This document shows, piece after piece, positions 1-64,000 of a DNA stretch of 64,000 nucleotides. The notes below the pieces were generated by a model. It saw nothing but the letters and a program-made list of their open reading frames with translations. It searched no databases and had not been told where the DNA came from. The DNA is from Ferrimonas lipolytica (GTDB taxonomy: Bacteria > Pseudomonadota > Gammaproteobacteria > Enterobacterales > Shewanellaceae). Positions within the stretch are counted from its first letter, which is position 1; the number at the start of each line of letters is the position of its first letter. The DNA lies in contig NZ_CP051180.1 of NCBI RefSeq assembly GCF_012295575.1, positions 372,001-436,000 on the forward strand. The letters run 5' to 3'. A program made the translations under genes and the position numbers.

Positions 1-2
1 TG

Positions 3-524
3 TCGCTGTTCTTAGGGTTAGCGCTGTTGCTACTGGCATTGGTTGCCGCTGGTGTACTTAATAGCAATGACATTCGTCAACGCTTTCCGTTTGAATTGTG
101 GGTCATTATTACCGGCGCACTGGCGTTGGCAGAGGCGTTTCAAAGCACTGGCTTAGCACAGGTAGTTGCCAACAGTTTGCAGGCAGAGCTGAGCGACGCT
201 GGCGTGCTCACGGCATTTGCAGGCATCTATTTGTTGGCATTAGTGACAACGGAGTTGATGACCAATAACGCGGCAGCAGCACTGGTTCTACCGTTGGCGT
301 TAGGGTTGGCGGATGCCTTTGGGGTGAGTGCGATGCCATTTATTATGGCGGTAGCCTATGGCGCCAGCGCCAGTTTTATTAGTCCATTTAGTTATCAAAC
401 TCATTTGATGGTGATGAACTTAGGCAATTATCGCAAACGCGATTATGTCCAGATTGGCGTACCAATGTCGCTGCTCTATAGCGCGATAGTATTGATGTTG
501 GTACCTAAGGTGTTTCCGTTTTAG
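3..524 (+). CDS. SLC13-family anion/sodium symporter, C-terminal part (gene cut by window start)
   Basis: The reading frame is open from the first bases, so the gene begins upstream; about 174 C-terminal residues are seen. They are strongly hydrophobic, with several membrane-spanning segments. One carries TELMTNNAAAALVLPLA, the Asn/Thr-rich re-entrant signature of DASS/SLC13 permeases, and a later one carries YGASASFISPFSYQTHLMV. The protein should sit in the inner membrane and take up a di- or oxyanion with sodium. Its position 44 bp before cysC, as in sulfate-assimilation clusters of Shewanella-type genomes, suggests sulfate as substrate; that is inference from context. The TTG at 27 is an internal codon and is not proposed as the start. 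Confidence 0.8.
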   Translation, partial: SLFLGLALLLLALVAAGVLNSNDIRQRFPFELWVIITGALALAEAFQSTGLAQVVANSLQAELSDAGVLTAFAGIYLLALVTTELMTNNAAAALVLPLALGLADAFGVSAMPFIMAVAYGASASFISPFSYQTHLMVMNLGNYRKRDYVQIGVPMSLLYSAIVLMLVPKVFPF

Positions 525-568
525 TGCCTAAGGCATAAACAACAATAGTCAGGGACGATGAGGCGAGA

Positions 569-1159
569 ATGAGCAGTAACGTAGTGTGGCATCAACATCA
601 GGTCGGCCATCAGCAGCGGCAACAACTCAAAGGTCATGGGGCGGCAGTACTGTGGTTTACCGGGCTGTCTGGCTCAGGTAAGTCGACCATCGCCAATGCC
701 CTTGAGCAGCAGTTGTTGCAACGAAATATCCACAGTTATCTATTGGATGGCGATAACGTTAGGCATGGGCTTAATGGTGATTTGGGCTTTAGTGATGATG
801 ATCGGGTAGAGAACATTCGTCGAGTTGGTGAGGTATCGAAGCTGTTTGTTGACTCTGGCACCTTAGTTTTGTCGGCATTTATCTCACCGTTTCAAGCGGA
901 TCGTGACAGTGTCCGCGAGTTATTAGCTCCGGGCCAGTTCATTGAAGTGTTTGTCGACACCCCGCTGGAGGTGTGTGAAGGGCGAGACCCTAAGGGGCTT
1001 TATAAGAAAGCTCGCGCTGGTGAAATTCGCCATTTTACCGGTATCGATTCTGACTACCAGCGACCACAACAGCCTGAGATCCACCTCCATACCGCGCAGC
1101 AATCGGTGCAACAATCGGTAGAGCAGATCCTCGCTTACCTACAGCAGCGTGTGTTATGA
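569..1159 (+). CDS. cysC: Adenylyl-sulfate (APS) kinase CysC
   Basis: The 196-residue product phosphorylates adenosine 5'-phosphosulfate with ATP to give PAPS in cytoplasmic sulfate assimilation. The P-loop GLSGSGKST lies near residues 32-40. It is followed by [17 protein letters not shown] and [13 protein letters not shown], the APS-binding signatures, and by [10 protein letters not shown] and [14 protein letters not shown] near the C-terminus. Length and motif order match the family (about 200 residues). GGCGAGAATGAG gives a weak ribosome site before the ATG. The gene follows the permease by 44 bp, and its stop overlaps the next start (ATGA), so the three are probably cotranscribed. Confidence 0.95.
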
Positions 1160-2115
1160 GCCATTACGATCTATTTAATGGCGATGCCGATGGTATCTTT
1201 GCATTAATTCAGCTGCGTAAAGCTCAGCCACGAAAGTCGATATTAGTCAGCGGAGTTAAGCGTGATATTGAGCTGCTGGCCAAGGTTGATGCGAACAATC
1301 GCGACAGCCTTACGGTGTTAGATATCTCGCTAGATAGCAATCGATCCGCGCTCCAACAAGCGTTGCTGAATGGCGCCAGTGTTGATTACGTCGATCATCA
1401 CTTTGCTGGCGAGATCCCAAGCCATCCTAAGCTAGCCACTGTGATTGAAACCGGACCGGCGTGGTGTACCAGTTTATTGGTTGATCGATTGTTGCATCAT
1501 CGCTATCCAGACTGGGCTATCGCGGGTGCCTTTGGTGATAACCTTGATACGGTTGCGAGTCATTATGGCCAACGCCTAGCGATGTCGGAGCCGCAACTGC
1601 GTCAACTACAAACCTTAGGTCGATTAGTTAACTACAACGGCTATGGATTAACACTGGATGACTTGCAGTTTACTCCAGTGGAGCTCTATCAACGGTTACT
1701 GGCATACGACGATGCTATTGCTGCCGCGCACGGGCAAGAAGTGCTGGCGCTGCAGCAGCAACATGACAGCGACATGAGCCAGACCCAAGCGCTTGAACCG
1801 CTGCAAACGAGTACTGATAGCCAAGTCTACCTGTTGCCCAACCAAGCTTGGGCACGACGTGTAAGCGGCACCCTAGCTAATCAATTACAACTGCGCCATC
1901 CACGACACGCGATTGCGATGCTGCTCCCTATTGATGGTGGCTATCAAGTGTCAGTGCGGGTACCTACTGGTTTTGCTTTAACTGCGGACAAGTTTTGTCG
2001 TCAATTTCCTACCGGTGGTGGCCGTAAGCTTGCTGCCGGTATAAATCTGCTTGAGTCATCTCAGTACGAGTTGTTGTTGCAAATGTTTAATCAACAACTG
2101 TTACCGGTGTCATGA
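1156..2115 (+). CDS. DHH-family phosphoesterase-like protein
   Basis: A 319-residue cytoplasmic protein. The N-terminus has [11 protein letters not shown], the first metal-binding aspartate cluster of DHH proteins (compare DxDG in RecJ/NrnA). LDISLDSN and DYVDHHFAG (about residues 77-85) supply the next motifs, including the DHH triad. The C-terminal part ends in a glycine-rich [12 protein letters not shown] like the DHHA1 substrate-binding loop. The family hydrolyses phosphodiester or pyrophosphate bonds in oligonucleotides or small nucleotides. A role beside cysC in degrading a sulfate-nucleotide by-product is possible but not shown. The start overlaps the cysC stop by 4 bp, implying translational coupling. 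Confidence 0.8.
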
Positions 2116-2270
2116 TTCAGCCCTTTGCGACATAGTTTTGAGCGAGAGAAGTCGGTTCAGATTGTATTATCAACTTTCAAAATGGCACAATGCTTGGCCT
2201 ATTCTGAATGAATAACTAAATTCCTGTGCCGCTGACATTGTGGTCTTCGGCCATAAAAAATATAGCAATT

Positions 2271-3614
2271 ATGACTCGTAAATATTTTGGCACCGATGGT
2301 GTCCGTGGCCCTGTTGGCCAGTTCCCAATTACCCCTGAATTTGCAATGCGTTTAGGCTATGCCGCCGGCACCATAATGGCCAACTCTGGCACCAAGCAGG
2401 TGATCATCGGTAAAGACCCTCGGATCTCCGGTTACATGCTGGAATCCGCTATGGAAGCAGGTTTCAGTGCCGCCGGTGTTGGGGTGCAATTGACGGGCCC
2501 GTTGCCGACTCCGGCGATTGCCTATTTGGCGCACACCTTCCGCGCGGATGCCGGTGTGGTAATCAGTGCCTCACATAACCCATACCACGATAATGGCATC
2601 AAGTTTTTCAGCCAGAGCGGAACCAAACTGACCGATGCGGATGAGCTGGCGATCGAAGCCCAGCTGGATGAAGAGATGGGCTGTGTTGAGTCTGATAAGC
2701 TCGGTAAAGTTCGTCGTATCGACGATGCGGCTGGGCGCTATATCGAATTTTGTAAAGCAAGCTTTAACAAGGATTCTAGCCTGGCGGGCATGCACATCGT
2801 GCTTGATTGCGCTAACGGTGCCACCTATCACATTGCTCCAAACGTGTTCCGCGAGCTTGGCGCCGAGTTAACCGTTATTGCCGCGCAACCAAACGGCACC
2901 AACATCAACCACAAGTGTGGTGCTACCTCAATGGGCGCGCTGGTCGCTAAGGTAAAAGAGACCGGAGCCGATATGGGCATCGCCTTTGACGGTGATGGTG
3001 ACCGCGTAATGATGGTTAATAGCGCCGGTGAGGTTATCGACGGTGACCAAATCCTGTATATCATTGCCCGTCATTTTAAGTTAGCTAATCAGCTTGATGG
3101 CGGTGTTGTTGGTACCTTGATGGCCAACCTAGGGTTTGAGCTAGCGCTAAAGGAACTCGATATTCCATTTGTTCGCTCTAAAGTGGGTGATCGCTATGTG
3201 GTTGAGCAACTGCTGCAGCACGGCTGGGACCTAGGTGGAGAAAACTCCGGTCATATCCTGTCGTTGCGCCATCACACTACCGGTGATGGCATCATTGCCG
3301 CGTTACAGGTGCTCAATGCACTGCAAGCTCGAGGCGAAACCATCGAACAGGCGCTGGCGGATCTAACTATGTTGCCACAGGTATTGGTTAACGTGCGTTT
3401 CTCGGGCAAAACTCAGCCGTTGGAAGACGCATCAGTTCAAGCGGTAGTTGCTGAAGTGGAACAAGAGATGGCAGGCCGTGGCCGAGTATTACTGCGCAAA
3501 TCTGGTACCGAGCCACTGATTCGAGTGATGGTGGAAGCGGAGCCAAGTTTCGATGTGCAGGGCTTAGCTCAGCGCATCGCTGATCAAGTTCAAATCGTTG
3601 ATCAGCAAGCGTAA
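2271..3614 (+). CDS. glmM: Phosphoglucosamine mutase GlmM
   Basis: The 447-residue enzyme interconverts glucosamine-6-phosphate and glucosamine-1-phosphate for UDP-GlcNAc, peptidoglycan and LPS synthesis. The start is set at [13 protein letters not shown] because the family begins there; an upstream in-frame GTG at 2226 would add 15 non-conserved residues. [11 protein letters not shown] (near residue 100) holds the phosphorylated serine. [11 protein letters not shown] (near 240) binds Mg2+. GGENSGH (near 325) and [12 protein letters not shown] (near 410) form the sugar- and phosphate-binding loops. Length equals the usual 445. It stands alone, about 155 bp after the DHH gene, and a clear terminator follows. 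Confidence 0.97.
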
Positions 3615-3634
3615 ACTAACGCACAATTGATTTG

Positions 3635-3663
3635 CGGGAGAGGTTAACGCCTCTCCCGTTTTT
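3635..3663 (+). terminator. Rho-independent terminator after glmM
   Basis: A perfect 9-bp stem CGGGAGAGG/CCTCTCCCG with a 6-base loop is followed at once by TTTTT. It lies 20 bp after the glmM stop and 27 bp before the mak start. Confidence 0.9.
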
Positions 3664-3690
3664 GTATCAGTAAGATAAAGGATTGACGCT

Positions 3691-4590
3691 GTGCGGATTG
3701 GCATAGATTTAGGCGGCACCAAGATTGAATTAATTGCACTTGATCGCGCTGGGGTAGAGCGGTTTCGGTTACGCCGTGCCACACCACAGGGCAGTTACCC
3801 TGACACCGTCGCAACCATTGCAGCGATGGTACTGCAGTGTGAGCAGCAGCTAGGTTGCCAAGCGACAATTGGAATCGGCATTCCTGGAGTATTGTCCCGC
3901 CAAACCGGCAAGGTAAAGAACGCCAACTCGCAATGTTTAAATGGTCAAGATCTGTTAACTGATGTGGCTCAAGCGACAGGCCGGCCGGTACGGGTGGCCA
4001 ACGACGCTAACTGCTTTGCTGTTTCCGAAGCCAGTGATGGCGCCGCTGCGAATCAGCAGGTTGTTTTCGCTGCCATCATTGGTACTGGATGCGGCGCGGG
4101 CATCGTTATCGACGGTAAACCCCTTAACGGCGCTAACGGTCTTTGTGGCGAATGGGGCCATAATCCAATGCCATGGCTTGGAGCCAAAGAACATCCATTA
4201 CCGCAGTGCTTCTGCGGCCGCTACGGCTGTATTGAGCAGTTTGTTTCAGGCAGTGGCTATCAGCGCCTTTATCAGCGATTGAGTGGGGCAGCAGTGTCAG
4301 CAGAGCAGATTGAACGGTTGGCAACACAAGGGGATAAGCTTGCGCTGCAAGCTCAAGCGCAGTTGCTGCATTACCTCGCCGATGCTTTAGCTCATGTGGT
4401 TAATCTGCTCGATCCAGATTGCATTGTGCTAGGTGGCGGGCTATCCAACCTTGATTGGCTCTATCCTGCGCTTAATCAACAATTGCCGTTGCGGGTGCTT
4501 GGCCGTGAGTGCGTGACACCAGTAGTAAAGAATAAACACGGCGACTCATCTGGCGTTCGGGGTGCGGCGTGGCTGTGGGAGGCGCAGTAA
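3691..4590 (+). CDS. mak: ROK-family manno(fructo)kinase Mak
   Basis: A 299-residue cytoplasmic sugar kinase that phosphorylates fructose or mannose with ATP. The start is GTG at 3691, giving the N-terminal phosphate-binding IGIDLGGTKIELIAL. GIPGVLS, VANDANCFAVSEA and IIGTGCGAGIV follow. The ROK zinc site is GEWGHNP plus CFCGRYGCIEQF near residues 150-185, and the C-terminus KHGDSSGVRGAAWLW closely resembles E. coli Mak as I remember it. A glucokinase or N-acetylglucosamine kinase of the same family cannot be excluded. The stop TAA overlaps the ATG of the next gene by one base. Confidence 0.85.
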   Translation: MRIGIDLGGTKIELIALDRAGVERFRLRRATPQGSYPDTVATIAAMVLQCEQQLGCQATIGIGIPGVLSRQTGKVKNANSQCLNGQDLLTDVAQATGRPVRVANDANCFAVSEASDGAAANQQVVFAAIIGTGCGAGIVIDGKPLNGANGLCGEWGHNPMPWLGAKEHPLPQCFCGRYGCIEQFVSGSGYQRLYQRLSGAAVSAEQIERLATQGDKLALQAQAQLLHYLADALAHVVNLLDPDCIVLGGGLSNLDWLYPALNQQLPLRVLGRECVTPVVKNKHGDSSGVRGAAWLWEAQ

Positions 4591-5324
4591 TGGGGTTCTG
4601 GATTAAGAAGGGGATCACCGCTGCCATTTTGCCCGTGCCACTGGCTATGCTTCTGATGTTAACTGGTTGGTTACTGCTTAAACGTATGCCTCGGCTTGGT
4701 AAAGCATTGCTATGTAGCGGGCCTATCTATCTCTTGTTGTTGTCATTCTCGCCGGTATCGGTGTGGCTGGCAGACTCGTTAGAAACACGCTACCCAGTGT
4801 ATCAACAGCAGCCCGTTGACGTAGTTATGGTGCTGGGTAGTGATCACCATACTCAAGCGCAAAGGCCGATAGTGCAGCAGCTCTCGGCAATAGCCAGAGG
4901 ACGATTGTTAGAAGGGATCCGAATATGGCAGCAAAATCCCGGTGCCACTTTGGTGGTGTCTGGTTACGGCGGAACTGATCCTGTGCCGCACGCAAAGGTG
5001 ATGCAGCAGGCGGCGATTAACCTAGGGGTGCCGGCTGAGCAAATAATAATGCTCGCCAGCGCCAAAGACACCACTGAGGAAGCACAGCAAACCGCAGCCA
5101 TTATTGGAAAGCGTTCAAGTGCTTTAGTTACCTCAGCAACACACATGCACCGATCGTTAATCAACTACCGCAGAGCAGGGATGGAGCCGATTCCCGCTCC
5201 AGCGGATTTTATCGCCACTCCGAGCCGAGCATGGTATCTGTCCAGCCAAAATTTGCTTACCAGCCAACGCTCGATACACGAATATATCGGGTTACTGTGG
5301 TTACAGCTTAAAGCCTGGTTTTAG
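4590..5324 (+). CDS. elyC: ElyC/SanA/YdcF-family (DUF218) envelope protein
   Basis: A 244-residue protein with two N-terminal membrane segments (about residues 9-30 and 38-62) and a periplasmic DUF218 domain. Conserved parts are VDVVMVLGSD, GRLLEGIRIWQQNPGATLVV, the SGYGG loop, the DTTEEA acidic cluster, and VTSATHMHRSLINYRRAGM. This order and length match ElyC (about 259 residues), needed in E. coli for peptidoglycan synthesis and undecaprenyl-phosphate handling; the exact paralogue is less certain. The start is the ATG in TAATG at the mak stop rather than the upstream GTG at 4569, which lies inside mak. The 3' end overlaps the convergent DUF2982 gene by 24 bp. Confidence 0.75.
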   Translation: MGFWIKKGITAAILPVPLAMLLMLTGWLLLKRMPRLGKALLCSGPIYLLLLSFSPVSVWLADSLETRYPVYQQQPVDVVMVLGSDHHTQAQRPIVQQLSAIARGRLLEGIRIWQQNPGATLVVSGYGGTDPVPHAKVMQQAAINLGVPAEQIIMLASAKDTTEEAQQTAAIIGKRSSALVTSATHMHRSLINYRRAGMEPIPAPADFIATPSRAWYLSSQNLLTSQRSIHEYIGLLWLQLKAWF

Positions 5325-5939
5325 GGTGTCATTACGGCACTGCTTGAGCAGCGCTACCATCTCTTCGGCGCTACGATCCAGCGCCGACTCTGGCAGATAC
5401 AGCTCGAATCCTAACTGTTGTTGCAGCAGCTGTTGCTGTCGATAATACGCCGCTTGCACACCACTAAATGGGCTGTCACGGTTGTCATTAAGCAGCAGTT
5501 CACATTGATTGCAGCTTTGCGGCTGAGTCAACTGCAGTAGCGCTTTTTGCTCGACGGTAATAGCCAATGCTAAGCGAGGCCGGATGCGACTAACATGATG
5601 CAGTGGATTGCGTATTTTTATGCCGACATAAGGTAGGGCTACATCATCAAAGCGAACGATATCGACACGCTGCAGCTGCTGCCAAGGCAACAACCAGCGG
5701 CCGCGACGGTGGCGGTAGCTAATGCCTCTAGGGGTTATCGAAATTGATACCTTAGGCTCTGAGCGTTTTACCCAGCCCAAAACTAAACAAAATATGGCCA
5801 TAAGCGTCGGCCCAATCAGCCATGCTTGCGGCAGTAACTGGTGGTTAAGTAGCAGCACTACCAACATAAGCAGGGCTGCTGCCGCCATTAGGGAAAGGCT
5901 ATTCCGTTTGCTCTGTGGTTGGATCGCTATTCGTCTCAT
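5301..5939 (-). CDS. DUF2982-type membrane protein of unknown function
   Basis: A 212-residue protein with a basic N-terminus and two adjacent hydrophobic segments (about residues 17-33 and 40-57). A soluble, probably cytoplasmic domain follows with ISITPRGISYRHRRGRWLLPW. The pattern of an N-terminal membrane hairpin plus this SIT..GI..R/HR.GRW.LPW stretch is what I associate with DUF2982 of Shewanella and Vibrio. No catalytic motif is visible. It converges on and overlaps the elyC-like gene at its 3' end. Confidence 0.6.
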   Translation of the reverse strand: MRRIAIQPQSKRNSLSLMAAAALLMLVVLLLNHQLLPQAWLIGPTLMAIFCLVLGWVKRSEPKVSISITPRGISYRHRRGRWLLPWQQLQRVDIVRFDDVALPYVGIKIRNPLHHVSRIRPRLALAITVEQKALLQLTQPQSCNQCELLLNDNRDSPFSGVQAAYYRQQQLLQQQLGFELYLPESALDRSAEEMVALLKQCRNDTLKPGFKL

Positions 5940-6045
5940 TAACTAAGTGTGGCTAGGCTCTAAGGAATATGCGAATTGAAGCTCGGGTGTAGGTTTGGCT
6001 AATTGAAGGCAAGTGGCAGCATCTGCGGTGGTGCGAAGAATAAAG

Positions 6046-6065
6046 AAGGGAGCGAGTGCTCCCTT
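6046..6065 (-). terminator. Terminator of the ComEA-like gene
   Basis: On the minus strand AAGGGAGC and GCTCCCTT form an 8-bp stem with a 4-base loop, followed by CTTTATTCTT. It begins 14 bp after the stop of the helix-hairpin-helix gene. Confidence 0.7.
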
Positions 6066-6078
6066 AACAATTGAGCTA

Positions 6079-6408
6079 TTACAGCGCAATACGTTCGATA
6101 TTCTTGGCGATCAACTCGGCACCAATCCCTTTTACCTTACTTAGCTCATTAATGTTTTTAAACTTACCGTGAGTACTGCGGAACTCGACGATCGCTTGCG
6201 CTTTTTTAGCACCAATGCCAGTTAATCCATTGGCTAGCTGAGTCGCGCTGGCGGAGTTGATATTTACTCTGTTTTTCGAACTTTGGGCTTTGCTGGTGGC
6301 GCTTACCGGCGCCTTGACCGCAGCTGTTGTAGTGCCCTTGTCTGCCGACATTGCAACGGGACTGATGAATAATAACGCAGCGATAAACCATCTAGCGATA
6401 AATTGCAT
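6079..6408 (-). CDS. ComEA-family helix-hairpin-helix DNA-binding protein
   Basis: A 109-residue secreted protein. Residues 1-21 form a signal peptide ending MSADK, followed by a low-complexity linker. Residues about 48-109 hold two helix-hairpin-helix motifs: VNINSASATQLANGLTGIG, KKAQAIVEFR and INELSKVKGIGAELIAKN. This is the typical short ComEA/YbaV form without an N-terminal membrane domain. Such proteins bind double-stranded DNA non-specifically in the periplasm and support uptake. The sequence CTTAAGGAGAGAGTCATG gives a strong ribosome site at this start. The gene points away from ffs and is probably monocistronic. Confidence 0.85.
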   Translation of the reverse strand: MQFIARWFIAALLFISPVAMSADKGTTTAAVKAPVSATSKAQSSKNRVNINSASATQLANGLTGIGAKKAQAIVEFRSTHGKFKNINELSKVKGIGAELIAKNIERIAL

Positions 6409-6943
6409 GACTCTCTCCTTAAGTCAGATAAAACCCACACAATGTGAGTCCTTAACAAGATAGAAGGCCACTTTGCTAATATACAGTGGTGATATGCACC
6501 AACTTCGGTACGAATTAAGACTGTATACAATTGATTGTTATCAAAAGTGAACGATTTAGCTGCCTTATCTATGGCTGTGTACCAATTAAGTGTTGTTCTT
6601 TCTAATACAGTTAAAGCACTGCCTAGGGAGCCGCGATACAAAGGGTAAAGCACTACCGCTATTGATCTTCTGCCGCATTGGAGCAGTTCAGCGAAGCGTT
6701 TTGGGCTGCGACCTAAGGCAAGGAGAATTCCAAAAGGGGCGGAGTCCCTCTAATGCATACAACAATGTGCCGTCGCCACAGCGACATCCTCCCCTAAAAG
6801 CGCCGCAACCGGTGAAGCCGAAGACTTAAGATAAACTCCAACAGCTAACTACGACACAGCCTTATCTAACGCCAACCCAGAGGCGACATTGTGATTTTGT
6901 TGGGGGTTATTGCACAAAAGCTAAGCGAACAACCCCTTTGCAC
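6409..6943. other. Intergenic region between comEA-like gene and ffs
   Basis: I see no convincing gene here. Short open frames lack ribosome sites and family resemblance. The part 6708-6830 is a repeated sequence that recurs at the window end (listed separately). The rest is AT-rich and probably carries the promoter of the comEA-like gene near 6410-6480. Confidence 0.5.
6708..6830 (+). repeat. Copy A of a ~120-bp repeat found again at 63879-64000
   Basis: Shared landmarks in the same order are TAAGGCAA, TCCAAA(A)GGGG, TCCCTC, TAATGCATACAA, AATGTGCCG, GCGACATCC and GAAGACTT. By eye the two copies are about three-quarters identical with small gaps. It contains no gene I recognise. It could be an extragenic repeat family or part of the ffs upstream region that was duplicated. 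Confidence 0.75.
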
Positions 6944-6972
6944 TTGCATGGACTGCGAGGGATCGACATAAT
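6944..6972 (+). promoter_or_regulatory. Sigma-70 promoter of ffs
   Basis: TTGCAT (6944-6949) and CATAAT (6967-6972) are separated by exactly 17 bp. A GC-rich discriminator (GCCCCTGCGC) follows, as in stringently controlled stable-RNA promoters. Transcription would start near 6979, about 25 nt before the mature 5' end of the SRP RNA. Confidence 0.7.
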
Positions 6973-7003
6973 GCCCCTGCGCTTTCCGAGCGCACCTTTC
7001 TAT

Positions 7004-7109
7004 GGTGCCCCGGTCCTCTCGCAATGTTAATTCGTTTACCTGGTCAGGCCCGGAAGGGAGCAGCCAAGGCGGAGGATGCATGTGCCGGGATGTGGCTGGG
7101 GGGCCACCC
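7004..7109 (+). ncRNA. ffs: 4.5S signal recognition particle RNA
   Basis: The apical domain is intact: GGTCAGGCCCGGAAGGGAGC then AGCCAAGGC, containing the GGAA tetraloop region and the asymmetric internal loop that binds Ffh. The 3' part GTGCCGGGATGTGGCTGG is the family signature. The 5' GGTGCCCC pairs with GGGGGCCACC at the 3' end to close the hairpin. Length is about 106 nt, as expected for the small gammaproteobacterial form. The RNA with Ffh targets inner-membrane proteins to FtsY/SecYEG. It is also the attachment site of the transposon that begins 17 bp downstream, so a native terminator is not seen at its 3' side. Confidence 0.95.
7046..7077 (+). other. Protospacer in ffs recognised by the transposon's own guide
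   Basis: These 32 bp match the guide at 29898-29929 in 22 positions with no gap. Mismatches are at 6, 7, 12, 13, 18, 24, 26, 27, 30 and 32. The two bases before it are TC, so the base next to the target is the C of an I-F PAM while CC is not complete. There are 49 bp between the protospacer end and the transposon end, the usual I-F3 integration distance. Confidence 0.85.
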
Positions 7110-7126
7110 AAAGCTCCTTATCTATT

Positions 7127-7200
7127 TGTCGTTTGAACCATAAGTCTGCATAGCGGAAGCATAAAGCTGCATAACTGGCAGTATAAGTCTGCATAGACTA
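7127..7200 (+). repeat. Left end with three TnsB-binding repeats
   Basis: After the terminal TGTCG three related 15-mers follow: CATAAGTCTGCATAG, CATAAAGCTGCATAA and TATAAGTCTGCATAG. Tn7-type left ends carry spaced TnsB sites of this kind. The same layout, partly shortened, recurs at 31189 and 43655. Confidence 0.85.
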
Positions 7201-7208
7201 CGTTTTGA

Positions 7209-7223
7209 TGTAGTAATACTACA
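7209..7223 (+). promoter_or_regulatory. Perfect dyad TGTAGTAATACTACA before tnsA (probable operator)
   Basis: A perfect 15-bp palindrome ends 15 bp before the tnsA ATG. The pattern TGTAG-N5-CTACA is kept at 31249-31263 and 43694-43708, where the middle bases differ. Conservation of the arms but not the centre points to a protein-binding site. It differs from the CTAAG-N5-CTTAG dyad found at xre and tniQ. Confidence 0.65.
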
Positions 7224-7238
7224 AAAAGGCGACAGAAG

Positions 7239-7856
7239 ATGTACAGACGCAATCTCGGTCATTCTCGGGTCAAAAATCTCTTTCGCTTCGCCAGCCCCAA
7301 AATGAACAGCGTGCTGACGGTTGAATCGTCGCTCGAGTTCGATGCCTGCTTTCATTTTGAATATTCCCCGAAAATTGAGCATTTCGAAGCGCAGCCCCAA
7401 GGCTTTTACTACCCGTTTAACGGTCGCGACTGCGGTTACACCCCAGACTTCGCGGTAGTTGAAAATGGAGTGCGTCGGTTTATCGAAGTAAAACCGCAAC
7501 GTAAAACCCTAAACAGCGACTTCCGCAGCCGTTTCCATGCGAAACAGATAAAGGCTAAGGAATTGGGAAGCTCGTTAGTTCTGGTGACAGACAAGCAGAT
7601 TTGCGTAAACCCCATACTCAGTAACCTTAAATTACTGCATCGATATTCAGGCTTTCAGGCCATGACGCCGTTGCATCTGTATCTGCTTAAGCTCGTTAAA
7701 TGCATTGGGGTGGTGAGCGTTGCTGAACTTATAGAGGAAAGTGGTGAAGAGCCGGGCTCTGTACTAGCAACTACCTTGTCCTTGGTTGCAGGGGGCGAAA
7801 TAACAACGGATCTTCTCAATAGCACTTTGGGGTTAGATACGCGGGTCTGGTGCTAA
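7239..7856 (+). CDS. tnsA: Transposon endonuclease TnsA
   Basis: A 205-residue protein that cuts the 5' strand at the transposon ends, so that with TnsB the element is fully excised. The restriction-endonuclease-like core is visible: E33 in SSLEFDACF, D70 in YTPDFAV, and E83 with K85 in IEVKPQRK. This gives the E-D-ExK site of TnsA. The C-terminal half has a winged-helix character, where TnsA meets TnsC. The start has GGCGACAGAAG before the ATG. Length is that of stand-alone I-F3 TnsA proteins. It overlaps or abuts tnsB and runs in the same direction as ffs. Confidence 0.95.
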   Translation: MYRRNLGHSRVKNLFRFASPKMNSVLTVESSLEFDACFHFEYSPKIEHFEAQPQGFYYPFNGRDCGYTPDFAVVENGVRRFIEVKPQRKTLNSDFRSRFHAKQIKAKELGSSLVLVTDKQICVNPILSNLKLLHRYSGFQAMTPLHLYLLKLVKCIGVVSVAELIEESGEEPGSVLATTLSLVAGGEITTDLLNSTLGLDTRVWC

Positions 7857-7858
7857 AG

Positions 7859-9748
7859 ATGTCTTCTGATTCTGGCGATATGGCGTTTCCAAGCTTTGAA
7901 GATGAATTCGTTCCTGAGCTGCCGGTGCAGGAGCAGAGCCCTGCTAACGATGGGCCGGAACCTATCCCACGCGATATCGCAAGCTATCCAGAGGCTGTCC
8001 GAGATGAAACCTACCGACGTATAGCCTACTTACGGTGGTTTCGTGACAATCTGAAAGGAGGCTGGACTCAAAAGAACATTGAGCCGTTAATCGCCCAAGC
8101 TAAGTCTGCTATTGGAAAGCCTGCGCCAAGCTGGCGAACGCTGGCTTCGTGGTGGCAGACCTACAAAAAGGCAGGATATTCAATTCAAGCATTAGTGCCT
8201 AAGCATGGTAATAAGGGCAACACCAAATCGAGAACTAGCTCTGGAGAGCAGCAATTTTTCGACAAGGCTATTGAGCGTTACTTGATCCCTCAACGCCCTT
8301 CAGTCGCGGCGGTGTATCAGTTTTACAAAGATTCCATTCGTGTTGAAAACCTTAAGTTGTTGGGAGATAAAGTAGCTCCCATTTCCTACCGGGCATTTCT
8401 AGATAGGATAAATCGATTACCCCCTTACGAGGTGATGAAGGCTCGCCATGGTAAGTACAAAGCTGATGTTGAGTTCAATGCTATTGGCCGCCACATTCCA
8501 CCAACCCGGGCACTTGAACGGGTTGAAATTGACCATACTCCGCTGGACCTTATCTTGCTCGATGATGAGCTGCACATCCCGTTAGGTCGTGCGTTTTTAA
8601 CCCTGCTCATCGACAGCTACAGCAAGTGCGTAGTGGGCTTTCATATTGGCTATAAAGAGCCTTCCTATTACTCAGTCAAGATGGCACTGCTCAATGCTAT
8701 GAAGCCGAAAGAGGAGCTATGCAGACGTTTCCCACAGCTGAGAAATGACTGGCCCTGCCACGGGAAAATAGAAACGCTGGTTGTTGATAATGGAGCTGAA
8801 TTTTGGAGTAAGAGCCTAGAGCAAGCTTGCCTTGAAGTGGTTACCGATATTCAGTTCAATCCGGTCAAGCGTCCTTGGTTAAAGCCGATGGTTGAGCGTA
8901 TTTTTGGCAAGATAAACAGTGAGTTGCTTATTTCTATGCCGGGCAAAACCTTCTCTAACATCCTCGAGAAGGAAGATTACAACCCAGCCAAAGATGCGGT
9001 GATCCGATTCAGCACTTTCAACGAGCTTTTTCATCAATGGATTATCGATGTGTATCACATGGAGTCTGACAGTCGGTGTCAATGGATCCCTTATTATACT
9101 TGGCAGCAGTCGGTAGCACATTTGCCTCCACTTCCTTTGTCTAATGACGACCAAAAGAAGCTTGAAATCGTCTTAGCTCAGAGTGATTATCGGAAGCACC
9201 GCCGTGGCGGCATTCAAATTCATAACCTTCGTTATGACAGTGATAAGTTCGCTACCTACCGGAAGTACCATACCGCCAATCGTGGTCGGAGCGAACAGCC
9301 CTCGGTACTGGTAAAAACCAACCTGGATGACCTTTCCTATATTCATGTCTACGTTGAGCAACTGAAGGGATATATGGTTGTGCCTTGTGTAGATCCTGTT
9401 GGTTACACCAAGGGCTTGTCTTTGCAGCAACATAAAGTGAACTGCTGCTTGCATCGAGAGTTCATCAAAGGACAGTTGGATCTCGATAGCTTGGCTCAGG
9501 TGCGCATGGCTATACATCAGCGCATTGAACAAGAAGTGACGGAGCTTAAAGAGGGTAAACGCAGTGGCAAAGTGAAGCAGGCTGCAAAGCTCGCGCGTCA
9601 TCAGGGAGTATCCAGTGTTGGCGCAGGGACTGTTGTATCGAAACTACTTGAAGGTTCCATAGCGGCCATTCAAGAAGAAGAGACTAAATCAGATCTCCCA
9701 AATCAAGATGACTGGGATGCTATGCTTTCTGGGCTAGAGCCTTACTGA
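7859..9748 (+). CDS. tnsB: DDE transposase TnsB
   Basis: A ~629-residue retroviral-integrase-type transposase that binds the end repeats and joins 3' ends to the target. The N-terminal helix-turn-helix region (about residues 45-110) includes RDNLKGGWTQKNIEPLI. The DDE site is D225 (EIDHTPLD), D310 (VVDNGAEF) and E346 (KPMVERIF), a DD35E spacing. The C-terminal tail is charged, as expected for TnsC contact. The ATG at 7859 is preferred; a GTG at 7850, overlapping the tnsA stop, would add three residues. The stop overlaps the tnsC start (TGATG). Confidence 0.95.
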   Translation: MSSDSGDMAFPSFEDEFVPELPVQEQSPANDGPEPIPRDIASYPEAVRDETYRRIAYLRWFRDNLKGGWTQKNIEPLIAQAKSAIGKPAPSWRTLASWWQTYKKAGYSIQALVPKHGNKGNTKSRTSSGEQQFFDKAIERYLIPQRPSVAAVYQFYKDSIRVENLKLLGDKVAPISYRAFLDRINRLPPYEVMKARHGKYKADVEFNAIGRHIPPTRALERVEIDHTPLDLILLDDELHIPLGRAFLTLLIDSYSKCVVGFHIGYKEPSYYSVKMALLNAMKPKEELCRRFPQLRNDWPCHGKIETLVVDNGAEFWSKSLEQACLEVVTDIQFNPVKRPWLKPMVERIFGKINSELLISMPGKTFSNILEKEDYNPAKDAVIRFSTFNELFHQWIIDVYHMESDSRCQWIPYYTWQQSVAHLPPLPLSNDDQKKLEIVLAQSDYRKHRRGGIQIHNLRYDSDKFATYRKYHTANRGRSEQPSVLVKTNLDDLSYIHVYVEQLKGYMVVPCVDPVGYTKGLSLQQHKVNCCLHREFIKGQLDLDSLAQVRMAIHQRIEQEVTELKEGKRSGKVKQAAKLARHQGVSSVGAGTVVSKLLEGSIAAIQEEETKSDLPNQDDWDAMLSGLEPY

Positions 9749-10785
9749 TGGGTGTATTGACTGATGAGCAATTGCAGCGACTGGAAACGTTCAAAAATTG
9801 CTTTGTTGAGCAGCCCATAGTTACTCAGATCTTCGAGGACTTTGACCGGCTCCGGTTTAACCATCGGCTTGGCGGCAGTCAGCAATGTATGCTAGTTACT
9901 GGTGACACTGGCGCTGGGAAGACAGAGCTCATTAAGCATTATTTGAAGCGGGTGCCCCATATCCAAGGCGGCGGTTATACGCATAGACCGGTTCTGTTGA
10001 GCCGGATCCCTAGCCATGCGAATTTAAATTCAACCCTTATCGAATTACATAAAGATCTCGGCCACCCATTCAGCACCCGTAGACGGGGCCGGAGCAACGA
10101 CCAGTCACTAACAGAATCTCTGGTTCGGCTGCTATCGAGTTGTGGCACGGAGCTGATCATCATTGATGAATTTCATGAATTACTGGAATTCCAGTCTGAT
10201 GCCTCGAGAGCTGGCATCGCTAATCGCTTGAAGTTTATCAGTGAAAAGTCAGAGATCCCCATTGTGCTGGTTGGTATGCCCTGGGCTGAGAAGATCGCTG
10301 AAGAACCACAATGGGGGCGGCGGCTTATCAATCGCAGGACCATCCCTTACTTTAAGTTGTCTGAACAACCAAAACATTACCTGCAATTTCTGATGGGGTT
10401 AGCGCTACGGATGCCCTTTAATAAACCTCCAAAACTGGAGTTGCAGCATACGGCTTACGCATTGTTTGCTGCTAGCCGTGGGCGCGTAAGTGATCTCAAA
10501 GAATTTCTTTACGAAGCGACTAAGTTAGCACTTAGCGAACGAGCTGAAACACTCACAGTTGCGCAAATGGTAGAGACTTTTCGTATGTGGTTTCCAGATT
10601 TGGTTAATCCCTTTGAGCTTGATGTTGACGCTATTCAAGCGTCGGAAGCCCTAGAGTATTCACAATACGATTTCGAAGCACTGAAGGGCACCAATCCAAT
10701 TATTGAGACAACCTTCACTCAGCGGGTCCCTATCTCGCAGCTTCTCAGCAAGTCACCGGCGCTGAAAGCACCAAGGAAAACTTGA
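9748..10785 (+). CDS. tnsC: AAA+ target-selection ATPase TnsC
   Basis: A 345-residue AAA+ regulator that links the target complex (TniQ-Cascade) to TnsAB and confers target immunity. Walker A is GDTGAGKT near residues 52-59. Walker B is LIIIDEFHEL near 136-145. VLVGMPWAEKI and RRLINRRTIPYF provide the sensor and arginine-finger region. The final residues after about 285 form a tail. Translation is coupled to tnsB through TGATG. Two Xre dyads begin 4 bp after its stop. Confidence 0.95.
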   Translation: MGVLTDEQLQRLETFKNCFVEQPIVTQIFEDFDRLRFNHRLGGSQQCMLVTGDTGAGKTELIKHYLKRVPHIQGGGYTHRPVLLSRIPSHANLNSTLIELHKDLGHPFSTRRRGRSNDQSLTESLVRLLSSCGTELIIIDEFHELLEFQSDASRAGIANRLKFISEKSEIPIVLVGMPWAEKIAEEPQWGRRLINRRTIPYFKLSEQPKHYLQFLMGLALRMPFNKPPKLELQHTAYALFAASRGRVSDLKEFLYEATKLALSERAETLTVAQMVETFRMWFPDLVNPFELDVDAIQASEALEYSQYDFEALKGTNPIIETTFTQRVPISQLLSKSPALKAPRKT

Positions 10786-10788
10786 TAA

Positions 10789-10837
10789 CTAAGAAGTCCT
10801 TAGTACACTTGTTGGGTTCGAACTAAGAAAATCTTAG
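10789..10837 (+). promoter_or_regulatory. Two CTAAG-N5-CTTAG operators before xre
   Basis: CTAAGAAGTCCTTAG (10789-10803) and CTAAGAAAATCTTAG (10823-10837) start 34 bp apart, between tnsC and xre. The same dyad lies just before tniQ. This is the expected pattern of a self-regulating Xre repressor or activator. Confidence 0.75.
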
Positions 10838-10868
10838 CTACTGATTTTATCCAGATAGCTGAAGATTA

Positions 10869-11162
10869 ATGGAAACCCCAATCCCACTCAGGCTCAAGAC
10901 TGCCCGCAAATTGGCAGGGTTCACTCAACAGCAGTTGGGGATGAGTTTGGGCATGGAACCCAATACGGCCAGCGCACGGATGAATCAATACGAAAAAGGT
11001 AAGCACACGCCCGACTATCAAACCATGCAGCGTATTGCCGCCGAGCTGGGTGTGCCAGTGGCGTACTTCTACTGCGAGGACGAGTTGTTAGCGCAGCTTA
11101 TATGTCGGATTTCATCGTTTAGTGAACATGAACAAAAAGCTCTTTTGAACAACATTAGCTAG
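10869..11162 (+). CDS. xre: Xre-family transcriptional regulator of the CAST
   Basis: A 97-residue protein whose residues 5-65 form a Cro/cI-type helix-turn-helix: LRLKTARKLAGFTQQQLG, then NTASARMNQYEKGKHTPDYQTMQRIAAELGVPVAYFYCED. I-F3 elements typically carry such a gene after tnsC. In studied members it controls the array-independent chromosomal guide and related functions. Here the CTAAG-N5-CTTAG dyad precedes this gene twice and tniQ once, which supports autoregulation and control of the targeting operon. Whether it activates or represses cannot be read from sequence. Confidence 0.85.
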   Translation: METPIPLRLKTARKLAGFTQQQLGMSLGMEPNTASARMNQYEKGKHTPDYQTMQRIAAELGVPVAYFYCEDELLAQLICRISSFSEHEQKALLNNIS

Positions 11163-11565
11163 TGGCATGTTCAAAGTGTTGATCGTGATCCGACCGAGCT
11201 TTGTCTGTCATTAATACTAAACGGAGATCCTGACCGCTTAGTGCCCTTAGCGGTCATTGAGGTAGTGCGCCATATGGCAGAACCAATCCAAGTACTTACG
11301 TGTATTTTCAGGACAAATTTGGGTTGTTTTTACGTGTTCTCGCCCTGGCATAATATCTGTAGCAATGTGTATCCCACTGCTTGGAGGAGAGCTCTCCCAA
11401 GTTGCTAGACAATAACTAGATGGCAGACCAAGAGCCGCTGAACTAGCGAGCTCAATGTCGGCCCGGATCACACTTTCGGTGGGCTAATCTGCCTAATGTA
11501 TACTTTATTGTTTTACCAAGGAACTTTGTTTTATTAGGCTTGTCCATCAGCTCAGATATTTCTGC
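11163..11565. other. Intergenic region between xre and the metal-efflux cargo
   Basis: No recognisable gene. At 11231-11256 TGACCGCT and AGCGGTCA form a perfect 8-bp inverted repeat around a 10-base loop; it belongs to a dispersed palindrome family seen at other cargo gene ends. A short minus-strand open frame around 11247-11471 resembles nothing I know and has no clear ribosome site. Confidence 0.5.
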
Positions 11566-11889
11566 TTGGACTTTCCATTGTTACGAACCGCTTTGTTATT
11601 TGTGTTATTGCTTGTTAGCCAGGTTGCATCCGCAACGCTGGAAGGCAGCCATGCGCACTTATCTGAAAGCGGAGCCGTTATCGAGTATCACCTAGACGGT
11701 ACTTGGCACGATGATAGCCAGCACCTGCATGAAAGTGGCGAGTCCTGTTCTCATCACCATTGCATCCACTACGCATTGGAAATATCTCCTTTTTCTATCT
11801 CCACAGGTATTGAGGCCCAGGTCTTTTGCTACCAGTGGCCGGAATACGCAATTGCCTTACCATCTTTAAGGCGCCCTCCAAGAGCCTGA
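11566..11889 (+). CDS. Small histidine-rich secreted protein preceding czcCBA
   Basis: About 107 residues. The N-terminus is a signal peptide (LLRTALLFVLLLVSQVASA) followed by HAHLSESG, HDDSQHLHESGESCSHHHC and IHYALE. The His- and Cys-rich stretch suggests periplasmic binding of divalent metal. Small proteins of this look precede czc-type operons, so it is probably an accessory metal-binding or sensor protein. The start is uncertain: only TTG codons (11566, 11578) fit, without a clear ribosome site. It is 62 bp before the outer-membrane factor gene. Confidence 0.6.
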   Translation: MDFPLLRTALLFVLLLVSQVASATLEGSHAHLSESGAVIEYHLDGTWHDDSQHLHESGESCSHHHCIHYALEISPFSISTGIEAQVFCYQWPEYAIALPSLRRPPRA

Positions 11890-11951
11890 CCTACTTCGTT
11901 GTTCGGATCCTAGATCCATCCAAATTTTACGAATACTCATTGGAGTAGGTT

Positions 11952-13169
11952 ATGCAATACCGTTTAAAGGCCACAACCCTAACACTGGGGATGGTCATCG
12001 GGCTGTCTGCGCAAGCAACTGAACTGAATCAGTTTGCACATCAGACGTTAGCTCAACTGGATGCCTTACCGGCAATACAAACCGCAAAGCAGCAATTGGT
12101 GCTTCAACAGCTTGGGGAAGGCCGTGCAGATCAGGCGTTATACAACCCAGAGTTGTCATTCGATGTTGAGAATATCGGCAGCGACAGTAGTGATGAAGAC
12201 TACACCCTAGCCGTTAGCCAATCGATTGATTGGGCTGATAAGCGAGGTGTCCGTACTCGCTTAGCTCAGCTGCAATCGATGACTGCTGAAGCCGAATATC
12301 AGCAGTTGCGAAATGACACCTTAGCCAATCTGTTGCAAGCACAGATCCAATATGGACTGGCGACTCAGTTAGATAACTATGCTGTGAAGATGATTGAGCG
12401 CACCCAAGCGAGCTCAACTCTTGCCGAAAAGATGGTAACCGCAGGTGAGTTGTCGCCACTGGATCAGCAATTGCTGAACCTCGAGCTGGCAATGGCGGTG
12501 AGTGACCGAGCTTTGTCCAAGCAAGCGATGTTGGAAGCCTCAACTACTGTGCGCCTTAATGGCGGGGAGCCGCAGGCAAAACTATCTAAGTTATTGGTCA
12601 GTAACCGTTTGCCAAGCACCGAGGTTAACCAAACCACCCCGGCATTAGCAGCAGCTTATCGCTCCGTTCAAGCAGCACGAGCCGCAAAGACATTGACTGA
12701 AGTTGATGCTAAAGCCGATCCCAGTATCTCCGTAGGGGCTGTAGCTAATAGCGATGAAACGGCTTTGCAAGTCGGAGTCTCTATCCCACTGCAGTTTCGC
12801 AATCGTTACCAAGGTGAAATTGCCGAGGCAACCCAAGCGATTGTCGTCGCTGAACAGCAGTTCCTTAGTGACCAAAACAACCTTTCTATCTCTCTAAATT
12901 CATTAGCCGAGCGTTATTTGGCTATTGCTGATAGCCGCAGCCAATGGCAGCAACTGACTCAAGACTCTTTGCAAGACAGCGACATGCTGATGCAAAAACT
13001 CTGGCAAAGCGGAGAGTTGCCAACCCAGTTGTACCTGCAGTCGCAGCAACAGCTATTGGACACTGCCGCATCCGGTGCTGAGCTTGCCGCTCAGCAAGCG
13101 ATGTTATGGACGCAGATGATGGCAAGCCGAGGCGAGCTTGAAAGCTGGTTAATAGACCAAGCGAACTAA
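11952..13169 (+). CDS. czcC: CzcC-type outer-membrane efflux factor (TolC superfamily)
   Basis: A 405-residue protein with signal peptide MQYRLKATTLTLGMVIGLSAQA. Long amphipathic Gln/Ala/Leu-rich helices in two repeats follow, the layout of TolC-like outer-membrane channels. Sequence such as YNPELSFDVENIGSD and DWADKRGVRTRLA matches the CzcC/CusC branch. It should form the outer channel of a tripartite pump exporting divalent metal from the periplasm. GGAGTAGGTTATG provides a ribosome site. The gene is first of the closely spaced czcCBA-like operon (gaps of about 20 and 11 bp). Confidence 0.9.
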   Translation: MQYRLKATTLTLGMVIGLSAQATELNQFAHQTLAQLDALPAIQTAKQQLVLQQLGEGRADQALYNPELSFDVENIGSDSSDEDYTLAVSQSIDWADKRGVRTRLAQLQSMTAEAEYQQLRNDTLANLLQAQIQYGLATQLDNYAVKMIERTQASSTLAEKMVTAGELSPLDQQLLNLELAMAVSDRALSKQAMLEASTTVRLNGGEPQAKLSKLLVSNRLPSTEVNQTTPALAAAYRSVQAARAAKTLTEVDAKADPSISVGAVANSDETALQVGVSIPLQFRNRYQGEIAEATQAIVVAEQQFLSDQNNLSISLNSLAERYLAIADSRSQWQQLTQDSLQDSDMLMQKLWQSGELPTQLYLQSQQQLLDTAASGAELAAQQAMLWTQMMASRGELESWLIDQAN

Positions 13170-13189
13170 TTGAATTTAAAGGTATGGAA

Positions 13190-14488
13190 ATGAAAAACTT
13201 GAAACTAGCACCGGTTGCTGCGGTAGTAATGGCTCTGTATGCCCCAATGGCAATCTCTGGTGACGATCATGCGCATGAAAATGAACCTCTTGAGCTAAAT
13301 CAACCGATCTCGTTTGATAGCCATGAAGATCACCAACATGAACAATTGGTAGCGCATGAGGATGAAGATCACCAAGCCCATGATGAGCAGGTAGAAGCTG
13401 CATTGCATGTTGATGAGCATGAAGATGGTGACGATGACGACCATGCTGATGAAGCCGATGATGATCATGGCCATGACGAAGAAGAGGAAGAAGGGCTAAA
13501 GCTCTCTCCGGCGCAAAGTGCAATTGCCGGTATCGAGGTTGCATCAGTGCACCCGTCCCAGTTTGATATGCGGCAACGCACGCCAGCACAACTGTTGGCT
13601 GATCCCAATTTAACTCGCCAAGTGGCTTTGCCTGTGAGCGTGCGAGTGGTCGCCAGACATATCACGCCAGGACAGCAAGTACATACTGGAGACAAACTGT
13701 ACACCATAGCATCAAGCGAAATCGCTAATGCTCAAGGGAAGTACTTGTTGGCACAAGCTGAGTGGAAGCGTGTGGTATCGCTGGGTAAAAAAGCGGTTTC
13801 GGCAGCGCGTTACCAGCAGGCTCGAATCGATATAGAGACCAGCATTCAAGATCTGTTGGCGATTGGGATGACCCAACAGCAGATTGATGGGTTAACTCGC
13901 TCTGATCACAAGCTGGGCCAGTTTGAGCTGTTGGCAGGGCAATCTGGCACCCTCCAACAAGACAACGCCGTGGTGGGTCAGTTTATCGATGCGTCCACGC
14001 CTTTGGCATTGATTGCCGATGAATCCGCGCTGTGGGTGAGTGCGCAGATCCGGCCAAAACAAGTTGGTCAGGTGCAGCTGGGGCAGGAAGTCACGGTTCA
14101 GGTCGACAACCTGTTTTATCAAGCCAAGGTGATCGGCCGAGACCATCAGCTCGATCCGCAGACTCGCACCGAAACAATTCGTCTGGCTATAGATAACAGC
14201 GAGCACCGCTTGCATGCCGGTGAGTACGCGACGGTCTTCTTTAGTCAAAGTAAACGCTCTGGAATCGTACTCCCCGACTCTGCCTTGGCAAGAGGGGCTG
14301 ACGGCGATTGGATGGTGTATCTGTACGATGGCGATGCCTACAGTGGCGTTGAAGTGACAGTGCTGGCATCCCAGCAGGGTTTCAACCTAATTTCTGGCAT
14401 CGAAGCTGGCAGCAAGGTCGCGATCACGGGAGCCTTTTTCCTCGCCTCTGAACAAGCTAAATCTGGCTTCGACATCCATAACCACTAA
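13190..14488 (+). CDS. czcB: CzcB-type periplasmic adaptor with acidic His-rich N-terminus
   Basis: A ~432-residue membrane-fusion protein that bridges the RND pump and outer channel. After a signal peptide, residues about 25-105 are an Asp/Glu/His-rich stretch (for example DHAHENEP, HEDHQHEQ, DDDDHADEADDDHGHDEE) fitted for metal binding. Then come the lipoyl/barrel-sandwich parts (HITPGQQVHTGDKLYTI; ESALWVSAQIRPKQVGQVQ) and the beta-barrel (RTETIRLAIDNSEHRLHAGEYATVF). The start at 13190 has AAAGG seven bases upstream; ATG 13184 is too close to it. The long poly-acidic His region is more marked than in many CzcB proteins. Confidence 0.9.
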   Translation: MKNLKLAPVAAVVMALYAPMAISGDDHAHENEPLELNQPISFDSHEDHQHEQLVAHEDEDHQAHDEQVEAALHVDEHEDGDDDDHADEADDDHGHDEEEEEGLKLSPAQSAIAGIEVASVHPSQFDMRQRTPAQLLADPNLTRQVALPVSVRVVARHITPGQQVHTGDKLYTIASSEIANAQGKYLLAQAEWKRVVSLGKKAVSAARYQQARIDIETSIQDLLAIGMTQQQIDGLTRSDHKLGQFELLAGQSGTLQQDNAVVGQFIDASTPLALIADESALWVSAQIRPKQVGQVQLGQEVTVQVDNLFYQAKVIGRDHQLDPQTRTETIRLAIDNSEHRLHAGEYATVFFSQSKRSGIVLPDSALARGADGDWMVYLYDGDAYSGVEVTVLASQQGFNLISGIEAGSKVAITGAFFLASEQAKSGFDIHNH

Positions 14489-14499
14489 CGGTATCGCTC

Positions 14500-17400
14500 A
14501 TGCTGAATAACCTAATTGCATCAGCGGTCCGTAACCGTCTGATAGTCACTCTTGCCCTAATCGCATTAGTGATGGCGACTATTGCCATGCTGCCTCGCTT
14601 GAACTTGGACGCGTTTCCTGACGTAACCAATGTCCAGGTGACCATCAATACCACTGCCGAAGGCCTCGCTGCAGAGGAAGTGGAACAGCTGATCACCTAC
14701 CCGTTAGAGGCATCGATGTATTCATTGCCTGCGGTTACCGAGGTTCGCTCGTTGTCCCGTACTGGCTTATCCATCGTCACGGTAGTGTTCGAAGAGGGAA
14801 CCGATATCTACTTTGCTCGTCAGCAAGTATTTACCGAGCTACAGGCTGCGCGTGACAGCATTCCAGAAGGCGTGGGAACTCCAGAGATGGGGCCGAACAC
14901 TTCCGGCCTAGGCCAAGTTTACCAATATCTGCTGCGTGCTGATGCCGACAGTGGCTACGATGCGATGGCGCTGCGCAGCCTTAACGACAACCTCGTGAAG
15001 CTGATGTTGATGCCAGTCGATGGCGTAACCTCGGTGCTGTCATTTGGCGGTGAAGTGCGTCAATACCAAGTGCAGCTTAACCCGCTGCAAATGGAAGCTT
15101 ATGAGGTCGCTCTGGATGATGTTGAGCAAGCCTTAGCGAGCAACAACCGCAATACCGGCGGTTGGTTTATGCCGCGCGGGCAGGAGCAGTTTGTTGTCCG
15201 CGGTTACGGCTTTATCCCTAGCGGAGAAGAAGGCCTTGAAGCCATTCGACTGCTGCCGGTGAAAACCGTATCGGGTACGCCGATCACCATTGGTGATATT
15301 GCTCAGGTCGAGTTTGGCAGCGAGATCCGCGTTGGTGCCGTCACCATGACCCGTCGCGATCAACAGGGCCAAGCGCAAAATTTGGGTGAAGTGGTGTCTG
15401 GCGTTGTGCTCAAGCGCATGGGCGCCAATACCAAGGCCACCATCGACGACATCAAAGCGCGCGTACCACTGATTCAGGCAGCACTGCCTGAGGGCGTTAC
15501 CTTTGAGCCGTACTATGACAACGCCGATCTGGTTGGCAAAGCGGTCAAAACTGTCTCTGATGCGCTGTTGATCGCCTTTGCGCTCATCATCGTTATTCTG
15601 GCGCTGTTCCTACTCAATATCCGCGCAACGCTGTTGGTGTTGATCTCAATTCCAGTCTCTATTGGCTTGGCGCTGATGATCATGGCCTACTTCGGTGTCT
15701 CGGCCAACCTGATGTCCCTTGGTGGCCTTGCCGTCGCCATCGGCATGTTGGTGGATGGCTCGGTGGTGATGGTGGAGAACATCTTCAAGCACCTAAGCCA
15801 AACCGAAAACAATAACGCTGGCAGCATGGCGCAGCGGATCAAGGTTGCAGCGCAAGAAGTGGCACGCCCGGTATTTTTTGCTACCTCAATCATCATTGTG
15901 GTTTTTGCACCGTTGTTCACTTTGGAAGGCGTTGAAGGCAAGATGTTCCAGCCGATGGCGGTGAGCATCATTTTGGCCATGCTGGGTGCCTTGGTGGTGG
16001 CACTGTTTGTTGTACCGGCACTGGCTACGCTGCTGTTTAACAAGGGGCTGCGTTACCGTCCAAGCCCGGTAGTTGCGCCGATTGAATCGGGCTATCGCAA
16101 GCTACTTAAAGTAGTTATCGATAGGCCTAAGAGTGTCATTGCTGCAGCAGTTATTGCGTTTGCGGCAACCCTGACTCTAGTGCCGCAACTAGGCACCGAG
16201 TTTGTGCCAGAGCTGGAAGAGGGCACCATCAATATCCGCGTCACCTTGGCGCCGACAGCAAACCTAGAAACCAGTTTGGCGGTGGCACCAAAGCTCGAAG
16301 CCATCTTGCTGGAATTCCCGGAGGTGGAATACGCCTTAAGTCGGATCGGCGCCGCTGAGCTTGGTGGGGATCCGGAACCGATCAATAACATTGAGATCTA
16401 CGTTGGACTTAAGCCGATAGAACAGTGGACATCTGCTTCGGATCGTTTCGCGCTACAACGATTGATGGAAGAGAAGATGGATGTCTTCCCTGGTTTGCTG
16501 TTTACCTTCTCGCAGCCCATTGCGACTCGCGTTGATGAACTGCTGTCTGGGGTTCGAGCCCAACTTGCCATTAAGCTATTTGGCCCCGACCTCGATCAAC
16601 TTGCGGATCGCGGCAAGGTGATCGAAGAGCTGGTTCAACAAGTTGATGGTGCTGTCGATGTCGCGATGGAGCAGATCCAAGGTGAGTTGCAATTAGTGGT
16701 TCGCCCGAACCGTACCGAACTTGCTCGTTATGGCATCAGTGTGGACCAAGTCTTACAGCTGGTTTCAGACGGCATCGGTGGCCGTGCAGTAGGGCAGATC
16801 ATCGATGGCAATGCGCGCTACGACATTCAGATGCGCTTTGCCGAAGAGTACCGCAGCAGCCCTGATCTGATCTCCGATCTCATTGTGCGTGCCGAGAATG
16901 GTGTCGAAGTACGCTTGGGCGATGTTGCTCAGGTCGCGATGGAAAGTGCGCCACCAAACATCCGTCGCGATGACGTGCAACGTCGAGTTGTGATTCAGGC
17001 TAATGTCGCCGGTCGCGATATGGGGTCGGTAGTTCGCGATATTTACCAAACCATTAACGATAACGCAGAGCTGCCAGCAGGTTACTCAGTGAAGGTTGGC
17101 GGGCAATACGAGAGTCAACAGCGCGCTCAGCAGCGACTTACCATTGTGGTGCCAATCTCAGTGGCGCTAATCGCCTTGCTACTGTTTTTCTCATTTGGCT
17201 CCGCTGCCCAAGCAGCACTGATTTTGGCAAATGTTCCACTGGCGCTAATTGGCGGCATTCTCGCGCTGTACTTAACAGGTACCTATCTGTCAGTGCCAAG
17301 CTCAATCGGCTTTATTACGCTGTTTGGTGTCGCAGTGCTCAATGGTGTTGTGCTGGTTGATTCGATCAACCAGCGGGTTCGCTCTGGTGAAAATGTCGCT

Positions 17401-17622
17401 TACGCTGCATACGAAGGTGCGGTTAGTCGGCTTCGCCCAGTGCTGATGACGGCATTGACCTCTGCACTTGGTTTGATCCCGGTGATCCTCTCCACAGGTG
17501 TTGGCAGCGAGGTTCAGCGTCCACTGGCAATTGTGATTATCGGTGGTTTGATTACCTCAACGGCATTGACGCTGTTGGTACTGCCAACCTTATATCAACG
17601 CTTTGCACCAAAGTTAGACTAA
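14500..17622 (+). CDS. czcA: CzcA-type heavy-metal efflux RND permease
   Basis: A 1040-residue inner-membrane proton/metal antiporter. Residues 1-30 hold TM1, and FPDVTNVQVTINT with GLAAEEVEQLITYPLE is the HME-RND signature. The TM4 motif LAVAIGMLVDGSVVMVEN has the conserved aspartate. A second half repeats the fold (RPKSVIAAAVIAF; GFITLFGVAVLNGVVLVDSI). Full length matches the family (1040-1070). It should export Zn/Co/Cd or another divalent ion; the exact metal is uncertain, since TM4 differs from both classical CzcA and CusA. It is the last gene of the operon. Confidence 0.92.
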   Translation: MLNNLIASAVRNRLIVTLALIALVMATIAMLPRLNLDAFPDVTNVQVTINTTAEGLAAEEVEQLITYPLEASMYSLPAVTEVRSLSRTGLSIVTVVFEEGTDIYFARQQVFTELQAARDSIPEGVGTPEMGPNTSGLGQVYQYLLRADADSGYDAMALRSLNDNLVKLMLMPVDGVTSVLSFGGEVRQYQVQLNPLQMEAYEVALDDVEQALASNNRNTGGWFMPRGQEQFVVRGYGFIPSGEEGLEAIRLLPVKTVSGTPITIGDIAQVEFGSEIRVGAVTMTRRDQQGQAQNLGEVVSGVVLKRMGANTKATIDDIKARVPLIQAALPEGVTFEPYYDNADLVGKAVKTVSDALLIAFALIIVILALFLLNIRATLLVLISIPVSIGLALMIMAYFGVSANLMSLGGLAVAIGMLVDGSVVMVENIFKHLSQTENNNAGSMAQRIKVAAQEVARPVFFATSIIIVVFAPLFTLEGVEGKMFQPMAVSIILAMLGALVVALFVVPALATLLFNKGLRYRPSPVVAPIESGYRKLLKVVIDRPKSVIAAAVIAFAATLTLVPQLGTEFVPELEEGTINIRVTLAPTANLETSLAVAPKLEAILLEFPEVEYALSRIGAAELGGDPEPINNIEIYVGLKPIEQWTSASDRFALQRLMEEKMDVFPGLLFTFSQPIATRVDELLSGVRAQLAIKLFGPDLDQLADRGKVIEELVQQVDGAVDVAMEQIQGELQLVVRPNRTELARYGISVDQVLQLVSDGIGGRAVGQIIDGNARYDIQMRFAEEYRSSPDLISDLIVRAENGVEVRLGDVAQVAMESAPPNIRRDDVQRRVVIQANVAGRDMGSVVRDIYQTINDNAELPAGYSVKVGGQYESQQRAQQRLTIVVPISVALIALLLFFSFGSAAQAALILANVPLALIGGILALYLTGTYLSVPSSIGFITLFGVAVLNGVVLVDSINQRVRSGENVAYAAYEGAVSRLRPVLMTALTSALGLIPVILSTGVGSEVQRPLAIVIIGGLITSTALTLLVLPTLYQRFAPKLD

Positions 17623-17715
17623 CTGCAATCAGTTAAAGGGAAGGTGGTAGCAACTCAATGTTGCCTGTCGTTTGCCTAACCCGACAGTACAACCCAGATA
17701 ACTGCTGCTTTCCCG

Positions 17716-17746
17716 CGCCTGTTTGATTATCTCAAACAGGCGTTTT
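17716..17746 (+). terminator. Terminator of the czc operon
   Basis: An 11-bp perfect stem CGCCTGTTTGA/TCAAACAGGCG with a short loop, followed by TTTTCGT. It lies about 95 bp after the czcA stop. Confidence 0.9.
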
Positions 17747-17805
17747 CGTATGCTAATTTGGATAAAGCAAGCTAGCTAGGGTGTCAATTGAGATGATTTG
17801 TAGCT

Positions 17806-18144
17806 ATGAAATTGAAACTAAAACGAGCTTTTCAGGCCGAGATGCAACATGCAATGAGGTATTACAAAATTGGAGACTACACTGCAGCATTTTATCATCT
17901 GGAACGTAGCCATATCCTAGGACAATCCTATGTTATTCCCCATACCAAATCGCATTGGTGGATGCTGAAGATCGGTCTTAAAACCAAAAGTGGCAAAGAG
18001 GTGCTAGGGCAACTCATGCGGATCCTTGCTTCGATATTGTTTTCGCGGCTCTGGGTTCCTATTGGTAATACGGGGGGCACGAATGTGAGTCCATTGAAAG
18101 CAATGCCAATTCCACAAGACCTTAGATCGCTTCTTGATGATTAG
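17806..18144 (+). CDS. DUF3703-family protein
   Basis: A 112-residue basic protein without signal peptide or membrane segment. Residues about 8-60 (FQAEMQHAMRYYKIGDY, AAFYHLERSHILGQSYVIPHTKSHWWML) form a helical pair like the DUF3703 domain found beside heavy-metal resistance genes. The conserved ERSHILGQ and HTKSHWWML segments with His residues could bind metal, but this is inference. It stands downstream of the czc terminator as a separate unit. Confidence 0.75.
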   Translation: MKLKLKRAFQAEMQHAMRYYKIGDYTAAFYHLERSHILGQSYVIPHTKSHWWMLKIGLKTKSGKEVLGQLMRILASILFSRLWVPIGNTGGTNVSPLKAMPIPQDLRSLLDD

Positions 18145-18176
18145 TTGGTTTCTTTTGCCAAACGCCCCTTACTTTG

Positions 18177-18249
18177 AATGACCGCTCGTGGCCGTTTGGA
18201 GCCGGTTATGTTGTTGCCTTCAGACGCCTTCGTGCCCATTCCGGTCATT
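18177..18249. repeat. Extragenic palindrome with AATGACCG/CGGTCATT ends
   Basis: AATGACCG (18177-18184) and CGGTCATT (18242-18249) are exact inverted ends of a 73-bp block after the DUF3703 gene. Related sequence occurs at 11231, 19878, 22668, 23747 and 44482. All copies lie between genes. Confidence 0.6.
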
Positions 18250-18427
18250 GGCTAGACGAGATTTAGTGCTCCATCGCCTTTAACTTACTGGTGTTTTTAC
18301 ACGGCACTTAGAAATTTCTGGCATGAACTAGCGAGGGGCCACTTTATTTCAAAATGCCCTGTTGAAAAAAGCATCATTCAAAGCTAACGTGCGTGATATT
18401 AAAGGATTATGTACAAGGAACATCATT

Positions 18428-19003
18428 GTGAATAAAAAGCAGATCAAAATACTAGCTGTTGTTGCCTCGTCATTTATAAGCACTAGCGTGTTCGCGTCCG
18501 ATGCAGAAATTCTGAAACTGGGTCCGTATACAGGTCTCCTATGGCCTGACGGTTCTGGAGTCATTGGTAAGCCATATGATGTCGAAAAATTTAAGGATAG
18601 ATGGTCTTTTTTAATTAAAGTGGATGAAATGAATGATGATCAAGAAATAACGGTTGATAGAAAAGCATATAAGAACACAGATGAATTTGGGAAAATTAGA
18701 TTATCGGCAAACATATATCTGTGGCTAAATATATCCAAGGCAGAAGAAGAGATTTTATGCGTCGCGGGCCATGACTACCCAGGAAAAAAAGCAATGATAA
18801 GGGTTGATAAACATGACCCAATTGAAACAAATGTAAGTGGTTGCGTGGCTCTTGATGATGAGCTGGACTCATTGTTGAAGGGTGGCACTAAAATTACGAT
18901 TAGAGGTTACCATTGGCCATACGGTGGCGCAGAAACATTTCAAATTGATTTGGCTGGATACACAACAACCATCGACTTTCTTAGAGGCAAAAGGCGGGAG
19001 TAG
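18428..19003 (+). CDS. Secreted protein of unknown function (AT-rich cargo)
   Basis: A 191-residue product. GTG at 18428 is chosen because AAGGA lies eight bases upstream and the following MNKKQIKILAVVASSFISTSVFA is a clean signal peptide; an earlier TTG at 18362 would bury it. The mature part has two cysteines (EEILCVAGHDY and VSGCVALD) that may form one disulfide, and mixed beta-type sequence. I do not recognise a family. The region is more AT-rich than the czc genes, which suggests a different origin. It lies 78 bp before the PIN-like gene and may share its transcript. Confidence 0.6.
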   Translation: MNKKQIKILAVVASSFISTSVFASDAEILKLGPYTGLLWPDGSGVIGKPYDVEKFKDRWSFLIKVDEMNDDQEITVDRKAYKNTDEFGKIRLSANIYLWLNISKAEEEILCVAGHDYPGKKAMIRVDKHDPIETNVSGCVALDDELDSLLKGGTKITIRGYHWPYGGAETFQIDLAGYTTTIDFLRGKRRE

Positions 19004-19081
19004 TGTATAACGTTCAGAGGCACTCAAATAAAATCAAATTTGTCTGGCATTACAGGAACTAGACTCAACAGGGGTAATCTT

Positions 19082-19819
19082 ATGCCTACTATATTAGTAG
19101 ACCAGAACATTGTGACTTATGGAGACATAATGAGGCCAACGAGAAGCAATGGCGTTATAGGTTATCGGAGAAAAGACCCAGTTGGCGAGGATGGTAGCTG
19201 GTTAAGGCGTGAGTTCAGAGCCCTACCAACTGTTTCAAAGCTGATAATAGCTGGAGATATATCAGCTTTTAGATATGTAGAATTAGATTTTGAAAACTGG
19301 AAAAGGAAAGGCTCGGCTTCTGGTTCAAATCTAGGCAACTTGTTTCCTAATTCAGTAATGAAGCAAGTTGAGCCTGCGATAGAACGCTCATATTATTTCC
19401 AAGCGTTCATGAATGAGTACTTATACACACGTTCTGTAGCCAATTTTTGCAAATGGCTTAACACTAAGGGAATTGAAGAAAGTGCACTAAAGGTAGCAAA
19501 GTCTAAAAATGCTACTGATGATATGTTGCGAAATATTCGTAATGTATCGAGATATCAAGAAATGTGTAAGAAGTTACAAAAAACAGAACAATACATTGAT
19601 GCATTTCATCTCTGGACAGCTGAAATTAATGACATTGAGTATTTTGTCACGGCCGATCGCAAATTCATCAACGCGATTAATAAACTAGATTGCAAATGTC
19701 AGCCGATTTTACCTAGTGAACTACTAACACAGATGAATTTGGAAGCTAGTGAACCATTCCAATTCAAAGAGAATGTGTTTTATGGAATCGGTGGCCAGTA
19801 TATGTGGGAATTCGATTAA
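19082..19819 (+). CDS. PIN-like domain protein, possible nuclease
   Basis: A 245-residue protein. It begins MPTILVDQNIVTYGD, a beta-strand ending in Asp as in PIN nucleases. It ends with YIDAFHLWTAEINDIEYFVTADRKF, in which D-x6-E/D and TAD-R-KF match the later acidic residues of the PIN fold. The middle is an alpha-helical insertion. RNase activity is inferred, not shown. ATG 19082 is preferred over the in-frame 19040 because AGGGG precedes it and the domain begins at once. No partner antitoxin is recognised; the secreted protein gene upstream is the only close neighbour. Confidence 0.55.
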   Translation: MPTILVDQNIVTYGDIMRPTRSNGVIGYRRKDPVGEDGSWLRREFRALPTVSKLIIAGDISAFRYVELDFENWKRKGSASGSNLGNLFPNSVMKQVEPAIERSYYFQAFMNEYLYTRSVANFCKWLNTKGIEESALKVAKSKNATDDMLRNIRNVSRYQEMCKKLQKTEQYIDAFHLWTAEINDIEYFVTADRKFINAINKLDCKCQPILPSELLTQMNLEASEPFQFKENVFYGIGGQYMWEFD

Positions 19820-19926
19820 CTGGTGATTTTAGTATATCTGACAGTACATCGGTGTCGATCTTCTGAGTAATAGTTCCAATGGCCGCTCCTGGCCGTAAGC
19901 GACTGTTAGTGGTTTGGGGGCCAGCA

Positions 19927-21222
19927 GAGGGTGTTCATAACTCTGTGTCAGTAATCTAATTCACAAGTCGATGTATTCGTCCAATCGACCCTCAAAGTGG
20001 ATCGACAACTGAGACAGCGTCAAATTCCAATTCTGGATGGGGTGCGACCAGCGCTCCGACGCCTTCAATATACCGGCGTAGAGAAGCTTGAGTAAACCGT
20101 TCTCGCTGGCAAAGCCACCTTTGGTTTTGGTCAGCTTCCGAAATTGGCGGTGCACGGCCTCAACAGCATTAGTGGTGTATATGGCTCGTCGCACGTAGTC
20201 CGGGTATCTAAAGTACGCTGAGAGCAGCGCCCACTTGCTTCGCCAGGACTTGATAACGACGGGATATTTTTCACCCCATTTGGCTTCCAGTTCGTCCAGA
20301 GCTGTTTCTGCTGCGGCGAGCGTAGCAGCTTTATAAACGCATTTCAGATCAGCCATAAAGGCCTTTTGGTTCTTTGAGGCAATGTACTTCATTGAGTTTC
20401 GGATCTGGTGGATGATGCAGAGCTGGACTTCGGTTTTCGGGAAGATAGTCGCAATGGCTTCAGGGAAGCCTTTGAGGCCGTCTACGCAGGCGATGATGAT
20501 ATCTTTAATCCCACGATTGTGGAGATCGGTCAGGATGCTGAGCCAGTGGTGGGCGCCCTCATTATCAGACAGGTATAAGCCCAAAAGCTCTTTCTTTCCC
20601 TCAACATTCAAAGCAAGAATTGTGTAAATCGCTTTAGTGACGTAGCGGCCATTTTCTTTGATTTTGTAGTGGATAGCATCAAGCCAGACAATGGGGTACA
20701 GGGCTTCAAGATCCCGTTCTCGCCAAGCCTGTAGCTCGGGTAGCAACTTGTCTGTGATGGCGCTAATCGTGCCGTTAGAGACCTCGATGTCGTACATGTC
20801 CGCGATATGAGCACGGATATCTTGGTAGCTAGTGCCCAACGAAAACATAGCGATGATCTTGCGTTCCATTTCATCAGTCAGGTGGGTCTGATGCTTTTTC
20901 ACCAACTGAGGCTCAAATGTGCCGTCTCGGTCTCGAGGTGTATTGAGTTCAAAGCTACCCGCTGCGGTTTTGACCCTTTTGGGAGTCTTGCCGTTTTTGC
21001 GATTATTGGAGCCATCCTCAGCCAGATGCTGGTCCAGCTCGGCCTTGAGGGCAGCTTCGGTGAGTTGTTTGATGAGGGGCGTCAGGATGCCATCTTTACC
21101 GGTCAGGTCTTGGCCTGAGCGAAGTGCCTCAATGGCGGCTTCCATGTCGAAAGTAGGTTTGGTCATTCGCTATTCCTTTTGGATTGATTTTAAGCAAATG
21201 ACACAGAAATCTGAACACTACC
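19927..21222 (-). mobile_element. Complete IS256-family insertion sequence
   Basis: About 1296 bp, with imperfect inverted ends sharing GTGTTCA and TCTGTGTCA. The flanks are a perfect 8-bp target duplication GGCCAGCA (19919-19926 and 21223-21230), which fixes the borders and shows insertion by transposition. It carries one intact transposase gene. Confidence 0.92.
19961..21166 (-). CDS. IS256-family transposase
   Basis: A 401-residue Mutator-type DDE transposase. The catalytic segments are IVWLDAIHYKIKENG (first Asp), IIACVDGLKGFPEAIATIFP (second Asp), and TTNAVEAVHRQFRKLTKTKG (Glu). The last two features, with LCIIHQIRNSMKYI between them, are diagnostic of the family. The gene fills the IS on the minus strand and appears undamaged. 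Confidence 0.95.
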   Translation of the reverse strand: MTKPTFDMEAAIEALRSGQDLTGKDGILTPLIKQLTEAALKAELDQHLAEDGSNNRKNGKTPKRVKTAAGSFELNTPRDRDGTFEPQLVKKHQTHLTDEMERKIIAMFSLGTSYQDIRAHIADMYDIEVSNGTISAITDKLLPELQAWRERDLEALYPIVWLDAIHYKIKENGRYVTKAIYTILALNVEGKKELLGLYLSDNEGAHHWLSILTDLHNRGIKDIIIACVDGLKGFPEAIATIFPKTEVQLCIIHQIRNSMKYIASKNQKAFMADLKCVYKAATLAAAETALDELEAKWGEKYPVVIKSWRSKWALLSAYFRYPDYVRRAIYTTNAVEAVHRQFRKLTKTKGGFASENGLLKLLYAGILKASERWSHPIQNWNLTLSQLSIHFEGRLDEYIDL

Positions 21223-21352
21223 GGCCAGCACTCTCGGTCGTTTCTTGTGAGACTTTGATTTTGACCAGGTGGTTCTCTGTGACACTTTGTGCGCAATTCA
21301 CCTTCCGTGGGCGTCTTGATGCGCTTTCAGGGCATAGCAGGCCATGAAATGA

Positions 21353-21503
21353 GTGGTTCTCTGTGACGGTTGGCTTTTTTATCGGTGGTTATTTGTGACA
21401 GTTAGCCTTTTTCCGGTGGATCCTTGTGACAGTTGGCTCTTTCACCGGTGGTTCCTTGTGACAGTTTGCCCTTTCACCGGTGGTTCCTTGTGACAGTTTG
21501 CAG
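21353..21503. repeat. Five tandem ~32-bp repeats (GTGGTTCCTTGTGACAGTTT unit)
   Basis: Units begin at 21353, 21385, 21416, 21448 and 21480, each with GTGG then TTGTGACAGTT (first copy CTGTGACGGTT) and a pyrimidine-rich tail TTTCACCG. A looser copy starts near 21265 (GTGGTTCTCTGTGACAC). Spacing of 31-32 bp is three helical turns. Repeated sites of this type are seen at ends of some IS families (for example IS21) and at iteron-like binding sites. Confidence 0.7.
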
Positions 21504-21866
21504 CTTCATGTGGCCATGACTCAGAAGCGCCCTTAGCGGAGAGCCGCTATGGTAGACAGGGAAGGAAGTAAGTCCCTGGAGTCCCTCTCTCTCAATGATC
21601 TCAGCCACTTTGTGGATCGCATCCACGACAGCCCGCTCTTCTGGCTTGGCAGCGAGGTCGTCATGCCGGATATCGTTCCGGACGTAATCGGCCATGATGG
21701 CAACCTCGCGGCCCTGGCAAATGACTCCCCCTTCAGCTTTGAAAAGCCCTTCGAGCCTGCCCTTGCCCTCATTGGCTAGGTACGCGATGGCGCCTTTCAC
21801 CTGGGGTTCTGCGGCTCGCATCAAAAGCCGAGTTGCGTCACCTACTTCGTAGCGAACCATCCACAC
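21474..21866 (-). CDS. Unknown protein downstream of the AbiEi-like gene, 3' end merged with repeats
   Basis: A ~130-residue frame with start MVRYEVGDATRLLMRAAEPQ. It looks coding (EGVICQGREVAIMADYVRND type composition, mixed helix). I do not recognise a family; it is not the usual AbiEii nucleotidyltransferase. The last ~12 residues are encoded by the 32-bp tandem repeat, so the native C-terminus was probably lost when that repeat was placed there. It follows the AbiEi-like gene by 62 bp on the same strand. Confidence 0.4.
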   Translation of the reverse strand: MWMVRYEVGDATRLLMRAAEPQVKGAIAYLANEGKGRLEGLFKAEGGVICQGREVAIMADYVRNDIRHDDLAAKPEERAVVDAIHKVAEIIEREGLQGLTSFPVYHSGSPLRALLSHGHMKLQTVTRNHR

Positions 21867-21928
21867 TTACCCCTTTGTTTTGGCCACTTGTCTCGTGCGA
21901 CAAGTCGGCACCTATCTCATGCGACAAG

Positions 21929-22567
21929 TCAGTTAAAAGACGCCATTTCGAGGTATGGCATCATGACCCGCTGCATTCGAAGCCGACCGGCATAGGCCCA
22001 GAGCTTGCCGTGGTCGATCCGCTTGCTCCGCTGGGCTTCGACGAGCGCTTCCATGGCGACGTCCAGGCCGATCTTGGACCGGAACTTGAAGCACTCCACC
22101 AGGGTGCGCTCGATGGAGGTCACTCGGACCGGCACGCCCTCGATCTCTATGGTGTCGATGCCAAAGTCTCTCAAGTGCTCCGACAGTCGGATTGCTCGGA
22201 TCGGCGGGCAGTCGATGGCAGGCACCCGGCCTTTGGGCTCTATCGCTAGCCACACCTGAAATGGCTGCTGGGTGCCGATCTCGTGGAGGCGCAGGGCTGT
22301 CAGCAGGCACACGACCGCTGATGGGGCGGCCTTCACAGCTTCTGCGATCCCGGAGTGCTCTGAGATATCTCGGTCTGGCCAGCAGTAAAGGCCCCGTCGG
22401 AGCTTCTCAAGCTTGCCCATCTTGACCCAATGCGCAAGGCTGCTGCGGCTTACGCCCATGGCGTCAGCCTCTGCCGAAGTGAAGATTGGACTACCTCTAA
22501 GCTTGTCGAGAGCCGTTTCCACACCAAATCCCTGCTGTACGTAATGTCGGTAAAGCATGACTTTCAT
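21929..22567 (-). CDS. AbiEi-like antitoxin/transcriptional regulator
   Basis: A 212-residue protein. The N-terminal winged helix-turn-helix is FTSAEADAMGVSRSSLAHWVKMGKLEKLRRGLYC (about residues 28-62). It is followed by the AbiEi-type domain: AVVCLLTALRLHEIGTQQPFQVWLAI, then IEGVPVRVTSIERTLVECFKFRSKIGLDVAMEALVEA. In type IV toxin-antitoxin systems AbiEi represses the operon and neutralises the AbiEii nucleotidyltransferase. No AbiEii is found downstream here, so this is either an orphan or a regulator from a broken system. Its GC-rich sequence contrasts with the AT-rich cargo on either side. Confidence 0.75.
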   Translation of the reverse strand: MKVMLYRHYVQQGFGVETALDKLRGSPIFTSAEADAMGVSRSSLAHWVKMGKLEKLRRGLYCWPDRDISEHSGIAEAVKAAPSAVVCLLTALRLHEIGTQQPFQVWLAIEPKGRVPAIDCPPIRAIRLSEHLRDFGIDTIEIEGVPVRVTSIERTLVECFKFRSKIGLDVAMEALVEAQRSKRIDHGKLWAYAGRLRMQRVMMPYLEMASFN

Positions 22568-22972
22568 CCATGTTTAGTACAAGTGTTTGCGCGATCTTCA
22601 GGCAAAAAAATACTGTATACCCATGGCTGTGTTCCAGTTAAGTGTTGGCGGTGCGAACGACGGCAAAGTGCCCATTGCGGTCATTGATGGCCGGTTCATT
22701 GTGTGACAAACGGGGCTCAAAAGGCTGTCATTTTATCCAGTTCAGGGCAAATGCCGCCTTTGCCCAGACGATGGGTCACTTTGGCGCATAAAGCTGCTGT
22801 TGAATATGCCAGCACTTGAGGTTAATGTTGCATATATTCAATGGTTTATATGCAGATTGGAGCTAAGGTGTGAATGTTGATACGCGGCAAAAACTATCTG
22901 TAGAAACGCGGCATCTTGCCGCATATTAAACTGTTAGCACTAATAATCCATCTAATTAGAAGGATATGAATT
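22568..22972. other. Intergenic region with one extragenic palindrome-like element
   Basis: At 22668-22687 GTGCCCATTGCGGTCATTGA is a close copy of the motif at 18231 and 11241. I see no gene, RNA or terminator in the remainder. Confidence 0.5.
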
Positions 22973-23152
22973 ATGGATAAGAAACAAGACAAAGATTCTG
23001 AAGAAAAAATCACTGTTGAAGAAATAGCAAAAAGTACAACTACTTATGGCTTGATTCAATCGATGACTCAATCTAAGACTCTTACGATAATGGTTCTTGT
23101 TGGATTGATTATAATAATCTCATTTATCATATTTTTATCTAAACAGATCTAA
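22973..23152 (+). CDS. Small single-span membrane protein, 59 aa
   Basis: A short gene starting MDKKQDKDSEEKITVEEIAK, with AAGGATATGAATT before the ATG as ribosome site. Residues 1-22 are charged. Residues about 38-56 (TIMVLVGLIIIISFIIFL) are one membrane helix, with a short basic tail SKQI at the other side. The charge pattern favours a cytoplasmic N-terminus only weakly. I know no family. It is 194 bp before another small gene whose product also has one C-terminal membrane helix, so the two may act together. Confidence 0.6.
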   Translation: MDKKQDKDSEEKITVEEIAKSTTTYGLIQSMTQSKTLTIMVLVGLIIIISFIIFLSKQI

Positions 23153-23345
23153 TTAATTATGTGATGTTTAGTTTAAAGTTATTTGGTTGTTTTATTTTGT
23201 TATTAATAGAGTAATTGGGCAATCATAATTATAAGATTTTTATATTGCCCAAGTGCTAACAAAACATTCAATGAGGGACGCGGCAAAAAGCGCGCCGCGC
23301 CCCATTAACATTCGTGTGATGTACCGCTTACTCATGGAGGAGTAA

Positions 23346-23660
23346 ATGGATAGAGAGAAAGTCGAACGTGTTCTGAGGCACCTGGAAAGTGCCGGACGCC
23401 AAGGCACTGGCGTAATTTCGCTCTCCAATGCAATTGGAGTAAGCCCGTCCGAGTTACGTAAGTTTGTGAGCGAGCGGCAAGATTTCGTCAAAATGATTGA
23501 CGGAAAGGTGATGCTCAATCGATTTGGCACGGCGAAAGGCTCAGTTGATACTATGCTCGCTAATTTGGATAAGGAGTTGGAGTCACAAGATAAGCAATAC
23601 TATTGGTTTTGGCTAGTTCTTGCCTTATCTGGGGTCGTATTGTTTATCTGCCGTACATAA
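23346..23660 (+). CDS. Winged-helix-like protein with C-terminal membrane anchor
   Basis: A 104-residue protein. Residues 1-58 read as a small winged helix: VERVLRHLESAGRQGTGVISLSNA, then VSPSELRKFVSERQDFVKMIDGKVML. Residues about 84-101 (YWFWLVLALSGVVLFIC) are one membrane helix. GGAGGAGTAAATG is a strong ribosome site. The layout, a DNA- or ligand-binding head tethered to the membrane, would suit a sensor, but I recognise no family. It is the last cargo gene before the CRISPR-targeting operon. Confidence 0.6.
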   Translation: MDREKVERVLRHLESAGRQGTGVISLSNAIGVSPSELRKFVSERQDFVKMIDGKVMLNRFGTAKGSVDTMLANLDKELESQDKQYYWFWLVLALSGVVLFICRT

Positions 23661-23746
23661 CAAGCCGCGATAGGCGGATCGCAACCGTTTGGTTGGCTAT
23701 TGCAACCAAATAGCTCCCGCTGAGCAAAGCCTTACACTCGATGGTC

Positions 23747-23773
23747 GAATGTCCGCTTCTGGCCGATAGTCGA
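23747..23773. repeat. Extragenic palindrome-like element before tniQ
   Basis: GAATGTCCGCTTCTGGCCGA followed by TAGTCGAC belongs to the same family as 11231, 18177, 19878 and 44482. It lies in the 258-bp gap between cargo and tniQ. Confidence 0.45.
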
Positions 23774-23894
23774 CGCTTGCGAAGCGATTGGAGCCGGCGA
23801 CTCTCGGCTTCAGTTAGTCTGTGTCGCCATCAAAGCACATTAACTACTTTTTGTTCTCCTTGCTTTACAAGCGCTGAGCGCGACCTAAGCTAAA

Positions 23895-23909
23895 CTAAGA
23901 AATGCTTAG
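23895..23909 (+). promoter_or_regulatory. Xre operator before tniQ
   Basis: CTAAGAAATGCTTAG matches the two dyads before xre in arms and spacing. It ends 12 bp before the tniQ ATG, so a bound protein would cover the promoter downstream edge or ribosome site of the tniQ-cas operon. Confidence 0.75.
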
Positions 23910-23921
23910 TCTGGTGTATTG

Positions 23922-25145
23922 ATGGAATTGTTGATAACCCCAAAGCCCTTTGTTGACGAGTCACTTGAAAGCTATCTGCTCCGTTTGGCAGAGGAGAATG
24001 GCTTTGAGTCGTATCAGGTGTTTAGTGCGGTGGTGCACGAGTGGCTGCAGGAGCATGACCATCGAGCTGCGGGGGCCTTTCCGCTTAGCCTTGGTTTGCT
24101 TAATGTATTCCATGCTAATCGCAGCAGTGGCCTTCGGGTTCGAGTCATCCAGTTGTTTGAGCAATTGGCCCATTCGGGGGAGTTGCCGCTGCTCAAGCTT
24201 GCGTTGATGCATTCATCTGCCACTTTCGGTAAACGTCGTGCAGCGGTGTTTCGTGATGGTATTGATATTCCGCGTAGCTTTATCCGTTTATGCGGAATCC
24301 CTGTCTGTCCTGCATGCCTAAATGAGCAGCCCTATATCCGTCAACGTTGGCACTTTAAACCCTACAGCGTCTGTCATAAGCATGGTATTACGTTAATCAG
24401 TAATTGCCCCGGTTGTGGGGAGCTTTTGGATTACCAGAACAACGAGCTGATAACTCATTGCCACTGTGGTTACGACTTGCGTTTTGCAGGGCAGGAGAAG
24501 GCGACAACTGAGACGTTACAGCTTAGTCGGTTAGTTTCGGGGGAGACCGTTGAGGGCACAGACCCTTTATCCACTGCCATTAACCTGTCTGTGCGTTTTG
24601 GAGCGTTGCAGTGGTTTGAGGCGTTTTCTGGCTGTGAACTTACTGAGCAAGAGGCAATCAGCAAGGCTATTGAGTTCTTCAACGGCTGGCCACAAGGCTT
24701 GGTTGACGGGTTGGAACTACGACGGGAGCATGCGGAGTTGCGGTTGGTGAAGAGCTACAACCGAACATTGTTTGCTGAGGTGTTCGGCGAGTTGTTGCTG
24801 GATGCTCGAAAGTTACCAATGCGGGACTTAGGACGAAACTTCGTCTTGAAGGCCATTATTGATTACCTATCCGAGCTGGTTCGAAATAACGCCCAGTCCA
24901 AGCAAGCCAATGTCGGCGATGTTCTCTTGAGTCTGGTGGAGGCAGCAGCCGTGCTCTCTAGTAATGCGGAAGCGGTTTATCGCCTGTACCAGGAAGGTTT
25001 CCTTGTATTGGCCGTGCGACCTAAAGGGAGGAGCAAGCTGGAAACTTATACGCCAGCATTTCGGCTGAGGGACGTAATGGAACTTCGGCTGGCACGAATG
25101 CAGTCACAGAATGATAGCGGTGATCGCTATCTGCCAGCTTGGTGA
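23922..25145 (+). CDS. tniQ: TniQ/TnsD-family target-site adaptor
   Basis: A 407-residue protein that binds Cas6-Cas7 of the Cascade and recruits TnsC. The N-terminal LLITPKPFVDESLESYLLRLAEENGF is the TniQ signature. A zinc finger follows with CPACLN, CHKHG, CPGC and CHCGYDLRF (about residues 123-190). The C-terminal half is helical. It is shorter than Tn7 TnsD (about 508 aa), as in I-F3 elements. ATG 23922 is chosen; a TTG three bases upstream is less likely. It opens the tniQ-cas8/5-cas7-cas6 operon. Confidence 0.95.
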   Translation: MELLITPKPFVDESLESYLLRLAEENGFESYQVFSAVVHEWLQEHDHRAAGAFPLSLGLLNVFHANRSSGLRVRVIQLFEQLAHSGELPLLKLALMHSSATFGKRRAAVFRDGIDIPRSFIRLCGIPVCPACLNEQPYIRQRWHFKPYSVCHKHGITLISNCPGCGELLDYQNNELITHCHCGYDLRFAGQEKATTETLQLSRLVSGETVEGTDPLSTAINLSVRFGALQWFEAFSGCELTEQEAISKAIEFFNGWPQGLVDGLELRREHAELRLVKSYNRTLFAEVFGELLLDARKLPMRDLGRNFVLKAIIDYLSELVRNNAQSKQANVGDVLLSLVEAAAVLSSNAEAVYRLYQEGFLVLAVRPKGRSKLETYTPAFRLRDVMELRLARMQSQNDSGDRYLPAW

Positions 25146-25150
25146 AGCTC

Positions 25151-27268
25151 ATGCATCTTGATGAACTATTAGCAGTAAGGGATCGAGAAGAAAGGGACAA
25201 GCAGTTACGACGCGCCTTCTCGCCGGCTACGGCCTTGATTGAGGTGTCGGGCAGCGAACTAAAAGCTCTTACGATCTTATGCAATCTCACCTTTAAGCGG
25301 GCAGACGTCACGGATTTACTCTCCGTCGCTCAAGCCAAGCAAGCGCTAACTGATCCGGTTCATTTTGAGCACTGCGTGAACGAGGTGAAATGGTTCCATA
25401 GTCACAATCTTAAATATCCAGATTCGCGAGTCAGTCACCAGCGTTTGATATTGCCAAGTCCAGAAGCCACTTTAGGCGTGATTAGCTCTAGTGAAGAGCC
25501 GGAGTTACTTGGATGGTCTCATAACAGCACCGAGATAAACCGCTCAAAGCTATTCTGCACCGCATTCCTGATGGCTGGGAGGAGTACTTGTTTGGTACGT
25601 GAAATCATTCAACATCCATCGAAGTGGCTGCCGCGATTAGCGCAACGATGCCTGCCTGCAGAGCAGCGGAAGCGGTTGAGCCAAAGGCTTAGTGATTGCT
25701 TGCCCGAAACTTCAACGCCTAATGAAGTCAGCCCGTACTCCAAACAGGTTAGGATGTTTGATGGACACCGCTATCGTTCGCTGACGCCCGTGGTTAGCCA
25801 CAGCCTACAAAGTAAGATCCAACAACTGGCCAATAGCCATCAGCTTAGGGCAACGACTATTGAGCATGCACACCCTGCTGCTGTTGGGGATTTAACTGCT
25901 AGTCAAGGCGGACGCGTACGAGCATTGTTTTACCCACCACCTGTATATTTGAGTAAAGCTGAAGGGCTGTCGGGGGCCCGGAGCAAGCAAGCTCAGCAGG
26001 GGCGTTCGGTATTCGATCTTACAGCTCTGAAAAATAAGCGTTTCGTTGCTGCGCTGGATCAACTCATCGGCAATCAAGGGTTCCAGACCTTACGGGCTAA
26101 GCGAGAGTCACGAATTGAGGCATTACGAACAGTCCGAAAAGCTCTGGCTCAGTGGTTAGCACCAGTGTTGGAATGGCGGGATGCGCTTGAGCGAGAAAAG
26201 ACAGGGCTAAACCTAGAAAACGGACTCGAAAGGGGGCTGCTAGAAACGCCACAGGCAGACCTACCAGAGTTACTGGATCCATTATCGAATCGCTTACAGG
26301 AAGAGCTGCAGGTCGTTGGCCGTGGTAAAGCATATGCTTACCATCCGCAGTTGATGTCACCTTTGAAAAGTCAGCTGAAATGGTTGTTGGGTCAATTAGC
26401 GAGAGAAGATGACCATTCGAGTACTTCGGCGACGATGAGTTATCTGCACTTATCAGGTTTGCGAGTATTTGATGCGCAAGCACAAAGTAACCCTTATGTC
26501 GTTGGAATTCCGTCACTGTCAGCCCTTTGGGGACTAACGCATAATTTTGAACGTAGGCTGACAGAGCGATTAGGGCGACCGATACAAATCGTCAATGTCG
26601 CTTGGTTTATTCGGCAGTACAACCTTTCCGACAGCAAGAAGTTGCCAGAGCCGAATACCCCTAGAAAGCTTAGACAGCAATCGGAGATCAAGAGACCCGG
26701 AATTCTTGATAGTAAGCTCTGTGATATCACCATGGAGCTGGTGCTTAAAGTCGTGACGCCTCCAGAAGTTGAGCCTTTAACCCAAGCAGAGTTTAATTTG
26801 GTGCAAGCGGCATTCCCTTCAAACTTTGCAGGAGGTTGTCTGCAGCCGCCATGTCTATATGAATGTACCGAGTGGTGTAAGCTTCATACATCTCCCCAGG
26901 AGTTGTTTGATGAGCTTGTGCGACTACCTCGAGGAGGGTGCTGGGTTTATCCAACAGATGAGAAAATCACTTGTTTAGACGATCTGGGACCGTTGCTGAC
27001 AAAGAAGCAAAACTACCGGCCTGTTTCTGCAGGGTTTGTGGCATTGGAAGAGCTGCAGTGTCGTGCAGGTAGTGTGGAATCTTCGCATTGCTATGCCGAG
27101 CCGGCGATTGGTTTAGTTGATTGCATTGGGCCAATTGAGGTGCGCTTTGCTGGACTAAAGCACTTCCTAGAAAATGCATTCTGGCATATGGATGTGACCG
27201 ATCGAGCTATGCTTTTGAAAAAGGCCCCTCTGCTGGAGTTGTTCTATGGAATTGGGCAGACATCTTAA
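25151..27268 (+). CDS. cas8-5: Type I-F3 Cas8/Cas5 fusion
   Basis: A ~705-residue large subunit that recognises the PAM and the crRNA 5' handle. The fused form is diagnostic of I-F3 CASTs; defence I-F systems have separate Csy1 and Csy2. The N-terminal part with LPSPEATLGVISSSEEPELLGW and YRSLTPVVSHSLQSKI resembles Csy2-like Cas5. The remainder is poorly conserved and helical, as Cas8 is. Assignment rests largely on order, length and the neighbouring cas7 and cas6. ATG 25151 follows the tniQ stop by 5 bp; GTG 25142 is an alternative. It overlaps cas7 by 23 bp. Confidence 0.88.
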   Translation: MHLDELLAVRDREERDKQLRRAFSPATALIEVSGSELKALTILCNLTFKRADVTDLLSVAQAKQALTDPVHFEHCVNEVKWFHSHNLKYPDSRVSHQRLILPSPEATLGVISSSEEPELLGWSHNSTEINRSKLFCTAFLMAGRSTCLVREIIQHPSKWLPRLAQRCLPAEQRKRLSQRLSDCLPETSTPNEVSPYSKQVRMFDGHRYRSLTPVVSHSLQSKIQQLANSHQLRATTIEHAHPAAVGDLTASQGGRVRALFYPPPVYLSKAEGLSGARSKQAQQGRSVFDLTALKNKRFVAALDQLIGNQGFQTLRAKRESRIEALRTVRKALAQWLAPVLEWRDALEREKTGLNLENGLERGLLETPQADLPELLDPLSNRLQEELQVVGRGKAYAYHPQLMSPLKSQLKWLLGQLAREDDHSSTSATMSYLHLSGLRVFDAQAQSNPYVVGIPSLSALWGLTHNFERRLTERLGRPIQIVNVAWFIRQYNLSDSKKLPEPNTPRKLRQQSEIKRPGILDSKLCDITMELVLKVVTPPEVEPLTQAEFNLVQAAFPSNFAGGCLQPPCLYECTEWCKLHTSPQELFDELVRLPRGGCWVYPTDEKITCLDDLGPLLTKKQNYRPVSAGFVALEELQCRAGSVESSHCYAEPAIGLVDCIGPIEVRFAGLKHFLENAFWHMDVTDRAMLLKKAPLLELFYGIGQTS

Positions 27269-28286
27269 CTACACCCGTTCGCTATCCCCCGGTAAGGCGG
27301 TGTTCTTCTATAAAACTCAAGATAGCGATTTTGTCCCGCTGCCTGTCGAAGTGAACAAAATAAACGGCCAGAAGTGTAGTTATGGGGAGGGTTACGATGC
27401 ACAGTTCAGGGCAAAGAAGAGTGAGACCAAAGACTTGGCATTTGGAAACCCTCACACCATTGAATCCTGTTACGTGCCCCCTCTGGTCGATGAACTTCAA
27501 TGTAGATTTTCGCTACGGGTCGAAGCCAACTCGTTAGCCCCGAATCTTAGCGACGATCCCAAAGTCAATCGTTGGCTTGTAAAGCTGGCTGAGGGCTACA
27601 GGCTGGCTGGAGGCTATCAAGAGCTAGCGCGTCGCTACGCCAAGAACATGCTAATGGGCACCTGGCTTTGGCGTAATCAGCAAACAATGGGAACAGCGAT
27701 ACAGGTTCTCACTGCCAGTGGCTCGTGTTACGAAATTGAAGATGCGCGGCGACTGGACTGGCAAAGCTCTTGGCCCGAGTCGACAAACTCTGCGTTAGAA
27801 GGGCTTGCATTAGAGCTGTCTGAGGCATTGAGTGATCCCAATCAGTTTTGGTTTGCGACCGTGACAGCCACCCTGAAAGTTGCCTTCTGCCAAGAGATCC
27901 ACCCCAGTCAACAATTTACCGAAAATGTTGAGCGAGGTATTCCTTCTAAGCAGCTAGCGAAGGTTGAATGCATTGATGGTAACTATGCGGCCAGCTTCCA
28001 TGCTGAAAAAGTTGGGGCGGCTCTGCAGTCGATAGATGATTGGTGGGATGACGATGCCGACATTCCTCTGCGGGTTCATGAGTACGGAGCCAACAAAAGT
28101 GCTTTAGTCGCACTGCGTCATCCTGTTACTGGTCGGGATTTCTATCAGCATCTAAAACGTACTGCGTATTACATTCGTCGACTACGTGGTTGCGAGAAGG
28201 ACGATGGCAGTGATATTCCAAACGAAATTCATTATCTGATGTCGGTACTGCTCAAAGGCGGTTTGTTTCAACAAGGGAAAGGCTGA
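27246..28286 (+). CDS. cas7: Type I-F Cas7 (Csy3) backbone subunit
   Basis: A 346-residue protein; six copies coat the crRNA spacer and force every sixth base out of the guide-target duplex. It begins MELGRHLNYTRSLSPGKAVFFYK, the strong Csy3 N-terminus. Later family parts are FSLRVEANSLAPNL, YAKNMLMGTWLWRNQ and VHEYGANKSALVALRHP. Length is typical (about 340). The gene overlaps cas8/5 at its start and cas6 at its stop (TGATG), so expression is coupled. Confidence 0.93.
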   Translation: MELGRHLNYTRSLSPGKAVFFYKTQDSDFVPLPVEVNKINGQKCSYGEGYDAQFRAKKSETKDLAFGNPHTIESCYVPPLVDELQCRFSLRVEANSLAPNLSDDPKVNRWLVKLAEGYRLAGGYQELARRYAKNMLMGTWLWRNQQTMGTAIQVLTASGSCYEIEDARRLDWQSSWPESTNSALEGLALELSEALSDPNQFWFATVTATLKVAFCQEIHPSQQFTENVERGIPSKQLAKVECIDGNYAASFHAEKVGAALQSIDDWWDDDADIPLRVHEYGANKSALVALRHPVTGRDFYQHLKRTAYYIRRLRGCEKDDGSDIPNEIHYLMSVLLKGGLFQQGKG

Positions 28287-28903
28287 TGGAGCAACGATAC
28301 TTCTTTGCCATTCGTTATGTGGCAAAGCGTGCTGATTTTGCATTGCTGGCCGGGCGCTGCATCTCGGTACTACACGGTTTTTTGTCGCGTCATCAGCTCA
28401 CAGGAATCGGTGTTAACTTTCCTGATTGGACGGAATCCTCACTTGGCCAGACAATTGCGTTTGTCGGTAAAGATGTTGGTTTTCTGGGTCAGCTTCGGAA
28501 GCAAAGCTACTTTGAAATGATGGAAAGAGATCAACTTTTTGAACGCTCTAAACTTAAACCAGTTCCGCAGGGCTGTCGGGAGATTCAGTTTAAGAGAAAT
28601 CAAAATATCGCGAAGTGCTTTCCCGGTGAGAAACGTCGAAGGTTAGAGCGCGCAAAGCGCAGGGCTGAAGCACGAGGGGAGGTGTTTGCTCCAGCAGAAA
28701 CGGGTCAAGCTAGCCAGTTAGAAGCCTTCCACAGCATATTGATGCATAGCAAGAGCAGTAGCCAACAATATCTTCTTCATATCCAAAGAAAAGTTGGATT
28801 GGAGTTGGTATCGGAAGATTTTGGTCAATATGGCTTGGCGACAAATTTGATACATCAAGGGACACAGCCTGAGTTACCGCGTGGACGAACCCTTTTTGAT
28901 TAA
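28286..28903 (+). CDS. cas6: Type I-F Cas6 (Csy4) crRNA endonuclease
   Basis: A 205-residue protein that cuts the repeat hairpin and stays bound to the 3' handle. MEQRYFFAIRYVAKR forms the first ferredoxin-like strand. RCISVLHGFLSRHQLTGIGVNFPDW includes H30, the position of the catalytic histidine in Csy4. The C-terminal domain has the arginine-rich helix GEKRRRLERAKRRAEARG that reads the hairpin groove. It should cut after the CTGCC-GTATA-GGCAG stem in the local repeats. Confidence 0.93.
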   Translation: MEQRYFFAIRYVAKRADFALLAGRCISVLHGFLSRHQLTGIGVNFPDWTESSLGQTIAFVGKDVGFLGQLRKQSYFEMMERDQLFERSKLKPVPQGCREIQFKRNQNIAKCFPGEKRRRLERAKRRAEARGEVFAPAETGQASQLEAFHSILMHSKSSSQQYLLHIQRKVGLELVSEDFGQYGLATNLIHQGTQPELPRGRTLFD

Positions 28904-29017
28904 TATGATTATTATCATTAATTTTCAGTGTCTTAATGGGAGTCCCGAAAAGAAGGTTTTCGAGCCGTCAAGGGGCGAAAGCTATGTCCCACGGAGGTTT
29001 TGATACTAGACTTGACA

Positions 29018-29286
29018 GTGAACTGCCGTATAGGCAGCTGGGAAATCAATGGTACGGAGCCGCCGGGGTGGAAGCTATGTGAACTGCCGTATAGGCAGCT
29101 GGGAAATCATCGATGCTCGGGTTGGTCGGGCACAATGTGTGAACTGCCGTATAGGCAGCTGGGAAAAGTACAAAAGTGCAATTCTGATACAGCAACATGT
29201 GAACTGCCGTATGGGCAGCTGAGAAAGACAGCTATCGATCAGCGGCATCAGCATCAATGTAAACTGCTGTATAGGCAACTGATACT
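29018..29286 (+). CRISPR. I-F3 array, five 28-bp repeats and four spacers
   Basis: Repeats start at 29018, 29079, 29139, 29199 and 29259. The first three are identical: GTGAACTGCCGTATAGGCAG then CTGGGAAA, with a CTGCC/GGCAG stem. The fourth changes two bases (ATGGG, CTGAGAAA). The fifth is clearly diverged (GTAAACTGCTGTATAGGCAA, ending CTGATACT). Spacers are 33, 32, 32 and 32 nt. None matches another part of this window by eye. About 115 bp of leader separates it from cas6. With no adaptation genes, spacer gain would need Cas1-Cas2/3 from elsewhere. Confidence 0.95.
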
Positions 29287-29318
29287 AGCTCCCTAGTAAA
29301 GCAACTAAGTCCAGAAGT
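29287..29318 (+). CRISPR. Decayed ffs-like guide after the diverged last repeat
   Basis: The 32 bases after the fifth repeat match the single private guide (29898-29929) at 18 positions and ffs 7046-7077 at 15, concentrated in AAAGCAAC-AAG-C. The seed differs at 3, 4, 7 and 8. No further repeat follows. It looks like an older, decayed copy of the chromosomal guide at its usual place at the array end. Confidence 0.5.
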
Positions 29319-29347
29319 ACATTGCTGTCGAACCTGAATAGATTACT

Positions 29348-29789
29348 ATGAAGTTCTCGATGCCCACCTGGGCATTTTGTTTGGAATGCGGAATCACGTT
29401 GCCTGCTCAGGTACGGGCTCAGAATTTGACCTTCAAAGGTTTCTCTGGTCAGAGTCTGGCTAAAATGGAGGAGTCGTTGGCATGAGTTCGCAGCGACAAA
29501 CTAATCGCCTGCAGGTGCTGGGGAAAGGCCAGAAAAGGTATCTTGTGTTGAATGAGATGTCGTCTATATCCGTTATCATTGACTCGAAATGGAAGGTTTT
29601 ATGTCCTCAAAAAAATCTACGTCTCGAAGTTCTGGAAGAGCTTACAAGGAAGAAAGTGATCGCGTATTGCTTGCACGTAGCGGCTCAACAGCAGGTGTAA
29701 CGTTCAGCCCTTCATGCTCGAGCTCGGAGTTGGGCATTTATGCCACCTTGATGGCTCTGAAAAAGCTCGGCAGGGCAACTGACAGGTAG
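29348..29789 (+). other. Region between array and private guide with small uncertain reading frames
   Basis: Three short overlapping frames are present: 29348-29485 (45 aa, with AFCLECGITLP, a CxxC), 29482-29700 (72 aa, basic, coupled by ATGA) and 29601-29789 (MSSKKSTSRSSGRAYKEESD). None has a family I know. They may be tiny genes or one frameshifted gene. I do not claim any as real. Confidence 0.3.
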
Positions 29790-29790
29790 A

Positions 29791-29803
29791 CTAAACAGCT
29801 TAG
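29791..29803 (+). promoter_or_regulatory. Dyad CTAAACAGCTTAG before the private guide promoter
   Basis: CTAA and TTAG arms match those of the Xre dyads, but the spacing is two bases shorter. It lies about 10 bp upstream of the expected -35 position, a place where an activator or a repressor could act. A link to Xre is therefore plausible but not certain. Confidence 0.45.
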
Positions 29804-29834
29804 TGGCTCTCCAACAACCGTATGGACTTAAAGC

Positions 29835-29840
29835 TATAAT
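29835..29840 (+). promoter_or_regulatory. TATAAT -10 element of the private guide unit
   Basis: A consensus TATAAT lies 30 bp before the repeat, placing the transcription start near 29847. The -35 region (CCAACA/CAACAA near 29811-29817) is poor, as is common for regulated promoters. Confidence 0.6.
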
Positions 29841-29869
29841 CTGTGTGGTATTGATAGCTAATATGAACG

Positions 29870-29929
29870 GTGAACTGCCGTATAGGCAGCTGAGAGTAGG
29901 CCGTGAAGAAAGCAACCAAGACAAAGAAC
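29870..29929 (+). CRISPR. Stand-alone atypical repeat plus ffs-targeting (private) guide
   Basis: The repeat (29870-29897) is GTGAACTGCCGTATAGGCAG followed by CTGAGAGT, so the stem is kept and the last bases differ from the array consensus. The following 32 nt match ffs 7046-7077 at 22 positions; five of the ten mismatches lie at 6, 12, 18, 24 and 30, which Cas7 flips out. No second complete repeat closes it, as in known I-F3 private guides. It has its own promoter and terminator, about 580 bp from the array. Confidence 0.88.
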
Positions 29930-29958
29930 CTGTTTCTGCCGAAGAGGTAGATGGTTAC

Positions 29959-29990
29959 GAAAAGCCCTCAGCGATCTCTGGGGGCTTTTC
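29959..29990 (+). terminator. Terminator of the private guide transcript
   Basis: GAAAAGCCCTCAG and CTGGGGGCTTTTC form a long imperfect stem with GCGATCT as loop and a T-run at its 3' arm. It ends a transcript of roughly 145 nt that starts near 29847. Confidence 0.8.
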
Positions 29991-30553
29991 ACTTGAAGGA
30001 TTGAATCTGATTATCCTCGCTATGACTGTCCGATCCCTATTTTCTATATGTTTTGGCAGCAAAATAGAGCTTAATTTGCGGAAGAAAAGTTGTTGAACAT
30101 AACTCCAATTGTGCGTAGTTAGGGCTTTGAGTTGTGTTCGCGTCGATCTAGCCCAGAACTGCCTAAAAAAGATCCAACCGAATCGCCAAAATGATATGAA
30201 CCTCATAAGAGCAGGCTGGCTTAGTGAGCCATCCAATGGTGGCTGTTTTAACTCTACTATTGACTGCGATTAGAAAGAAGGAGTACCACTCAAGTTGTTG
30301 CTTCTCTAACGACCCAAGTAGACGGTTAGCAGAGTCAATAATTTATCCACGAAAACTGGTTCGGCCTACCCTGCCTGAGTTAAAGTCAACAGCACTAAAT
30401 CAAAGGACTGATATTGACGAAGCATGGAAGAACAATGTGATTCTAATTGAGAGCGAGCATTGACAATAGAGCTTATGGCTAATACATTGGCATTATGACA
30501 ATGCTCGTGGACTGTTATTAATTAGCGGTTGCGTTAGCGTAGCCGGAACCATT
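29991..30553. other. Non-coding stretch after the private guide
   Basis: Short frames occur on both strands without ribosome sites or recognisable products. I see no RNA gene or repeat. It may be decayed cargo. Confidence 0.5.
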
Positions 30554-30751
30554 TCAGCCTGCACATTTTACTCCAAACACGCGACCTGTGCCTTTGCATT
30601 GCCCGCATTTTACTGCCTCCCCACTTGTGTCAGGCTTTGCGTCTACGTGACCGTCGCCGCCACATGAAGAGCATTGTTTTCCCCCAGCACCAATCGTACC
30701 TTTACCTAAACACGATTTGCATTTTACACTGATCTGAGTGTTGCTACTCAT
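30554..30751 (-). CDS. Small DnaJ-type zinc-finger protein, 65 aa
   Basis: A short protein with two CxxCxGxG-like units: CKSCLGKGTIG with CSSCGGDGHVD, then CGQCKGTGRV. These are the cysteine repeats of the DnaJ central zinc domain without J-domain or client-binding parts. It likely binds one or two zinc ions in the cytoplasm. AAGGAGTAAATCATG is a strong ribosome site. Such mini-proteins are seen in phages and mobile elements; function is unknown. It is the last cargo gene before the right end. Confidence 0.65.
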   Translation of the reverse strand: MSSNTQISVKCKSCLGKGTIGAGGKQCSSCGGDGHVDAKPDTSGEAVKCGQCKGTGRVFGVKCAG

Positions 30752-31041
30752 GATTTACTCCTTGTTAATCACCGTGCGCTACTGAGGATAGTATATCCTG
30801 ACCTGAACTGGTAATTCTGGGCATCGGCTGGTGTAACAGAATTAAGTACGACAGGCAGGGCGAGAGCACGCATGTTCAGTTTTTGTCCAATCCATTGGTT
30901 CCCGCCAATATCACTTGCTCCAAATAGGCGGTATTCATTGCTGCCCGTTTTTGTTTTCGTGGAATACTTGTAGTGACACACTAAAAGCAGCCACCTGTTA
31001 AGAGGTGATATCTTTTGTGGTTCTGCAATGTGTAACAGTTG
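30752..31041. other. Non-coding stretch before the right end
   Basis: No gene, terminator or repeat that I can support. The promoter of the zinc-finger gene should lie near 30760-30800 on the minus strand. Confidence 0.4.
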
Positions 31042-31182
31042 TAAGTTTACAAGACAGCTTCAGGACGAAGCGGAACCTTATGAAGCTTTTTGCTTCATTG
31101 TTATGCAAGGTTTCGCTTCAGATTGGCTAGCAAGTGTATGATTGTTGGTGGCGGCTTATGCAGGCTTATGCTTCAAGCGACA
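31042..31182 (-). repeat. Right end of the CAST with TnsB-type repeats
   Basis: Read from the outside inward it begins TGTCGCTTGAAGCATAAGCC. Further related units are TGAAGCGAAACCTTGCATAA and AAGCTTCATAAGGTTCCGCT. The terminal unit mirrors the left end in 15 of the first 18 bases. The outside is TCTATT, shared with the left flank. Confidence 0.85.
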
Positions 31183-31188
31183 TCTATT

Positions 31189-31265
31189 TGTCGTTTGAAC
31201 CATAAGTCTGCATAGTAGAAACATAAAGCTGCATAGACTAAGTTTTGATGTAGTATTCCTACATT
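31189..31265 (+). repeat. Left end of a second, older Tn7-like element
   Basis: TGTCGTTTGAACCATAAGTC is identical to the first 20 bases at 7127. Then come CATAAAGCTGCATAG and the TGTAGTATTCCTACA dyad at 31249-31263. Compared with the intact element one internal repeat is missing. It stands only six bases outside the right end of the intact CAST. Confidence 0.9.
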
Positions 31266-31279
31266 ATAGGCATAAGTAG

Positions 31280-31613
31280 ATGTATCGCCGTAAGCTTGGT
31301 TACTCAAGGGTTAAAAACCTCTTCCGCTTTGCTAGCTCTAAAATGAACTCTGTTATGACTGTCGAGTCATCATTAGAGTTTGATGCCTGTTTTCATTTCG
31401 AATACTCCTCCAGCATTGATTCGTTCGAGCCTCAACCTCAAGGCTTCTTTTACACCTGAATCGCCGTCAATGTGGCTATACCCCCGACTTTGCGGTTATT
31501 GATAATGGCAATCGGCGTTTCATCGAAGTGAAACCTCAAAGCAAGGTGCTTTAGAGCGACTTTCGAAATCGTTTTTATGCGAAGCAGTTAAAAGCCAATT
31601 CACTAGGGCTGCT
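31280..31613 (+). pseudogene. tnsA: Broken tnsA of the older element
   Basis: The first 60 codons (MYRRKLGYSRVKNLFRFASS, SSLEFDACFHFEYSSS) are very close to the intact TnsA at 7239. A frameshift near 31455 then shifts to the frame reading CGYTPDFAVIDNGNRRFIEV, and a stop follows shortly after KPQSKVL. Similarity ends near NSLGLL at about 31613, where an IS3 fragment begins. The nuclease gene is therefore dead, and no tnsB or tnsC follows. Confidence 0.9.
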
Positions 31614-31615
31614 GT

Positions 31616-31930
31616 GACAATGGGCCTGAATTTGTCAGTGCTGAGTTTGTTAATTGGGCCAAAAGCCACGAAATCAGAGTTGAGTACATTCAACCTGGCA
31701 AGCCTCAGCAGAACGCTTACATCGAGCTACATAACAAAACAGTACGTTACAGTTGAGTCAGCAAGCACCTGTTCGAATCAATTGAAGAGGTGCAGGACTA
31801 TGCGACGGAATGGCTTTGATTTTACAACCATGAACGGCCACACAAAGCCAACAATGGGCGACCACCGTTGATGGCCGCTTTCCCTCTAGTTTTAGCTTCA
31901 GTTAAAAAAGGGAGGACTACCATAGCTAAT
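31616..31930 (+). pseudogene. 3' fragment of an IS3-family orfB transposase
   Basis: The frame begins DNGPEFVSAEFVNWAKSHEI, the second catalytic Asp region. It continues YIQPGKPQQNAYIELHNKTV with the Glu and ends with FYNHERPHKANNGRPPLMA. Two in-frame stops (TGA after TVRYS and after ATEWL) show decay. The fragment is joined directly to the broken tnsA, so an IS-linked deletion probably removed the rest of that element. Confidence 0.85.
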
Positions 31931-31954
31931 GCCACATTTCCCTTTTTCTGCACA

Positions 31955-32854
31955 CTAGCTGTCAGCGATATTAGTAACGAACGCCTGTTCATCGCTTAGT
32001 CGCTCAATCAACATTTCCCGAAAGGCTTTGGATCTGGCGGATTCGAGTTTTCTGTCCGTCCACACCATATAGACTGCCCCTGCAATGGGTTTAGTATCAG
32101 GCATTAGTTGCACTAGCGTGCCTTGTTCGAGGCAGGGTTTTAATGCCTGTAGCGGAATCAAACAAACCCCCATCGAAGCGATGGCCGCCTGCATAACTAG
32201 GCGAAGGCTATCAATAGAGTATTTTGACCGCGGGTTAATACGGACCAACTCCCCTTGCTCCATAAACTCCCAGTAGTCTAATTTGTTGCCTGATAACAGG
32301 TTATGCGCTGGTAAATCCGCAAGACTTTTTGGGGTGCCATGCTCTGCCAAATAGGCTGGTGAAGCAGCTAAAGCTAAGTCCAACTGAAACAACTTCCGCT
32401 GGATCAGATCCATCACTGTTGGTGGGTTGGTAGAGATAGCCAAATCGATCTGGTCTTCAAAGAAGTTTTGCGCATCCGAAGCAAAGTCGATGTGGATGTT
32501 TACTTTAGGGTGCTGCTGCATAAAGGCAAACGCCGCAGGCTGAAGAAAGTGATCGGCAAACGGTTCCGGGCAGGAGATGCGGATATCACCTGTCAACTCC
32601 GTACTGCTGCTTAACGAGCTGTCCCACTCCTCTTCCAGCTTCTTCATTATCGGCGAAAACTGGCGGTAGTAACGCTCACCAGCAGCCGTTAGTTGAAACA
32701 GCTTGGCATTGCGGTGCAGCAACTTTTCTCCGACCGCCTCCTCCAGGCCTACAACGGCTCTAGATATGGTTGGGGCTGAGGTATTGGTGGCTGCACTGGC
32801 AGCGGCAAAACCGCCATGGGCCACCGCTTGGCAAAACCAATATAGATTGGTCAT
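31955..32854 (-). CDS. LysR-family transcriptional regulator
   Basis: A ~299-residue regulator. The N-terminal helix-turn-helix is FCQAVAHGGFAAASAATNTSAPTISRAVVGLEEAVGEKLLHRN (about residues 7-50). A two-lobed effector domain follows (GDIRISCPEPFADHFLQPA; IDLAISTNPP). The start MTNLYWF is preferred since LysR proteins usually have few residues before the first helix; a longer start up to 32887 is possible. The target genes are unknown. The nearest gene upstream on the same strand is the cytochrome b-like gene, 142 bp away. Confidence 0.9.
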   Translation of the reverse strand: MTNLYWFCQAVAHGGFAAASAATNTSAPTISRAVVGLEEAVGEKLLHRNAKLFQLTAAGERYYRQFSPIMKKLEEEWDSSLSSSTELTGDIRISCPEPFADHFLQPAAFAFMQQHPKVNIHIDFASDAQNFFEDQIDLAISTNPPTVMDLIQRKLFQLDLALAASPAYLAEHGTPKSLADLPAHNLLSGNKLDYWEFMEQGELVRINPRSKYSIDSLRLVMQAAIASMGVCLIPLQALKPCLEQGTLVQLMPDTKPIAGAVYMVWTDRKLESARSKAFREMLIERLSDEQAFVTNIADS

Positions 32855-32996
32855 TTCTTTAGACTTCAAAACGATTCCTACGAACAAGAGCGGTGATCAA
32901 AGCAATGAGGCTATGTGATTAAAGTTAAGCAACCACACACCACTAAAACGAATCCCGCAGTATAAATCCAGCGGAATTTGTTGGTGTTATTTGATT

Positions 32997-33494
32997 TTAT
33001 GAGGATGTTAGCAACGCCTTGAGCGCCATGGACAACACCAAGAAAAAGTAGATTAGCCAAGCGCCTTCAAGCCAGACTCGTGTAGCAGCCAATGCCGGAG
33101 TAAACTCTGTTTTCGCCGCCACCAACAGCAGTAAATGAGCTCCTGCAACAAACATCAGCGGCACGCCGGTTAAGAACTGGGTATTGAACTGACGGTGCAG
33201 TTGGCTGGCTTTCGGTAGCGCTTGTTTACGAAACCAGACAAAAACCAAGTGCAATGTAAGCACGAGCCCTAAGCTACCTGCTAATACTGGCACCATCCAG
33301 TCAAAGCCCATACCATCAGCAGAGAGGAACCTAAGCTTTAACGTGTTCATGACCCAGGCTAACCACTGTTCGCCAATCAGCACACTTGCCAGCATGATGA
33401 TGTGAAACGAGATAAAGCCACTTAGCAGTATGCCGGTGATTTTTACATCGGTTTGAGCCGTTTCTGCAGTGTATTTAATATCCTGCGAAGTCAT
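32997..33494 (-). CDS. Orphan FrdC-like dihaem cytochrome b subunit
   Basis: A 165-residue inner-membrane protein with about four or five hydrophobic helices. It aligns with the dihaem cytochrome b of fumarate reductase (Wolinella FrdC type). Three of the four haem-ligand histidines are present, in FISFHIIML, LTLHLVFV and AGAHLLLL. The fourth, which should be in a VELHG-like motif, falls on SMALKALL and appears to be Lys. No frdA or frdB is nearby. It may bind one haem and serve a different partner, perhaps the adjacent multihaem cytochrome. Identity of the family is fairly likely, function unknown. Confidence 0.6.
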   Translation of the reverse strand: MTSQDIKYTAETAQTDVKITGILLSGFISFHIIMLASVLIGEQWLAWVMNTLKLRFLSADGMGFDWMVPVLAGSLGLVLTLHLVFVWFRKQALPKASQLHRQFNTQFLTGVPLMFVAGAHLLLLVAAKTEFTPALAATRVWLEGAWLIYFFLVLSMALKALLTSS

Positions 33495-33574
33495 CTAATT
33501 CTATCCCGTTGCGCAATGGCATGTGATCTGTTGAAACTGGATTTGCAGTGCCACTACAAACCAATGCGTTGTAT

Positions 33575-34261
33575 TTATCCTTCAATGGCTGGCGCCAGTG
33601 AAGTTAAGTGGTTGATCACCTTGTCTGGTTGAATTTCCCATGGGTCGAGATTGGCTTGCCTATCACGTTGTAGCCAGCAGCTGTGCCATCCTGCCGCTTT
33701 GGCGCCTAGCACATCAAAAGGGTTAGATGAGATAAGCCAAGTACAGTCAGGAACTGAGTCTGTAACCTCAATGAAATGCTGGTAGACCTTAGGGTCCGGC
33801 TTAAAGCTGGCCACGGTTTCTACGCTAACAATGCCATCAACGAGGTGAGTTAGCCCTGCCGAATCAAATAGGGTTTCGATGGCTTCTCTGCTGCCATTGG
33901 AAAAGGCAAACAGCGTAATGTTTGGTATCGCCCGCAGTTGCTCTAAGGCGTGTTTCACTTCGGCGAAGCACGGTAGGGTTTTATAGCTATCGAGCAGCTC
34001 AGTGAGTTGAATATCGCTAAGAGTCAGTTGGTGTTCAGTTAAAGCAAACTGCAGCGCCTGCTTAGTACAGATTGAAAAGTCCACATAGCTGTTCATTAAG
34101 CCGCGACGAAACGAGTATTCCAGCTGTTTTTGGCGCCACAATAACGAAACTGACACCGCTTGCTGGCCAATCATTTCAGTGAGCAGCGTAAGTACACCGT
34201 GGGGGTTAATCAAAGTGCCATAGACATCGAAAGCGATGGTTATCGGTTTGGTCTTGCCCAT
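33575..34261 (-). CDS. HAD-superfamily haloacid dehalogenase type II
   Basis: A 228-residue cytoplasmic hydrolase. Motif I FDVYGTLINPHG carries the nucleophile Asp (about residue 11). WRQKQLEYSFRRGLM has the substrate-binding Arg of L-2-haloacid dehalogenases. FAFSNGSREAI is motif II, SFKPDPKVYQHF motif III, and ISSNPFDVLGAKAAGWHSCW motif IV. The SSNPFDVLGA segment is diagnostic of the type II dehalogenase branch. The reaction would be hydrolysis of (S)-2-haloacids to hydroxyacids, though many family members have other substrates. TAGGAGAAACAAATG is a strong ribosome site. Confidence 0.85.
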   Translation of the reverse strand: MGKTKPITIAFDVYGTLINPHGVLTLLTEMIGQQAVSVSLLWRQKQLEYSFRRGLMNSYVDFSICTKQALQFALTEHQLTLSDIQLTELLDSYKTLPCFAEVKHALEQLRAIPNITLFAFSNGSREAIETLFDSAGLTHLVDGIVSVETVASFKPDPKVYQHFIEVTDSVPDCTWLISSNPFDVLGAKAAGWHSCWLQRDRQANLDPWEIQPDKVINHLTSLAPAIEG

Positions 34262-34276
34262 TTGTTTCTCCTAATA

Positions 34277-34308
34277 AAAAGCCCCAAGCGCACAGGCTTG
34301 GGGCTTTT
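34277..34308 (-). terminator. Terminator of the octahaem cytochrome gene
   Basis: A 13-bp perfect stem AAAAGCCCCAAGC/GCTTGGGGCTTTT with a 6-base loop and a T-run on the minus strand. It begins 5 bp after the cytochrome stop. Confidence 0.9.
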
Positions 34309-34313
34309 ATCCA

Positions 34314-35882
34314 TCAAAAATCCTGAGATTTATGTTGGTGCTGCAGCAGCTTTTCGTAACGCTGTTGCGCTTTAATCAGCTTTTCGCGCTCGTTGTCATC
34401 AAACTTACCTGGGCGCGGACGCTCAGACTGGTGGCAGCTAGCACAGGCATGAGGCACTAAATCGAAATCAGTACAGTAGTGCACATTCTTAGGAAACTTG
34501 ATGCTGTCATAGCAGCCGCCAAAGTCAGCGGTGATCTGCTTCCAAGACTTGGTCAGCTTGGCTTCTGGATCGGCATCTTCGTTGGTAAACGACTTCAAGT
34601 AATCAAACTGCGCCAGAGTCTCTTTAGGCTGAATCGGTTTGAACACGTGCAAACGACCGTCGTAACGGGTGGAACGCAGGAAGCTGATCATGCCGTATGG
34701 CATGTGGCAGTCGATGCAGTTGGCAGACACTTGAACGTGAGCACCACCTTGGTGAGCTTTGGTGGTTTTACCGTCATCGTGACATTCAAGGCACATGTCG
34801 TTAGCAGGCTTGCGAGTCTGCTGGGTATGCGGATCGTGGCAGGTTTTACAGGTCATGCCATTTTCAAAGTGCTTAGTATCCATCAACTGCATGGTGTAAG
34901 ACTTACCTTGCTGGAAGTACTCAGTGCCCGCCCACTTTTTACGTACGTTAGCCACGTAGTATTCGTCCAGTTTACCTTCGCCAGGAGTCCAGTGATGGCC
35001 TTTACCTTCTGGATTGTTAGCATCAAACTCGATCGGCAACTCGCTCCAAAAACCATTGTTGTAATTAATCGAGTGACCAGATTGATGGCACTGATCGCAC
35101 TCGGCACTGCCTGAGTCGTCCATCATGCTTTCAGGGTGAACGATGTCTGCTTTGTTGCGGCTCTTAATGTGCTTACTGCCAGGGCCGTGGCACTTTTCAC
35201 AACCGATACCAAATTCAGCACCACTCCAGATATTGGTGTTATCCGCAGAGCGTCCGAGTTTCGGGTACTCCTTCCAAGATTCCACCTCAAAGCCGGTCAT
35301 GTGGCATACCGCACATCGGTTTTCGTGGTGGTTGAACTGGTCGAAGGTTTCGCGGCGCTCTTTAGAAGCCAATGAACCATCTTCCTCGTACCAAAATAGG
35401 TCGAAAGAGTTACCCCAGCGCTCTTGTTTGGTGCTTTCGTTCCAGTAGTTGAACGGTAGATTCAACATTGAATCGGTTTTCACGTCACGGGTGAAGAACA
35501 TGGTTTGAGCGGTATAGCCCACAGCATCTACTTGATAAGATTGGTCGCGGTTCGCATCAAACTTATCGTGGATGGTTACCCAGTACTTTTTGCCTATCAT
35601 GAACAGGGTGAACTTGCGATCTAGATTCGAGGTATAGATAACCTTGGGCTCAGCCTCGGTACCCCAAGGGGCATTGATGCTGTGCTTGTCTTTGGTGTAG
35701 AGCTGGCGCAGCACCTTAGCGTGACGGGTGTCTTTCCATTGATTGTACTGTTCGCTATGGCAAGCGCGGCACTTCTTAGATCCCACGAACTCTTTATCGA
35801 CGCCGGCGGGCTCTGCAGTAGCTTGGCCTGTTAAGCCGAGTGCAGCGGCTATTAGCAGACCTTTAAGGACTGTGTTTCTCAT
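34314..35882 (-). CDS. Periplasmic octahaem c-type cytochrome (cytochrome c554-like)
   Basis: A ~522-residue protein. The start is the second of two ATG codons (35885, 35882) behind GGAG, giving signal peptide MRNTVLKGLLIAAALGLTGQATA. Eight CxxCH sites are seen in order: CRACH, CAVCH, CEKCH, CDQCH, CKTCH, CLECH, CIDCH and CASCH. The GSKKCRACHSEQYNQWKDT opening and CHDPH/CHMPY motifs belong to the cytochrome c554/c' multihaem group. It should carry electrons in the periplasm; terminal acceptor unknown. It is a clear paralogue of the lipoprotein at 45891. A TetR gene precedes it by 122 bp on the same strand. Confidence 0.88.
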   Translation of the reverse strand: MRNTVLKGLLIAAALGLTGQATAEPAGVDKEFVGSKKCRACHSEQYNQWKDTRHAKVLRQLYTKDKHSINAPWGTEAEPKVIYTSNLDRKFTLFMIGKKYWVTIHDKFDANRDQSYQVDAVGYTAQTMFFTRDVKTDSMLNLPFNYWNESTKQERWGNSFDLFWYEEDGSLASKERRETFDQFNHHENRCAVCHMTGFEVESWKEYPKLGRSADNTNIWSGAEFGIGCEKCHGPGSKHIKSRNKADIVHPESMMDDSGSAECDQCHQSGHSINYNNGFWSELPIEFDANNPEGKGHHWTPGEGKLDEYYVANVRKKWAGTEYFQQGKSYTMQLMDTKHFENGMTCKTCHDPHTQQTRKPANDMCLECHDDGKTTKAHQGGAHVQVSANCIDCHMPYGMISFLRSTRYDGRLHVFKPIQPKETLAQFDYLKSFTNEDADPEAKLTKSWKQITADFGGCYDSIKFPKNVHYCTDFDLVPHACASCHQSERPRPGKFDDNEREKLIKAQQRYEKLLQHQHKSQDF

Positions 35883-35961
35883 CATAAACTCCATGCTTAT
35901 TAGCAATTTGATGTTCTTACTCAATAAAGTTGGGTAACCAACTAAATTGAGGTTCCCAAAA

Positions 35962-35985
35962 AAGCTGAAGCCTTGGCTTCAGCTT
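35962..35985 (-). terminator. Terminator of the TetR gene at 36005
   Basis: AAGCTGAAGCC and GGCTTCAGCTT form an 11-bp stem with a 2-base loop; the minus strand continues with TTTTTGGG. It separates TetR from the cytochrome gene. Confidence 0.8.
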
Positions 35986-36004
35986 AACAACTCACGCTCT
36001 TAGG

Positions 36005-36562
36005 TTAGAGAGTGTCTAACCAGGCTTTTAATTGTTCGCCCTGTTCAATGAAGATGCTCGGGTCGTGGTAGGTGCTAGCCAGCAGGCAAGCACCCTGCAA
36101 ACTGGCAACGTAACGCTGAGCGAACATTGCCGGCTGTGCTACTTCCATCTGTGAAAACTGTTGCTCTGCCCAGCTCAAGCGGGCTTTCAGGGCATTGTGG
36201 CCGTCTTGCAGGTCAACATCATACTTGGCGATCTCCTGAATGAGGCTACCAATCGGGCAACCCCATTTGGCTACTTCTGGTGCAATCTTGGTGCGTTCAT
36301 CGATAAAAGCCGCCAACCGTGCTCGCGGACTTGGCAATGTCTTAAAAGCTGCCACCATATCGTTGAATTGCTCGACCTGAGAGCCTGCAACCGCGCGCAA
36401 AATGTCTTCTTTGGTTTTAAAGTAGTAATACATGTTGCCAATTGAGACACCGGAGTCCTCAGCAATGTCGGCTAGGGTGGTCTTATGAAGTCCCTGCTGA
36501 TGGATCAGGCTTTGTGCGCTGGCAAGCAACTTAGCTTGCTTTATGCTGCGGCGTTTCTGCAT
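36005..36562 (-). CDS. TetR-family transcriptional regulator
   Basis: A 185-residue repressor-type protein. The helix-turn-helix is HQQGLHKTTLADIAEDSGVSIGNMYYYFKTKEDIL (about residues 22-56). The remaining helices form the ligand domain with a C-terminal part of the type seen in small-electrophile sensors. The divergent dyad TTTGGTTAGTTGACCAAA at 36575-36592, 12 bp upstream of the start, may be its own operator. It lies between the cytochrome gene and the AhpD-DoxX-DUF2798 operon, either of which it may control. Confidence 0.9.
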   Translation of the reverse strand: MQKRRSIKQAKLLASAQSLIHQQGLHKTTLADIAEDSGVSIGNMYYYFKTKEDILRAVAGSQVEQFNDMVAAFKTLPSPRARLAAFIDERTKIAPEVAKWGCPIGSLIQEIAKYDVDLQDGHNALKARLSWAEQQFSQMEVAQPAMFAQRYVASLQGACLLASTYHDPSIFIEQGEQLKAWLDTL

Positions 36563-36574
36563 GGCGAACTCATT

Positions 36575-36592
36575 TTTGGTTAGTTGACCAAA
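36575..36592. promoter_or_regulatory. Dyad TTTGGTTAGTTGACCAAA upstream of tetR
   Basis: Arms TTTGGT/ACCAAA are perfectly inverted around six bases. It lies 12 bp before the regulator start and probably overlaps its promoter, a typical position for autoregulation. Confidence 0.5.
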
Positions 36593-36685
36593 TTATTTTA
36601 GCGGTAATTTTCTTCGGTGCAATTAGCAACTATCACTAAGGTGATAGAGATCTCATCCAGCTTTGTACTTGTCTGCAGTTACAAA

Positions 36686-36709
36686 AAGACCACCGCAATC
36701 GGTGGTCTT
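36686..36709 (-). terminator. Terminator of the DUF2798-DoxX-AhpD operon
   Basis: AAGACCACCG and CGGTGGTCTT form a 10-bp stem with a 4-base loop; on the minus strand TTTTTGT follows. It lies 35 bp after the AhpD-like stop. Confidence 0.9.
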
Positions 36710-36743
36710 CTTGGTTAACTTCGATATAGGCAAAGTCTCGAGT

Positions 36744-37292
36744 TTACTTTTCCCAAGCGAACTTCTCGTACACCTTATCTACTGGGGTCTCAGCGATGTG
36801 GTTTACGTAGTTGCTGATTACCTTTTGCGATAGACCAAGCACAATCTCCAGCATTTGACGCTGAGTGTAATCTGCATCAAAGAAGGTCTGCATCTGCTGT
36901 TCGGTAAGATTGCCGCGAGCACGGACCATGGCTAACGTGGTGTCATGCAGCACCTGCAGCTTCTCGCTAGGCATTACCTGACGGTTACGCAGAGCTTCAG
37001 TTAGTGCAGGGTCTACTTTCATGCTGTGAGCGATGCCAGTGTGAGCCGGTACACAGTAGGTACACTCGTGCTCTACGTTAATGGTTTGCCATACCACGGT
37101 TAGCTCTTCAGCATTGAATGAGCTGTTAGCGAATAGCTGATGAAGTGCTAAGTAGCCATCAAGGATCCCAGGGGCTTCAGACAGCACACCCAATAGGTTT
37201 GGGATCATGCCGAACTGCTTTTTCACTTGCTCAAGTTTGGCTTTACTGTATTCAGGCACGGTGTCTAGGTTGTGGATAGTAAAGTTGTTCAT
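36744..37292 (-). CDS. Carboxymuconolactone decarboxylase/AhpD-like peroxidase
   Basis: A 182-residue alpha-helical protein. HECTYCVPAHTGIAHSM holds the CxxC-x3-H redox site of the AhpD/CMD family (about residues 76-92). Such proteins reduce peroxides or electrophiles with thiol partners, usually as trimers in the cytoplasm. The N-terminus YSKAKLEQVKKQFGMIPNLLGVLSEAPGILDGYL matches the peroxidase-related branch. It is the last gene of a three-gene minus-strand operon with a TetR-type dyad at its promoter. Confidence 0.88.
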   Translation of the reverse strand: MNNFTIHNLDTVPEYSKAKLEQVKKQFGMIPNLLGVLSEAPGILDGYLALHQLFANSSFNAEELTVVWQTINVEHECTYCVPAHTGIAHSMKVDPALTEALRNRQVMPSEKLQVLHDTTLAMVRARGNLTEQQMQTFFDADYTQRQMLEIVLGLSQKVISNYVNHIAETPVDKVYEKFAWEK

Positions 37293-37356
37293 CTGCTGTT
37301 ACTCCATTTGGGTATTTAGCAATTGGCCAGCCTAAACTGGCCGTGAAGAAAAGTGG

Positions 37357-37884
37357 TTAGCCTATACGCTGCTGAGGGTTACGGCGGTACAGGTAGAAAT
37401 TAAAGGCGGTCAATGCCATCACGATTAAGGTCATTACCGGTGGCTTTGACTGCAGCGGCAAAACGGTAGCTGGCACATTTGGGTTTAGGTGAACGTAGAT
37501 AGCGACGGTCATAATGATCATGGTCAATCCTGTGCCAGCTAGCATCAGCTTGTCAGCGACGATATTGGTCATCTTGCTGCCGCGAATAAGTACCAGCAGC
37601 ATCAACGCACCAGCACTGATTTCACCAAGCTGGCCAGCCCAGCGAGACAATGTCGGAAATGGCAGGCCGCTGTAGGCAATTTGCGAGGTAAACATGGTGG
37701 TGAACGGGTCGAAAAACTTCACGGTCCCCGCCATCACTAAGAAGCCACCGATTAATCCCGCTAACGCTTTTTCAACTTTCTGGCCGGTGGTTAATGGTGC
37801 ATTGCGCAGGAAAAACATCACCGCGCCAACAATGGCGAATACGATGCTGATTAGAATGACTTCGCGAAGCAGTTGTTCACTCAT
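37357..37884 (-). CDS. DoxX-like membrane protein
   Basis: A 175-residue inner-membrane protein with about five hydrophobic helices. The segment GGFLVMAGTVKFFDPFTTMF and LGEISAGALMLLVLI resemble DoxX-type quinone-linked membrane proteins. No catalytic residues can be named. It lies 64 bp before the AhpD-like gene in the same operon, as DoxX proteins often accompany redox-stress genes. Confidence 0.6.
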   Translation of the reverse strand: MSEQLLREVILISIVFAIVGAVMFFLRNAPLTTGQKVEKALAGLIGGFLVMAGTVKFFDPFTTMFTSQIAYSGLPFPTLSRWAGQLGEISAGALMLLVLIRGSKMTNIVADKLMLAGTGLTMIIMTVAIYVHLNPNVPATVLPLQSKPPVMTLIVMALTAFNFYLYRRNPQQRIG

Positions 37885-37920
37885 GATGATTACTCTTATT
37901 TTTTGTTTTGATGGATTGCA

Positions 37921-38175
37921 CTAGCTGTTGGTTGCATTAGCTGCTGGCTGCAACAACACTTGGGTTACGAATAGGCGCACTATTGGGGCGACGATCGCCA
38001 GTAACATTGCAGCGGCAGGTAGCACCTGACCGAGCATACCCATCCAGGCATCGAAGAAGCTCATGCCCTCGGGCAGATGGCGGTAAGCCATGATGGCAGG
38101 CATACCGAATAGCATTGATGGCAATACCATGGAGATCATCAGTGGGTATTGATATTGACGCGGAAATTTTTTCAT
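37921..38175 (-). CDS. DUF2798-family small membrane protein
   Basis: An ~84-residue protein with two membrane helices (about residues 10-30 and 45-68): YPLMISMVLPSMLFGMPAIM and MLGQVLPAAAMLLAIVAPIV, ending RLFVTQVLL. This two-helix shape and the closing APIVRLFV motif are those of DUF2798. Function is unknown. MKKFPRQ at 38175 is the likely start; an ATG at 38190 adds five residues. It opens the operon with the DoxX-like and AhpD-like genes. Confidence 0.7.
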   Translation of the reverse strand: MKKFPRQYQYPLMISMVLPSMLFGMPAIMAYRHLPEGMSFFDAWMGMLGQVLPAAAMLLAIVAPIVRLFVTQVLLQPAANATNS

Positions 38176-38220
38176 GGTCTGAACTCTCATTGGCTAACTG
38201 ATGGACTCAGTATAGAGACG

Positions 38221-38234
38221 TGAACGACCGTTCA
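38221..38234. promoter_or_regulatory. TetR-type operator TGAACGACCGTTCA
   Basis: A perfect 14-bp dyad 46 bp upstream of the DUF2798 start. On the minus strand its TTGAAC half can serve as -35 before TATACT (15 bp spacing, slightly short). A regulator bound here would block the operon. The TetR encoded just beyond the operon is the obvious candidate. Confidence 0.6.
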
Positions 38235-38326
38235 AAATATCCAAATTTGAAAGCTTAGCTTGCAAATTTGCAAGCCAGTGTTGGTTGTCTCAACAGACTG
38301 TGCGCTAGAATCCATGCTCTGTCGAT

Positions 38327-38626
38327 TTAGGAGCAATCTAGGTGTCCGATTTCAAATGCATTGTTGATGGCATCATTCAGGGACAAGCCAATCAGGTAGG
38401 GGTAATAGACGTTACCGACCACCGGCCCATGTTCTCTGATTTGGTCGGACGTCTTAACCGGCGTGAAATCGCGTGAGTCAGGGTACGAGGAAACGGGTTG
38501 AGCACTCTGGATAACCAGGTTATCAATGTGCGTGCCCTTCCCACAAGTGACAATGGACAGGGCGACCAATGCCAAAGCTGACAGGGTACAAAGCGGGTGC
38601 TCTTTCAAAAAGGTTACGGTTTTCAT
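38327..38626 (-). CDS. Probable lipoprotein of unknown function
   Basis: A ~99-residue protein. After MKTVTFLKEHPLCTLSALALV a lipobox-like IVTC lies near residue 28, so it may be lipidated; the fit is imperfect. The mature part has DSRDFTPVKTSDQIREHGPV and YYPYLIGLSLNDAINNAFE. I know no family. The first in-frame ATG is 38635 and the choice between the two is uncertain. It is last in a minus-strand cluster with oxidoreductases. Confidence 0.5.
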   Translation of the reverse strand: MKTVTFLKEHPLCTLSALALVALSIVTCGKGTHIDNLVIQSAQPVSSYPDSRDFTPVKTSDQIREHGPVVGNVYYPYLIGLSLNDAINNAFEIGHLDCS

Positions 38627-38706
38627 GGGTCTCATGTTGGTTTTAAATAGGGCGGGCTCTCATTCGACGAGGCGCTATCTCGACGCAGTTCTGCTTTGAC
38701 AAAGTG

Positions 38707-39390
38707 CTATTTCGCTGTGCCTGCGGCGAGTTGGATGATCTCTTTCACCTCAGCGATGCCGGGAGTGGCACGATCTCGAACGGCGTTGATCATTGCATTG
38801 CCCATCTGTCGGGTGGTGACATAGCTGTTCGGCGCGATCCGCTTGAGCAGAGGAAAAAGCGGCGTCATTAACTTGTACATTAATCGGTAGTTGTTGGTTT
38901 TGGACTCAATGCCATCGAGAGGCTGGATCAAACCCGGTCGAAATGCGTGGAAAGCAGCAAAGCCGACTCGTTCCAGATCGTTCTCGGTTTTGCCTTTCAC
39001 CCGCGCCCATATGGCCCGCCCTTGTTCGGTTCGGTCTGTGCCGGTGCCGGAGACGTAGATAAAAGCCAAGTCGGGATTGTGGGGCTTTAACAGCTTGGCG
39101 ATCTTTAGCGTCAAGCCATGGTTGATGGCCAAGTACTGCGCCTCGGTTAAGCCAGCCGAGGTGACACCGAGGCAGTAGAAGCTGGCATCAAGATCACGCA
39201 GCGCTTGGAAGGCATCACTGTGCTGGATCTGTTCAAAGTCTGCGACCTTGATCTGCTGTACCTTGCTCGATACTAGGGTGATGGGGTTTCGTACCAGCAG
39301 GACGACCTGTGATACATCATCTGATTCCAGACACGCTTTGAGCGCGCCCTGACCGACCATACCGGTCGCTCCAACGATCAATACTTTCAT
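38707..39390 (-). CDS. NAD(P)-binding epimerase-like oxidoreductase (atypical SDR)
   Basis: A ~227-residue cytoplasmic protein. MKVLIVGATGMVGQGALKACL has the GxxGxxG dinucleotide motif. YCLGVTSAGLTEAQY, FIYVSGTGTD and FHAFRPGLIQPL follow the fold of the NmrA/YwnB-like atypical SDR family. The usual YxxxK is replaced, so it may be a sensor or a reductase of unknown substrate. MKVLIV at 39390 is taken as start, since the upstream 11 residues do not belong to the Rossmann fold. It lies next to the AraC gene. Confidence 0.8.
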   Translation of the reverse strand: MKVLIVGATGMVGQGALKACLESDDVSQVVLLVRNPITLVSSKVQQIKVADFEQIQHSDAFQALRDLDASFYCLGVTSAGLTEAQYLAINHGLTLKIAKLLKPHNPDLAFIYVSGTGTDRTEQGRAIWARVKGKTENDLERVGFAAFHAFRPGLIQPLDGIESKTNNYRLMYKLMTPLFPLLKRIAPNSYVTTRQMGNAMINAVRDRATPGIAEVKEIIQLAAGTAK

Positions 39391-39432
39391 AATTTTGCTT
39401 CTAATAGGCAGCCCATTGGGCATTGCCCTAAT

Positions 39433-40338
39433 TTATGACTGAGCTTTGAAGGCGCGTGGGCTCAAACCTGTTTTCGCCTTGAAGAGCTTGGAGAAATGCT
39501 GGGGGTACTCAAATCCGAGGTCGTAGGCTATCTGGGTAATACTGATGTTGCCATCGTGCAGTAACGACTTAGCGCGTTCAATGATGAACAGATGAATGTG
39601 CTCGAGGGCATTCTTGCCAGTCTCCCGCTTGAGCAGATCGCTTAGGTAGTAGGGAGACAGGCCCAGTTCTTTGCCACACAGCGCTACACTTGGAATGCCT
39701 TTGTCTAGGCATTGCTCGCTCTGGTAATAGTCGTGCAAAAAAGCATTTAACCGATTGAGATGGCCCCGGTTGAGATCACGTCGAACATAGAACTGGCGAT
39801 CGTAAAAACGCTCGCTGTATTTGAGCAGCAATTCCAGATTGGATTGGATCAACATCTGGCTATGACGGTCCAGATTATTACCGCATTCCAGCTCGATATT
39901 CGCCGCGATATCGGCCACAAGGCGAACCTCGCGCGCAGACAGATGGAGCGCTTCGTTAGTGTCGTAGTGGAAGAAATTGTAGTGCTCGATCTTACGCCCC
40001 ATCTCCGAGTTGCGGATAAGATCGGGGTGGAAGGCGATGGTCCAGCCAAAGGCTCTGTCTGATGGTTCAATCTGCTCGATGGCGATGGTCTGACCCGGAG
40101 CCATAAACGCCATCGTGCCCTCGTCAAAGTCATAGCGGGTATGACCATAGCCAAACTTGCAGGTGGCCCCGTCCTTGAGCGACACCATAAAGAGTTCAAA
40201 GCAAAAGTGACGCCCTTGCAGGGAATGACTTTTGAGCTGCGAGTGATGAAACACGGTGATCAGCGGGTGGGCGGGGCGCTCAAGTTCCAGCACCTTGTTC
40301 AGGCTGGAGATGCTATTGATGGTAAACGTGTCATTCAA
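39433..40338 (-). CDS. AraC-family transcriptional regulator
   Basis: A ~301-residue regulator. The N-terminal cupin-like sensor domain includes FCFELFMVSLKDGATCKFGY and TMAFMAPGQTIAIE. The C-terminal pair of helix-turn-helices is LSPYYLSDLLKRETGKNALEHI and ISITQIAYDLGFEYPQHFSKLFKAKTGLSPRAF, a strong AraC signature. TTG at 40338 with AAAAGGA eight bases before it is preferred; a longer frame reaches 40413. It probably controls the neighbouring oxidoreductase genes. Confidence 0.88.
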   Translation of the reverse strand: MNDTFTINSISSLNKVLELERPAHPLITVFHHSQLKSHSLQGRHFCFELFMVSLKDGATCKFGYGHTRYDFDEGTMAFMAPGQTIAIEQIEPSDRAFGWTIAFHPDLIRNSEMGRKIEHYNFFHYDTNEALHLSAREVRLVADIAANIELECGNNLDRHSQMLIQSNLELLLKYSERFYDRQFYVRRDLNRGHLNRLNAFLHDYYQSEQCLDKGIPSVALCGKELGLSPYYLSDLLKRETGKNALEHIHLFIIERAKSLLHDGNISITQIAYDLGFEYPQHFSKLFKAKTGLSPRAFKAQS

Positions 40339-40471
40339 TGGGAATGTCCTTTTTGGTGTCTCTGTAAGGGTAGCAATCGGTCGCAGGGCAAGGCGGACGG
40401 TCACATCGAGCATGACACGCCAACGGCTGGCGGTTTAACGCCGGTCGCTGGCGGCTCGGCCAGATCAGCCC

Positions 40472-41314
40472 TTATCGGCTTGGTACCAGCACCTGCGATA
40501 AGGTGGCCAGCAGCGCCGCTTTCGGCAGGGTTTGTTTCATTTCCAGCACCTGCTGCGCATCCACGCCGGACACATTGTGGACTGGGGTGGACTCGGTCAC
40601 GCACTGATAGATCTTCTCTGCCACCTCGGCCGGATCCGCCTGCTGGTTGCCTTGCTGCATCATCTCTGCGATGGTCTCATTCATCTTGGCCACGCATTGG
40701 GCACTGTACTCCTGTACCTGAGCATCGCCATTGGTCAGGATTCGATGGTTGATCGAGCTGTACAGGCTGGTTTCATAGGCCCCGGGTGCCACCGCTTTGA
40801 ACTGAATATTAAACGGCGCGTACTCCAGCGACCGCGCTTCAGTCAGTTCTTCGACGGCAAATTTGCTGGCACTGTAAACGGAGGAGAAGGGGGATCCGAC
40901 CAGGCCTGCCAGTGAGGAAACATTGACGATCGCCCCATCCCCTTGCTGGCGCATGATGGGCAAGACCGCTTGGGTCATGCGGATCAAGCCGAAGACATTG
41001 GTCTCAAACAGGGCATTGATGGCGGGTTCATCCCACTGCTCAAACACACCCATGCCGGAGATCCCGGCGTTGTTGACCAGGGCATCAATGCGGCCGAAGC
41101 GAGCCATAGATTCGCCGACGGCATCGGTGACGCTTTGCGGATCGGTCATATCCAATGGCAGCACCAATACATTGTCCAAGCCGATGAGCTCTGTCTCCTT
41201 GTGGGGGGAGCGCATGGTTGCAACCACATTCCAGCCCTTTTGGGCAAAGTGCTTTGCGGTCAGTTTGCCAAAACCGGAGCTGCAGCCGGTGATCAGTACC
41301 GTTTTGATAGTCAT
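40472..41314 (-). CDS. Short-chain dehydrogenase/reductase
   Basis: A 280-residue NAD(P)-dependent oxidoreductase. VLITGCSSGFGKLTAKHFAQ carries TGxxxGxG. LVNNAGISGMG is the NNAG motif. IVNVSSLAGLVGSPFSSVYSASKFAVEEL has the catalytic Ser, Tyr and Lys. VAPGAYETSLY follows. The substrate is unknown. It lies 24 bp downstream of a second SDR on the same strand; the AraC regulator gene follows on that strand, and all three may be one unit. Confidence 0.9.
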   Translation of the reverse strand: MTIKTVLITGCSSGFGKLTAKHFAQKGWNVVATMRSPHKETELIGLDNVLVLPLDMTDPQSVTDAVGESMARFGRIDALVNNAGISGMGVFEQWDEPAINALFETNVFGLIRMTQAVLPIMRQQGDGAIVNVSSLAGLVGSPFSSVYSASKFAVEELTEARSLEYAPFNIQFKAVAPGAYETSLYSSINHRILTNGDAQVQEYSAQCVAKMNETIAEMMQQGNQQADPAEVAEKIYQCVTESTPVHNVSGVDAQQVLEMKQTLPKAALLATLSQVLVPSR

Positions 41315-41338
41315 AGTCTTTTTCTCTTGGTGTTATTG

Positions 41339-42283
41339 TTAGAGCCAGTGCGCCAAGCGCGCTTGGGTCAGCTGCTGCATTGCCTGCCGTTTGGACGGGT
41401 TCATCGCTTCTGGGTGATGCGGCTTCATTTTGTCCTCACATACATACTCCGCTGACACTCCGGTAAAGGCAGAGCTTGCTACCAAACGAACGATGCGGTC
41501 GGCCCCCACTTCGGTAGGCGAGGCCATCAGGTTCATTATCGATTGCATCACCTTCTCTGTGCCGGAGAGGTAGCGCAGCAGATTCGACTTGATGTAGCCA
41601 GGACACAGGGAATTGACCGTCACGCCGCTGCTGTTGAGGCGCTGCGCCAGCTCAATGGAGTAGTTGTTCATTGCCAGCTTGGACTCCACATAGGTGGCAT
41701 TGGTGGCAAAGTCCGGTTTGGATTGGATCTGGTCGATATCGAGTCGGTCAATAAACTCGGTATTGGTGGTGAGGTTGACGATCCGCCCTGCCGTGCTCGC
41801 TTTAAGCGGCTCAAGCAATAACTCAGTCAGCACCACGGGGCCCAGGTAGTTAATGGCCCAGTTAGTTTCAAAGCCATCACCCGTTAGCACGCACTGGGTC
41901 ATGTTGATCCCAGCGCAGTTCACCAATACATCGATACGTGAATTGGCGGAGAGGATCCGTTGGACGCAGTCCTGCACACTGGCCATGGAGGCGAGGTCAC
42001 ACAGCTCAAAACTGGCCTGTCCGTTGCCGCCGTTTTGATTCAGTTGGGCCAGTAAAGTTTGGCCCTTGGCCTCACTGCGGCCGAGGATAACCACATGGGC
42101 GCCTAAGCGATGAAGCCGGATGACGGCCTCGCGGCCAATACCGTCGGTGCCACCGGTAAATACTACGGTTTTGCCGTCTAGCTGACTGTCAGCTGCGGAC
42201 AAGGCCAGACGAGGATCACTCTTGCGGCGCTGGGGGACAAATAAGTTGAGCATGATACGTGTCTTGTTGCTGAGCAGAGCCAT
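41339..42283 (-). CDS. Short-chain dehydrogenase/reductase (retinol-dehydrogenase-like)
   Basis: A 314-residue oxidoreductase. TVVFTGGTDGIGREAVIRLHRLGAHVVILGRS is the nucleotide-binding motif. VLVNCAGINM stands for NNAG. VNLTTNTEF and TYVESKLAMNNYSIELAQRL give the catalytic region with YxxxK. VNSLCPGYIKSNL closes the core. The N-terminal ~35 residues extend beyond the usual fold. AAAGGAGGAGCGTATG is a very good ribosome site for this start. It opens the SDR pair. Confidence 0.88.
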   Translation of the reverse strand: MALLSNKTRIMLNLFVPQRRKSDPRLALSAADSQLDGKTVVFTGGTDGIGREAVIRLHRLGAHVVILGRSEAKGQTLLAQLNQNGGNGQASFELCDLASMASVQDCVQRILSANSRIDVLVNCAGINMTQCVLTGDGFETNWAINYLGPVVLTELLLEPLKASTAGRIVNLTTNTEFIDRLDIDQIQSKPDFATNATYVESKLAMNNYSIELAQRLNSSGVTVNSLCPGYIKSNLLRYLSGTEKVMQSIMNLMASPTEVGADRIVRLVASSAFTGVSAEYVCEDKMKPHHPEAMNPSKRQAMQQLTQARLAHWL

Positions 42284-42457
42284 ACGCTCCTCCTTTGGAT
42301 CCCCGCATCGCGCTCTATTCCGGCGGCGTTGATTGGGGGGGCGTTTCAGGAGGTCGTATCTTAAGAGGGGCGCAGCGATGAGACTTATACATTTCCCAAA
42401 AGTGTAGTGGTCTAATGATCCCGGACACCAAATTAGGTGGCAAAGTCACCGCCGTAA

Positions 42458-43629
<1,172 letters not shown>

Positions 43630-43654
43630 CCACTACAAAAAGCCCCCAGCCTTT

Positions 43655-43717
43655 TGTCGTTTGAAGCATAAGTTTGTATAGACTACTTTTTGATGTAGTA
43701 AATCTACATTGAAGGCG
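43655..43717 (+). repeat. Third Tn7-like left end, without tnsA
   Basis: TGTCGTTTGAAGCATAAGTT is close to the ends at 7127 and 31189. It is followed by GTATAGACTACTTTTTGATG, the dyad TGTAGTAAATCTACA (43694-43708) and AAGGCG, as before tnsA in the intact element. The tnsA gene itself is absent; unrelated AT-rich sequence follows. Orientation is the same as that of the other two ends. Confidence 0.85.
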
Positions 43718-43720
43718 CGT

Positions 43721-44415
43721 CTATTCACTCTTTATTTTCACTTCTATGTTTCCTTTTATTCCTTCTGTTTTCTTGATTGCCTTTAATTTTAACAGCTTGG
43801 CTGAGTCATCATGTTCTTCGAGTAGAAAACTAGTCAGCGCAGGTATTGAATCAAAGGAAGTAAGGTGTTTTGATGATTCACAATAAGAAATCCAATCTTT
43901 GTCATTTGATATCAACTAAAATTTTGCGGGTCCACTAAAATCCCTAGCAATATTTTTGTAAGCTTCTTCTATAGACAAAAGTGCGATGGCATCAGGGAAT
44001 TAACTTTTTCTTTAATGGGAATGGTGGATTACGATAGAAGTACAGTTCGATAACATTATCCATTATATTGACTGTTTTTGTAACTTTAATTTCATAACTT
44101 TCCAGAAAGTTATCGTATTCAATCATATCTTGCTGTAACGCAACCTTAACTGAAAGTTCTTGAGAAGAAAATAACTTTGCATAAGAGTTACTTTAGTAAT
44201 GGATCTTTTAATATGCTGTTTAATTTTTTATAGTAGTCCTCAATCTTTTCTTTAATCGACACCCTAATTTATTTGTCTGTTATTCGGTTAGAGAAAACTC
44301 ATAAAAGTTAGAGGAGGATAAATCACGAAGTCGATTTGCACCTTGACTATCAAAATTAAAACCAGCCCCTTTAAATACTTCAGTATCTAATACAATTACT
44401 AATTTGCTCCTTTTG
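43721..44415 (-). pseudogene. PIN-domain (DUF4935-like) protein pseudogene
   Basis: Joining minus-strand frames gives LVIVLDTEVFKGAGFNFDSQ at the N-terminus (PIN strand with Asp), then IEDYYKKLNS, later FYRNPPFPLKKK and DAIALLSIEEAYKNIARDFS, and finally LISNDKDWISYCESSKHL. This order matches DUF4935 PIN proteins, with PPF..KK..PDAIALLS and SNDKDW. At least three breaks are present: a stop after SLTE, a frameshift before FAKLFSS, and a stop or shift before DAIALL and before LISNDKDW. AAGGAG precedes a TTA where a TTG start is expected. It looks like decayed cargo of the third element. Confidence 0.65.
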
Positions 44416-45059
44416 ACATTAATCAAAATTTATAAGCATCAAATAAAATTCAAGTAAATTGGTTTTAACAGATTGAATAATTTGAATGACCGCTTATGAC
44501 TGCTTATTACCGATAGCAGGCAACTATCGGCCAACAGCGGGCGTTGGAGGAGTTTTACTATATGCCTGCTATTCAGCAAACTGCGGGCGTTTGCTCTTTA
44601 GCTAAGTAGATACTGTGGGATGCTTATCGAAGATCTCGACCGTGTTTAATTACACGATTCTCCTAATCTTAGCACTGAGTGAGCCAGGAGCAGGAAAATG
44701 GCACAGTCAACAGTGCTCTCTCGCCATTAGTTTTATTCGCTAGTGTTTGCATTGGCGAATTTCACAGGCTTGTGCCAGCCAGGCAGTGTGTGCGCAATGC
44801 ATTACGTGATGTCAAGCGTAACTCCCCGAGAGGCTGTTGATATTTTTTCAATGGGCTGGGTGAAAATTGTGAGGCCGGTCTTGTCATTAGTGGGTTTGAT
44901 GGTCTCACGCTATCACTGCGATTCAGCTCTCGTTCCCTGTAAAGAGCCCCCTGCTAGAATTACAGTTAAACGAAACGTTGAATTGCTCGATGAAGTTTAT
45001 TTTGCTTTAGGTATTTTTAAGCTTTTATCAGTTTGGCATTAGCTATTTTTTATACGAGT
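44416..45059. other. Intergenic region upstream of the TetR-octahaem pair
   Basis: AT-rich sequence. A palindrome-family motif GAATGACCGCTTATGACTGC starts at 44481, followed by an inverted CCGATAG/CTATCGG pair. I see no gene; a frame at 44743-45042 lacks a ribosome site and family. The promoter of the TetR gene should lie near 45000-45050. Confidence 0.45.
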
Positions 45060-45770
45060 ATGGCATTGATTTTTAACAATAAGCAGGCGAGAAAAGTCAA
45101 AATCGCCAAAGTTGCGATTGGACTTATCAAAAGTCAAGGTTACATCTCGTTGTCTCTCAATCAACTGGCCAAAGAGGCTGGCGTCTCCTCAGGCACACTG
45201 TATCGAGATTTTAAATCTAAAGAAGAACTGTTGGTTTTTCTATTCGGTAATGTCATCCGCAACCTCGGGGACTCAATGAAGAGGTTTTACAAATCAGAAC
45301 TATCGGCCAAAGAAAAGGTCATTTGCTTCAATTGTTACCAGTTTTTCGTCAGGATGATGTATCCAAACGAAGGGTTTCTTGATTTGATCGGTTTGGACAA
45401 GACCGTGTTTGAGAACGTAGATGAAGTGACTTACAAAAAATTCCAAAAACTTTACGATGAGTTAAAGTCCTGCAACGAAATTATGTGTTTAAACTTCATC
45501 AAAAATGGAGAGTTAAACTCAGAGCCTGATTTATTGTTTAAGGTATTACGCCAAGTTTGGTTTTTGTCTCGTGGCGGTGTATTTGTTGCGAATCATAAAA
45601 TTATAGATCAACGTGATTACAGCATAGATGATTTAATTGACGCATGTAGCATCATCTTGGATCAATTAGACTGGCGAACTGGAGCTGGACGCGCTGATTA
45701 TCGTTTAATAAAGCTAAAGTTAAAATCAGAAGTAGAGCAATCTAAGCAATTCAATTGGAGTGATTATTAA
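45060..45770 (+). CDS. TetR-family regulator paired with an octahaem cytochrome
   Basis: A ~236-residue protein. The helix-turn-helix reads KSQGYISLSLNQLAKEAGVSSGTLYRDFKSKEELL (about residues 20-55). The ligand domain has LRQVWFLSRGGVFVANH and LDQLDWRTGAGRADYRL. These same C-terminal positions recur in the TetR at 49690 (RHAFFISRGAAVAS; KPLEWPQGHTEV), so the two are paralogues. MALIFNN at 45060 is a plausible start, but the upstream in-frame ATG-like codons are not excluded. The gene precedes the cytochrome by 120 bp on the same strand. Confidence 0.85.
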   Translation: MALIFNNKQARKVKIAKVAIGLIKSQGYISLSLNQLAKEAGVSSGTLYRDFKSKEELLVFLFGNVIRNLGDSMKRFYKSELSAKEKVICFNCYQFFVRMMYPNEGFLDLIGLDKTVFENVDEVTYKKFQKLYDELKSCNEIMCLNFIKNGELNSEPDLLFKVLRQVWFLSRGGVFVANHKIIDQRDYSIDDLIDACSIILDQLDWRTGAGRADYRLIKLKLKSEVEQSKQFNWSDY

Positions 45771-45890
45771 CGCATTTTAGAGACAATAACTCAAATAACA
45801 TAAGTGTGTTCCCTTTAAATTCCTGCGTATTAATCTACGCGAGGAATAAAGATCCCTATTGCCTTTTTGGCACGAATAAAAGGATTTGTA

Positions 45891-47726
45891 ATGAATAGAA
45901 ATGTTAAGTCAATTATCGCCCTAGCGATAACTTTTTCCCTATCTGGATGCAATGATAGTGATTCCAATAACGGTGACATTCAGCCGATTAATGGGGCACC
46001 GATTGCAGTTTCAGATACTGCCGTGGTGACGCAGGGTGAAGCAGTCATTATTGACGTCTTGGCCAACGACGACGATCCGGATGGCGATGCGTTAACAGTC
46101 GTCGCTCATCCAGAACTGGAGCTTGTTAATGGCTCACTCGTCTACCAATCACCAATGGATGACTCTCTGGGGGTAAAGGAGTTCGAGTACAGAATTTCAG
46201 ACGGTGAGTTGGAGGCGAGCGCCACGGTCACCGTCACCGTCGAAGCGGCAGCTGTGGTGCCACCGCCGGAAAAACGGGGCGACTTCGCGGGATCTGAGCG
46301 TTGTCAGTTGTGCCATTCGGCGATCTACAATCATTGGCAAGAAACCGCTCACGGTACGGTGTTGAGGAAGCTCTATCAGGGTGACGGCCAGGATATCGAA
46401 GCGCCCTGGGGTACCGAAGCAGAGTCCCGTGTCGTCTATGACGTCAATAATCACAGATACTCCACCTTTATGAAAGGCGATGAGTACTGGGTGACCATGC
46501 ACGACGCTAGCGATGACAGCAAGAGCATCGATATGAGGGTGGATGTGGTGGGCTACAGCGCCCAGCTGCTGTTCTTCAATTACGACCCCACCTTGAACAC
46601 CATGACCATCCTTCCCCTGAGTTACTGGCCCAAATCTGGCGAAGGCGACGATGAACTCTGGACGACCATTGCTGAGGATCTTTGGTTCAGTACCGATGGC
46701 GCCACGGTGCCGAAAGATCAACGCACCGTTATGGATAACCTCATTTCCTACGAGAGTCGCTGTGCCGACTGTCATGTGACGGCTTTTGAAGTGGAGGAAT
46801 GGGTCGACTTACCCAATGGCATGATTTACGCTTCCCAAACCAACATCTGGGAGTCCGAGTTCGCCATTGGCTGTGAGAAGTGCCATGGCCCTGCGGCAGA
46901 GCATGCAGCAACAGGCAACCCAGCGTTGGTGGTGAACCCAACCGATTTGAGCGACGAAAATCTGGGCGCTGAATGCATCCAGTGCCACCAGTCTGGCACG
47001 CCGGCGAGCGACAGTTACCCGAATGTCGAGATGGCGTACAAGTTTAACCCACTCGACATTACCCAGAAGGGGCAGCACTTCAACGTCGGCGACAACCTGT
47101 CGGAGTTTTACACCTTCAACGACCGTGCCGAATGGCTGGATACGGGTTACAAACGGGAGTCCAAGAGTTACTTTGAAGAGTTTGCCATCACCAAGCACGC
47201 TGACAGCGGCATGATTTGCAGCACCTGCCACAACCCGCATACGCAGGAACTGCGTTTCGACGGCGATGAGGCCTGCGTCCGTTGCCATGAAAGCAAGGAC
47301 GACGCTGAGCACACGATGATGGTCCACGCTGGTGCGCAATGTATCGACTGTCATATGCCCTACACCAAGCACAGCTTTGGCCGCTCCTTCCGGTACGAAA
47401 CCCGTTCCCATGCATTTACCGCCTACCAGCCCGCCGACTCGTTGAAGGTTTATGACGCCTTAGCGCCCTTTACCTTGCCGGATGCGGATCCTGAACAGCA
47501 ATTGACCCAGGTTTGGGCTCAGATAAATACTCTGGGGACCTGTTACGAAAACTGGAAACACCCGGCCAATATGGAGGAGTGCACGCTGTTTGATATCATG
47601 CCCAACGCCTGCTCTTCCTGTCACAGTACCGAGATGCCAGAGCCTGGCGTCTTTAACGAAACTGAGCGTCAGAAATTACTCGATGGCATAGCGCGCTACC
47701 AGCGATTCTTGGATAACCGAAACTAA
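45891..47726 (+). CDS. Octahaem c-type cytochrome lipoprotein with cadherin-like domain
   Basis: A ~611-residue protein. AAAGGA six bases before ATG 45891 sets the start. MNRNVKSIIALAITFSLSGC is a lipoprotein signal with the lipid Cys at about residue 20. Residues 30-120 form a cadherin/VCBS-like domain (VDVLANDDDPDGDALTV; FEYRISDGELEASATV). Eight CxxCH follow: CQLCH, CADCH, CEKCH, CIQCH, CSTCH, CVRCH, CIDCH and CSSCH. The haem part is clearly paralogous to the protein at 34314 (APWGTEAE, YWVTMHD, VVGYSAQLLFF). The additional Ig-like domain and lipid anchor suggest surface exposure, perhaps for an extracellular electron acceptor. Confidence 0.88.
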   Translation: MNRNVKSIIALAITFSLSGCNDSDSNNGDIQPINGAPIAVSDTAVVTQGEAVIIDVLANDDDPDGDALTVVAHPELELVNGSLVYQSPMDDSLGVKEFEYRISDGELEASATVTVTVEAAAVVPPPEKRGDFAGSERCQLCHSAIYNHWQETAHGTVLRKLYQGDGQDIEAPWGTEAESRVVYDVNNHRYSTFMKGDEYWVTMHDASDDSKSIDMRVDVVGYSAQLLFFNYDPTLNTMTILPLSYWPKSGEGDDELWTTIAEDLWFSTDGATVPKDQRTVMDNLISYESRCADCHVTAFEVEEWVDLPNGMIYASQTNIWESEFAIGCEKCHGPAAEHAATGNPALVVNPTDLSDENLGAECIQCHQSGTPASDSYPNVEMAYKFNPLDITQKGQHFNVGDNLSEFYTFNDRAEWLDTGYKRESKSYFEEFAITKHADSGMICSTCHNPHTQELRFDGDEACVRCHESKDDAEHTMMVHAGAQCIDCHMPYTKHSFGRSFRYETRSHAFTAYQPADSLKVYDALAPFTLPDADPEQQLTQVWAQINTLGTCYENWKHPANMEECTLFDIMPNACSSCHSTEMPEPGVFNETERQKLLDGIARYQRFLDNRN

Positions 47727-47747
47727 CCGGAAATTGTAACTCATCTT

Positions 47748-47778
47748 AACGGCCGCTCCTCTGAGCGGCCGTTTTTTT
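47748..47778 (+). terminator. Terminator of the octahaem lipoprotein gene
   Basis: AACGGCCGCTC and GAGCGGCCGTT form a perfect 11-bp stem with a 4-base loop and a T7 run, 21 bp after the stop. Confidence 0.93.
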
Positions 47779-47899
47779 GCTAGAGATGTTGGTTGACGTG
47801 ACAAGTGACACTGAGCATGGGTAATGCTTACACTTAAGCGAGCGTTCACCGAGCCCCGCCTATGCCATAAACAACGCCTAGGTCTACCGGGGCGTCCAT

Positions 47900-49098
<1,199 letters not shown>

Positions 49099-49498
49099 CA
49101 GTAGCATCTATGACCAAATGAGCCACTGCTCCTCGACAACGATTACGATAGCTAACTTCAACGGTCTTCGCGCTTGCTGATGCAGCTGTAATCCTGCGAG
49201 CTCAGGGGAGCACCCATCAATTTGTACAGGGAATTAATGAAGCCTGCAGTTGCACGCAATGACAGACTGAAAATACCTTTGAGCATCAGAGACGTTTCGA
49301 CGGCGGCATCACTGAACTGAAAGCCTCGCCCTCGACCACCGTGATGTTCTTTGCAATGCCAAACGTTGATGGCAGATTCATCCAGCCAGAAGGTTACGGA
49401 ACCTCGATTTACCAGCGCTTGGTTGTACTGTTTCCAGTTGGTGATTTTACGCTTCGACTTACCCATTAATCTGTTCCATCAGTGTGCCTGAAAAATCA
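49099..49498 (-). pseudogene. 5' part of an IS5-family transposase, cut by the IS3 copy
   Basis: The frame KITNWKQYNQALVNRGSVTFW, WHCKEHHGGRGRGFQFSDAA and LYKLMGAPLSSQDYSCISKR is the N-terminus of IS5/IS903-type transposases. After a frame change VEVSYRNRCRGAVAHLVIDA continues up to the IS3 end. The remaining C-terminal half is not found next to the other side of the IS3 copy. The IS5 end probably lies near CAGGCACACTGATGGAACAG at about 49480-49499. Confidence 0.75.
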
Positions 49499-49689
49499 GA
49501 TCTGCGTACGGGCAGATGGTTCCCTCGATTTAGGCAACAACGCCGGTTGGAGCGGCACTTTTCGATGATAAAGTGAGTGCATTGAGCGTGGGATGGTATT
49601 CAATAGAGGCGGCACGAGGGGAGGGGTTCCTGTGTTCGTTGTGGATGATTGGAAACTAGATCGATTCAGAAACCCTTTAAATAATATTG

Positions 49690-50373
49690 CTATATTACGA
49701 CAGTAAGTCCTAAATCGGATATGTTTCTCATATAATTTTTGATCTTCTTATAACTCACCTCTGTGTGTCCTTGCGGCCACTCTAAAGGTTTAATTACATC
49801 ATGAACAATCTCCATAACTAGGTCGATTGATGTTGTATTCTTTGATATGAATCTGTTGCAGCTTGCTACTGCGGCTCCCCTAGAGATAAAAAATGCGTGC
49901 CTAAGAGCTTTATGCGTTAAATTACGATCGCTTGAGTTAACTGGAAATATTTCATTAAAAACACGATTGTTTACGAGTGACAGTTCAGAAAATGCCCCTG
50001 CAAGCAGCTCAATGAATTCTGGTTGAGCGTTTTTTATAAGGCCTGGGTTTGCACCTAAGAAGTTTACACCACCATGAGACTCATAGAGGGAACCAAAAAA
50101 AGCAGGATAGCTTATATGGCAAATAAACTGTTCCTGATGATTTAAATCACTCTCAATCAAATCCTCAACTAGTTTTATGTGACTATCTACCACGGTAATA
50201 AAATTTAAAATCATCAAATCGTCTTTAGATTTGATGTTTCGGTGAAGTACTCCAGTAGATATGCCGCTCTCTTGGCTTAGTTGACTAAACGTAAACTTAA
50301 AAACACCGTGCTCTTTTATCAACTTTTTACAAGCAACAACAATTTTTAAGGTTTGATTTCTTGATAGGTTCAT
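49690..50373 (-). CDS. TetR-family regulator paired with a tetrahaem cytochrome
   Basis: A ~227-residue protein. The helix-turn-helix is KEHGVFKFTFSQLSQESGISTGVLHRNIKSKDDLM (about residues 20-54). RHAFFISRGAAVASCNRF and KPLEWPQGHTEVSYKKIK match the TetR at 45060. The start MNLSRNQ is preferred; an in-frame ATG at 50391 adds six residues but lies in a hairpin. It follows the cytochrome gene by 38 bp on the same strand and is probably the last gene of the LuxR-cytochrome-TetR operon. Confidence 0.85.
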   Translation of the reverse strand: MNLSRNQTLKIVVACKKLIKEHGVFKFTFSQLSQESGISTGVLHRNIKSKDDLMILNFITVVDSHIKLVEDLIESDLNHQEQFICHISYPAFFGSLYESHGGVNFLGANPGLIKNAQPEFIELLAGAFSELSLVNNRVFNEIFPVNSSDRNLTHKALRHAFFISRGAAVASCNRFISKNTTSIDLVMEIVHDVIKPLEWPQGHTEVSYKKIKNYMRNISDLGLTVVI

Positions 50374-50382
50374 AAATTCAAA

Positions 50383-50402
50383 AGCCAGCATTGCTGCTGG
50401 CT
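50383..50402 (-). terminator. Intercistronic hairpin between cytochrome and tetR
   Basis: AGCCAGCA and TGCTGGCT form a perfect 8-bp stem with a 4-base loop, followed by TTTTG on the minus strand. It could be a weak terminator that lowers TetR expression relative to the cytochrome, or an mRNA-stabilising hairpin. Confidence 0.55.
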
Positions 50403-50411
50403 CTTCAGATA

Positions 50412-52244
50412 TTAGTTATTCGGATGGCAGGTTACGCAAGAGTATGGATCTGGAAATTGCTTATCCGTTATCCAATCACTGCTGCCTAACACCGGCATTG
50501 TTTCATCATAAGTATCTAAATTGTCGGCTTTATCATGAACTGGCGCTTGATTGTTTACTAAATCTGCACAAGGGCCGCGTAAATCATTTTCGCCACCTCG
50601 GCCATTCAAAGTCGCAGAACACTCGAACTCCAATATTTGCTGTAGTTTACTAGCATTACCGTGGTTCACCATCAATTTATCTTCGCTATGACACCAATGA
50701 CAACGCGATTCTTCACCGTGACCCTGTGCGCCACCATTGCTGCCATGGCATGAGGCACAGAAGTATGGTTCTGCGGTACTAGGTAAAATGGCAGAATCAC
50801 CATCTAAGTGAATATTATCAATACTGTGGCACAAGCTACAATCGGCAACTTTCCAACCAAAGTGCTCTTCATCGAGTGGCGCTACAGCTTGGCTAATATC
50901 ATAGACCGAATATTTGCCATCATCTGAGATGTTTTGCTCAGTCGATCCCCAAGATTTCCACATGTTCGTAAACCACATCAGCTGTATATTTTCATGAGGG
51001 TAAGTCATCAGCCAAGAATCAGGCATCAGATGCAGCATATTCCCGCCAAACATAAATTGGAATTCTTCGATGCAAAGGTCGGCGCTTGCTTTGCCCTGAC
51101 CAGGTGCTACGTCCATCCAATTACAAAATTTGGTTGGTTTACCGCCATTTTCCCCATTGGCTGCTGCGTCATGATCAGCATACACAAGATCGTTGTTGAT
51201 GAACGGTGGTGGGTAAAAGAAATCAGCCGCACTTTCATCTTCACCCGTGTACATTAAGTAACCCGCTAAACCTTCAGCCCGTACTCCATCAAAGCCCGTG
51301 ATCGCATAGGCATCAACGTTTGCACCAGTACTCAAGGTTGGCCAGTAGGTAAACTCTACATCAAAATTATGGTCGTAATAAGCTGACATCAAGACATCAG
51401 CAATTGTGACCACTCCTGGCTTAAAAAGGTCAGGGCGAAGATTGAACGAGCGTGCCTCAACATTTTCAGCAATAGTCACGTAACCGCGACCATCTCCAAA
51501 ATTGACCTGTAATTTGGGTACGATGATTTTGCCACTATCGTTTTCTTTACGAGCAACCTCCTTAGACTGAATGTAGTTTCTTCGTTCCGTCATTGCAGGA
51601 TCAAACGGCTCCAATCTAAGCTCAGTATTATTTCTAACAATTAACTCATCCGGCCGTTCATAAATAGGCTCTAAATCTGGAACTCCGTTTTCACGCTTAA
51701 ACTCACCAGCAGTATAAGTGAACCTTGGATACCAATCAGGACTGGCAGTATTTTCTGGGCCGTCGTCGAAGCTGCCATTACCGTCATAATCAAAATCTAC
51801 AGTGAATCGGTAACTGCCGATAGTCTCATCAAAATCTGCTAACGTCAGATTAAAATCATCACGAATGTCGCTAACATACATCATAATGTCCAGTACTGAG
51901 TACTGGCCATCAGCGAACACATCATTATTGATAGACTGACCAAGGTGGTTGTGAATATCGGATGCTTTTATCGTTATCGCATATTTAGAGTCATCTTTCG
52001 TCATTATGTTGCTTGTCATATCAGCAGCACAGTATTCAGGGTTAGCACCATTATCACAAGGGTGCCACCGTCCTAAGTATACGGTCACCTCACCATCAAA
52101 CAGGTCATTCGGTGTTACATTAACATTGATATTTTCGTGAATTATCGGTAGTTCTGGTTGTTGTGGTTCCGGTGTTTTTGCATTGTCACTGCCACAACCA
52201 GCTAAAGCCAGCCCCGCAATCGGTGCCAACAAATATTTCTTCAT
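50412..52244 (-). CDS. Surface-type lipoprotein with C-terminal tetrahaem domain
   Basis: A ~610-residue protein. MKKYLLAPIAGLALAGC is a lipoprotein signal. The first ~430 residues are beta-rich without haem motifs: VTVYLGRWHPC, FDYDGNGSFDDGP (a calcium-like loop) and YDHNFDVEFTYWPTLS. The last ~150 residues have four CxxCH: CSLCH, CASCH, CHWCH and CVTCH. A large binding domain before few haems suggests an enzyme or outer-surface reductase. I recognise no named family. It is the middle gene of a minus-strand operon: LuxR gene 11 bp upstream, TetR gene 38 bp downstream. Confidence 0.8.
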   Translation of the reverse strand: MKKYLLAPIAGLALAGCGSDNAKTPEPQQPELPIIHENINVNVTPNDLFDGEVTVYLGRWHPCDNGANPEYCAADMTSNIMTKDDSKYAITIKASDIHNHLGQSINNDVFADGQYSVLDIMMYVSDIRDDFNLTLADFDETIGSYRFTVDFDYDGNGSFDDGPENTASPDWYPRFTYTAGEFKRENGVPDLEPIYERPDELIVRNNTELRLEPFDPAMTERRNYIQSKEVARKENDSGKIIVPKLQVNFGDGRGYVTIAENVEARSFNLRPDLFKPGVVTIADVLMSAYYDHNFDVEFTYWPTLSTGANVDAYAITGFDGVRAEGLAGYLMYTGEDESAADFFYPPPFINNDLVYADHDAAANGENGGKPTKFCNWMDVAPGQGKASADLCIEEFQFMFGGNMLHLMPDSWLMTYPHENIQLMWFTNMWKSWGSTEQNISDDGKYSVYDISQAVAPLDEEHFGWKVADCSLCHSIDNIHLDGDSAILPSTAEPYFCASCHGSNGGAQGHGEESRCHWCHSEDKLMVNHGNASKLQQILEFECSATLNGRGGENDLRGPCADLVNNQAPVHDKADNLDTYDETMPVLGSSDWITDKQFPDPYSCVTCHPNN

Positions 52245-52255
52245 CATATTTCCTA

Positions 52256-52834
52256 TTATATTATTTTTGCTAACTGACCCAGCTTAAAGGCTTTCAAAAT
52301 TAATTCTGGTCTATTTTTTGCGTTTAATTTTGATTTTGCTATTTCTAAATGATAATCAACTCCTCTGTTGGTAATATTTAGTAACTCTGAAATTTCTCTA
52401 GTCGTAAGCCCCAATGCGGTCAATCCAACCACTTTTTTAGTTTTAGGTTTGAGCTCAATACTGTTTGATTTTTCTGGAAGATTTGCCTCTAAGTAAATTT
52501 TTTTGGCATATTTATATGATTTTTCTCTACTTATATTTTTTCTCGAAAGAATTAGAAGGCTTCCTTTGGAGTGTTCACAGCTACTATCTATGATCTGAAA
52601 GCAATGGCAAGTGTATGGGTACCCCAAAAAACGGACCAACCCAATTTTATTATGGCTTTCCATAGTTACACGTAACCAACAAGCAATATTATTTAGCTTG
52701 TTGTCTGAAATTTTATGATCGTCAAAATCGCAACAGTGAAGGTGCCTTGGAGTATCAAATTTCAGCGTTGGGTTATCTGCTTTCGCTAGACTTTTTCCTT
52801 TAAGTAAAACCCACTGAATATCCGATTCCACCAT
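52256..52834 (-). CDS. LuxR-type (GerE) helix-turn-helix regulator
   Basis: A 192-residue protein. The C-terminal ~60 residues form a GerE domain: LKPKTKKVVGLTALGLTTREISELLNITNRGVDYHLEIAKSKL, with the conserved G-T-T-REI and VDYH positions. The N-terminal ~120 residues have several Cys/His (HLHCCDFDDH; TCHCFQIIDSSCEH) and could bind a ligand, metal or haem; this is inference. AGGAATAATATG is a good ribosome site. It precedes the tetrahaem lipoprotein gene by 11 bp and probably controls it. Confidence 0.82.
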   Translation of the reverse strand: MVESDIQWVLLKGKSLAKADNPTLKFDTPRHLHCCDFDDHKISDNKLNNIACWLRVTMESHNKIGLVRFLGYPYTCHCFQIIDSSCEHSKGSLLILSRKNISREKSYKYAKKIYLEANLPEKSNSIELKPKTKKVVGLTALGLTTREISELLNITNRGVDYHLEIAKSKLNAKNRPELILKAFKLGQLAKII

Positions 52835-53056
52835 ATTATTCCTATCTGAATAAATTACTGTGTAAAATTATAGGTTCCATATATTTCTATTATTTTGAAT
52901 GAAATCACAGAATGCCCCGCATAAAATTGCAATGAACCCACCTCAATAAAATGGATATAAATGGGAGCGAGACCTCATTTTGTTGCGTGTTTTTTAGGCT
53001 CCTTTGCTCTTATGTTGTCGTTCATCTTTGCCCCGCACAATTCACCGCCAGCAAAA

Positions 53057-53070
53057 TTGATTTGGATCAA
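53057..53070. promoter_or_regulatory. Consensus FNR box TTGATTTGGATCAA
   Basis: It matches TTGAT-N4-ATCAA exactly. It lies about 220 bp upstream of the LuxR start on the minus strand and 322 bp upstream of cas3. Anaerobic control of the cytochrome operon would be sensible. Confidence 0.7.
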
Positions 53071-53301
53071 TTTTAAGGGGTGAATGATTTTACCGCGTAT
53101 GCGACTAATATGTGCTCTTACGGGTAATTTAGGTACGTGAGTGACGACGTGAATAGCTTGCCTGAAAGCCTTATTCCTTCCCCAAGCTGAGCTATTGTCA
53201 AAAATATCCAGGTGCTTCGGTAGTCCTACCCTTTTTAATGGCTAGCCAAATATTAGTTTGCTCACGTTTTCAATAAATGACAGCTCAGCTTTAACTTTGC
53301 A

Positions 53302-53315
53302 TTGATTTAGGTCAA
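53302..53315. promoter_or_regulatory. FNR-like box TTGATTTAGGTCAA before cas3
   Basis: One base off the FNR dyad (GTCAA for ATCAA). It lies 77 bp before the cas3 start, at a distance typical for activation of a promoter around 53340-53370. Confidence 0.55.
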
Positions 53316-53391
53316 TGTCCCAAATTGCGTTAAAGCCGGTTTAGATGTACAAAAAATGTAGTGTTATTGAGGCAAGACAAAGGAATGTAAA

Positions 53392-55683
53392 TTGCCCTAC
53401 ATCGCGCACGTAAAACAAGACGATAATGACCATTGGTTGCCCCCGCACAGTCTTGAGGATCACTTAAACGATGTTGCCAGATTAACCCAATCGCTGCTGG
53501 CGGGCGATTCCGCTTCCTGGGGAGAGTTGGCGGGTCGATGGCATGACCTCGGTAAGTACCAGTTTTCTTTCCAAAAATACCTACGCGATAACAGCGGCTA
53601 TGAACGTGAGAATGCCCACCTTGAAGACCCAACTTCAAAACACGGCCGGGTAACCCACTCGACTGCTGGCGCGGTTCATGCGGTGAACGTACTTGGCCCC
53701 GGCTTTGGCCATTTTCTGGCGTACATCATTGCTGGGCATCATGCTGGCTTGCCGGATTGGAGTGGTGGCAAGGGCGCTTTGTCTTACCGACTTGGTGACG
53801 ACGGTCAAAGTGAGTACCAGCAAAGCTTGGTGGCCGAGGTTCCAGCGGCGATCCTAGCCGGACATAAGCCGAACTTACCAAGCCCTGCAAGCGATTCAGA
53901 GGCGTGTGCACTTTGGATTCGTATGCTGTTTTCGGCGCTGGTGGATGCCGATTTCATCGATACCGAAGCCTATATGCAGCCAGAGCAAACGGTGCAGCGC
54001 CAAGGGCAGTTGTCATTGAGCCAGTTGCAAGACCGCTTTGTTACTTATATGAGCGCACTGCAGCAAGGCAGTGACGCCACTGAGCTCAACACCATCCGCA
54101 ATGAGATCTATCGAACTTGCTTGAGCGCGGCGCAATCTTCACCGGGGATCTTTAGCCTGACGGTGCCCACCGGTGGCGGCAAATCGTTATCCAGTCTTGG
54201 CTTTGCGTTAGAGCATGCCCGCGTACATGGCAAACGCCGGATTATCTACGCCATCCCCTTTACCAGCATTATTGAACAGAACGCCAAGGTGTTTCGAAGG
54301 GCGCTGGGGGATGATGCCGATGCTGTACTTGAACACCACAGTAATCTTGATGTGCCGCCAAACAAAGAAAACAATCGTAGCCGCTTGGCGGCAGAAAACT
54401 GGGAGGCGCCGCTGATTGTCACCACCAATGTGCAGCTGTTTGAATCGCTGCATGCCAGCCGCAGCAGTCGCTGTCGAAAGTTACACAATTTGCGGGACGC
54501 AGTGATTGTGCTGGATGAAGCGCAGCAACTGCCACGGGATTTTCATGCGCCGATTGTGCGGGTCATGAAGCAGCTTAGTATGCACTTTGGTGTCACCTGG
54601 CTGCTATGTACCGCGACGCAACCGGACTTGTCTACCCAGAAAGAGGCGGTGAGCGATCGTACTCTATTGGACGGGTTCGAACAGGTAACCGAGATCTGCG
54701 CCGATCCAATAAAGTTGGCGCAGCAGCTCAAGCGGGTAGAGGTAGAGATGCCCGAGCCAGATGCGCAAACCTCTTGGTCAGAGTTGGCAGAACAAATTGC
54801 GGCCCAAGCGTGCGTGCTGGCGATTGTCAGTACCCGGCGTCAGGCGCGAGAGCTGTTCCAGCTTTTGCCAGATGATGGCCATAACCTGCATTTGTCGGCG
54901 CAGATGTGCGCTGAGCATCGCAGTGTCGTATTGGCGGAGATCAATAAACGGCTGGAGCAACGCAGCAAAGGCAATTCACGGCCTTTACGGGTGATCTCAA
55001 CACAGTTGGTTGAGGCCGGCGTCGACGTTGATTTTCCGGTGGTGTATCGCGCCATGGCAGGGCTGGACTCGATTGCGCAAAGCGCCGGTCGTTGTAATCG
55101 CGAAGGCAAGATGACAGAGCTCGGCCGGGTAGTGGTGTTCAACCCGCCGGAATTGCCGCCGGTCGGTTTCTTACGTCAGGCACAGCAGGCAACGATGGGG
55201 ATGCTCAAATCGGGCTTATTGCACGACCCATTGTCACCGGCGGCATTCACTCAGTATTTCCAGCGGCTCAATTTATTGGGTGAACGGGATAGGCACGGCA
55301 TCAATGACCTACTGACCCCAAAGCTTGATAAGAGCACAGGGGCACCCATGCTGCAGTTGCGCACTGCGGCAGAAAAGTTTCGGTTGATTGATAACAGCGG
55401 CGTGGCGGTGATCGTGCCCTATCTACAGATGCGCGAAATAGCCGAAAGCCCGGTTTATCTTTGGTTAAAAAAGCTTGAAGCTGACGCTAGTCAAAAGTGG
55501 GTATACCGCAAGTTACAGCGCTACACCATTACCTTGCCAGACAGTTTTGTGCGGCAGTTACATCAGGCCGGAATGGTACGTGAAGTCGCCGGGCAGTGGC
55601 TGGTGGAAGAGGGCAGTTACGACCCGTGCTACGGGGTTGTGCCGCCAAACAGCTTATTAAGTGCCGAAGGATCAATTTGTTAA
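53392..55683 (+). CDS. cas3: Cas3 helicase-nuclease, type I-C
   Basis: A 763-residue effector nuclease. The HD domain shows LAGRWHDLGKYQFSFQKYL, HSTAGAVHA and IAGHHAGLPDWSGG. The helicase has Walker A TVPTGGGKSLSSLGFAL (near residue 258), VLDEAQQLP as motif II, LLCTATQPDL as motif III, STQLVEAGVDVDF, and DSIAQSAGRCNREG as motif VI. It nicks and degrades target DNA after Cascade binding. The start is TTG at 53392 with AAAGGA seven bases before it. The gene opens the I-C operon and precedes cas5 by 12 bp. Confidence 0.96.
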   Translation: MPYIAHVKQDDNDHWLPPHSLEDHLNDVARLTQSLLAGDSASWGELAGRWHDLGKYQFSFQKYLRDNSGYERENAHLEDPTSKHGRVTHSTAGAVHAVNVLGPGFGHFLAYIIAGHHAGLPDWSGGKGALSYRLGDDGQSEYQQSLVAEVPAAILAGHKPNLPSPASDSEACALWIRMLFSALVDADFIDTEAYMQPEQTVQRQGQLSLSQLQDRFVTYMSALQQGSDATELNTIRNEIYRTCLSAAQSSPGIFSLTVPTGGGKSLSSLGFALEHARVHGKRRIIYAIPFTSIIEQNAKVFRRALGDDADAVLEHHSNLDVPPNKENNRSRLAAENWEAPLIVTTNVQLFESLHASRSSRCRKLHNLRDAVIVLDEAQQLPRDFHAPIVRVMKQLSMHFGVTWLLCTATQPDLSTQKEAVSDRTLLDGFEQVTEICADPIKLAQQLKRVEVEMPEPDAQTSWSELAEQIAAQACVLAIVSTRRQARELFQLLPDDGHNLHLSAQMCAEHRSVVLAEINKRLEQRSKGNSRPLRVISTQLVEAGVDVDFPVVYRAMAGLDSIAQSAGRCNREGKMTELGRVVVFNPPELPPVGFLRQAQQATMGMLKSGLLHDPLSPAAFTQYFQRLNLLGERDRHGINDLLTPKLDKSTGAPMLQLRTAAEKFRLIDNSGVAVIVPYLQMREIAESPVYLWLKKLEADASQKWVYRKLQRYTITLPDSFVRQLHQAGMVREVAGQWLVEEGSYDPCYGVVPPNSLLSAEGSIC

Positions 55684-55695
55684 AGGGAGTTAATT

Positions 55696-56358
55696 ATGGG
55701 TTTTTGCATTGAGGTGCGGGGCGACTTTGCTTGCTTTACCCGCCCCGAAATGAAAGTGGAGCGGGTCAGTTACGATGTGATCACGCCGTCGGCGGCGCGC
55801 AGTTTGTTTGAGGCGATCTTATGGAAGCCCGCCATTGAGTGGCGTATTCGTAAGATTGAGGTGCTCAACCCCATTCGCTGGTTTAATCTGCGGCGCAATG
55901 AGCTGGGTACGGTTATCCCGATGGGGAGCGTTAAAACCGCGCAGAACAAAGGCCGCGGTAATTTGGCTGCGTACATCGAAGAAGATCGGCAGCAACGTGC
56001 CAGTTTGCTGCTGCGTGATGTGGCCTACCGCATTCATGCGGATTTCGTCTTGACCGAACGGGCGGGGCCGCACGATAACGCCGGTAAGTTTGCCGAGATG
56101 TTCCGTCGTCGTGCCGCTAAGGGCCAATGTGTTAACCAGCCTTATTTAGGCACACGCGAGTTTGCTTGTGAATTCCGCTTAGTCGAGTCAGAACAACAGC
56201 TAGAACAGCCTATTGCGGAAAATATGAACTTAGGCTGGATGCTGTTTGATTTGGACTTCTCTGAGCCCACCAACCCCATGCCGCTGTTCTTTAATGCGCA
56301 GATGCAGCAAGGGGTGATTGAGGTACCGCTGCGCAGCAGCGAGGAGGTACGGGGATGA
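55696..56358 (+). CDS. cas5c: Cas5c crRNA-processing subunit, type I-C
   Basis: A 220-residue RAMP protein. In type I-C, which has no Cas6, Cas5 cuts the pre-crRNA and holds the 5' handle. The N-terminus MGFCIEVRGDFACFTRPEMKVERVSYDVITPSAARSLFEAI is the Cas5d/Cas5c signature. Later KTAQNKGRGN and RDVAYRIHADFVLTER follow. AAAGGGAGTTAATTATG is a strong ribosome site. Its stop overlaps cas8c (ATGA). Confidence 0.95.
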   Translation: MGFCIEVRGDFACFTRPEMKVERVSYDVITPSAARSLFEAILWKPAIEWRIRKIEVLNPIRWFNLRRNELGTVIPMGSVKTAQNKGRGNLAAYIEEDRQQRASLLLRDVAYRIHADFVLTERAGPHDNAGKFAEMFRRRAAKGQCVNQPYLGTREFACEFRLVESEQQLEQPIAENMNLGWMLFDLDFSEPTNPMPLFFNAQMQQGVIEVPLRSSEEVRG

Positions 56359-58112
56359 TCCTGCAAGCATTGTGTGAATACTATCAGCGCAAAGCCGACG
56401 ATCCCGATGCCGGGTTAGCCCCCAGAGGCTTTGAGCAAAAGCCGATCCCGTTTGTGATTGTCATCGATGATGACGGCCAGTTTGTCCAACTGTTGGATAC
56501 CCGAGAGTCACAAAGAAAAAAACTCATCCCGAAGAGCTTCCTGGTGCCACAAACTAAAATCCGCTCAGGTGCCAAGTCTTACGCCACCGCAAATCTGCTG
56601 TGGGATCACTATGGCTATCTGCTGCAACAGCCGAAATTGGATAAGCCCGATGCCGAGCCTACGGGAAAAGATGTGGTGATGGCAGCCAAGCAATATCAGA
56701 GCTTTGTTGAACAAACTCAACAACTGGCGCACGCCTTGCCAGATTGCCCTGATGTACAAGCGGCAATGCGATTTTTGCAGCAGCCTGACCAAGTAGAACG
56801 GGTTAAGGCTGATCCGGTTTATGTCGACTGCCTGAAGGTTAAAGGCTGCAATCTGGCGTTTCAGCGTATATCGAGCGCAGCGCTGTGTTGTCAGTCCAGT
56901 GCGATACAGCGCTGGATCGGCGAGCAAGCCGACGATGCCAGCGGTGAGGTCGGGATCTGCCTAGTCAGCGGTAAACAATTGCCCATAGCCCGATTGCATG
57001 ATGGCATCGGCCAGATAGTCGGCAAACCCGCACCGTTGGCTTCAATCAATGCCAAAGCGTTTGAGTCTTATGGCAAGCAACAAGGGCTTAACTTCCCGGT
57101 TAGCCAACAAGCGGTGTTCGAATACGCCACCGCACTCAACCATTTGCTGCGCCGTGACTCGAAGCAGAAGCTGTTTCTTGCCGGCACCACGCTGGTGTGC
57201 TGGTCTCAGCGCGACAGTCATCCACTTGAAACCGAGTTGGTCGGCCTGTTTGGCAATCCGGATGATCCCGACAGCGACACCCATAAAGTGATTGAGCGCT
57301 ATCGCAGCATCAGTGATGGCGCGGTGCAAGCCGCGGATGATCAACAACGGTTTTATGTGCTGGGTCTTGCGCCTAATGCCCCGGCGCGAATTGTGGTGCG
57401 GTTTTGGCTTACCGGCACGGTAGCGGAGTTTAGCCAGCGCATTGGCCAATGGTTTCGCGATATCGAAATGGTGGGTAACGCCAAGTTTGGCTACCCGTCG
57501 CTGTATCGGTTAGTCACTAGTACTGCCTTGCTGCACAAGGCCGACAATTTGCCGCCCAACTTAATGGCGGAGGTGTATTTGGCGATCCTACAGGGCTTGC
57601 CAGCACCGGCGTCGTTGTTTAATGGCGTGATCCGCCGAATAAAAGCCGAGTGTGGCCAAGTCAGTTATGAACGCGCTTGCCTGATCAAAGCCTGTCTCAA
57701 TCGCAAACAACGTTTTCAATCTTCTACCGAACAGTTTCGTGCTCAGGAGTTAACCATGTCGCTCAATATTGAAGAAACCCGCATCGGCTATCGTCTTGGC
57801 CGTTTGTTCGCTGCGCTGGAAAAGCTGCAACTAGATGCCCAAGGTGGGCTGAATAGCACCATTCGTGACCGCTATTACAGCAGTGCCAGCTGCACGCCCA
57901 AGACGGTGTTTGCCACCTTAATGCGCTTGTCCTCGCATCATCTAAAGAAACTCTCTGAAGGTGGGAGAATTGCCACTGAAAAACGGCTCGGCGATATTGT
58001 GGCACCGATTGCTGAGTTTCCATCCCATTTGAACCTGGATGAGCAAGGTTTGTTTGCGCTGGGCTACTACCACCAAAAACAGGCGCTTTATACCAAGCAA
58101 GTGTCCGCTTAA
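56355..58112 (+). CDS. cas8c: Cas8c large subunit, type I-C
   Basis: A 585-residue protein that recognises the PAM in the I-C Cascade. The sequence starts MILQALCEYYQRKADDPDAGLAPRGFEQKPIPFVIVIDDDG. ANLLWDHYGYLLQ and NFPVSQQAVFEYATALNHLL are typical Csd1 segments. The last 118 codons also encode Cas11c from an internal start (separate entry). It is preceded by cas5c with a 4-bp overlap and followed by cas7c after 34 bp. Confidence 0.95.
   Translation: MILQALCEYYQRKADDPDAGLAPRGFEQKPIPFVIVIDDDGQFVQLLDTRESQRKKLIPKSFLVPQTKIRSGAKSYATANLLWDHYGYLLQQPKLDKPDAEPTGKDVVMAAKQYQSFVEQTQQLAHALPDCPDVQAAMRFLQQPDQVERVKADPVYVDCLKVKGCNLAFQRISSAALCCQSSAIQRWIGEQADDASGEVGICLVSGKQLPIARLHDGIGQIVGKPAPLASINAKAFESYGKQQGLNFPVSQQAVFEYATALNHLLRRDSKQKLFLAGTTLVCWSQRDSHPLETELVGLFGNPDDPDSDTHKVIERYRSISDGAVQAADDQQRFYVLGLAPNAPARIVVRFWLTGTVAEFSQRIGQWFRDIEMVGNAKFGYPSLYRLVTSTALLHKADNLPPNLMAEVYLAILQGLPAPASLFNGVIRRIKAECGQVSYERACLIKACLNRKQRFQSSTEQFRAQELTMSLNIEETRIGYRLGRLFAALEKLQLDAQGGLNSTIRDRYYSSASCTPKTVFATLMRLSSHHLKKLSEGGRIATEKRLGDIVAPIAEFPSHLNLDEQGLFALGYYHQKQALYTKQVSA
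57756..58112 (+). CDS. cas11c: Cas11c small subunit from an internal cas8c start
   Basis: Within cas8c, in the same frame, CAGGAG lies six bases before ATG 57756. The resulting 118-residue product starts MSLNIEETRIGYRLGRLFAA and is fully helical in appearance. In studied I-C systems the small subunit is made exactly this way, by internal initiation near the 3' end of cas8c, and two copies fill the Cascade belly. The strong ribosome site inside the coding frame is the direct evidence. Confidence 0.82.
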   Translation: MSLNIEETRIGYRLGRLFAALEKLQLDAQGGLNSTIRDRYYSSASCTPKTVFATLMRLSSHHLKKLSEGGRIATEKRLGDIVAPIAEFPSHLNLDEQGLFALGYYHQKQALYTKQVSA

Positions 58113-58146
58113 ATTGCGATAAGAATTGACCAGAAGGAATTGAATC

Positions 58147-59028
58147 ATGAGTTTACAAAACCGCTATGACTTTGTGTTGTTGTTCGATGTGCAGGACGGC
58201 AATCCTAATGGCGATCCCGATGCCGGCAACCTACCAAGAGTCGATGCCGAGACCGGCCAAGGGTTGGTCACCGATGTGTGCTTAAAGCGCAAGGTGCGTA
58301 ACTTTATCAGCTTGGTGAAAGAGGGTGAGCCAGAGCATGAGATATACGTTAAAGAGAAAGCGGTACTGAATCAGCAGCACGAACGGGCGTACGTTGGTAT
58401 TGGTGCCGAAGACCTATTGAAAGACGACAAAAAGCGCAAGGGCGGCGATAAAGTGGCCGAGGCGCGGCAGTGGATGTGTAAGAACTTCTTCGATGTGCGC
58501 ACCTTTGGTGCGGTGATGTCCACCGGGGTTAACTGCGGTCAGGTTCGTGGCCCGGTACAAATGACTTTCTCTCGTTCCATCGATCCGGTGGTGAGCAGCG
58601 AGCACAGCATCACCCGTATGGCGGTGGCCACTGAAAAAGAAGCCGCAGCGCAAGATGGCGATAACCGCACCATGGGCCGCAAATTCACCGTGCCTTACGG
58701 CCTCTATCGTTGCCACGGTTTTATCTCTGCCCATTTGGCTAAGCAAACCGGGTTCTCGGAAGCGGATCTGGAACTGTTTATGACCGCCCTAGAGCAGATG
58801 TTTGATCACGATCGTTCGGCCAGTCGAGGCCAGATGGCGCCCCGGGCACTGTTGGTGTTTAAGCACAACAATGAACTGGGTAACGCCCCAGCGCACAGCT
58901 TGTTTGAACGGGTTCAGGTAACCAAGTGCAGCGATGGCCCGGCTCGCTCCATCAGGGATTATCAGCTCAGCATTGACGAGACCAACTGGCCTGCTGGGGT
59001 TGAGCTTTATCAGCGCGTGAGCTGGTAG
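58147..59028 (+). CDS. cas7c: Cas7c backbone subunit, type I-C
   Basis: A 293-residue Csd2-family protein that coats the crRNA spacer. It starts [53 protein letters not shown], the strong Csd2/Csh2 opening. [26 protein letters not shown] and SITRMAV continue the family pattern. AGAAGGAATTGAATCATG provides the ribosome site. Length is normal. Confidence 0.96.
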
Positions 59029-59033
59029 TCGTC

Positions 59034-59651
59034 ATGCCACGGCTGGTCCCACTCTCGGCCCTGCAGCATTACGCGTTTTGCCCGCGCCAGTGTGCGCTCA
59101 TTCACAATGAGCAATTGTGGGTCGAGAACTACCTGACTGCGCAAGGCAACCTACTGCACCAGCGGGTTGACAGCGGCGAACCAGAAACTCGACGTGGGGT
59201 GCGTTTTGAACGGGGCGTGCAAGTAAGCGCGCCATCGCTACGACTCAGTGGCAAGCTCGATTTGCTAGAGCATGAGTTAGCAACCGCCAAACTGACTCCG
59301 GTGGAATATAAGCGAGGCAAACCTAAAGTGGGTAACTGGGACAGGGTGCAACTGTGTGCTCAGGCGCTGTGCCTAGAAGAGATGTTATCGACCCAGGTGA
59401 ATGATGGGGCACTTTGGTACTGGCAGACTCGGCATCGTGAGGCTGTATTATTTGATGAGGAACTGCGTGGGCAAACTTTGGCCGTGATTGCCGACGTGAT
59501 AACGCTGTTTGACCGTGGCGTTACCCCCAAGGCGGAGTTCGACAAGCGTTGTAAAGCTTGTTCGCTGATGGACCAATGCAATCCCAAATTGCTGCAAACC
59601 GATCGCTCTGTGCAGTACGTGAGTGGGCTATTCCAAACGGAGTTTGAATGA
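59034..59651 (+). CDS. cas4: Cas4 exonuclease, adaptation
   Basis: A 205-residue Fe-S nuclease that trims prespacers and helps select the PAM end. CPRQCALIH near residue 17 and the C-terminal CKACSLMDQC provide the four cluster cysteines. GKLDLLE, PVEYKRGKPK and QLCAQALCLEEM give the RecB-type D, E-x-K and Q motifs. It stands 5 bp after cas7c and overlaps cas1 by 4 bp (ATGA). Confidence 0.95.
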   Translation: MPRLVPLSALQHYAFCPRQCALIHNEQLWVENYLTAQGNLLHQRVDSGEPETRRGVRFERGVQVSAPSLRLSGKLDLLEHELATAKLTPVEYKRGKPKVGNWDRVQLCAQALCLEEMLSTQVNDGALWYWQTRHREAVLFDEELRGQTLAVIADVITLFDRGVTPKAEFDKRCKACSLMDQCNPKLLQTDRSVQYVSGLFQTEFE

Positions 59652-60670
59652 AACAACTGCAAAACTGCCTTTACATCACCAAGGACGGGGCTTATCTGCA
59701 TAAGCAACGTGAGACGTTGTTGGTGGAGCAACGCATCGAGGGCAAAAAGCATAAGCTGCTGCAGGTGCCAATTCACTCGATTGGTGCCATTTTTTGTTTT
59801 GGTAACGTCTTGGTGTCGCCACAGGTGATGGGCTTTTGCGGCGAGCGGGGCACTGGGTTAGCCTTTTTTGATCAGTTCGGTCGATTTCAAGCTCGTGTGG
59901 TGGGCCAGCAGCACGGCAATGTGTTACTTAGACGCGCTCAATACCAATTTTCAGATGAACAGCAACTGACGTTTGTAAAAGGTTTGGTGGGGGCTAAATT
60001 GCAATCCTCTCGAGCAGTGTTGCAACGCCACCTGCGTAACCATGGCGCTGTTACTGAAGTCAAACAAGCCAGTGCGAGGCTGAAGCAGATCATTGAGTCG
60101 TTACCGGTACAGCGTTCCATTGACTCGGTGCGTGGTTATGAAGGGGAAGGGGCCAAGCACTACTTCTCCGTGTTTGGTCAGCTGATCACCAACCCAAAGT
60201 TTGAGTTTAATGGCCGTAATCGTCGTCCGCCTAAAGATCCCATTAACGCAATGCTGTCGTTCCTTTATGCCATTTGGGGTAAAGAGCTCAGTGGCGCCTT
60301 GCAAGGGGTAGGGTTAGATCCGCAAGTCGGTTGGCTACATACTGAGCGGCCTGGCCGGGACAGTTTGGCGCAGGATTTGCTTGAAGAGTTTCGCGCCTAC
60401 GTAATTGATCGCTTGGTACTGACCTTAGTGAACCGTAAACAGGTTAAGCCAAAGGATTTTATAACCGATGTATCCGGCGCGGTCAGCATGAGTGATGAGG
60501 CGCGTAAAACGGTGCTTCAAGCCTATCAGTCACGCAAGCTTGAGACGATCAATCATCCGTTCTTGGATGAGCAGGTTGAAATCGGCTTATTACCACATCT
60601 GCAAGCGATGCTGTTGTCCCGCCATATCCGAGGAGATCTGGCCAGTTATCCCCCATTTTGTATGCGCTAA
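59648..60670 (+). CDS. cas1: Cas1 integrase, type I-C
   Basis: A 340-residue adaptation integrase. KQLQNCLYITKDGAYLHKQRETLLVE forms the N-terminal beta domain. RGYEGEGAKHYFSVFGQLI contains the first catalytic Glu region, then DPINAMLSFLYAIWGKELSGAL, and VGLDPQVGWLHTERPGRDSLAQDLLEEFR holds the His and Asp. The length is standard. It works with cas2 to insert new spacers at the leader end of the array. Translation is coupled to cas4. Confidence 0.96.
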   Translation: MKQLQNCLYITKDGAYLHKQRETLLVEQRIEGKKHKLLQVPIHSIGAIFCFGNVLVSPQVMGFCGERGTGLAFFDQFGRFQARVVGQQHGNVLLRRAQYQFSDEQQLTFVKGLVGAKLQSSRAVLQRHLRNHGAVTEVKQASARLKQIIESLPVQRSIDSVRGYEGEGAKHYFSVFGQLITNPKFEFNGRNRRPPKDPINAMLSFLYAIWGKELSGALQGVGLDPQVGWLHTERPGRDSLAQDLLEEFRAYVIDRLVLTLVNRKQVKPKDFITDVSGAVSMSDEARKTVLQAYQSRKLETINHPFLDEQVEIGLLPHLQAMLLSRHIRGDLASYPPFCMR

Positions 60671-60682
60671 GGAAAGCGAATT

Positions 60683-60976
60683 ATGATGGTATTAGTCACT
60701 TACGATGTGTCATTTGAGGATGGCAATGGTGCTCAGCGACTGCGCCGATTAGCTAAGATCTGCTTGGATTACGGTACCCGGGTGCAATATTCGGTATTTG
60801 AGTGCGACATCGATTACCAACACTGGCCGCTATTCAAAGCCAAATTGCTTGAAACAATGGATCCCGCGGTCGACAGCATTCGATTTTATAAACTGGGTAA
60901 ACATTGGCGTGATAAAGTGGCGCACCATGGTGCCAAGCCCGCCCTCGACATTTTCCAAGATACCCTTCTGCTCTGA
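60683..60976 (+). CDS. cas2: Cas2 adaptation protein
   Basis: A 97-residue ferredoxin-fold protein: MVLVTYDVSFEDGNGAQRLRRLAKICLDYGTRVQYSVFECDI is the Cas2 signature with the conserved Asp. It bridges two Cas1 dimers during spacer integration. GGAAAGCGAATTATG precedes the start. It closes the cas operon. Confidence 0.96.
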   Translation: MMVLVTYDVSFEDGNGAQRLRRLAKICLDYGTRVQYSVFECDIDYQHWPLFKAKLLETMDPAVDSIRFYKLGKHWRDKVAHHGAKPALDIFQDTLLL

Positions 60977-61152
60977 GCGCTAACCGATTGTTCTCATCAA
61001 AATTCCGCTTGGTTAGCTAAATGATAAATATATGATTTTTATTGTTTTTATTATTATTTCTGCGCCTCGTTTTGTTATTGATCACATTGTGCTTTGGGGT
61101 TAGCAAAACTGGCCAAATTTCGTTAGGCTGGATGGGCCTTTACGATAAGGCT
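60977..61152 (+). promoter_or_regulatory. Leader of the I-C array
   Basis: 176 bp of AT-rich sequence (ATGATAAATATATGATTTTT and TTATTATTATTTC) between cas2 and the first repeat. It should hold the array promoter and the Cas1-Cas2 docking sites. It contains no gene. Confidence 0.7.
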
Positions 61153-62178
61153 GTCGCGCCCCCTGCGGGCGCGTGGATTGAAACTTGGTTTGCAGGCTGT
61201 TGAAACCGAAGCGCTTGATGTCGCGCCCCCTGCGGGCGCGTGGATTGAAACATGAACACGCGCTCGCGAGCGAAACTGTGGTCAAGGTCGCGCCCCCTGC
61301 GGGCGCGTGGATTGAAACAGAATTCGCAGCATCGAAATCCAATCTAACGTCGGTCGCGCCCCCTGCGGGCGCGTGGATTGAAACATTAATGAGCATCGGT
61401 CAAGCGGCACTAAAAATGTCGCGCCCCCTGCGGGCGCGTGGATTGAAACACGTGACTGACAGCGAAGGCTATCCATCAAACGGTCGCGCCCCCTGCGGGC
61501 GCGTGGATTGAAACTTTAAAGCCATTAGCCTTAACGAAGGCTAAAACTGTCGCGCCCCCTGCGGGCGCGTGGATTGAAACAAGTTCTGCCCTCGCATTTA
61601 ACGCGGGTTTTTGGGTCGCGCCCCCTGCGGGCGCGTGGATTGAAACTAAAAAAATATATATTTAAGTCCAGTCAAAGTTGTCGCGCCCCCTGCGGGCGCG
61701 TGGATTGAAACAGCAGCCCATTTAACAAACTCACAACTACGCTTAATGTCGCGCCCCCTGCGGGCGCGTGGATTGAAACAGCAGCCCATTTAACAAACTC
61801 ACAACTACGCTTAATGTCGCGCCCCCTGCGGGCGCGTGGATTGAAACGACGCTTCGCTTGTCGGCGCAGTCGCTAGCGGTGGTCGCGCCCCCTGCGGGCG
61901 CGTGGATTGAAACTTGAAAATATTAACTTCTCCTTCGGTCGATATTTGTCGCGCCCCCTGCGGGCGCGTGGATTGAAACGCAAGTCACGAAAAACAACGC
62001 GACCCTTGACGATATGTCGCGCCCCCTGCGGGCGCGTGGATTGAAACACTTTCGATTGCTTGTCGTTCGTATGGATCTTGTGTCGCGCCCCCTGCGGGCG
62101 CGTGGATTGAAACTATAATCAATTACCAAGCATCCCCTTATGTCACGTCGCGCCCCCTGCGGGCGCGTGGATTGAAAC
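61153..62178 (+). CRISPR. Type I-C array, 16 repeats of 32 bp and 15 spacers
   Basis: The repeat begins GTCGCGCCCCCTGCGGGCGC and ends GTGGATTGAAAC, the classical I-C repeat with its GCGCCC/GGGCGC hairpin. All 16 copies are identical by eye, including the last one. Spacers are 33-36 nt. Spacers 9 (61712-61747) and 10 (61780-61815) are identical, leaving 14 different ones. No spacer matched other sequence of the window by eye. The array ends directly at a truncated Crp/Fnr gene. Confidence 0.97.
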
Positions 62179-62704
62179 AAAGCTGAGGCTTGCTGTCTTA
62201 CCGTTTTCGCTCTCTGGCTTCATCACCATCACATTACCTAGTGAACTGAATGAATTTGAGAGAAAAAGTACAACCTATCAGTGCCTTATAGATGCTGAAA
62301 TTAGTGTTATCTCAAGCTCAATGATCTATAAAGAAACCGCCAAATACGAAGGGCTGATGCGTTATGTAATGCAGCGTTCGTCTGAGTATCTTTACGCCAG
62401 TAGGGATATGGCGTTGATGCGGTCGCTACTTAAAAAGAGAGAAAACATCGCATTGCGGCTAATGGTCTTGTGTGTCTCAATGGAGGGCTATTGTTTCAAC
62501 CTTACCATGGATGAAATTAGCCTTATCAGCGGCGTCAGCCCTAAGTACTGTGCTGATTACATTAAAGATCTAGAGCAGCGCGGCATTTTGAAAAAAGGCT
62601 ACCGTACTATCTGCATTCGCGATCTCGAACGGCTAATGGCTGAGATCAATCCTCAGGTTTTGGCTTTTTTTGGCAATTATTTAAAACTTAATAAAAATAA
62701 GTAA
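62179..62704 (+). pseudogene. Crp/Fnr-family regulator lacking its N-terminus
   Basis: The frame is open right from the last CRISPR repeat: LRLAVLPFSLSGFITITLPSE and YQCLIDAEISVISSSMIYKE look like the end of a cyclic-nucleotide-binding beta-barrel. The dimer helix follows (GLMRYVMQRSSEYLYASRDMA). The winged helix is FNLTMDEISLISGVSPKYCADYIKDLEQRGILKKG. A complete protein would be about 220 residues; roughly the first 60 are missing. A shorter product from ATG 62321 (127 aa) would keep the DNA-binding domain. The CRISPR array end has evidently replaced the 5' part. Confidence 0.7.
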
Positions 62705-62849
62705 TCGATAACTGGTTAAGTTGGATCTTGCAAACTGTTGGCGCTTGGCTGGGAATGGTCGTTTTAAGTGTAAATTCCAGCGAACGATAAAAACCGCTGA
62801 CGGATATCAGCGAGTTTTCTGTGTAATAGCCAGCTATAAAACTTCAGAT

Positions 62850-63356
62850 TTACACTTGTTCGCTCGGGTGCCCCCACATTAGGGGGGCGGCGTAAGGACC
62901 GGTAATGCTGGAGGTGGATTTGCCCACACCGTCAAGTGCCCCTTTGGTTAACTCTCGAGCAAACCAGCACTCCAGTGGAGCTTGGGTTCTAACGGGAGGC
63001 AGAACCTTGTGAGGGGTGTTGTAGCGATTTCCGTAGTGGAAAGGTTCGCCCATCACGAAGATCACATCAGCGTCCAGTTGCTGCTCAGCTTCTTCCATGA
63101 GCCTTGTGGCGTACCCTTGTTGTTGGTACGCCGGAAGCACCGCTAATGGGGCCAAGATATAGCACTTGAGATGAGGTGCTGCGTCCACGGTTATTGGGGT
63201 GTAACAGGCGTGTGCTACTCCCTCAAATACGATAGAAAAACTACCGTCTTCGATCAGATCGTCAGCGAAATTGGCATACAATTTAGCGTGCCGTTCATCA
63301 TAGAGACCGCCTGCGGCTGCAAAGGTCTCGAATTGAATTTGGTGGGGTGTTTTCAT
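62850..63356 (-). CDS. GNAT-family N-acetyltransferase
   Basis: A 168-residue protein. LAPLAVLPAYQQQGYATRLMEEAEQQL is the acetyl-CoA-binding motif A (Q/R-x-x-G-x-G/A, here QQQGYA, about residues 70-95). IFVMGEPFHYGNRYN matches the following beta-strand region of YhbS-like N-acetyltransferases. The substrate is unknown. TAGGAGTTTTCCCAATG is the ribosome site. It is next to a broken TetR gene on the same strand, so the pair may have been one unit. Confidence 0.85.
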   Translation of the reverse strand: MKTPHQIQFETFAAAGGLYDERHAKLYANFADDLIEDGSFSIVFEGVAHACYTPITVDAAPHLKCYILAPLAVLPAYQQQGYATRLMEEAEQQLDADVIFVMGEPFHYGNRYNTPHKVLPPVRTQAPLECWFARELTKGALDGVGKSTSSITGPYAAPLMWGHPSEQV

Positions 63357-63414
63357 TGGGAAAACTCCTAGTTATGTATTTTGTATTTATCGCGGCCTGT
63401 GGTGAGGCTTGCTG

Positions 63415-63880
63415 TTAGAGACCTAGCAACAACAGGTACTTGTTGATGAAGCGCTCTTTGATTTCGTCCAGTGGATAGTCATCCTCGGCGAACAAGTAAT
63501 TCAGGGCGATACCGTCAATTTCGGCGATTAACATATGGCTATCTACTACGCTATTCGCCGAAGGAACGTCAGACAAAATTGATTGGAAAGAGTCCATCAT
63601 TAGCTGGTATCGCTCGTCGAGTAAGTCTTTCAAAATTATCCGCATAGAGGATTGAGACAATACTTGGAAGTCGAATTGGTAATACAACTTTTGCTCGGCG
63701 GAACTCATCGATAAAAAGATATGCTCTAGCAAATTCACCAAGCGCTCTTTCGGGGGCTGGCCCTCATTTATTCCCTCAATATTGTCGCCAACCTCGTTGA
63801 TGATCTCAGCCATACGGATGAACACCTCGCGGAGCAACTCATCCTTATTTTTGAAATGATGGAACACTACATTTTGGATT
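63415..63880 (-). pseudogene. TetR-family regulator with missing N-terminus
   Basis: The frame contains NVVFHHFKNKDELLREVFIRM, the end of the TetR recognition helix, and a normal ligand domain to the stop at 63415. The first ~30 residues with the start of the helix-turn-helix are absent. Upstream of about 63880 the sequence changes abruptly into the repeat that also lies upstream of ffs. An apparent longer frame to 63936 is made of this repeat and is not TetR-like. The gene should be inactive. Confidence 0.75.
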
Positions 63881-64000
63881 GCGATAAGGCAAAGGCGGAC
63901 TCCAAAGGGGACGAAGCTCCCTCCTAATGCATACAAGAATGTGCCGCCATCGCGACATCCCCCCCTTAAGAGTACTGCAATTGGTAGAGCTGAAGACTTG
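63879..64000 (+). repeat. Copy B of the ~120-bp repeat, continuing beyond the window
   Basis: TGCGATAAGGCAAAG, TCCAAAGGGG, CTAATGCATACAAGAATGTG, GCGACATCC and GAAGACTT follow in the order of copy A at 6708-6830. Homology starts sharply at the TetR break and runs to the window end. In copy A ffs follows about 175 bp later, so the sequence beyond this window is of interest. Confidence 0.75.

Follow-up and report, generated by a model that had tools for sequence, protein, structure and literature searches.

The window analysed here, a stretch of 64,000 nucleotides from Ferrimonas lipolytica, contains the ffs gene, present in one copy in the host genome, and next to it an element that, judged from its genes and ends, is a complete type I-F3 CRISPR-associated transposon (Table 1). 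The genes tnsA, tnsB, tnsC and tniQ, all with Pfam matches, lie between Tn7-type ends, and the hexamer TCTATT flanks both of them, before the left end (7121-7126) and after the right end (31193-31198). The Cascade genes are those of an I-F3 complex, with a fused cas8/5 together with cas7 and cas6, and no interference nuclease was found, the whole host genome giving zero matches to Cas3 (TIGR02562). The guide for ffs stands behind a divergent repeat and the insertion lies downstream of ffs, as expected for an ffs-homing I-F3b element. A scan of element ORFs, which was not dedicated to the RtbC regulator, gave no Xre-family match among the ORFs scanned. In its parts the element does not differ from the Tn6900 type of A. 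salmonicida (I-F3b, ffs-homing), which has the same tnsABC and tniQ-cas8/5-cas7-cas6 genes, no cas3, and likewise a private guide behind an atypical repeat, an ffs att site and a TC PAM; the TC PAM has been reported for 96.6% of ffs-homing I-F3 elements (PMC12774636). The cargo at 11952-22567 comprises an RND efflux system (OEP, AcrB-type), a Mutator-family transposase and an AbiEi-type antitoxin. At 31199-31900, immediately past the right end, we recognised by eye the left end and a broken tnsA of a second, decayed element, a tandem insertion with the same att site as that of the window element.

Table 1. Features of the transposon and its homing target, in coordinates of the window.
Feature	Position	Strand	Basis or remark
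ffs (4.5S signal recognition particle RNA), homing target	7008..7104	+	Rfam RF00169, 67.1 bits, E 1.1e-12
PAM TC adjoining the protospacer	7044..7045	+	read from sequence
Protospacer in ffs	7046..7077	+	22/32 to guide; 22/27 without 6n positions
Left end TGTCG of transposon	7127..7131	+	81 bp from protospacer start
tnsA	7239..7856	+	Pfam PF08722
tnsB	7850..9748	+	Pfam PF09299 Mu-transpos_C
tnsC	9748..10785	+	Pfam PF05621 TniB/AAA
tniQ	23919..25145	+	Pfam PF06527
cas8/5 fusion	25139..27268	+	Cas_Csy2 domain in C-terminal half; full-length relatives in I-F3 elements
cas7 (csy3)	27246..28286	+	PF09615, TIGR02566
cas6 (csy4)	28286..28903	+	PF09618, TIGR02563
CRISPR array, four repeats and spacers	29018..29258	+	repeat search
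Decayed atypical repeat GTAAACTGCTGTATAGGCAACTGATACT, end of main array	29259..29286	+	repeat search, sequence
Decayed older ffs guide	29287..29318	+	18/32 to live guide
Atypical repeat of private guide	29870..29897	+	repeat search, sequence
Private ffs guide, 32 nt, every 6n position mismatched	29898..29929	+	alignment to ffs
Degenerate 3' repeat, hairpin CTGCCGAAGAGGTAG at 29936-29950	29930..29957	+	hairpin start 38 nt past guide start
Terminator-like inverted repeat, G+C-rich	29959..29990	+	repeat search
Right end CGACA of transposon	31188..31192	+	read from sequence

The private guide AGGCCGTGAAGAAAGCAACCAAGACAAAGAAC aligns without gaps to the protospacer AGGCCCGGAAGGGAGCAGCCAAGGCGGAGGAT with 22 matches in 32, the mismatches being at positions 6, 7, 12, 13, 18, 24, 26, 27, 30 and 32, seven of them A in the guide for G in ffs. 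All five every-sixth positions (6n) are among the ten mismatches (hypergeometric P=0.00125 for the window guide alone), and 22 of the remaining 27 positions match. The original prediction had described this alignment and its complete set of 6n mismatches, and both were reproduced exactly; it had also called the atypical repeat a lone one, which was wrong, as a degenerate 3' repeat follows the guide and a decayed repeat ends the main array. In a search of the 64-kb window the top match to the guide was the ffs protospacer itself. The position of the left end, 81 bp away, indicates that ffs is the real homing site of the element, and this distance, the TC PAM and the single-copy ffs together fit the guide to the element's own insertion site. 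The insertion geometry is also a partial answer to whether a better target for the guide exists elsewhere in the genome. The resemblance of the decayed guide to the live one exceeds that of shuffled sequences (P=0.0006) and includes A12, A13 and A18 in both, which suggests that the mismatched state probably predates the split of the two private units.

Relatives of the element were gathered through Cas8/5 genome searches, a Cas6 query over genome contigs having given only two relatives, and each guide was compared with the ffs of its own host. This yielded 57 guides with known host ffs (the window and 56 others), eight of 32 nt, the window included, and 49 short ones, with G680, which has a G-U pair in its hairpin, classed as short. 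For the Vibrio group, where the 3' repeat hairpin begins at 24-26, mismatches past position 20 were excluded; the group names Vibrio and Shewanella were inferred from gene content together with published work. Position 6 is mismatched in 54/57 guides, position 12 in 57/57 and position 18 in 53/57, and positions 24 and 30 in all eight 32-nt guides. The exceptions to the low mismatch of the other positions within the first 20 are positions 3 (12%), 4 (19%) and 13 (37%), where the host ffs itself varies, and position 4 tracks the host letter (46/57 match); past position 20 the 32-nt guides have more mismatches. A phase scan of the seven other 32-nt guides gave 83% mismatch at phase 0 against 10-29% at other phases (combined P=2e-8 for the 6n excess, the guides not being fully independent), and for the 49 short guides the values were 99% (146/147 6n cells) and 1-8%. 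The count of mismatches by position in related elements, each set against its own host ffs, for which the original prediction had called, thus shows a clear excess at 6n: 93-100% at 6n and mostly 0-7% elsewhere among the 57 elements. At position 12 the guides have A, T or C and never the G of the host. Variation of the host ffs at 6n was rejected as a general cause, host position 12 being G in 57/57. Second copies of ffs with changes in the protospacer seed were observed in G692 (L084/L145) and G403 (L259); the one in G692 lies after the array and before the right end, 275 bp past the private guide, and is apparently carried within the element as a version that the guide should not recognise.

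The short ffs guides belong to two groups, f21 (a Vibrio-like group; loci L092-L177, arrays L059-L144) and f20 (L063-L066, L254-L258). In both, the match to ffs extends to position 20, and the hairpin of the 3' repeat begins 23-25 nt past the guide start, compared with 35-39 in elements with 32-nt guides. From protospacer start to left end the distance is 68-72 bp, compared with 79-83 for 32-nt guides; a single case, G103, is ambiguous. Target duplications of 5 bp were found in nine elements. These distances argue that f21 and f20 elements use ffs guides of about 20 nt, 12 fewer than 32, and have their insertion point about 12 bp nearer, and as 20 is 3x6+2 and 32 is 5x6+2, the guide would be shorter by two Cas7 units. 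No description of 20-nt ffs guides with a shifted insertion was found in the literature searched. The natural occurrence of such guides, together with the displaced insertion, suggests that I-F3 Cascades of reduced length function in nature, and it bears on guide design for CRISPR-guided integration tools. Many f21 left ends (L101, L102, L153 and similar) begin with TGAAGCCTGCAAT...ATTGCAGGCTTTCTTC; such a hairpin could give ffs back the terminator from which the insertion separates it.

Protein-coding att sites offer a comparison at places without an RNA fold. The Shewanella I-F3 elements at rsmJ and cobO (PMC12452197) have the same machinery, and the guides for rsmJ, for cobO (a name that we base on PMC12452197 and on the encoded sequence) and for a fourth gene are in codon frame, with wobble bases at 6n and 6n+3. 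Wobble mismatches are similar in total, 39/61 at 6n and 33/61 at 6n+3, but those outside the synonymous set number 22 at 6n and 0 at 6n+3 over the three coding sites; these guides share ancestry, and by eye the changes amount to about nine independent events, still one-sided. Letters outside the synonymous set occurring only at 6n support the view that 6n is unread. Taken over the ffs site and the three coding sites, the alignments thus show the 6n positions released from matching, while those between track the host. No avoidance of the matching base was seen in the coding att guides, unlike the ffs guides: at rsmJ the 6n mismatch is about 60%, which is drift-like, whereas in ffs guides it is near-total. 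This difference points to a cause connected with ffs. At L046/L047 (G312, G487), two different rsmJ private guides stand in tandem, one of them having at position 24 a TAG that resembles a stop codon, an arrangement that suggests an old guide being replaced by a new one.

We propose, with a probability of about 0.7, that the window guide is the homing guide of an I-F3 transposon in which the 6n positions are unread and so free to mismatch, and that in ffs guides the matching base is then mildly harmful. TniQ-Cascade would pair the guide with ffs in five-base blocks, each sixth base being flipped out, so that positions 6, 12, 18, 24 and 30 would need no match. Mismatches would first have arisen there as harmless changes, and ffs guides would then have kept them through a mild harm of the matching base, which appears clearest for G at 12. 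The leading candidate for this harm is that a matched guide would re-form the hairpin of 4.5S RNA (C5-G12, C6-G11 and position 4 with 18) and thereby impede its loading or its pairing with the target. The natural guides indeed have a weaker predicted fold than their 6n-matched versions (mean ensemble energy -1.7 vs -3.6 kcal/mol); restoring position 12 alone barely alters the fold, though this is the strictest position, and the triple 6, 12, 18 ranks 124th of 1140 triples for opening it. Taken together, these values lend weak to moderate support to hairpin avoidance as one candidate reason for the 6n mismatches. Against the proposed explanation as a whole stand three cases in which host and guide both have A18.

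The harm could alternatively reside in long identity with ffs, broken by the mismatches. Taken as an explanation in its own right, this would mean that the six-spaced mismatches limit recombination between guide and ffs as direct repeats, which would delete the element or corrupt ffs. In the window the two are indeed repeated in the same direction, at a distance of about 23 kb, and the longest identical run is exactly 5 in 48/49 short guides and 5-6 in 5/8 long ones; however, runs of up to 14 are kept in coding att guides and recombination is rare anyway at 20-32 bp, and we consider this explanation unlikely. Slightly less so, but still doubtful, is pure neutral drift, under which unread 6n letters would wander freely and mismatch at about 75%. 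The rsmJ, cobO and fourth sites fit it, in the frequency of their 6n mismatches and in the occurrence of some letters beyond any host codon, and so do the eight deep 32-nt ffs lineages when taken alone (34/40 cells mismatched, a little above 75%). Over all ffs guides, however, positions 6, 12 and 18 together are mismatched in 164/171 cells. A quick Cas8/5 tree, which also supplied the rates, puts the changes at position 12 at about nine, all of them between A, T and C and none to G; many guides on it share ancestry, and the elements are mobile between hosts. Fitting put the weight of the matching base at about 0 within the short-guide clade and at 0.16 when all elements were included, with likelihood-ratio statistics against drift of 17.9 and 14.8, respectively. 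Change at 6n is slower than at four-fold codon sites (joint rates about 1.0 vs 2.9), and under simulated drift matches came out this scarce in 1.5-1.9% of the runs with rate 1.0 and in 0/1000 with the four-fold-site rate. For positions 6 and 18 taken one by one, drift was not rejected. We therefore hold with moderate confidence that ffs guides avoid the matching base at 6n beyond what drift would leave.

An intrinsic dislike of Cas7 for a flipped-out G, regardless of target, would account for the absence of G at position 12 from every private guide examined. Yet ordinary spacers have G at position 12 in 19/120 and at other 6n positions in 20-23%, and private guides occur with G at 6 (the window), 18 (G413, G403) and 24 (G312). 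With no base preference at 6n in the 120 ordinary spacers, this candidate was rejected and we regard it as improbable. Even less credible is the purpose assigned to the mismatches by the original prediction, namely that selection removed unneeded identity and thereby hid the guide from a defence Cascade of the host. Class 1 effectors generally flip out every sixth base, the I-F1 complex of P. aeruginosa included (PMC12774636, PMC11127173), and a 6n mismatch should hide nothing from defence Cascades that skip the same bases. Moreover, a type I-F Cas3 is present in only 4/58 ffs-homing hosts, that of the window not among them, and the 6n pattern is the same in hosts with and without it; in one host that has it (G599), the guide is mismatched only at 6, 12 and 18 and matches at 17/17 read positions. 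The privacy of I-F3 att guides is reported to depend on tolerance of mismatches and on an ambiguous PAM, and the features known for it are atypical repeats, this PAM ambiguity and mismatched bases at positions that are read (PMC11406308). In the window, where positions 7 and 13 are mismatched and the PAM is TC instead of CC, privacy appears better credited to these known features, and the 6n mismatches of private guides require another explanation. What stands of the idea of selection is that mismatches cluster at flipped-out positions throughout the family, at ffs and at three coding sites, and that the matching base is rarer in ffs guides than drift would make it; concealment from a defence Cascade as the purpose does not.

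With somewhat better than even odds, then, ffs guides have been selected against matching the flipped-out bases, one large branch having a natural 20-nt guide, two Cas7 units shorter, with the insertion about 12 bp closer, and homing guides would record which bases are read by TniQ-Cascade. They would provide an evolutionary readout, in living hosts, of the bases read by a Class 1 CRISPR complex. No description of mismatches spaced by six was found in the literature searched; the founding I-F3 paper (Petassi et al., 2020, Cell) was outside that search and may mention them. A related case is VpCAST of Vibrio parahaemolyticus (I-F3a, yciA), in which a natural spacer has a mismatch at position 12, like the ffs guides, judged harmless by the authors as the base is flipped out (PMC12774636). 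There it is a single 6n mismatch in a plasmid-targeting spacer, whereas the ffs family has mismatches at all 6n positions, in att guides and in dozens of elements. In VpCAST a fully mismatched segment 25-29 abolished transposition (PMC12774636); natural ffs guides nevertheless have some mismatches in 25-29.
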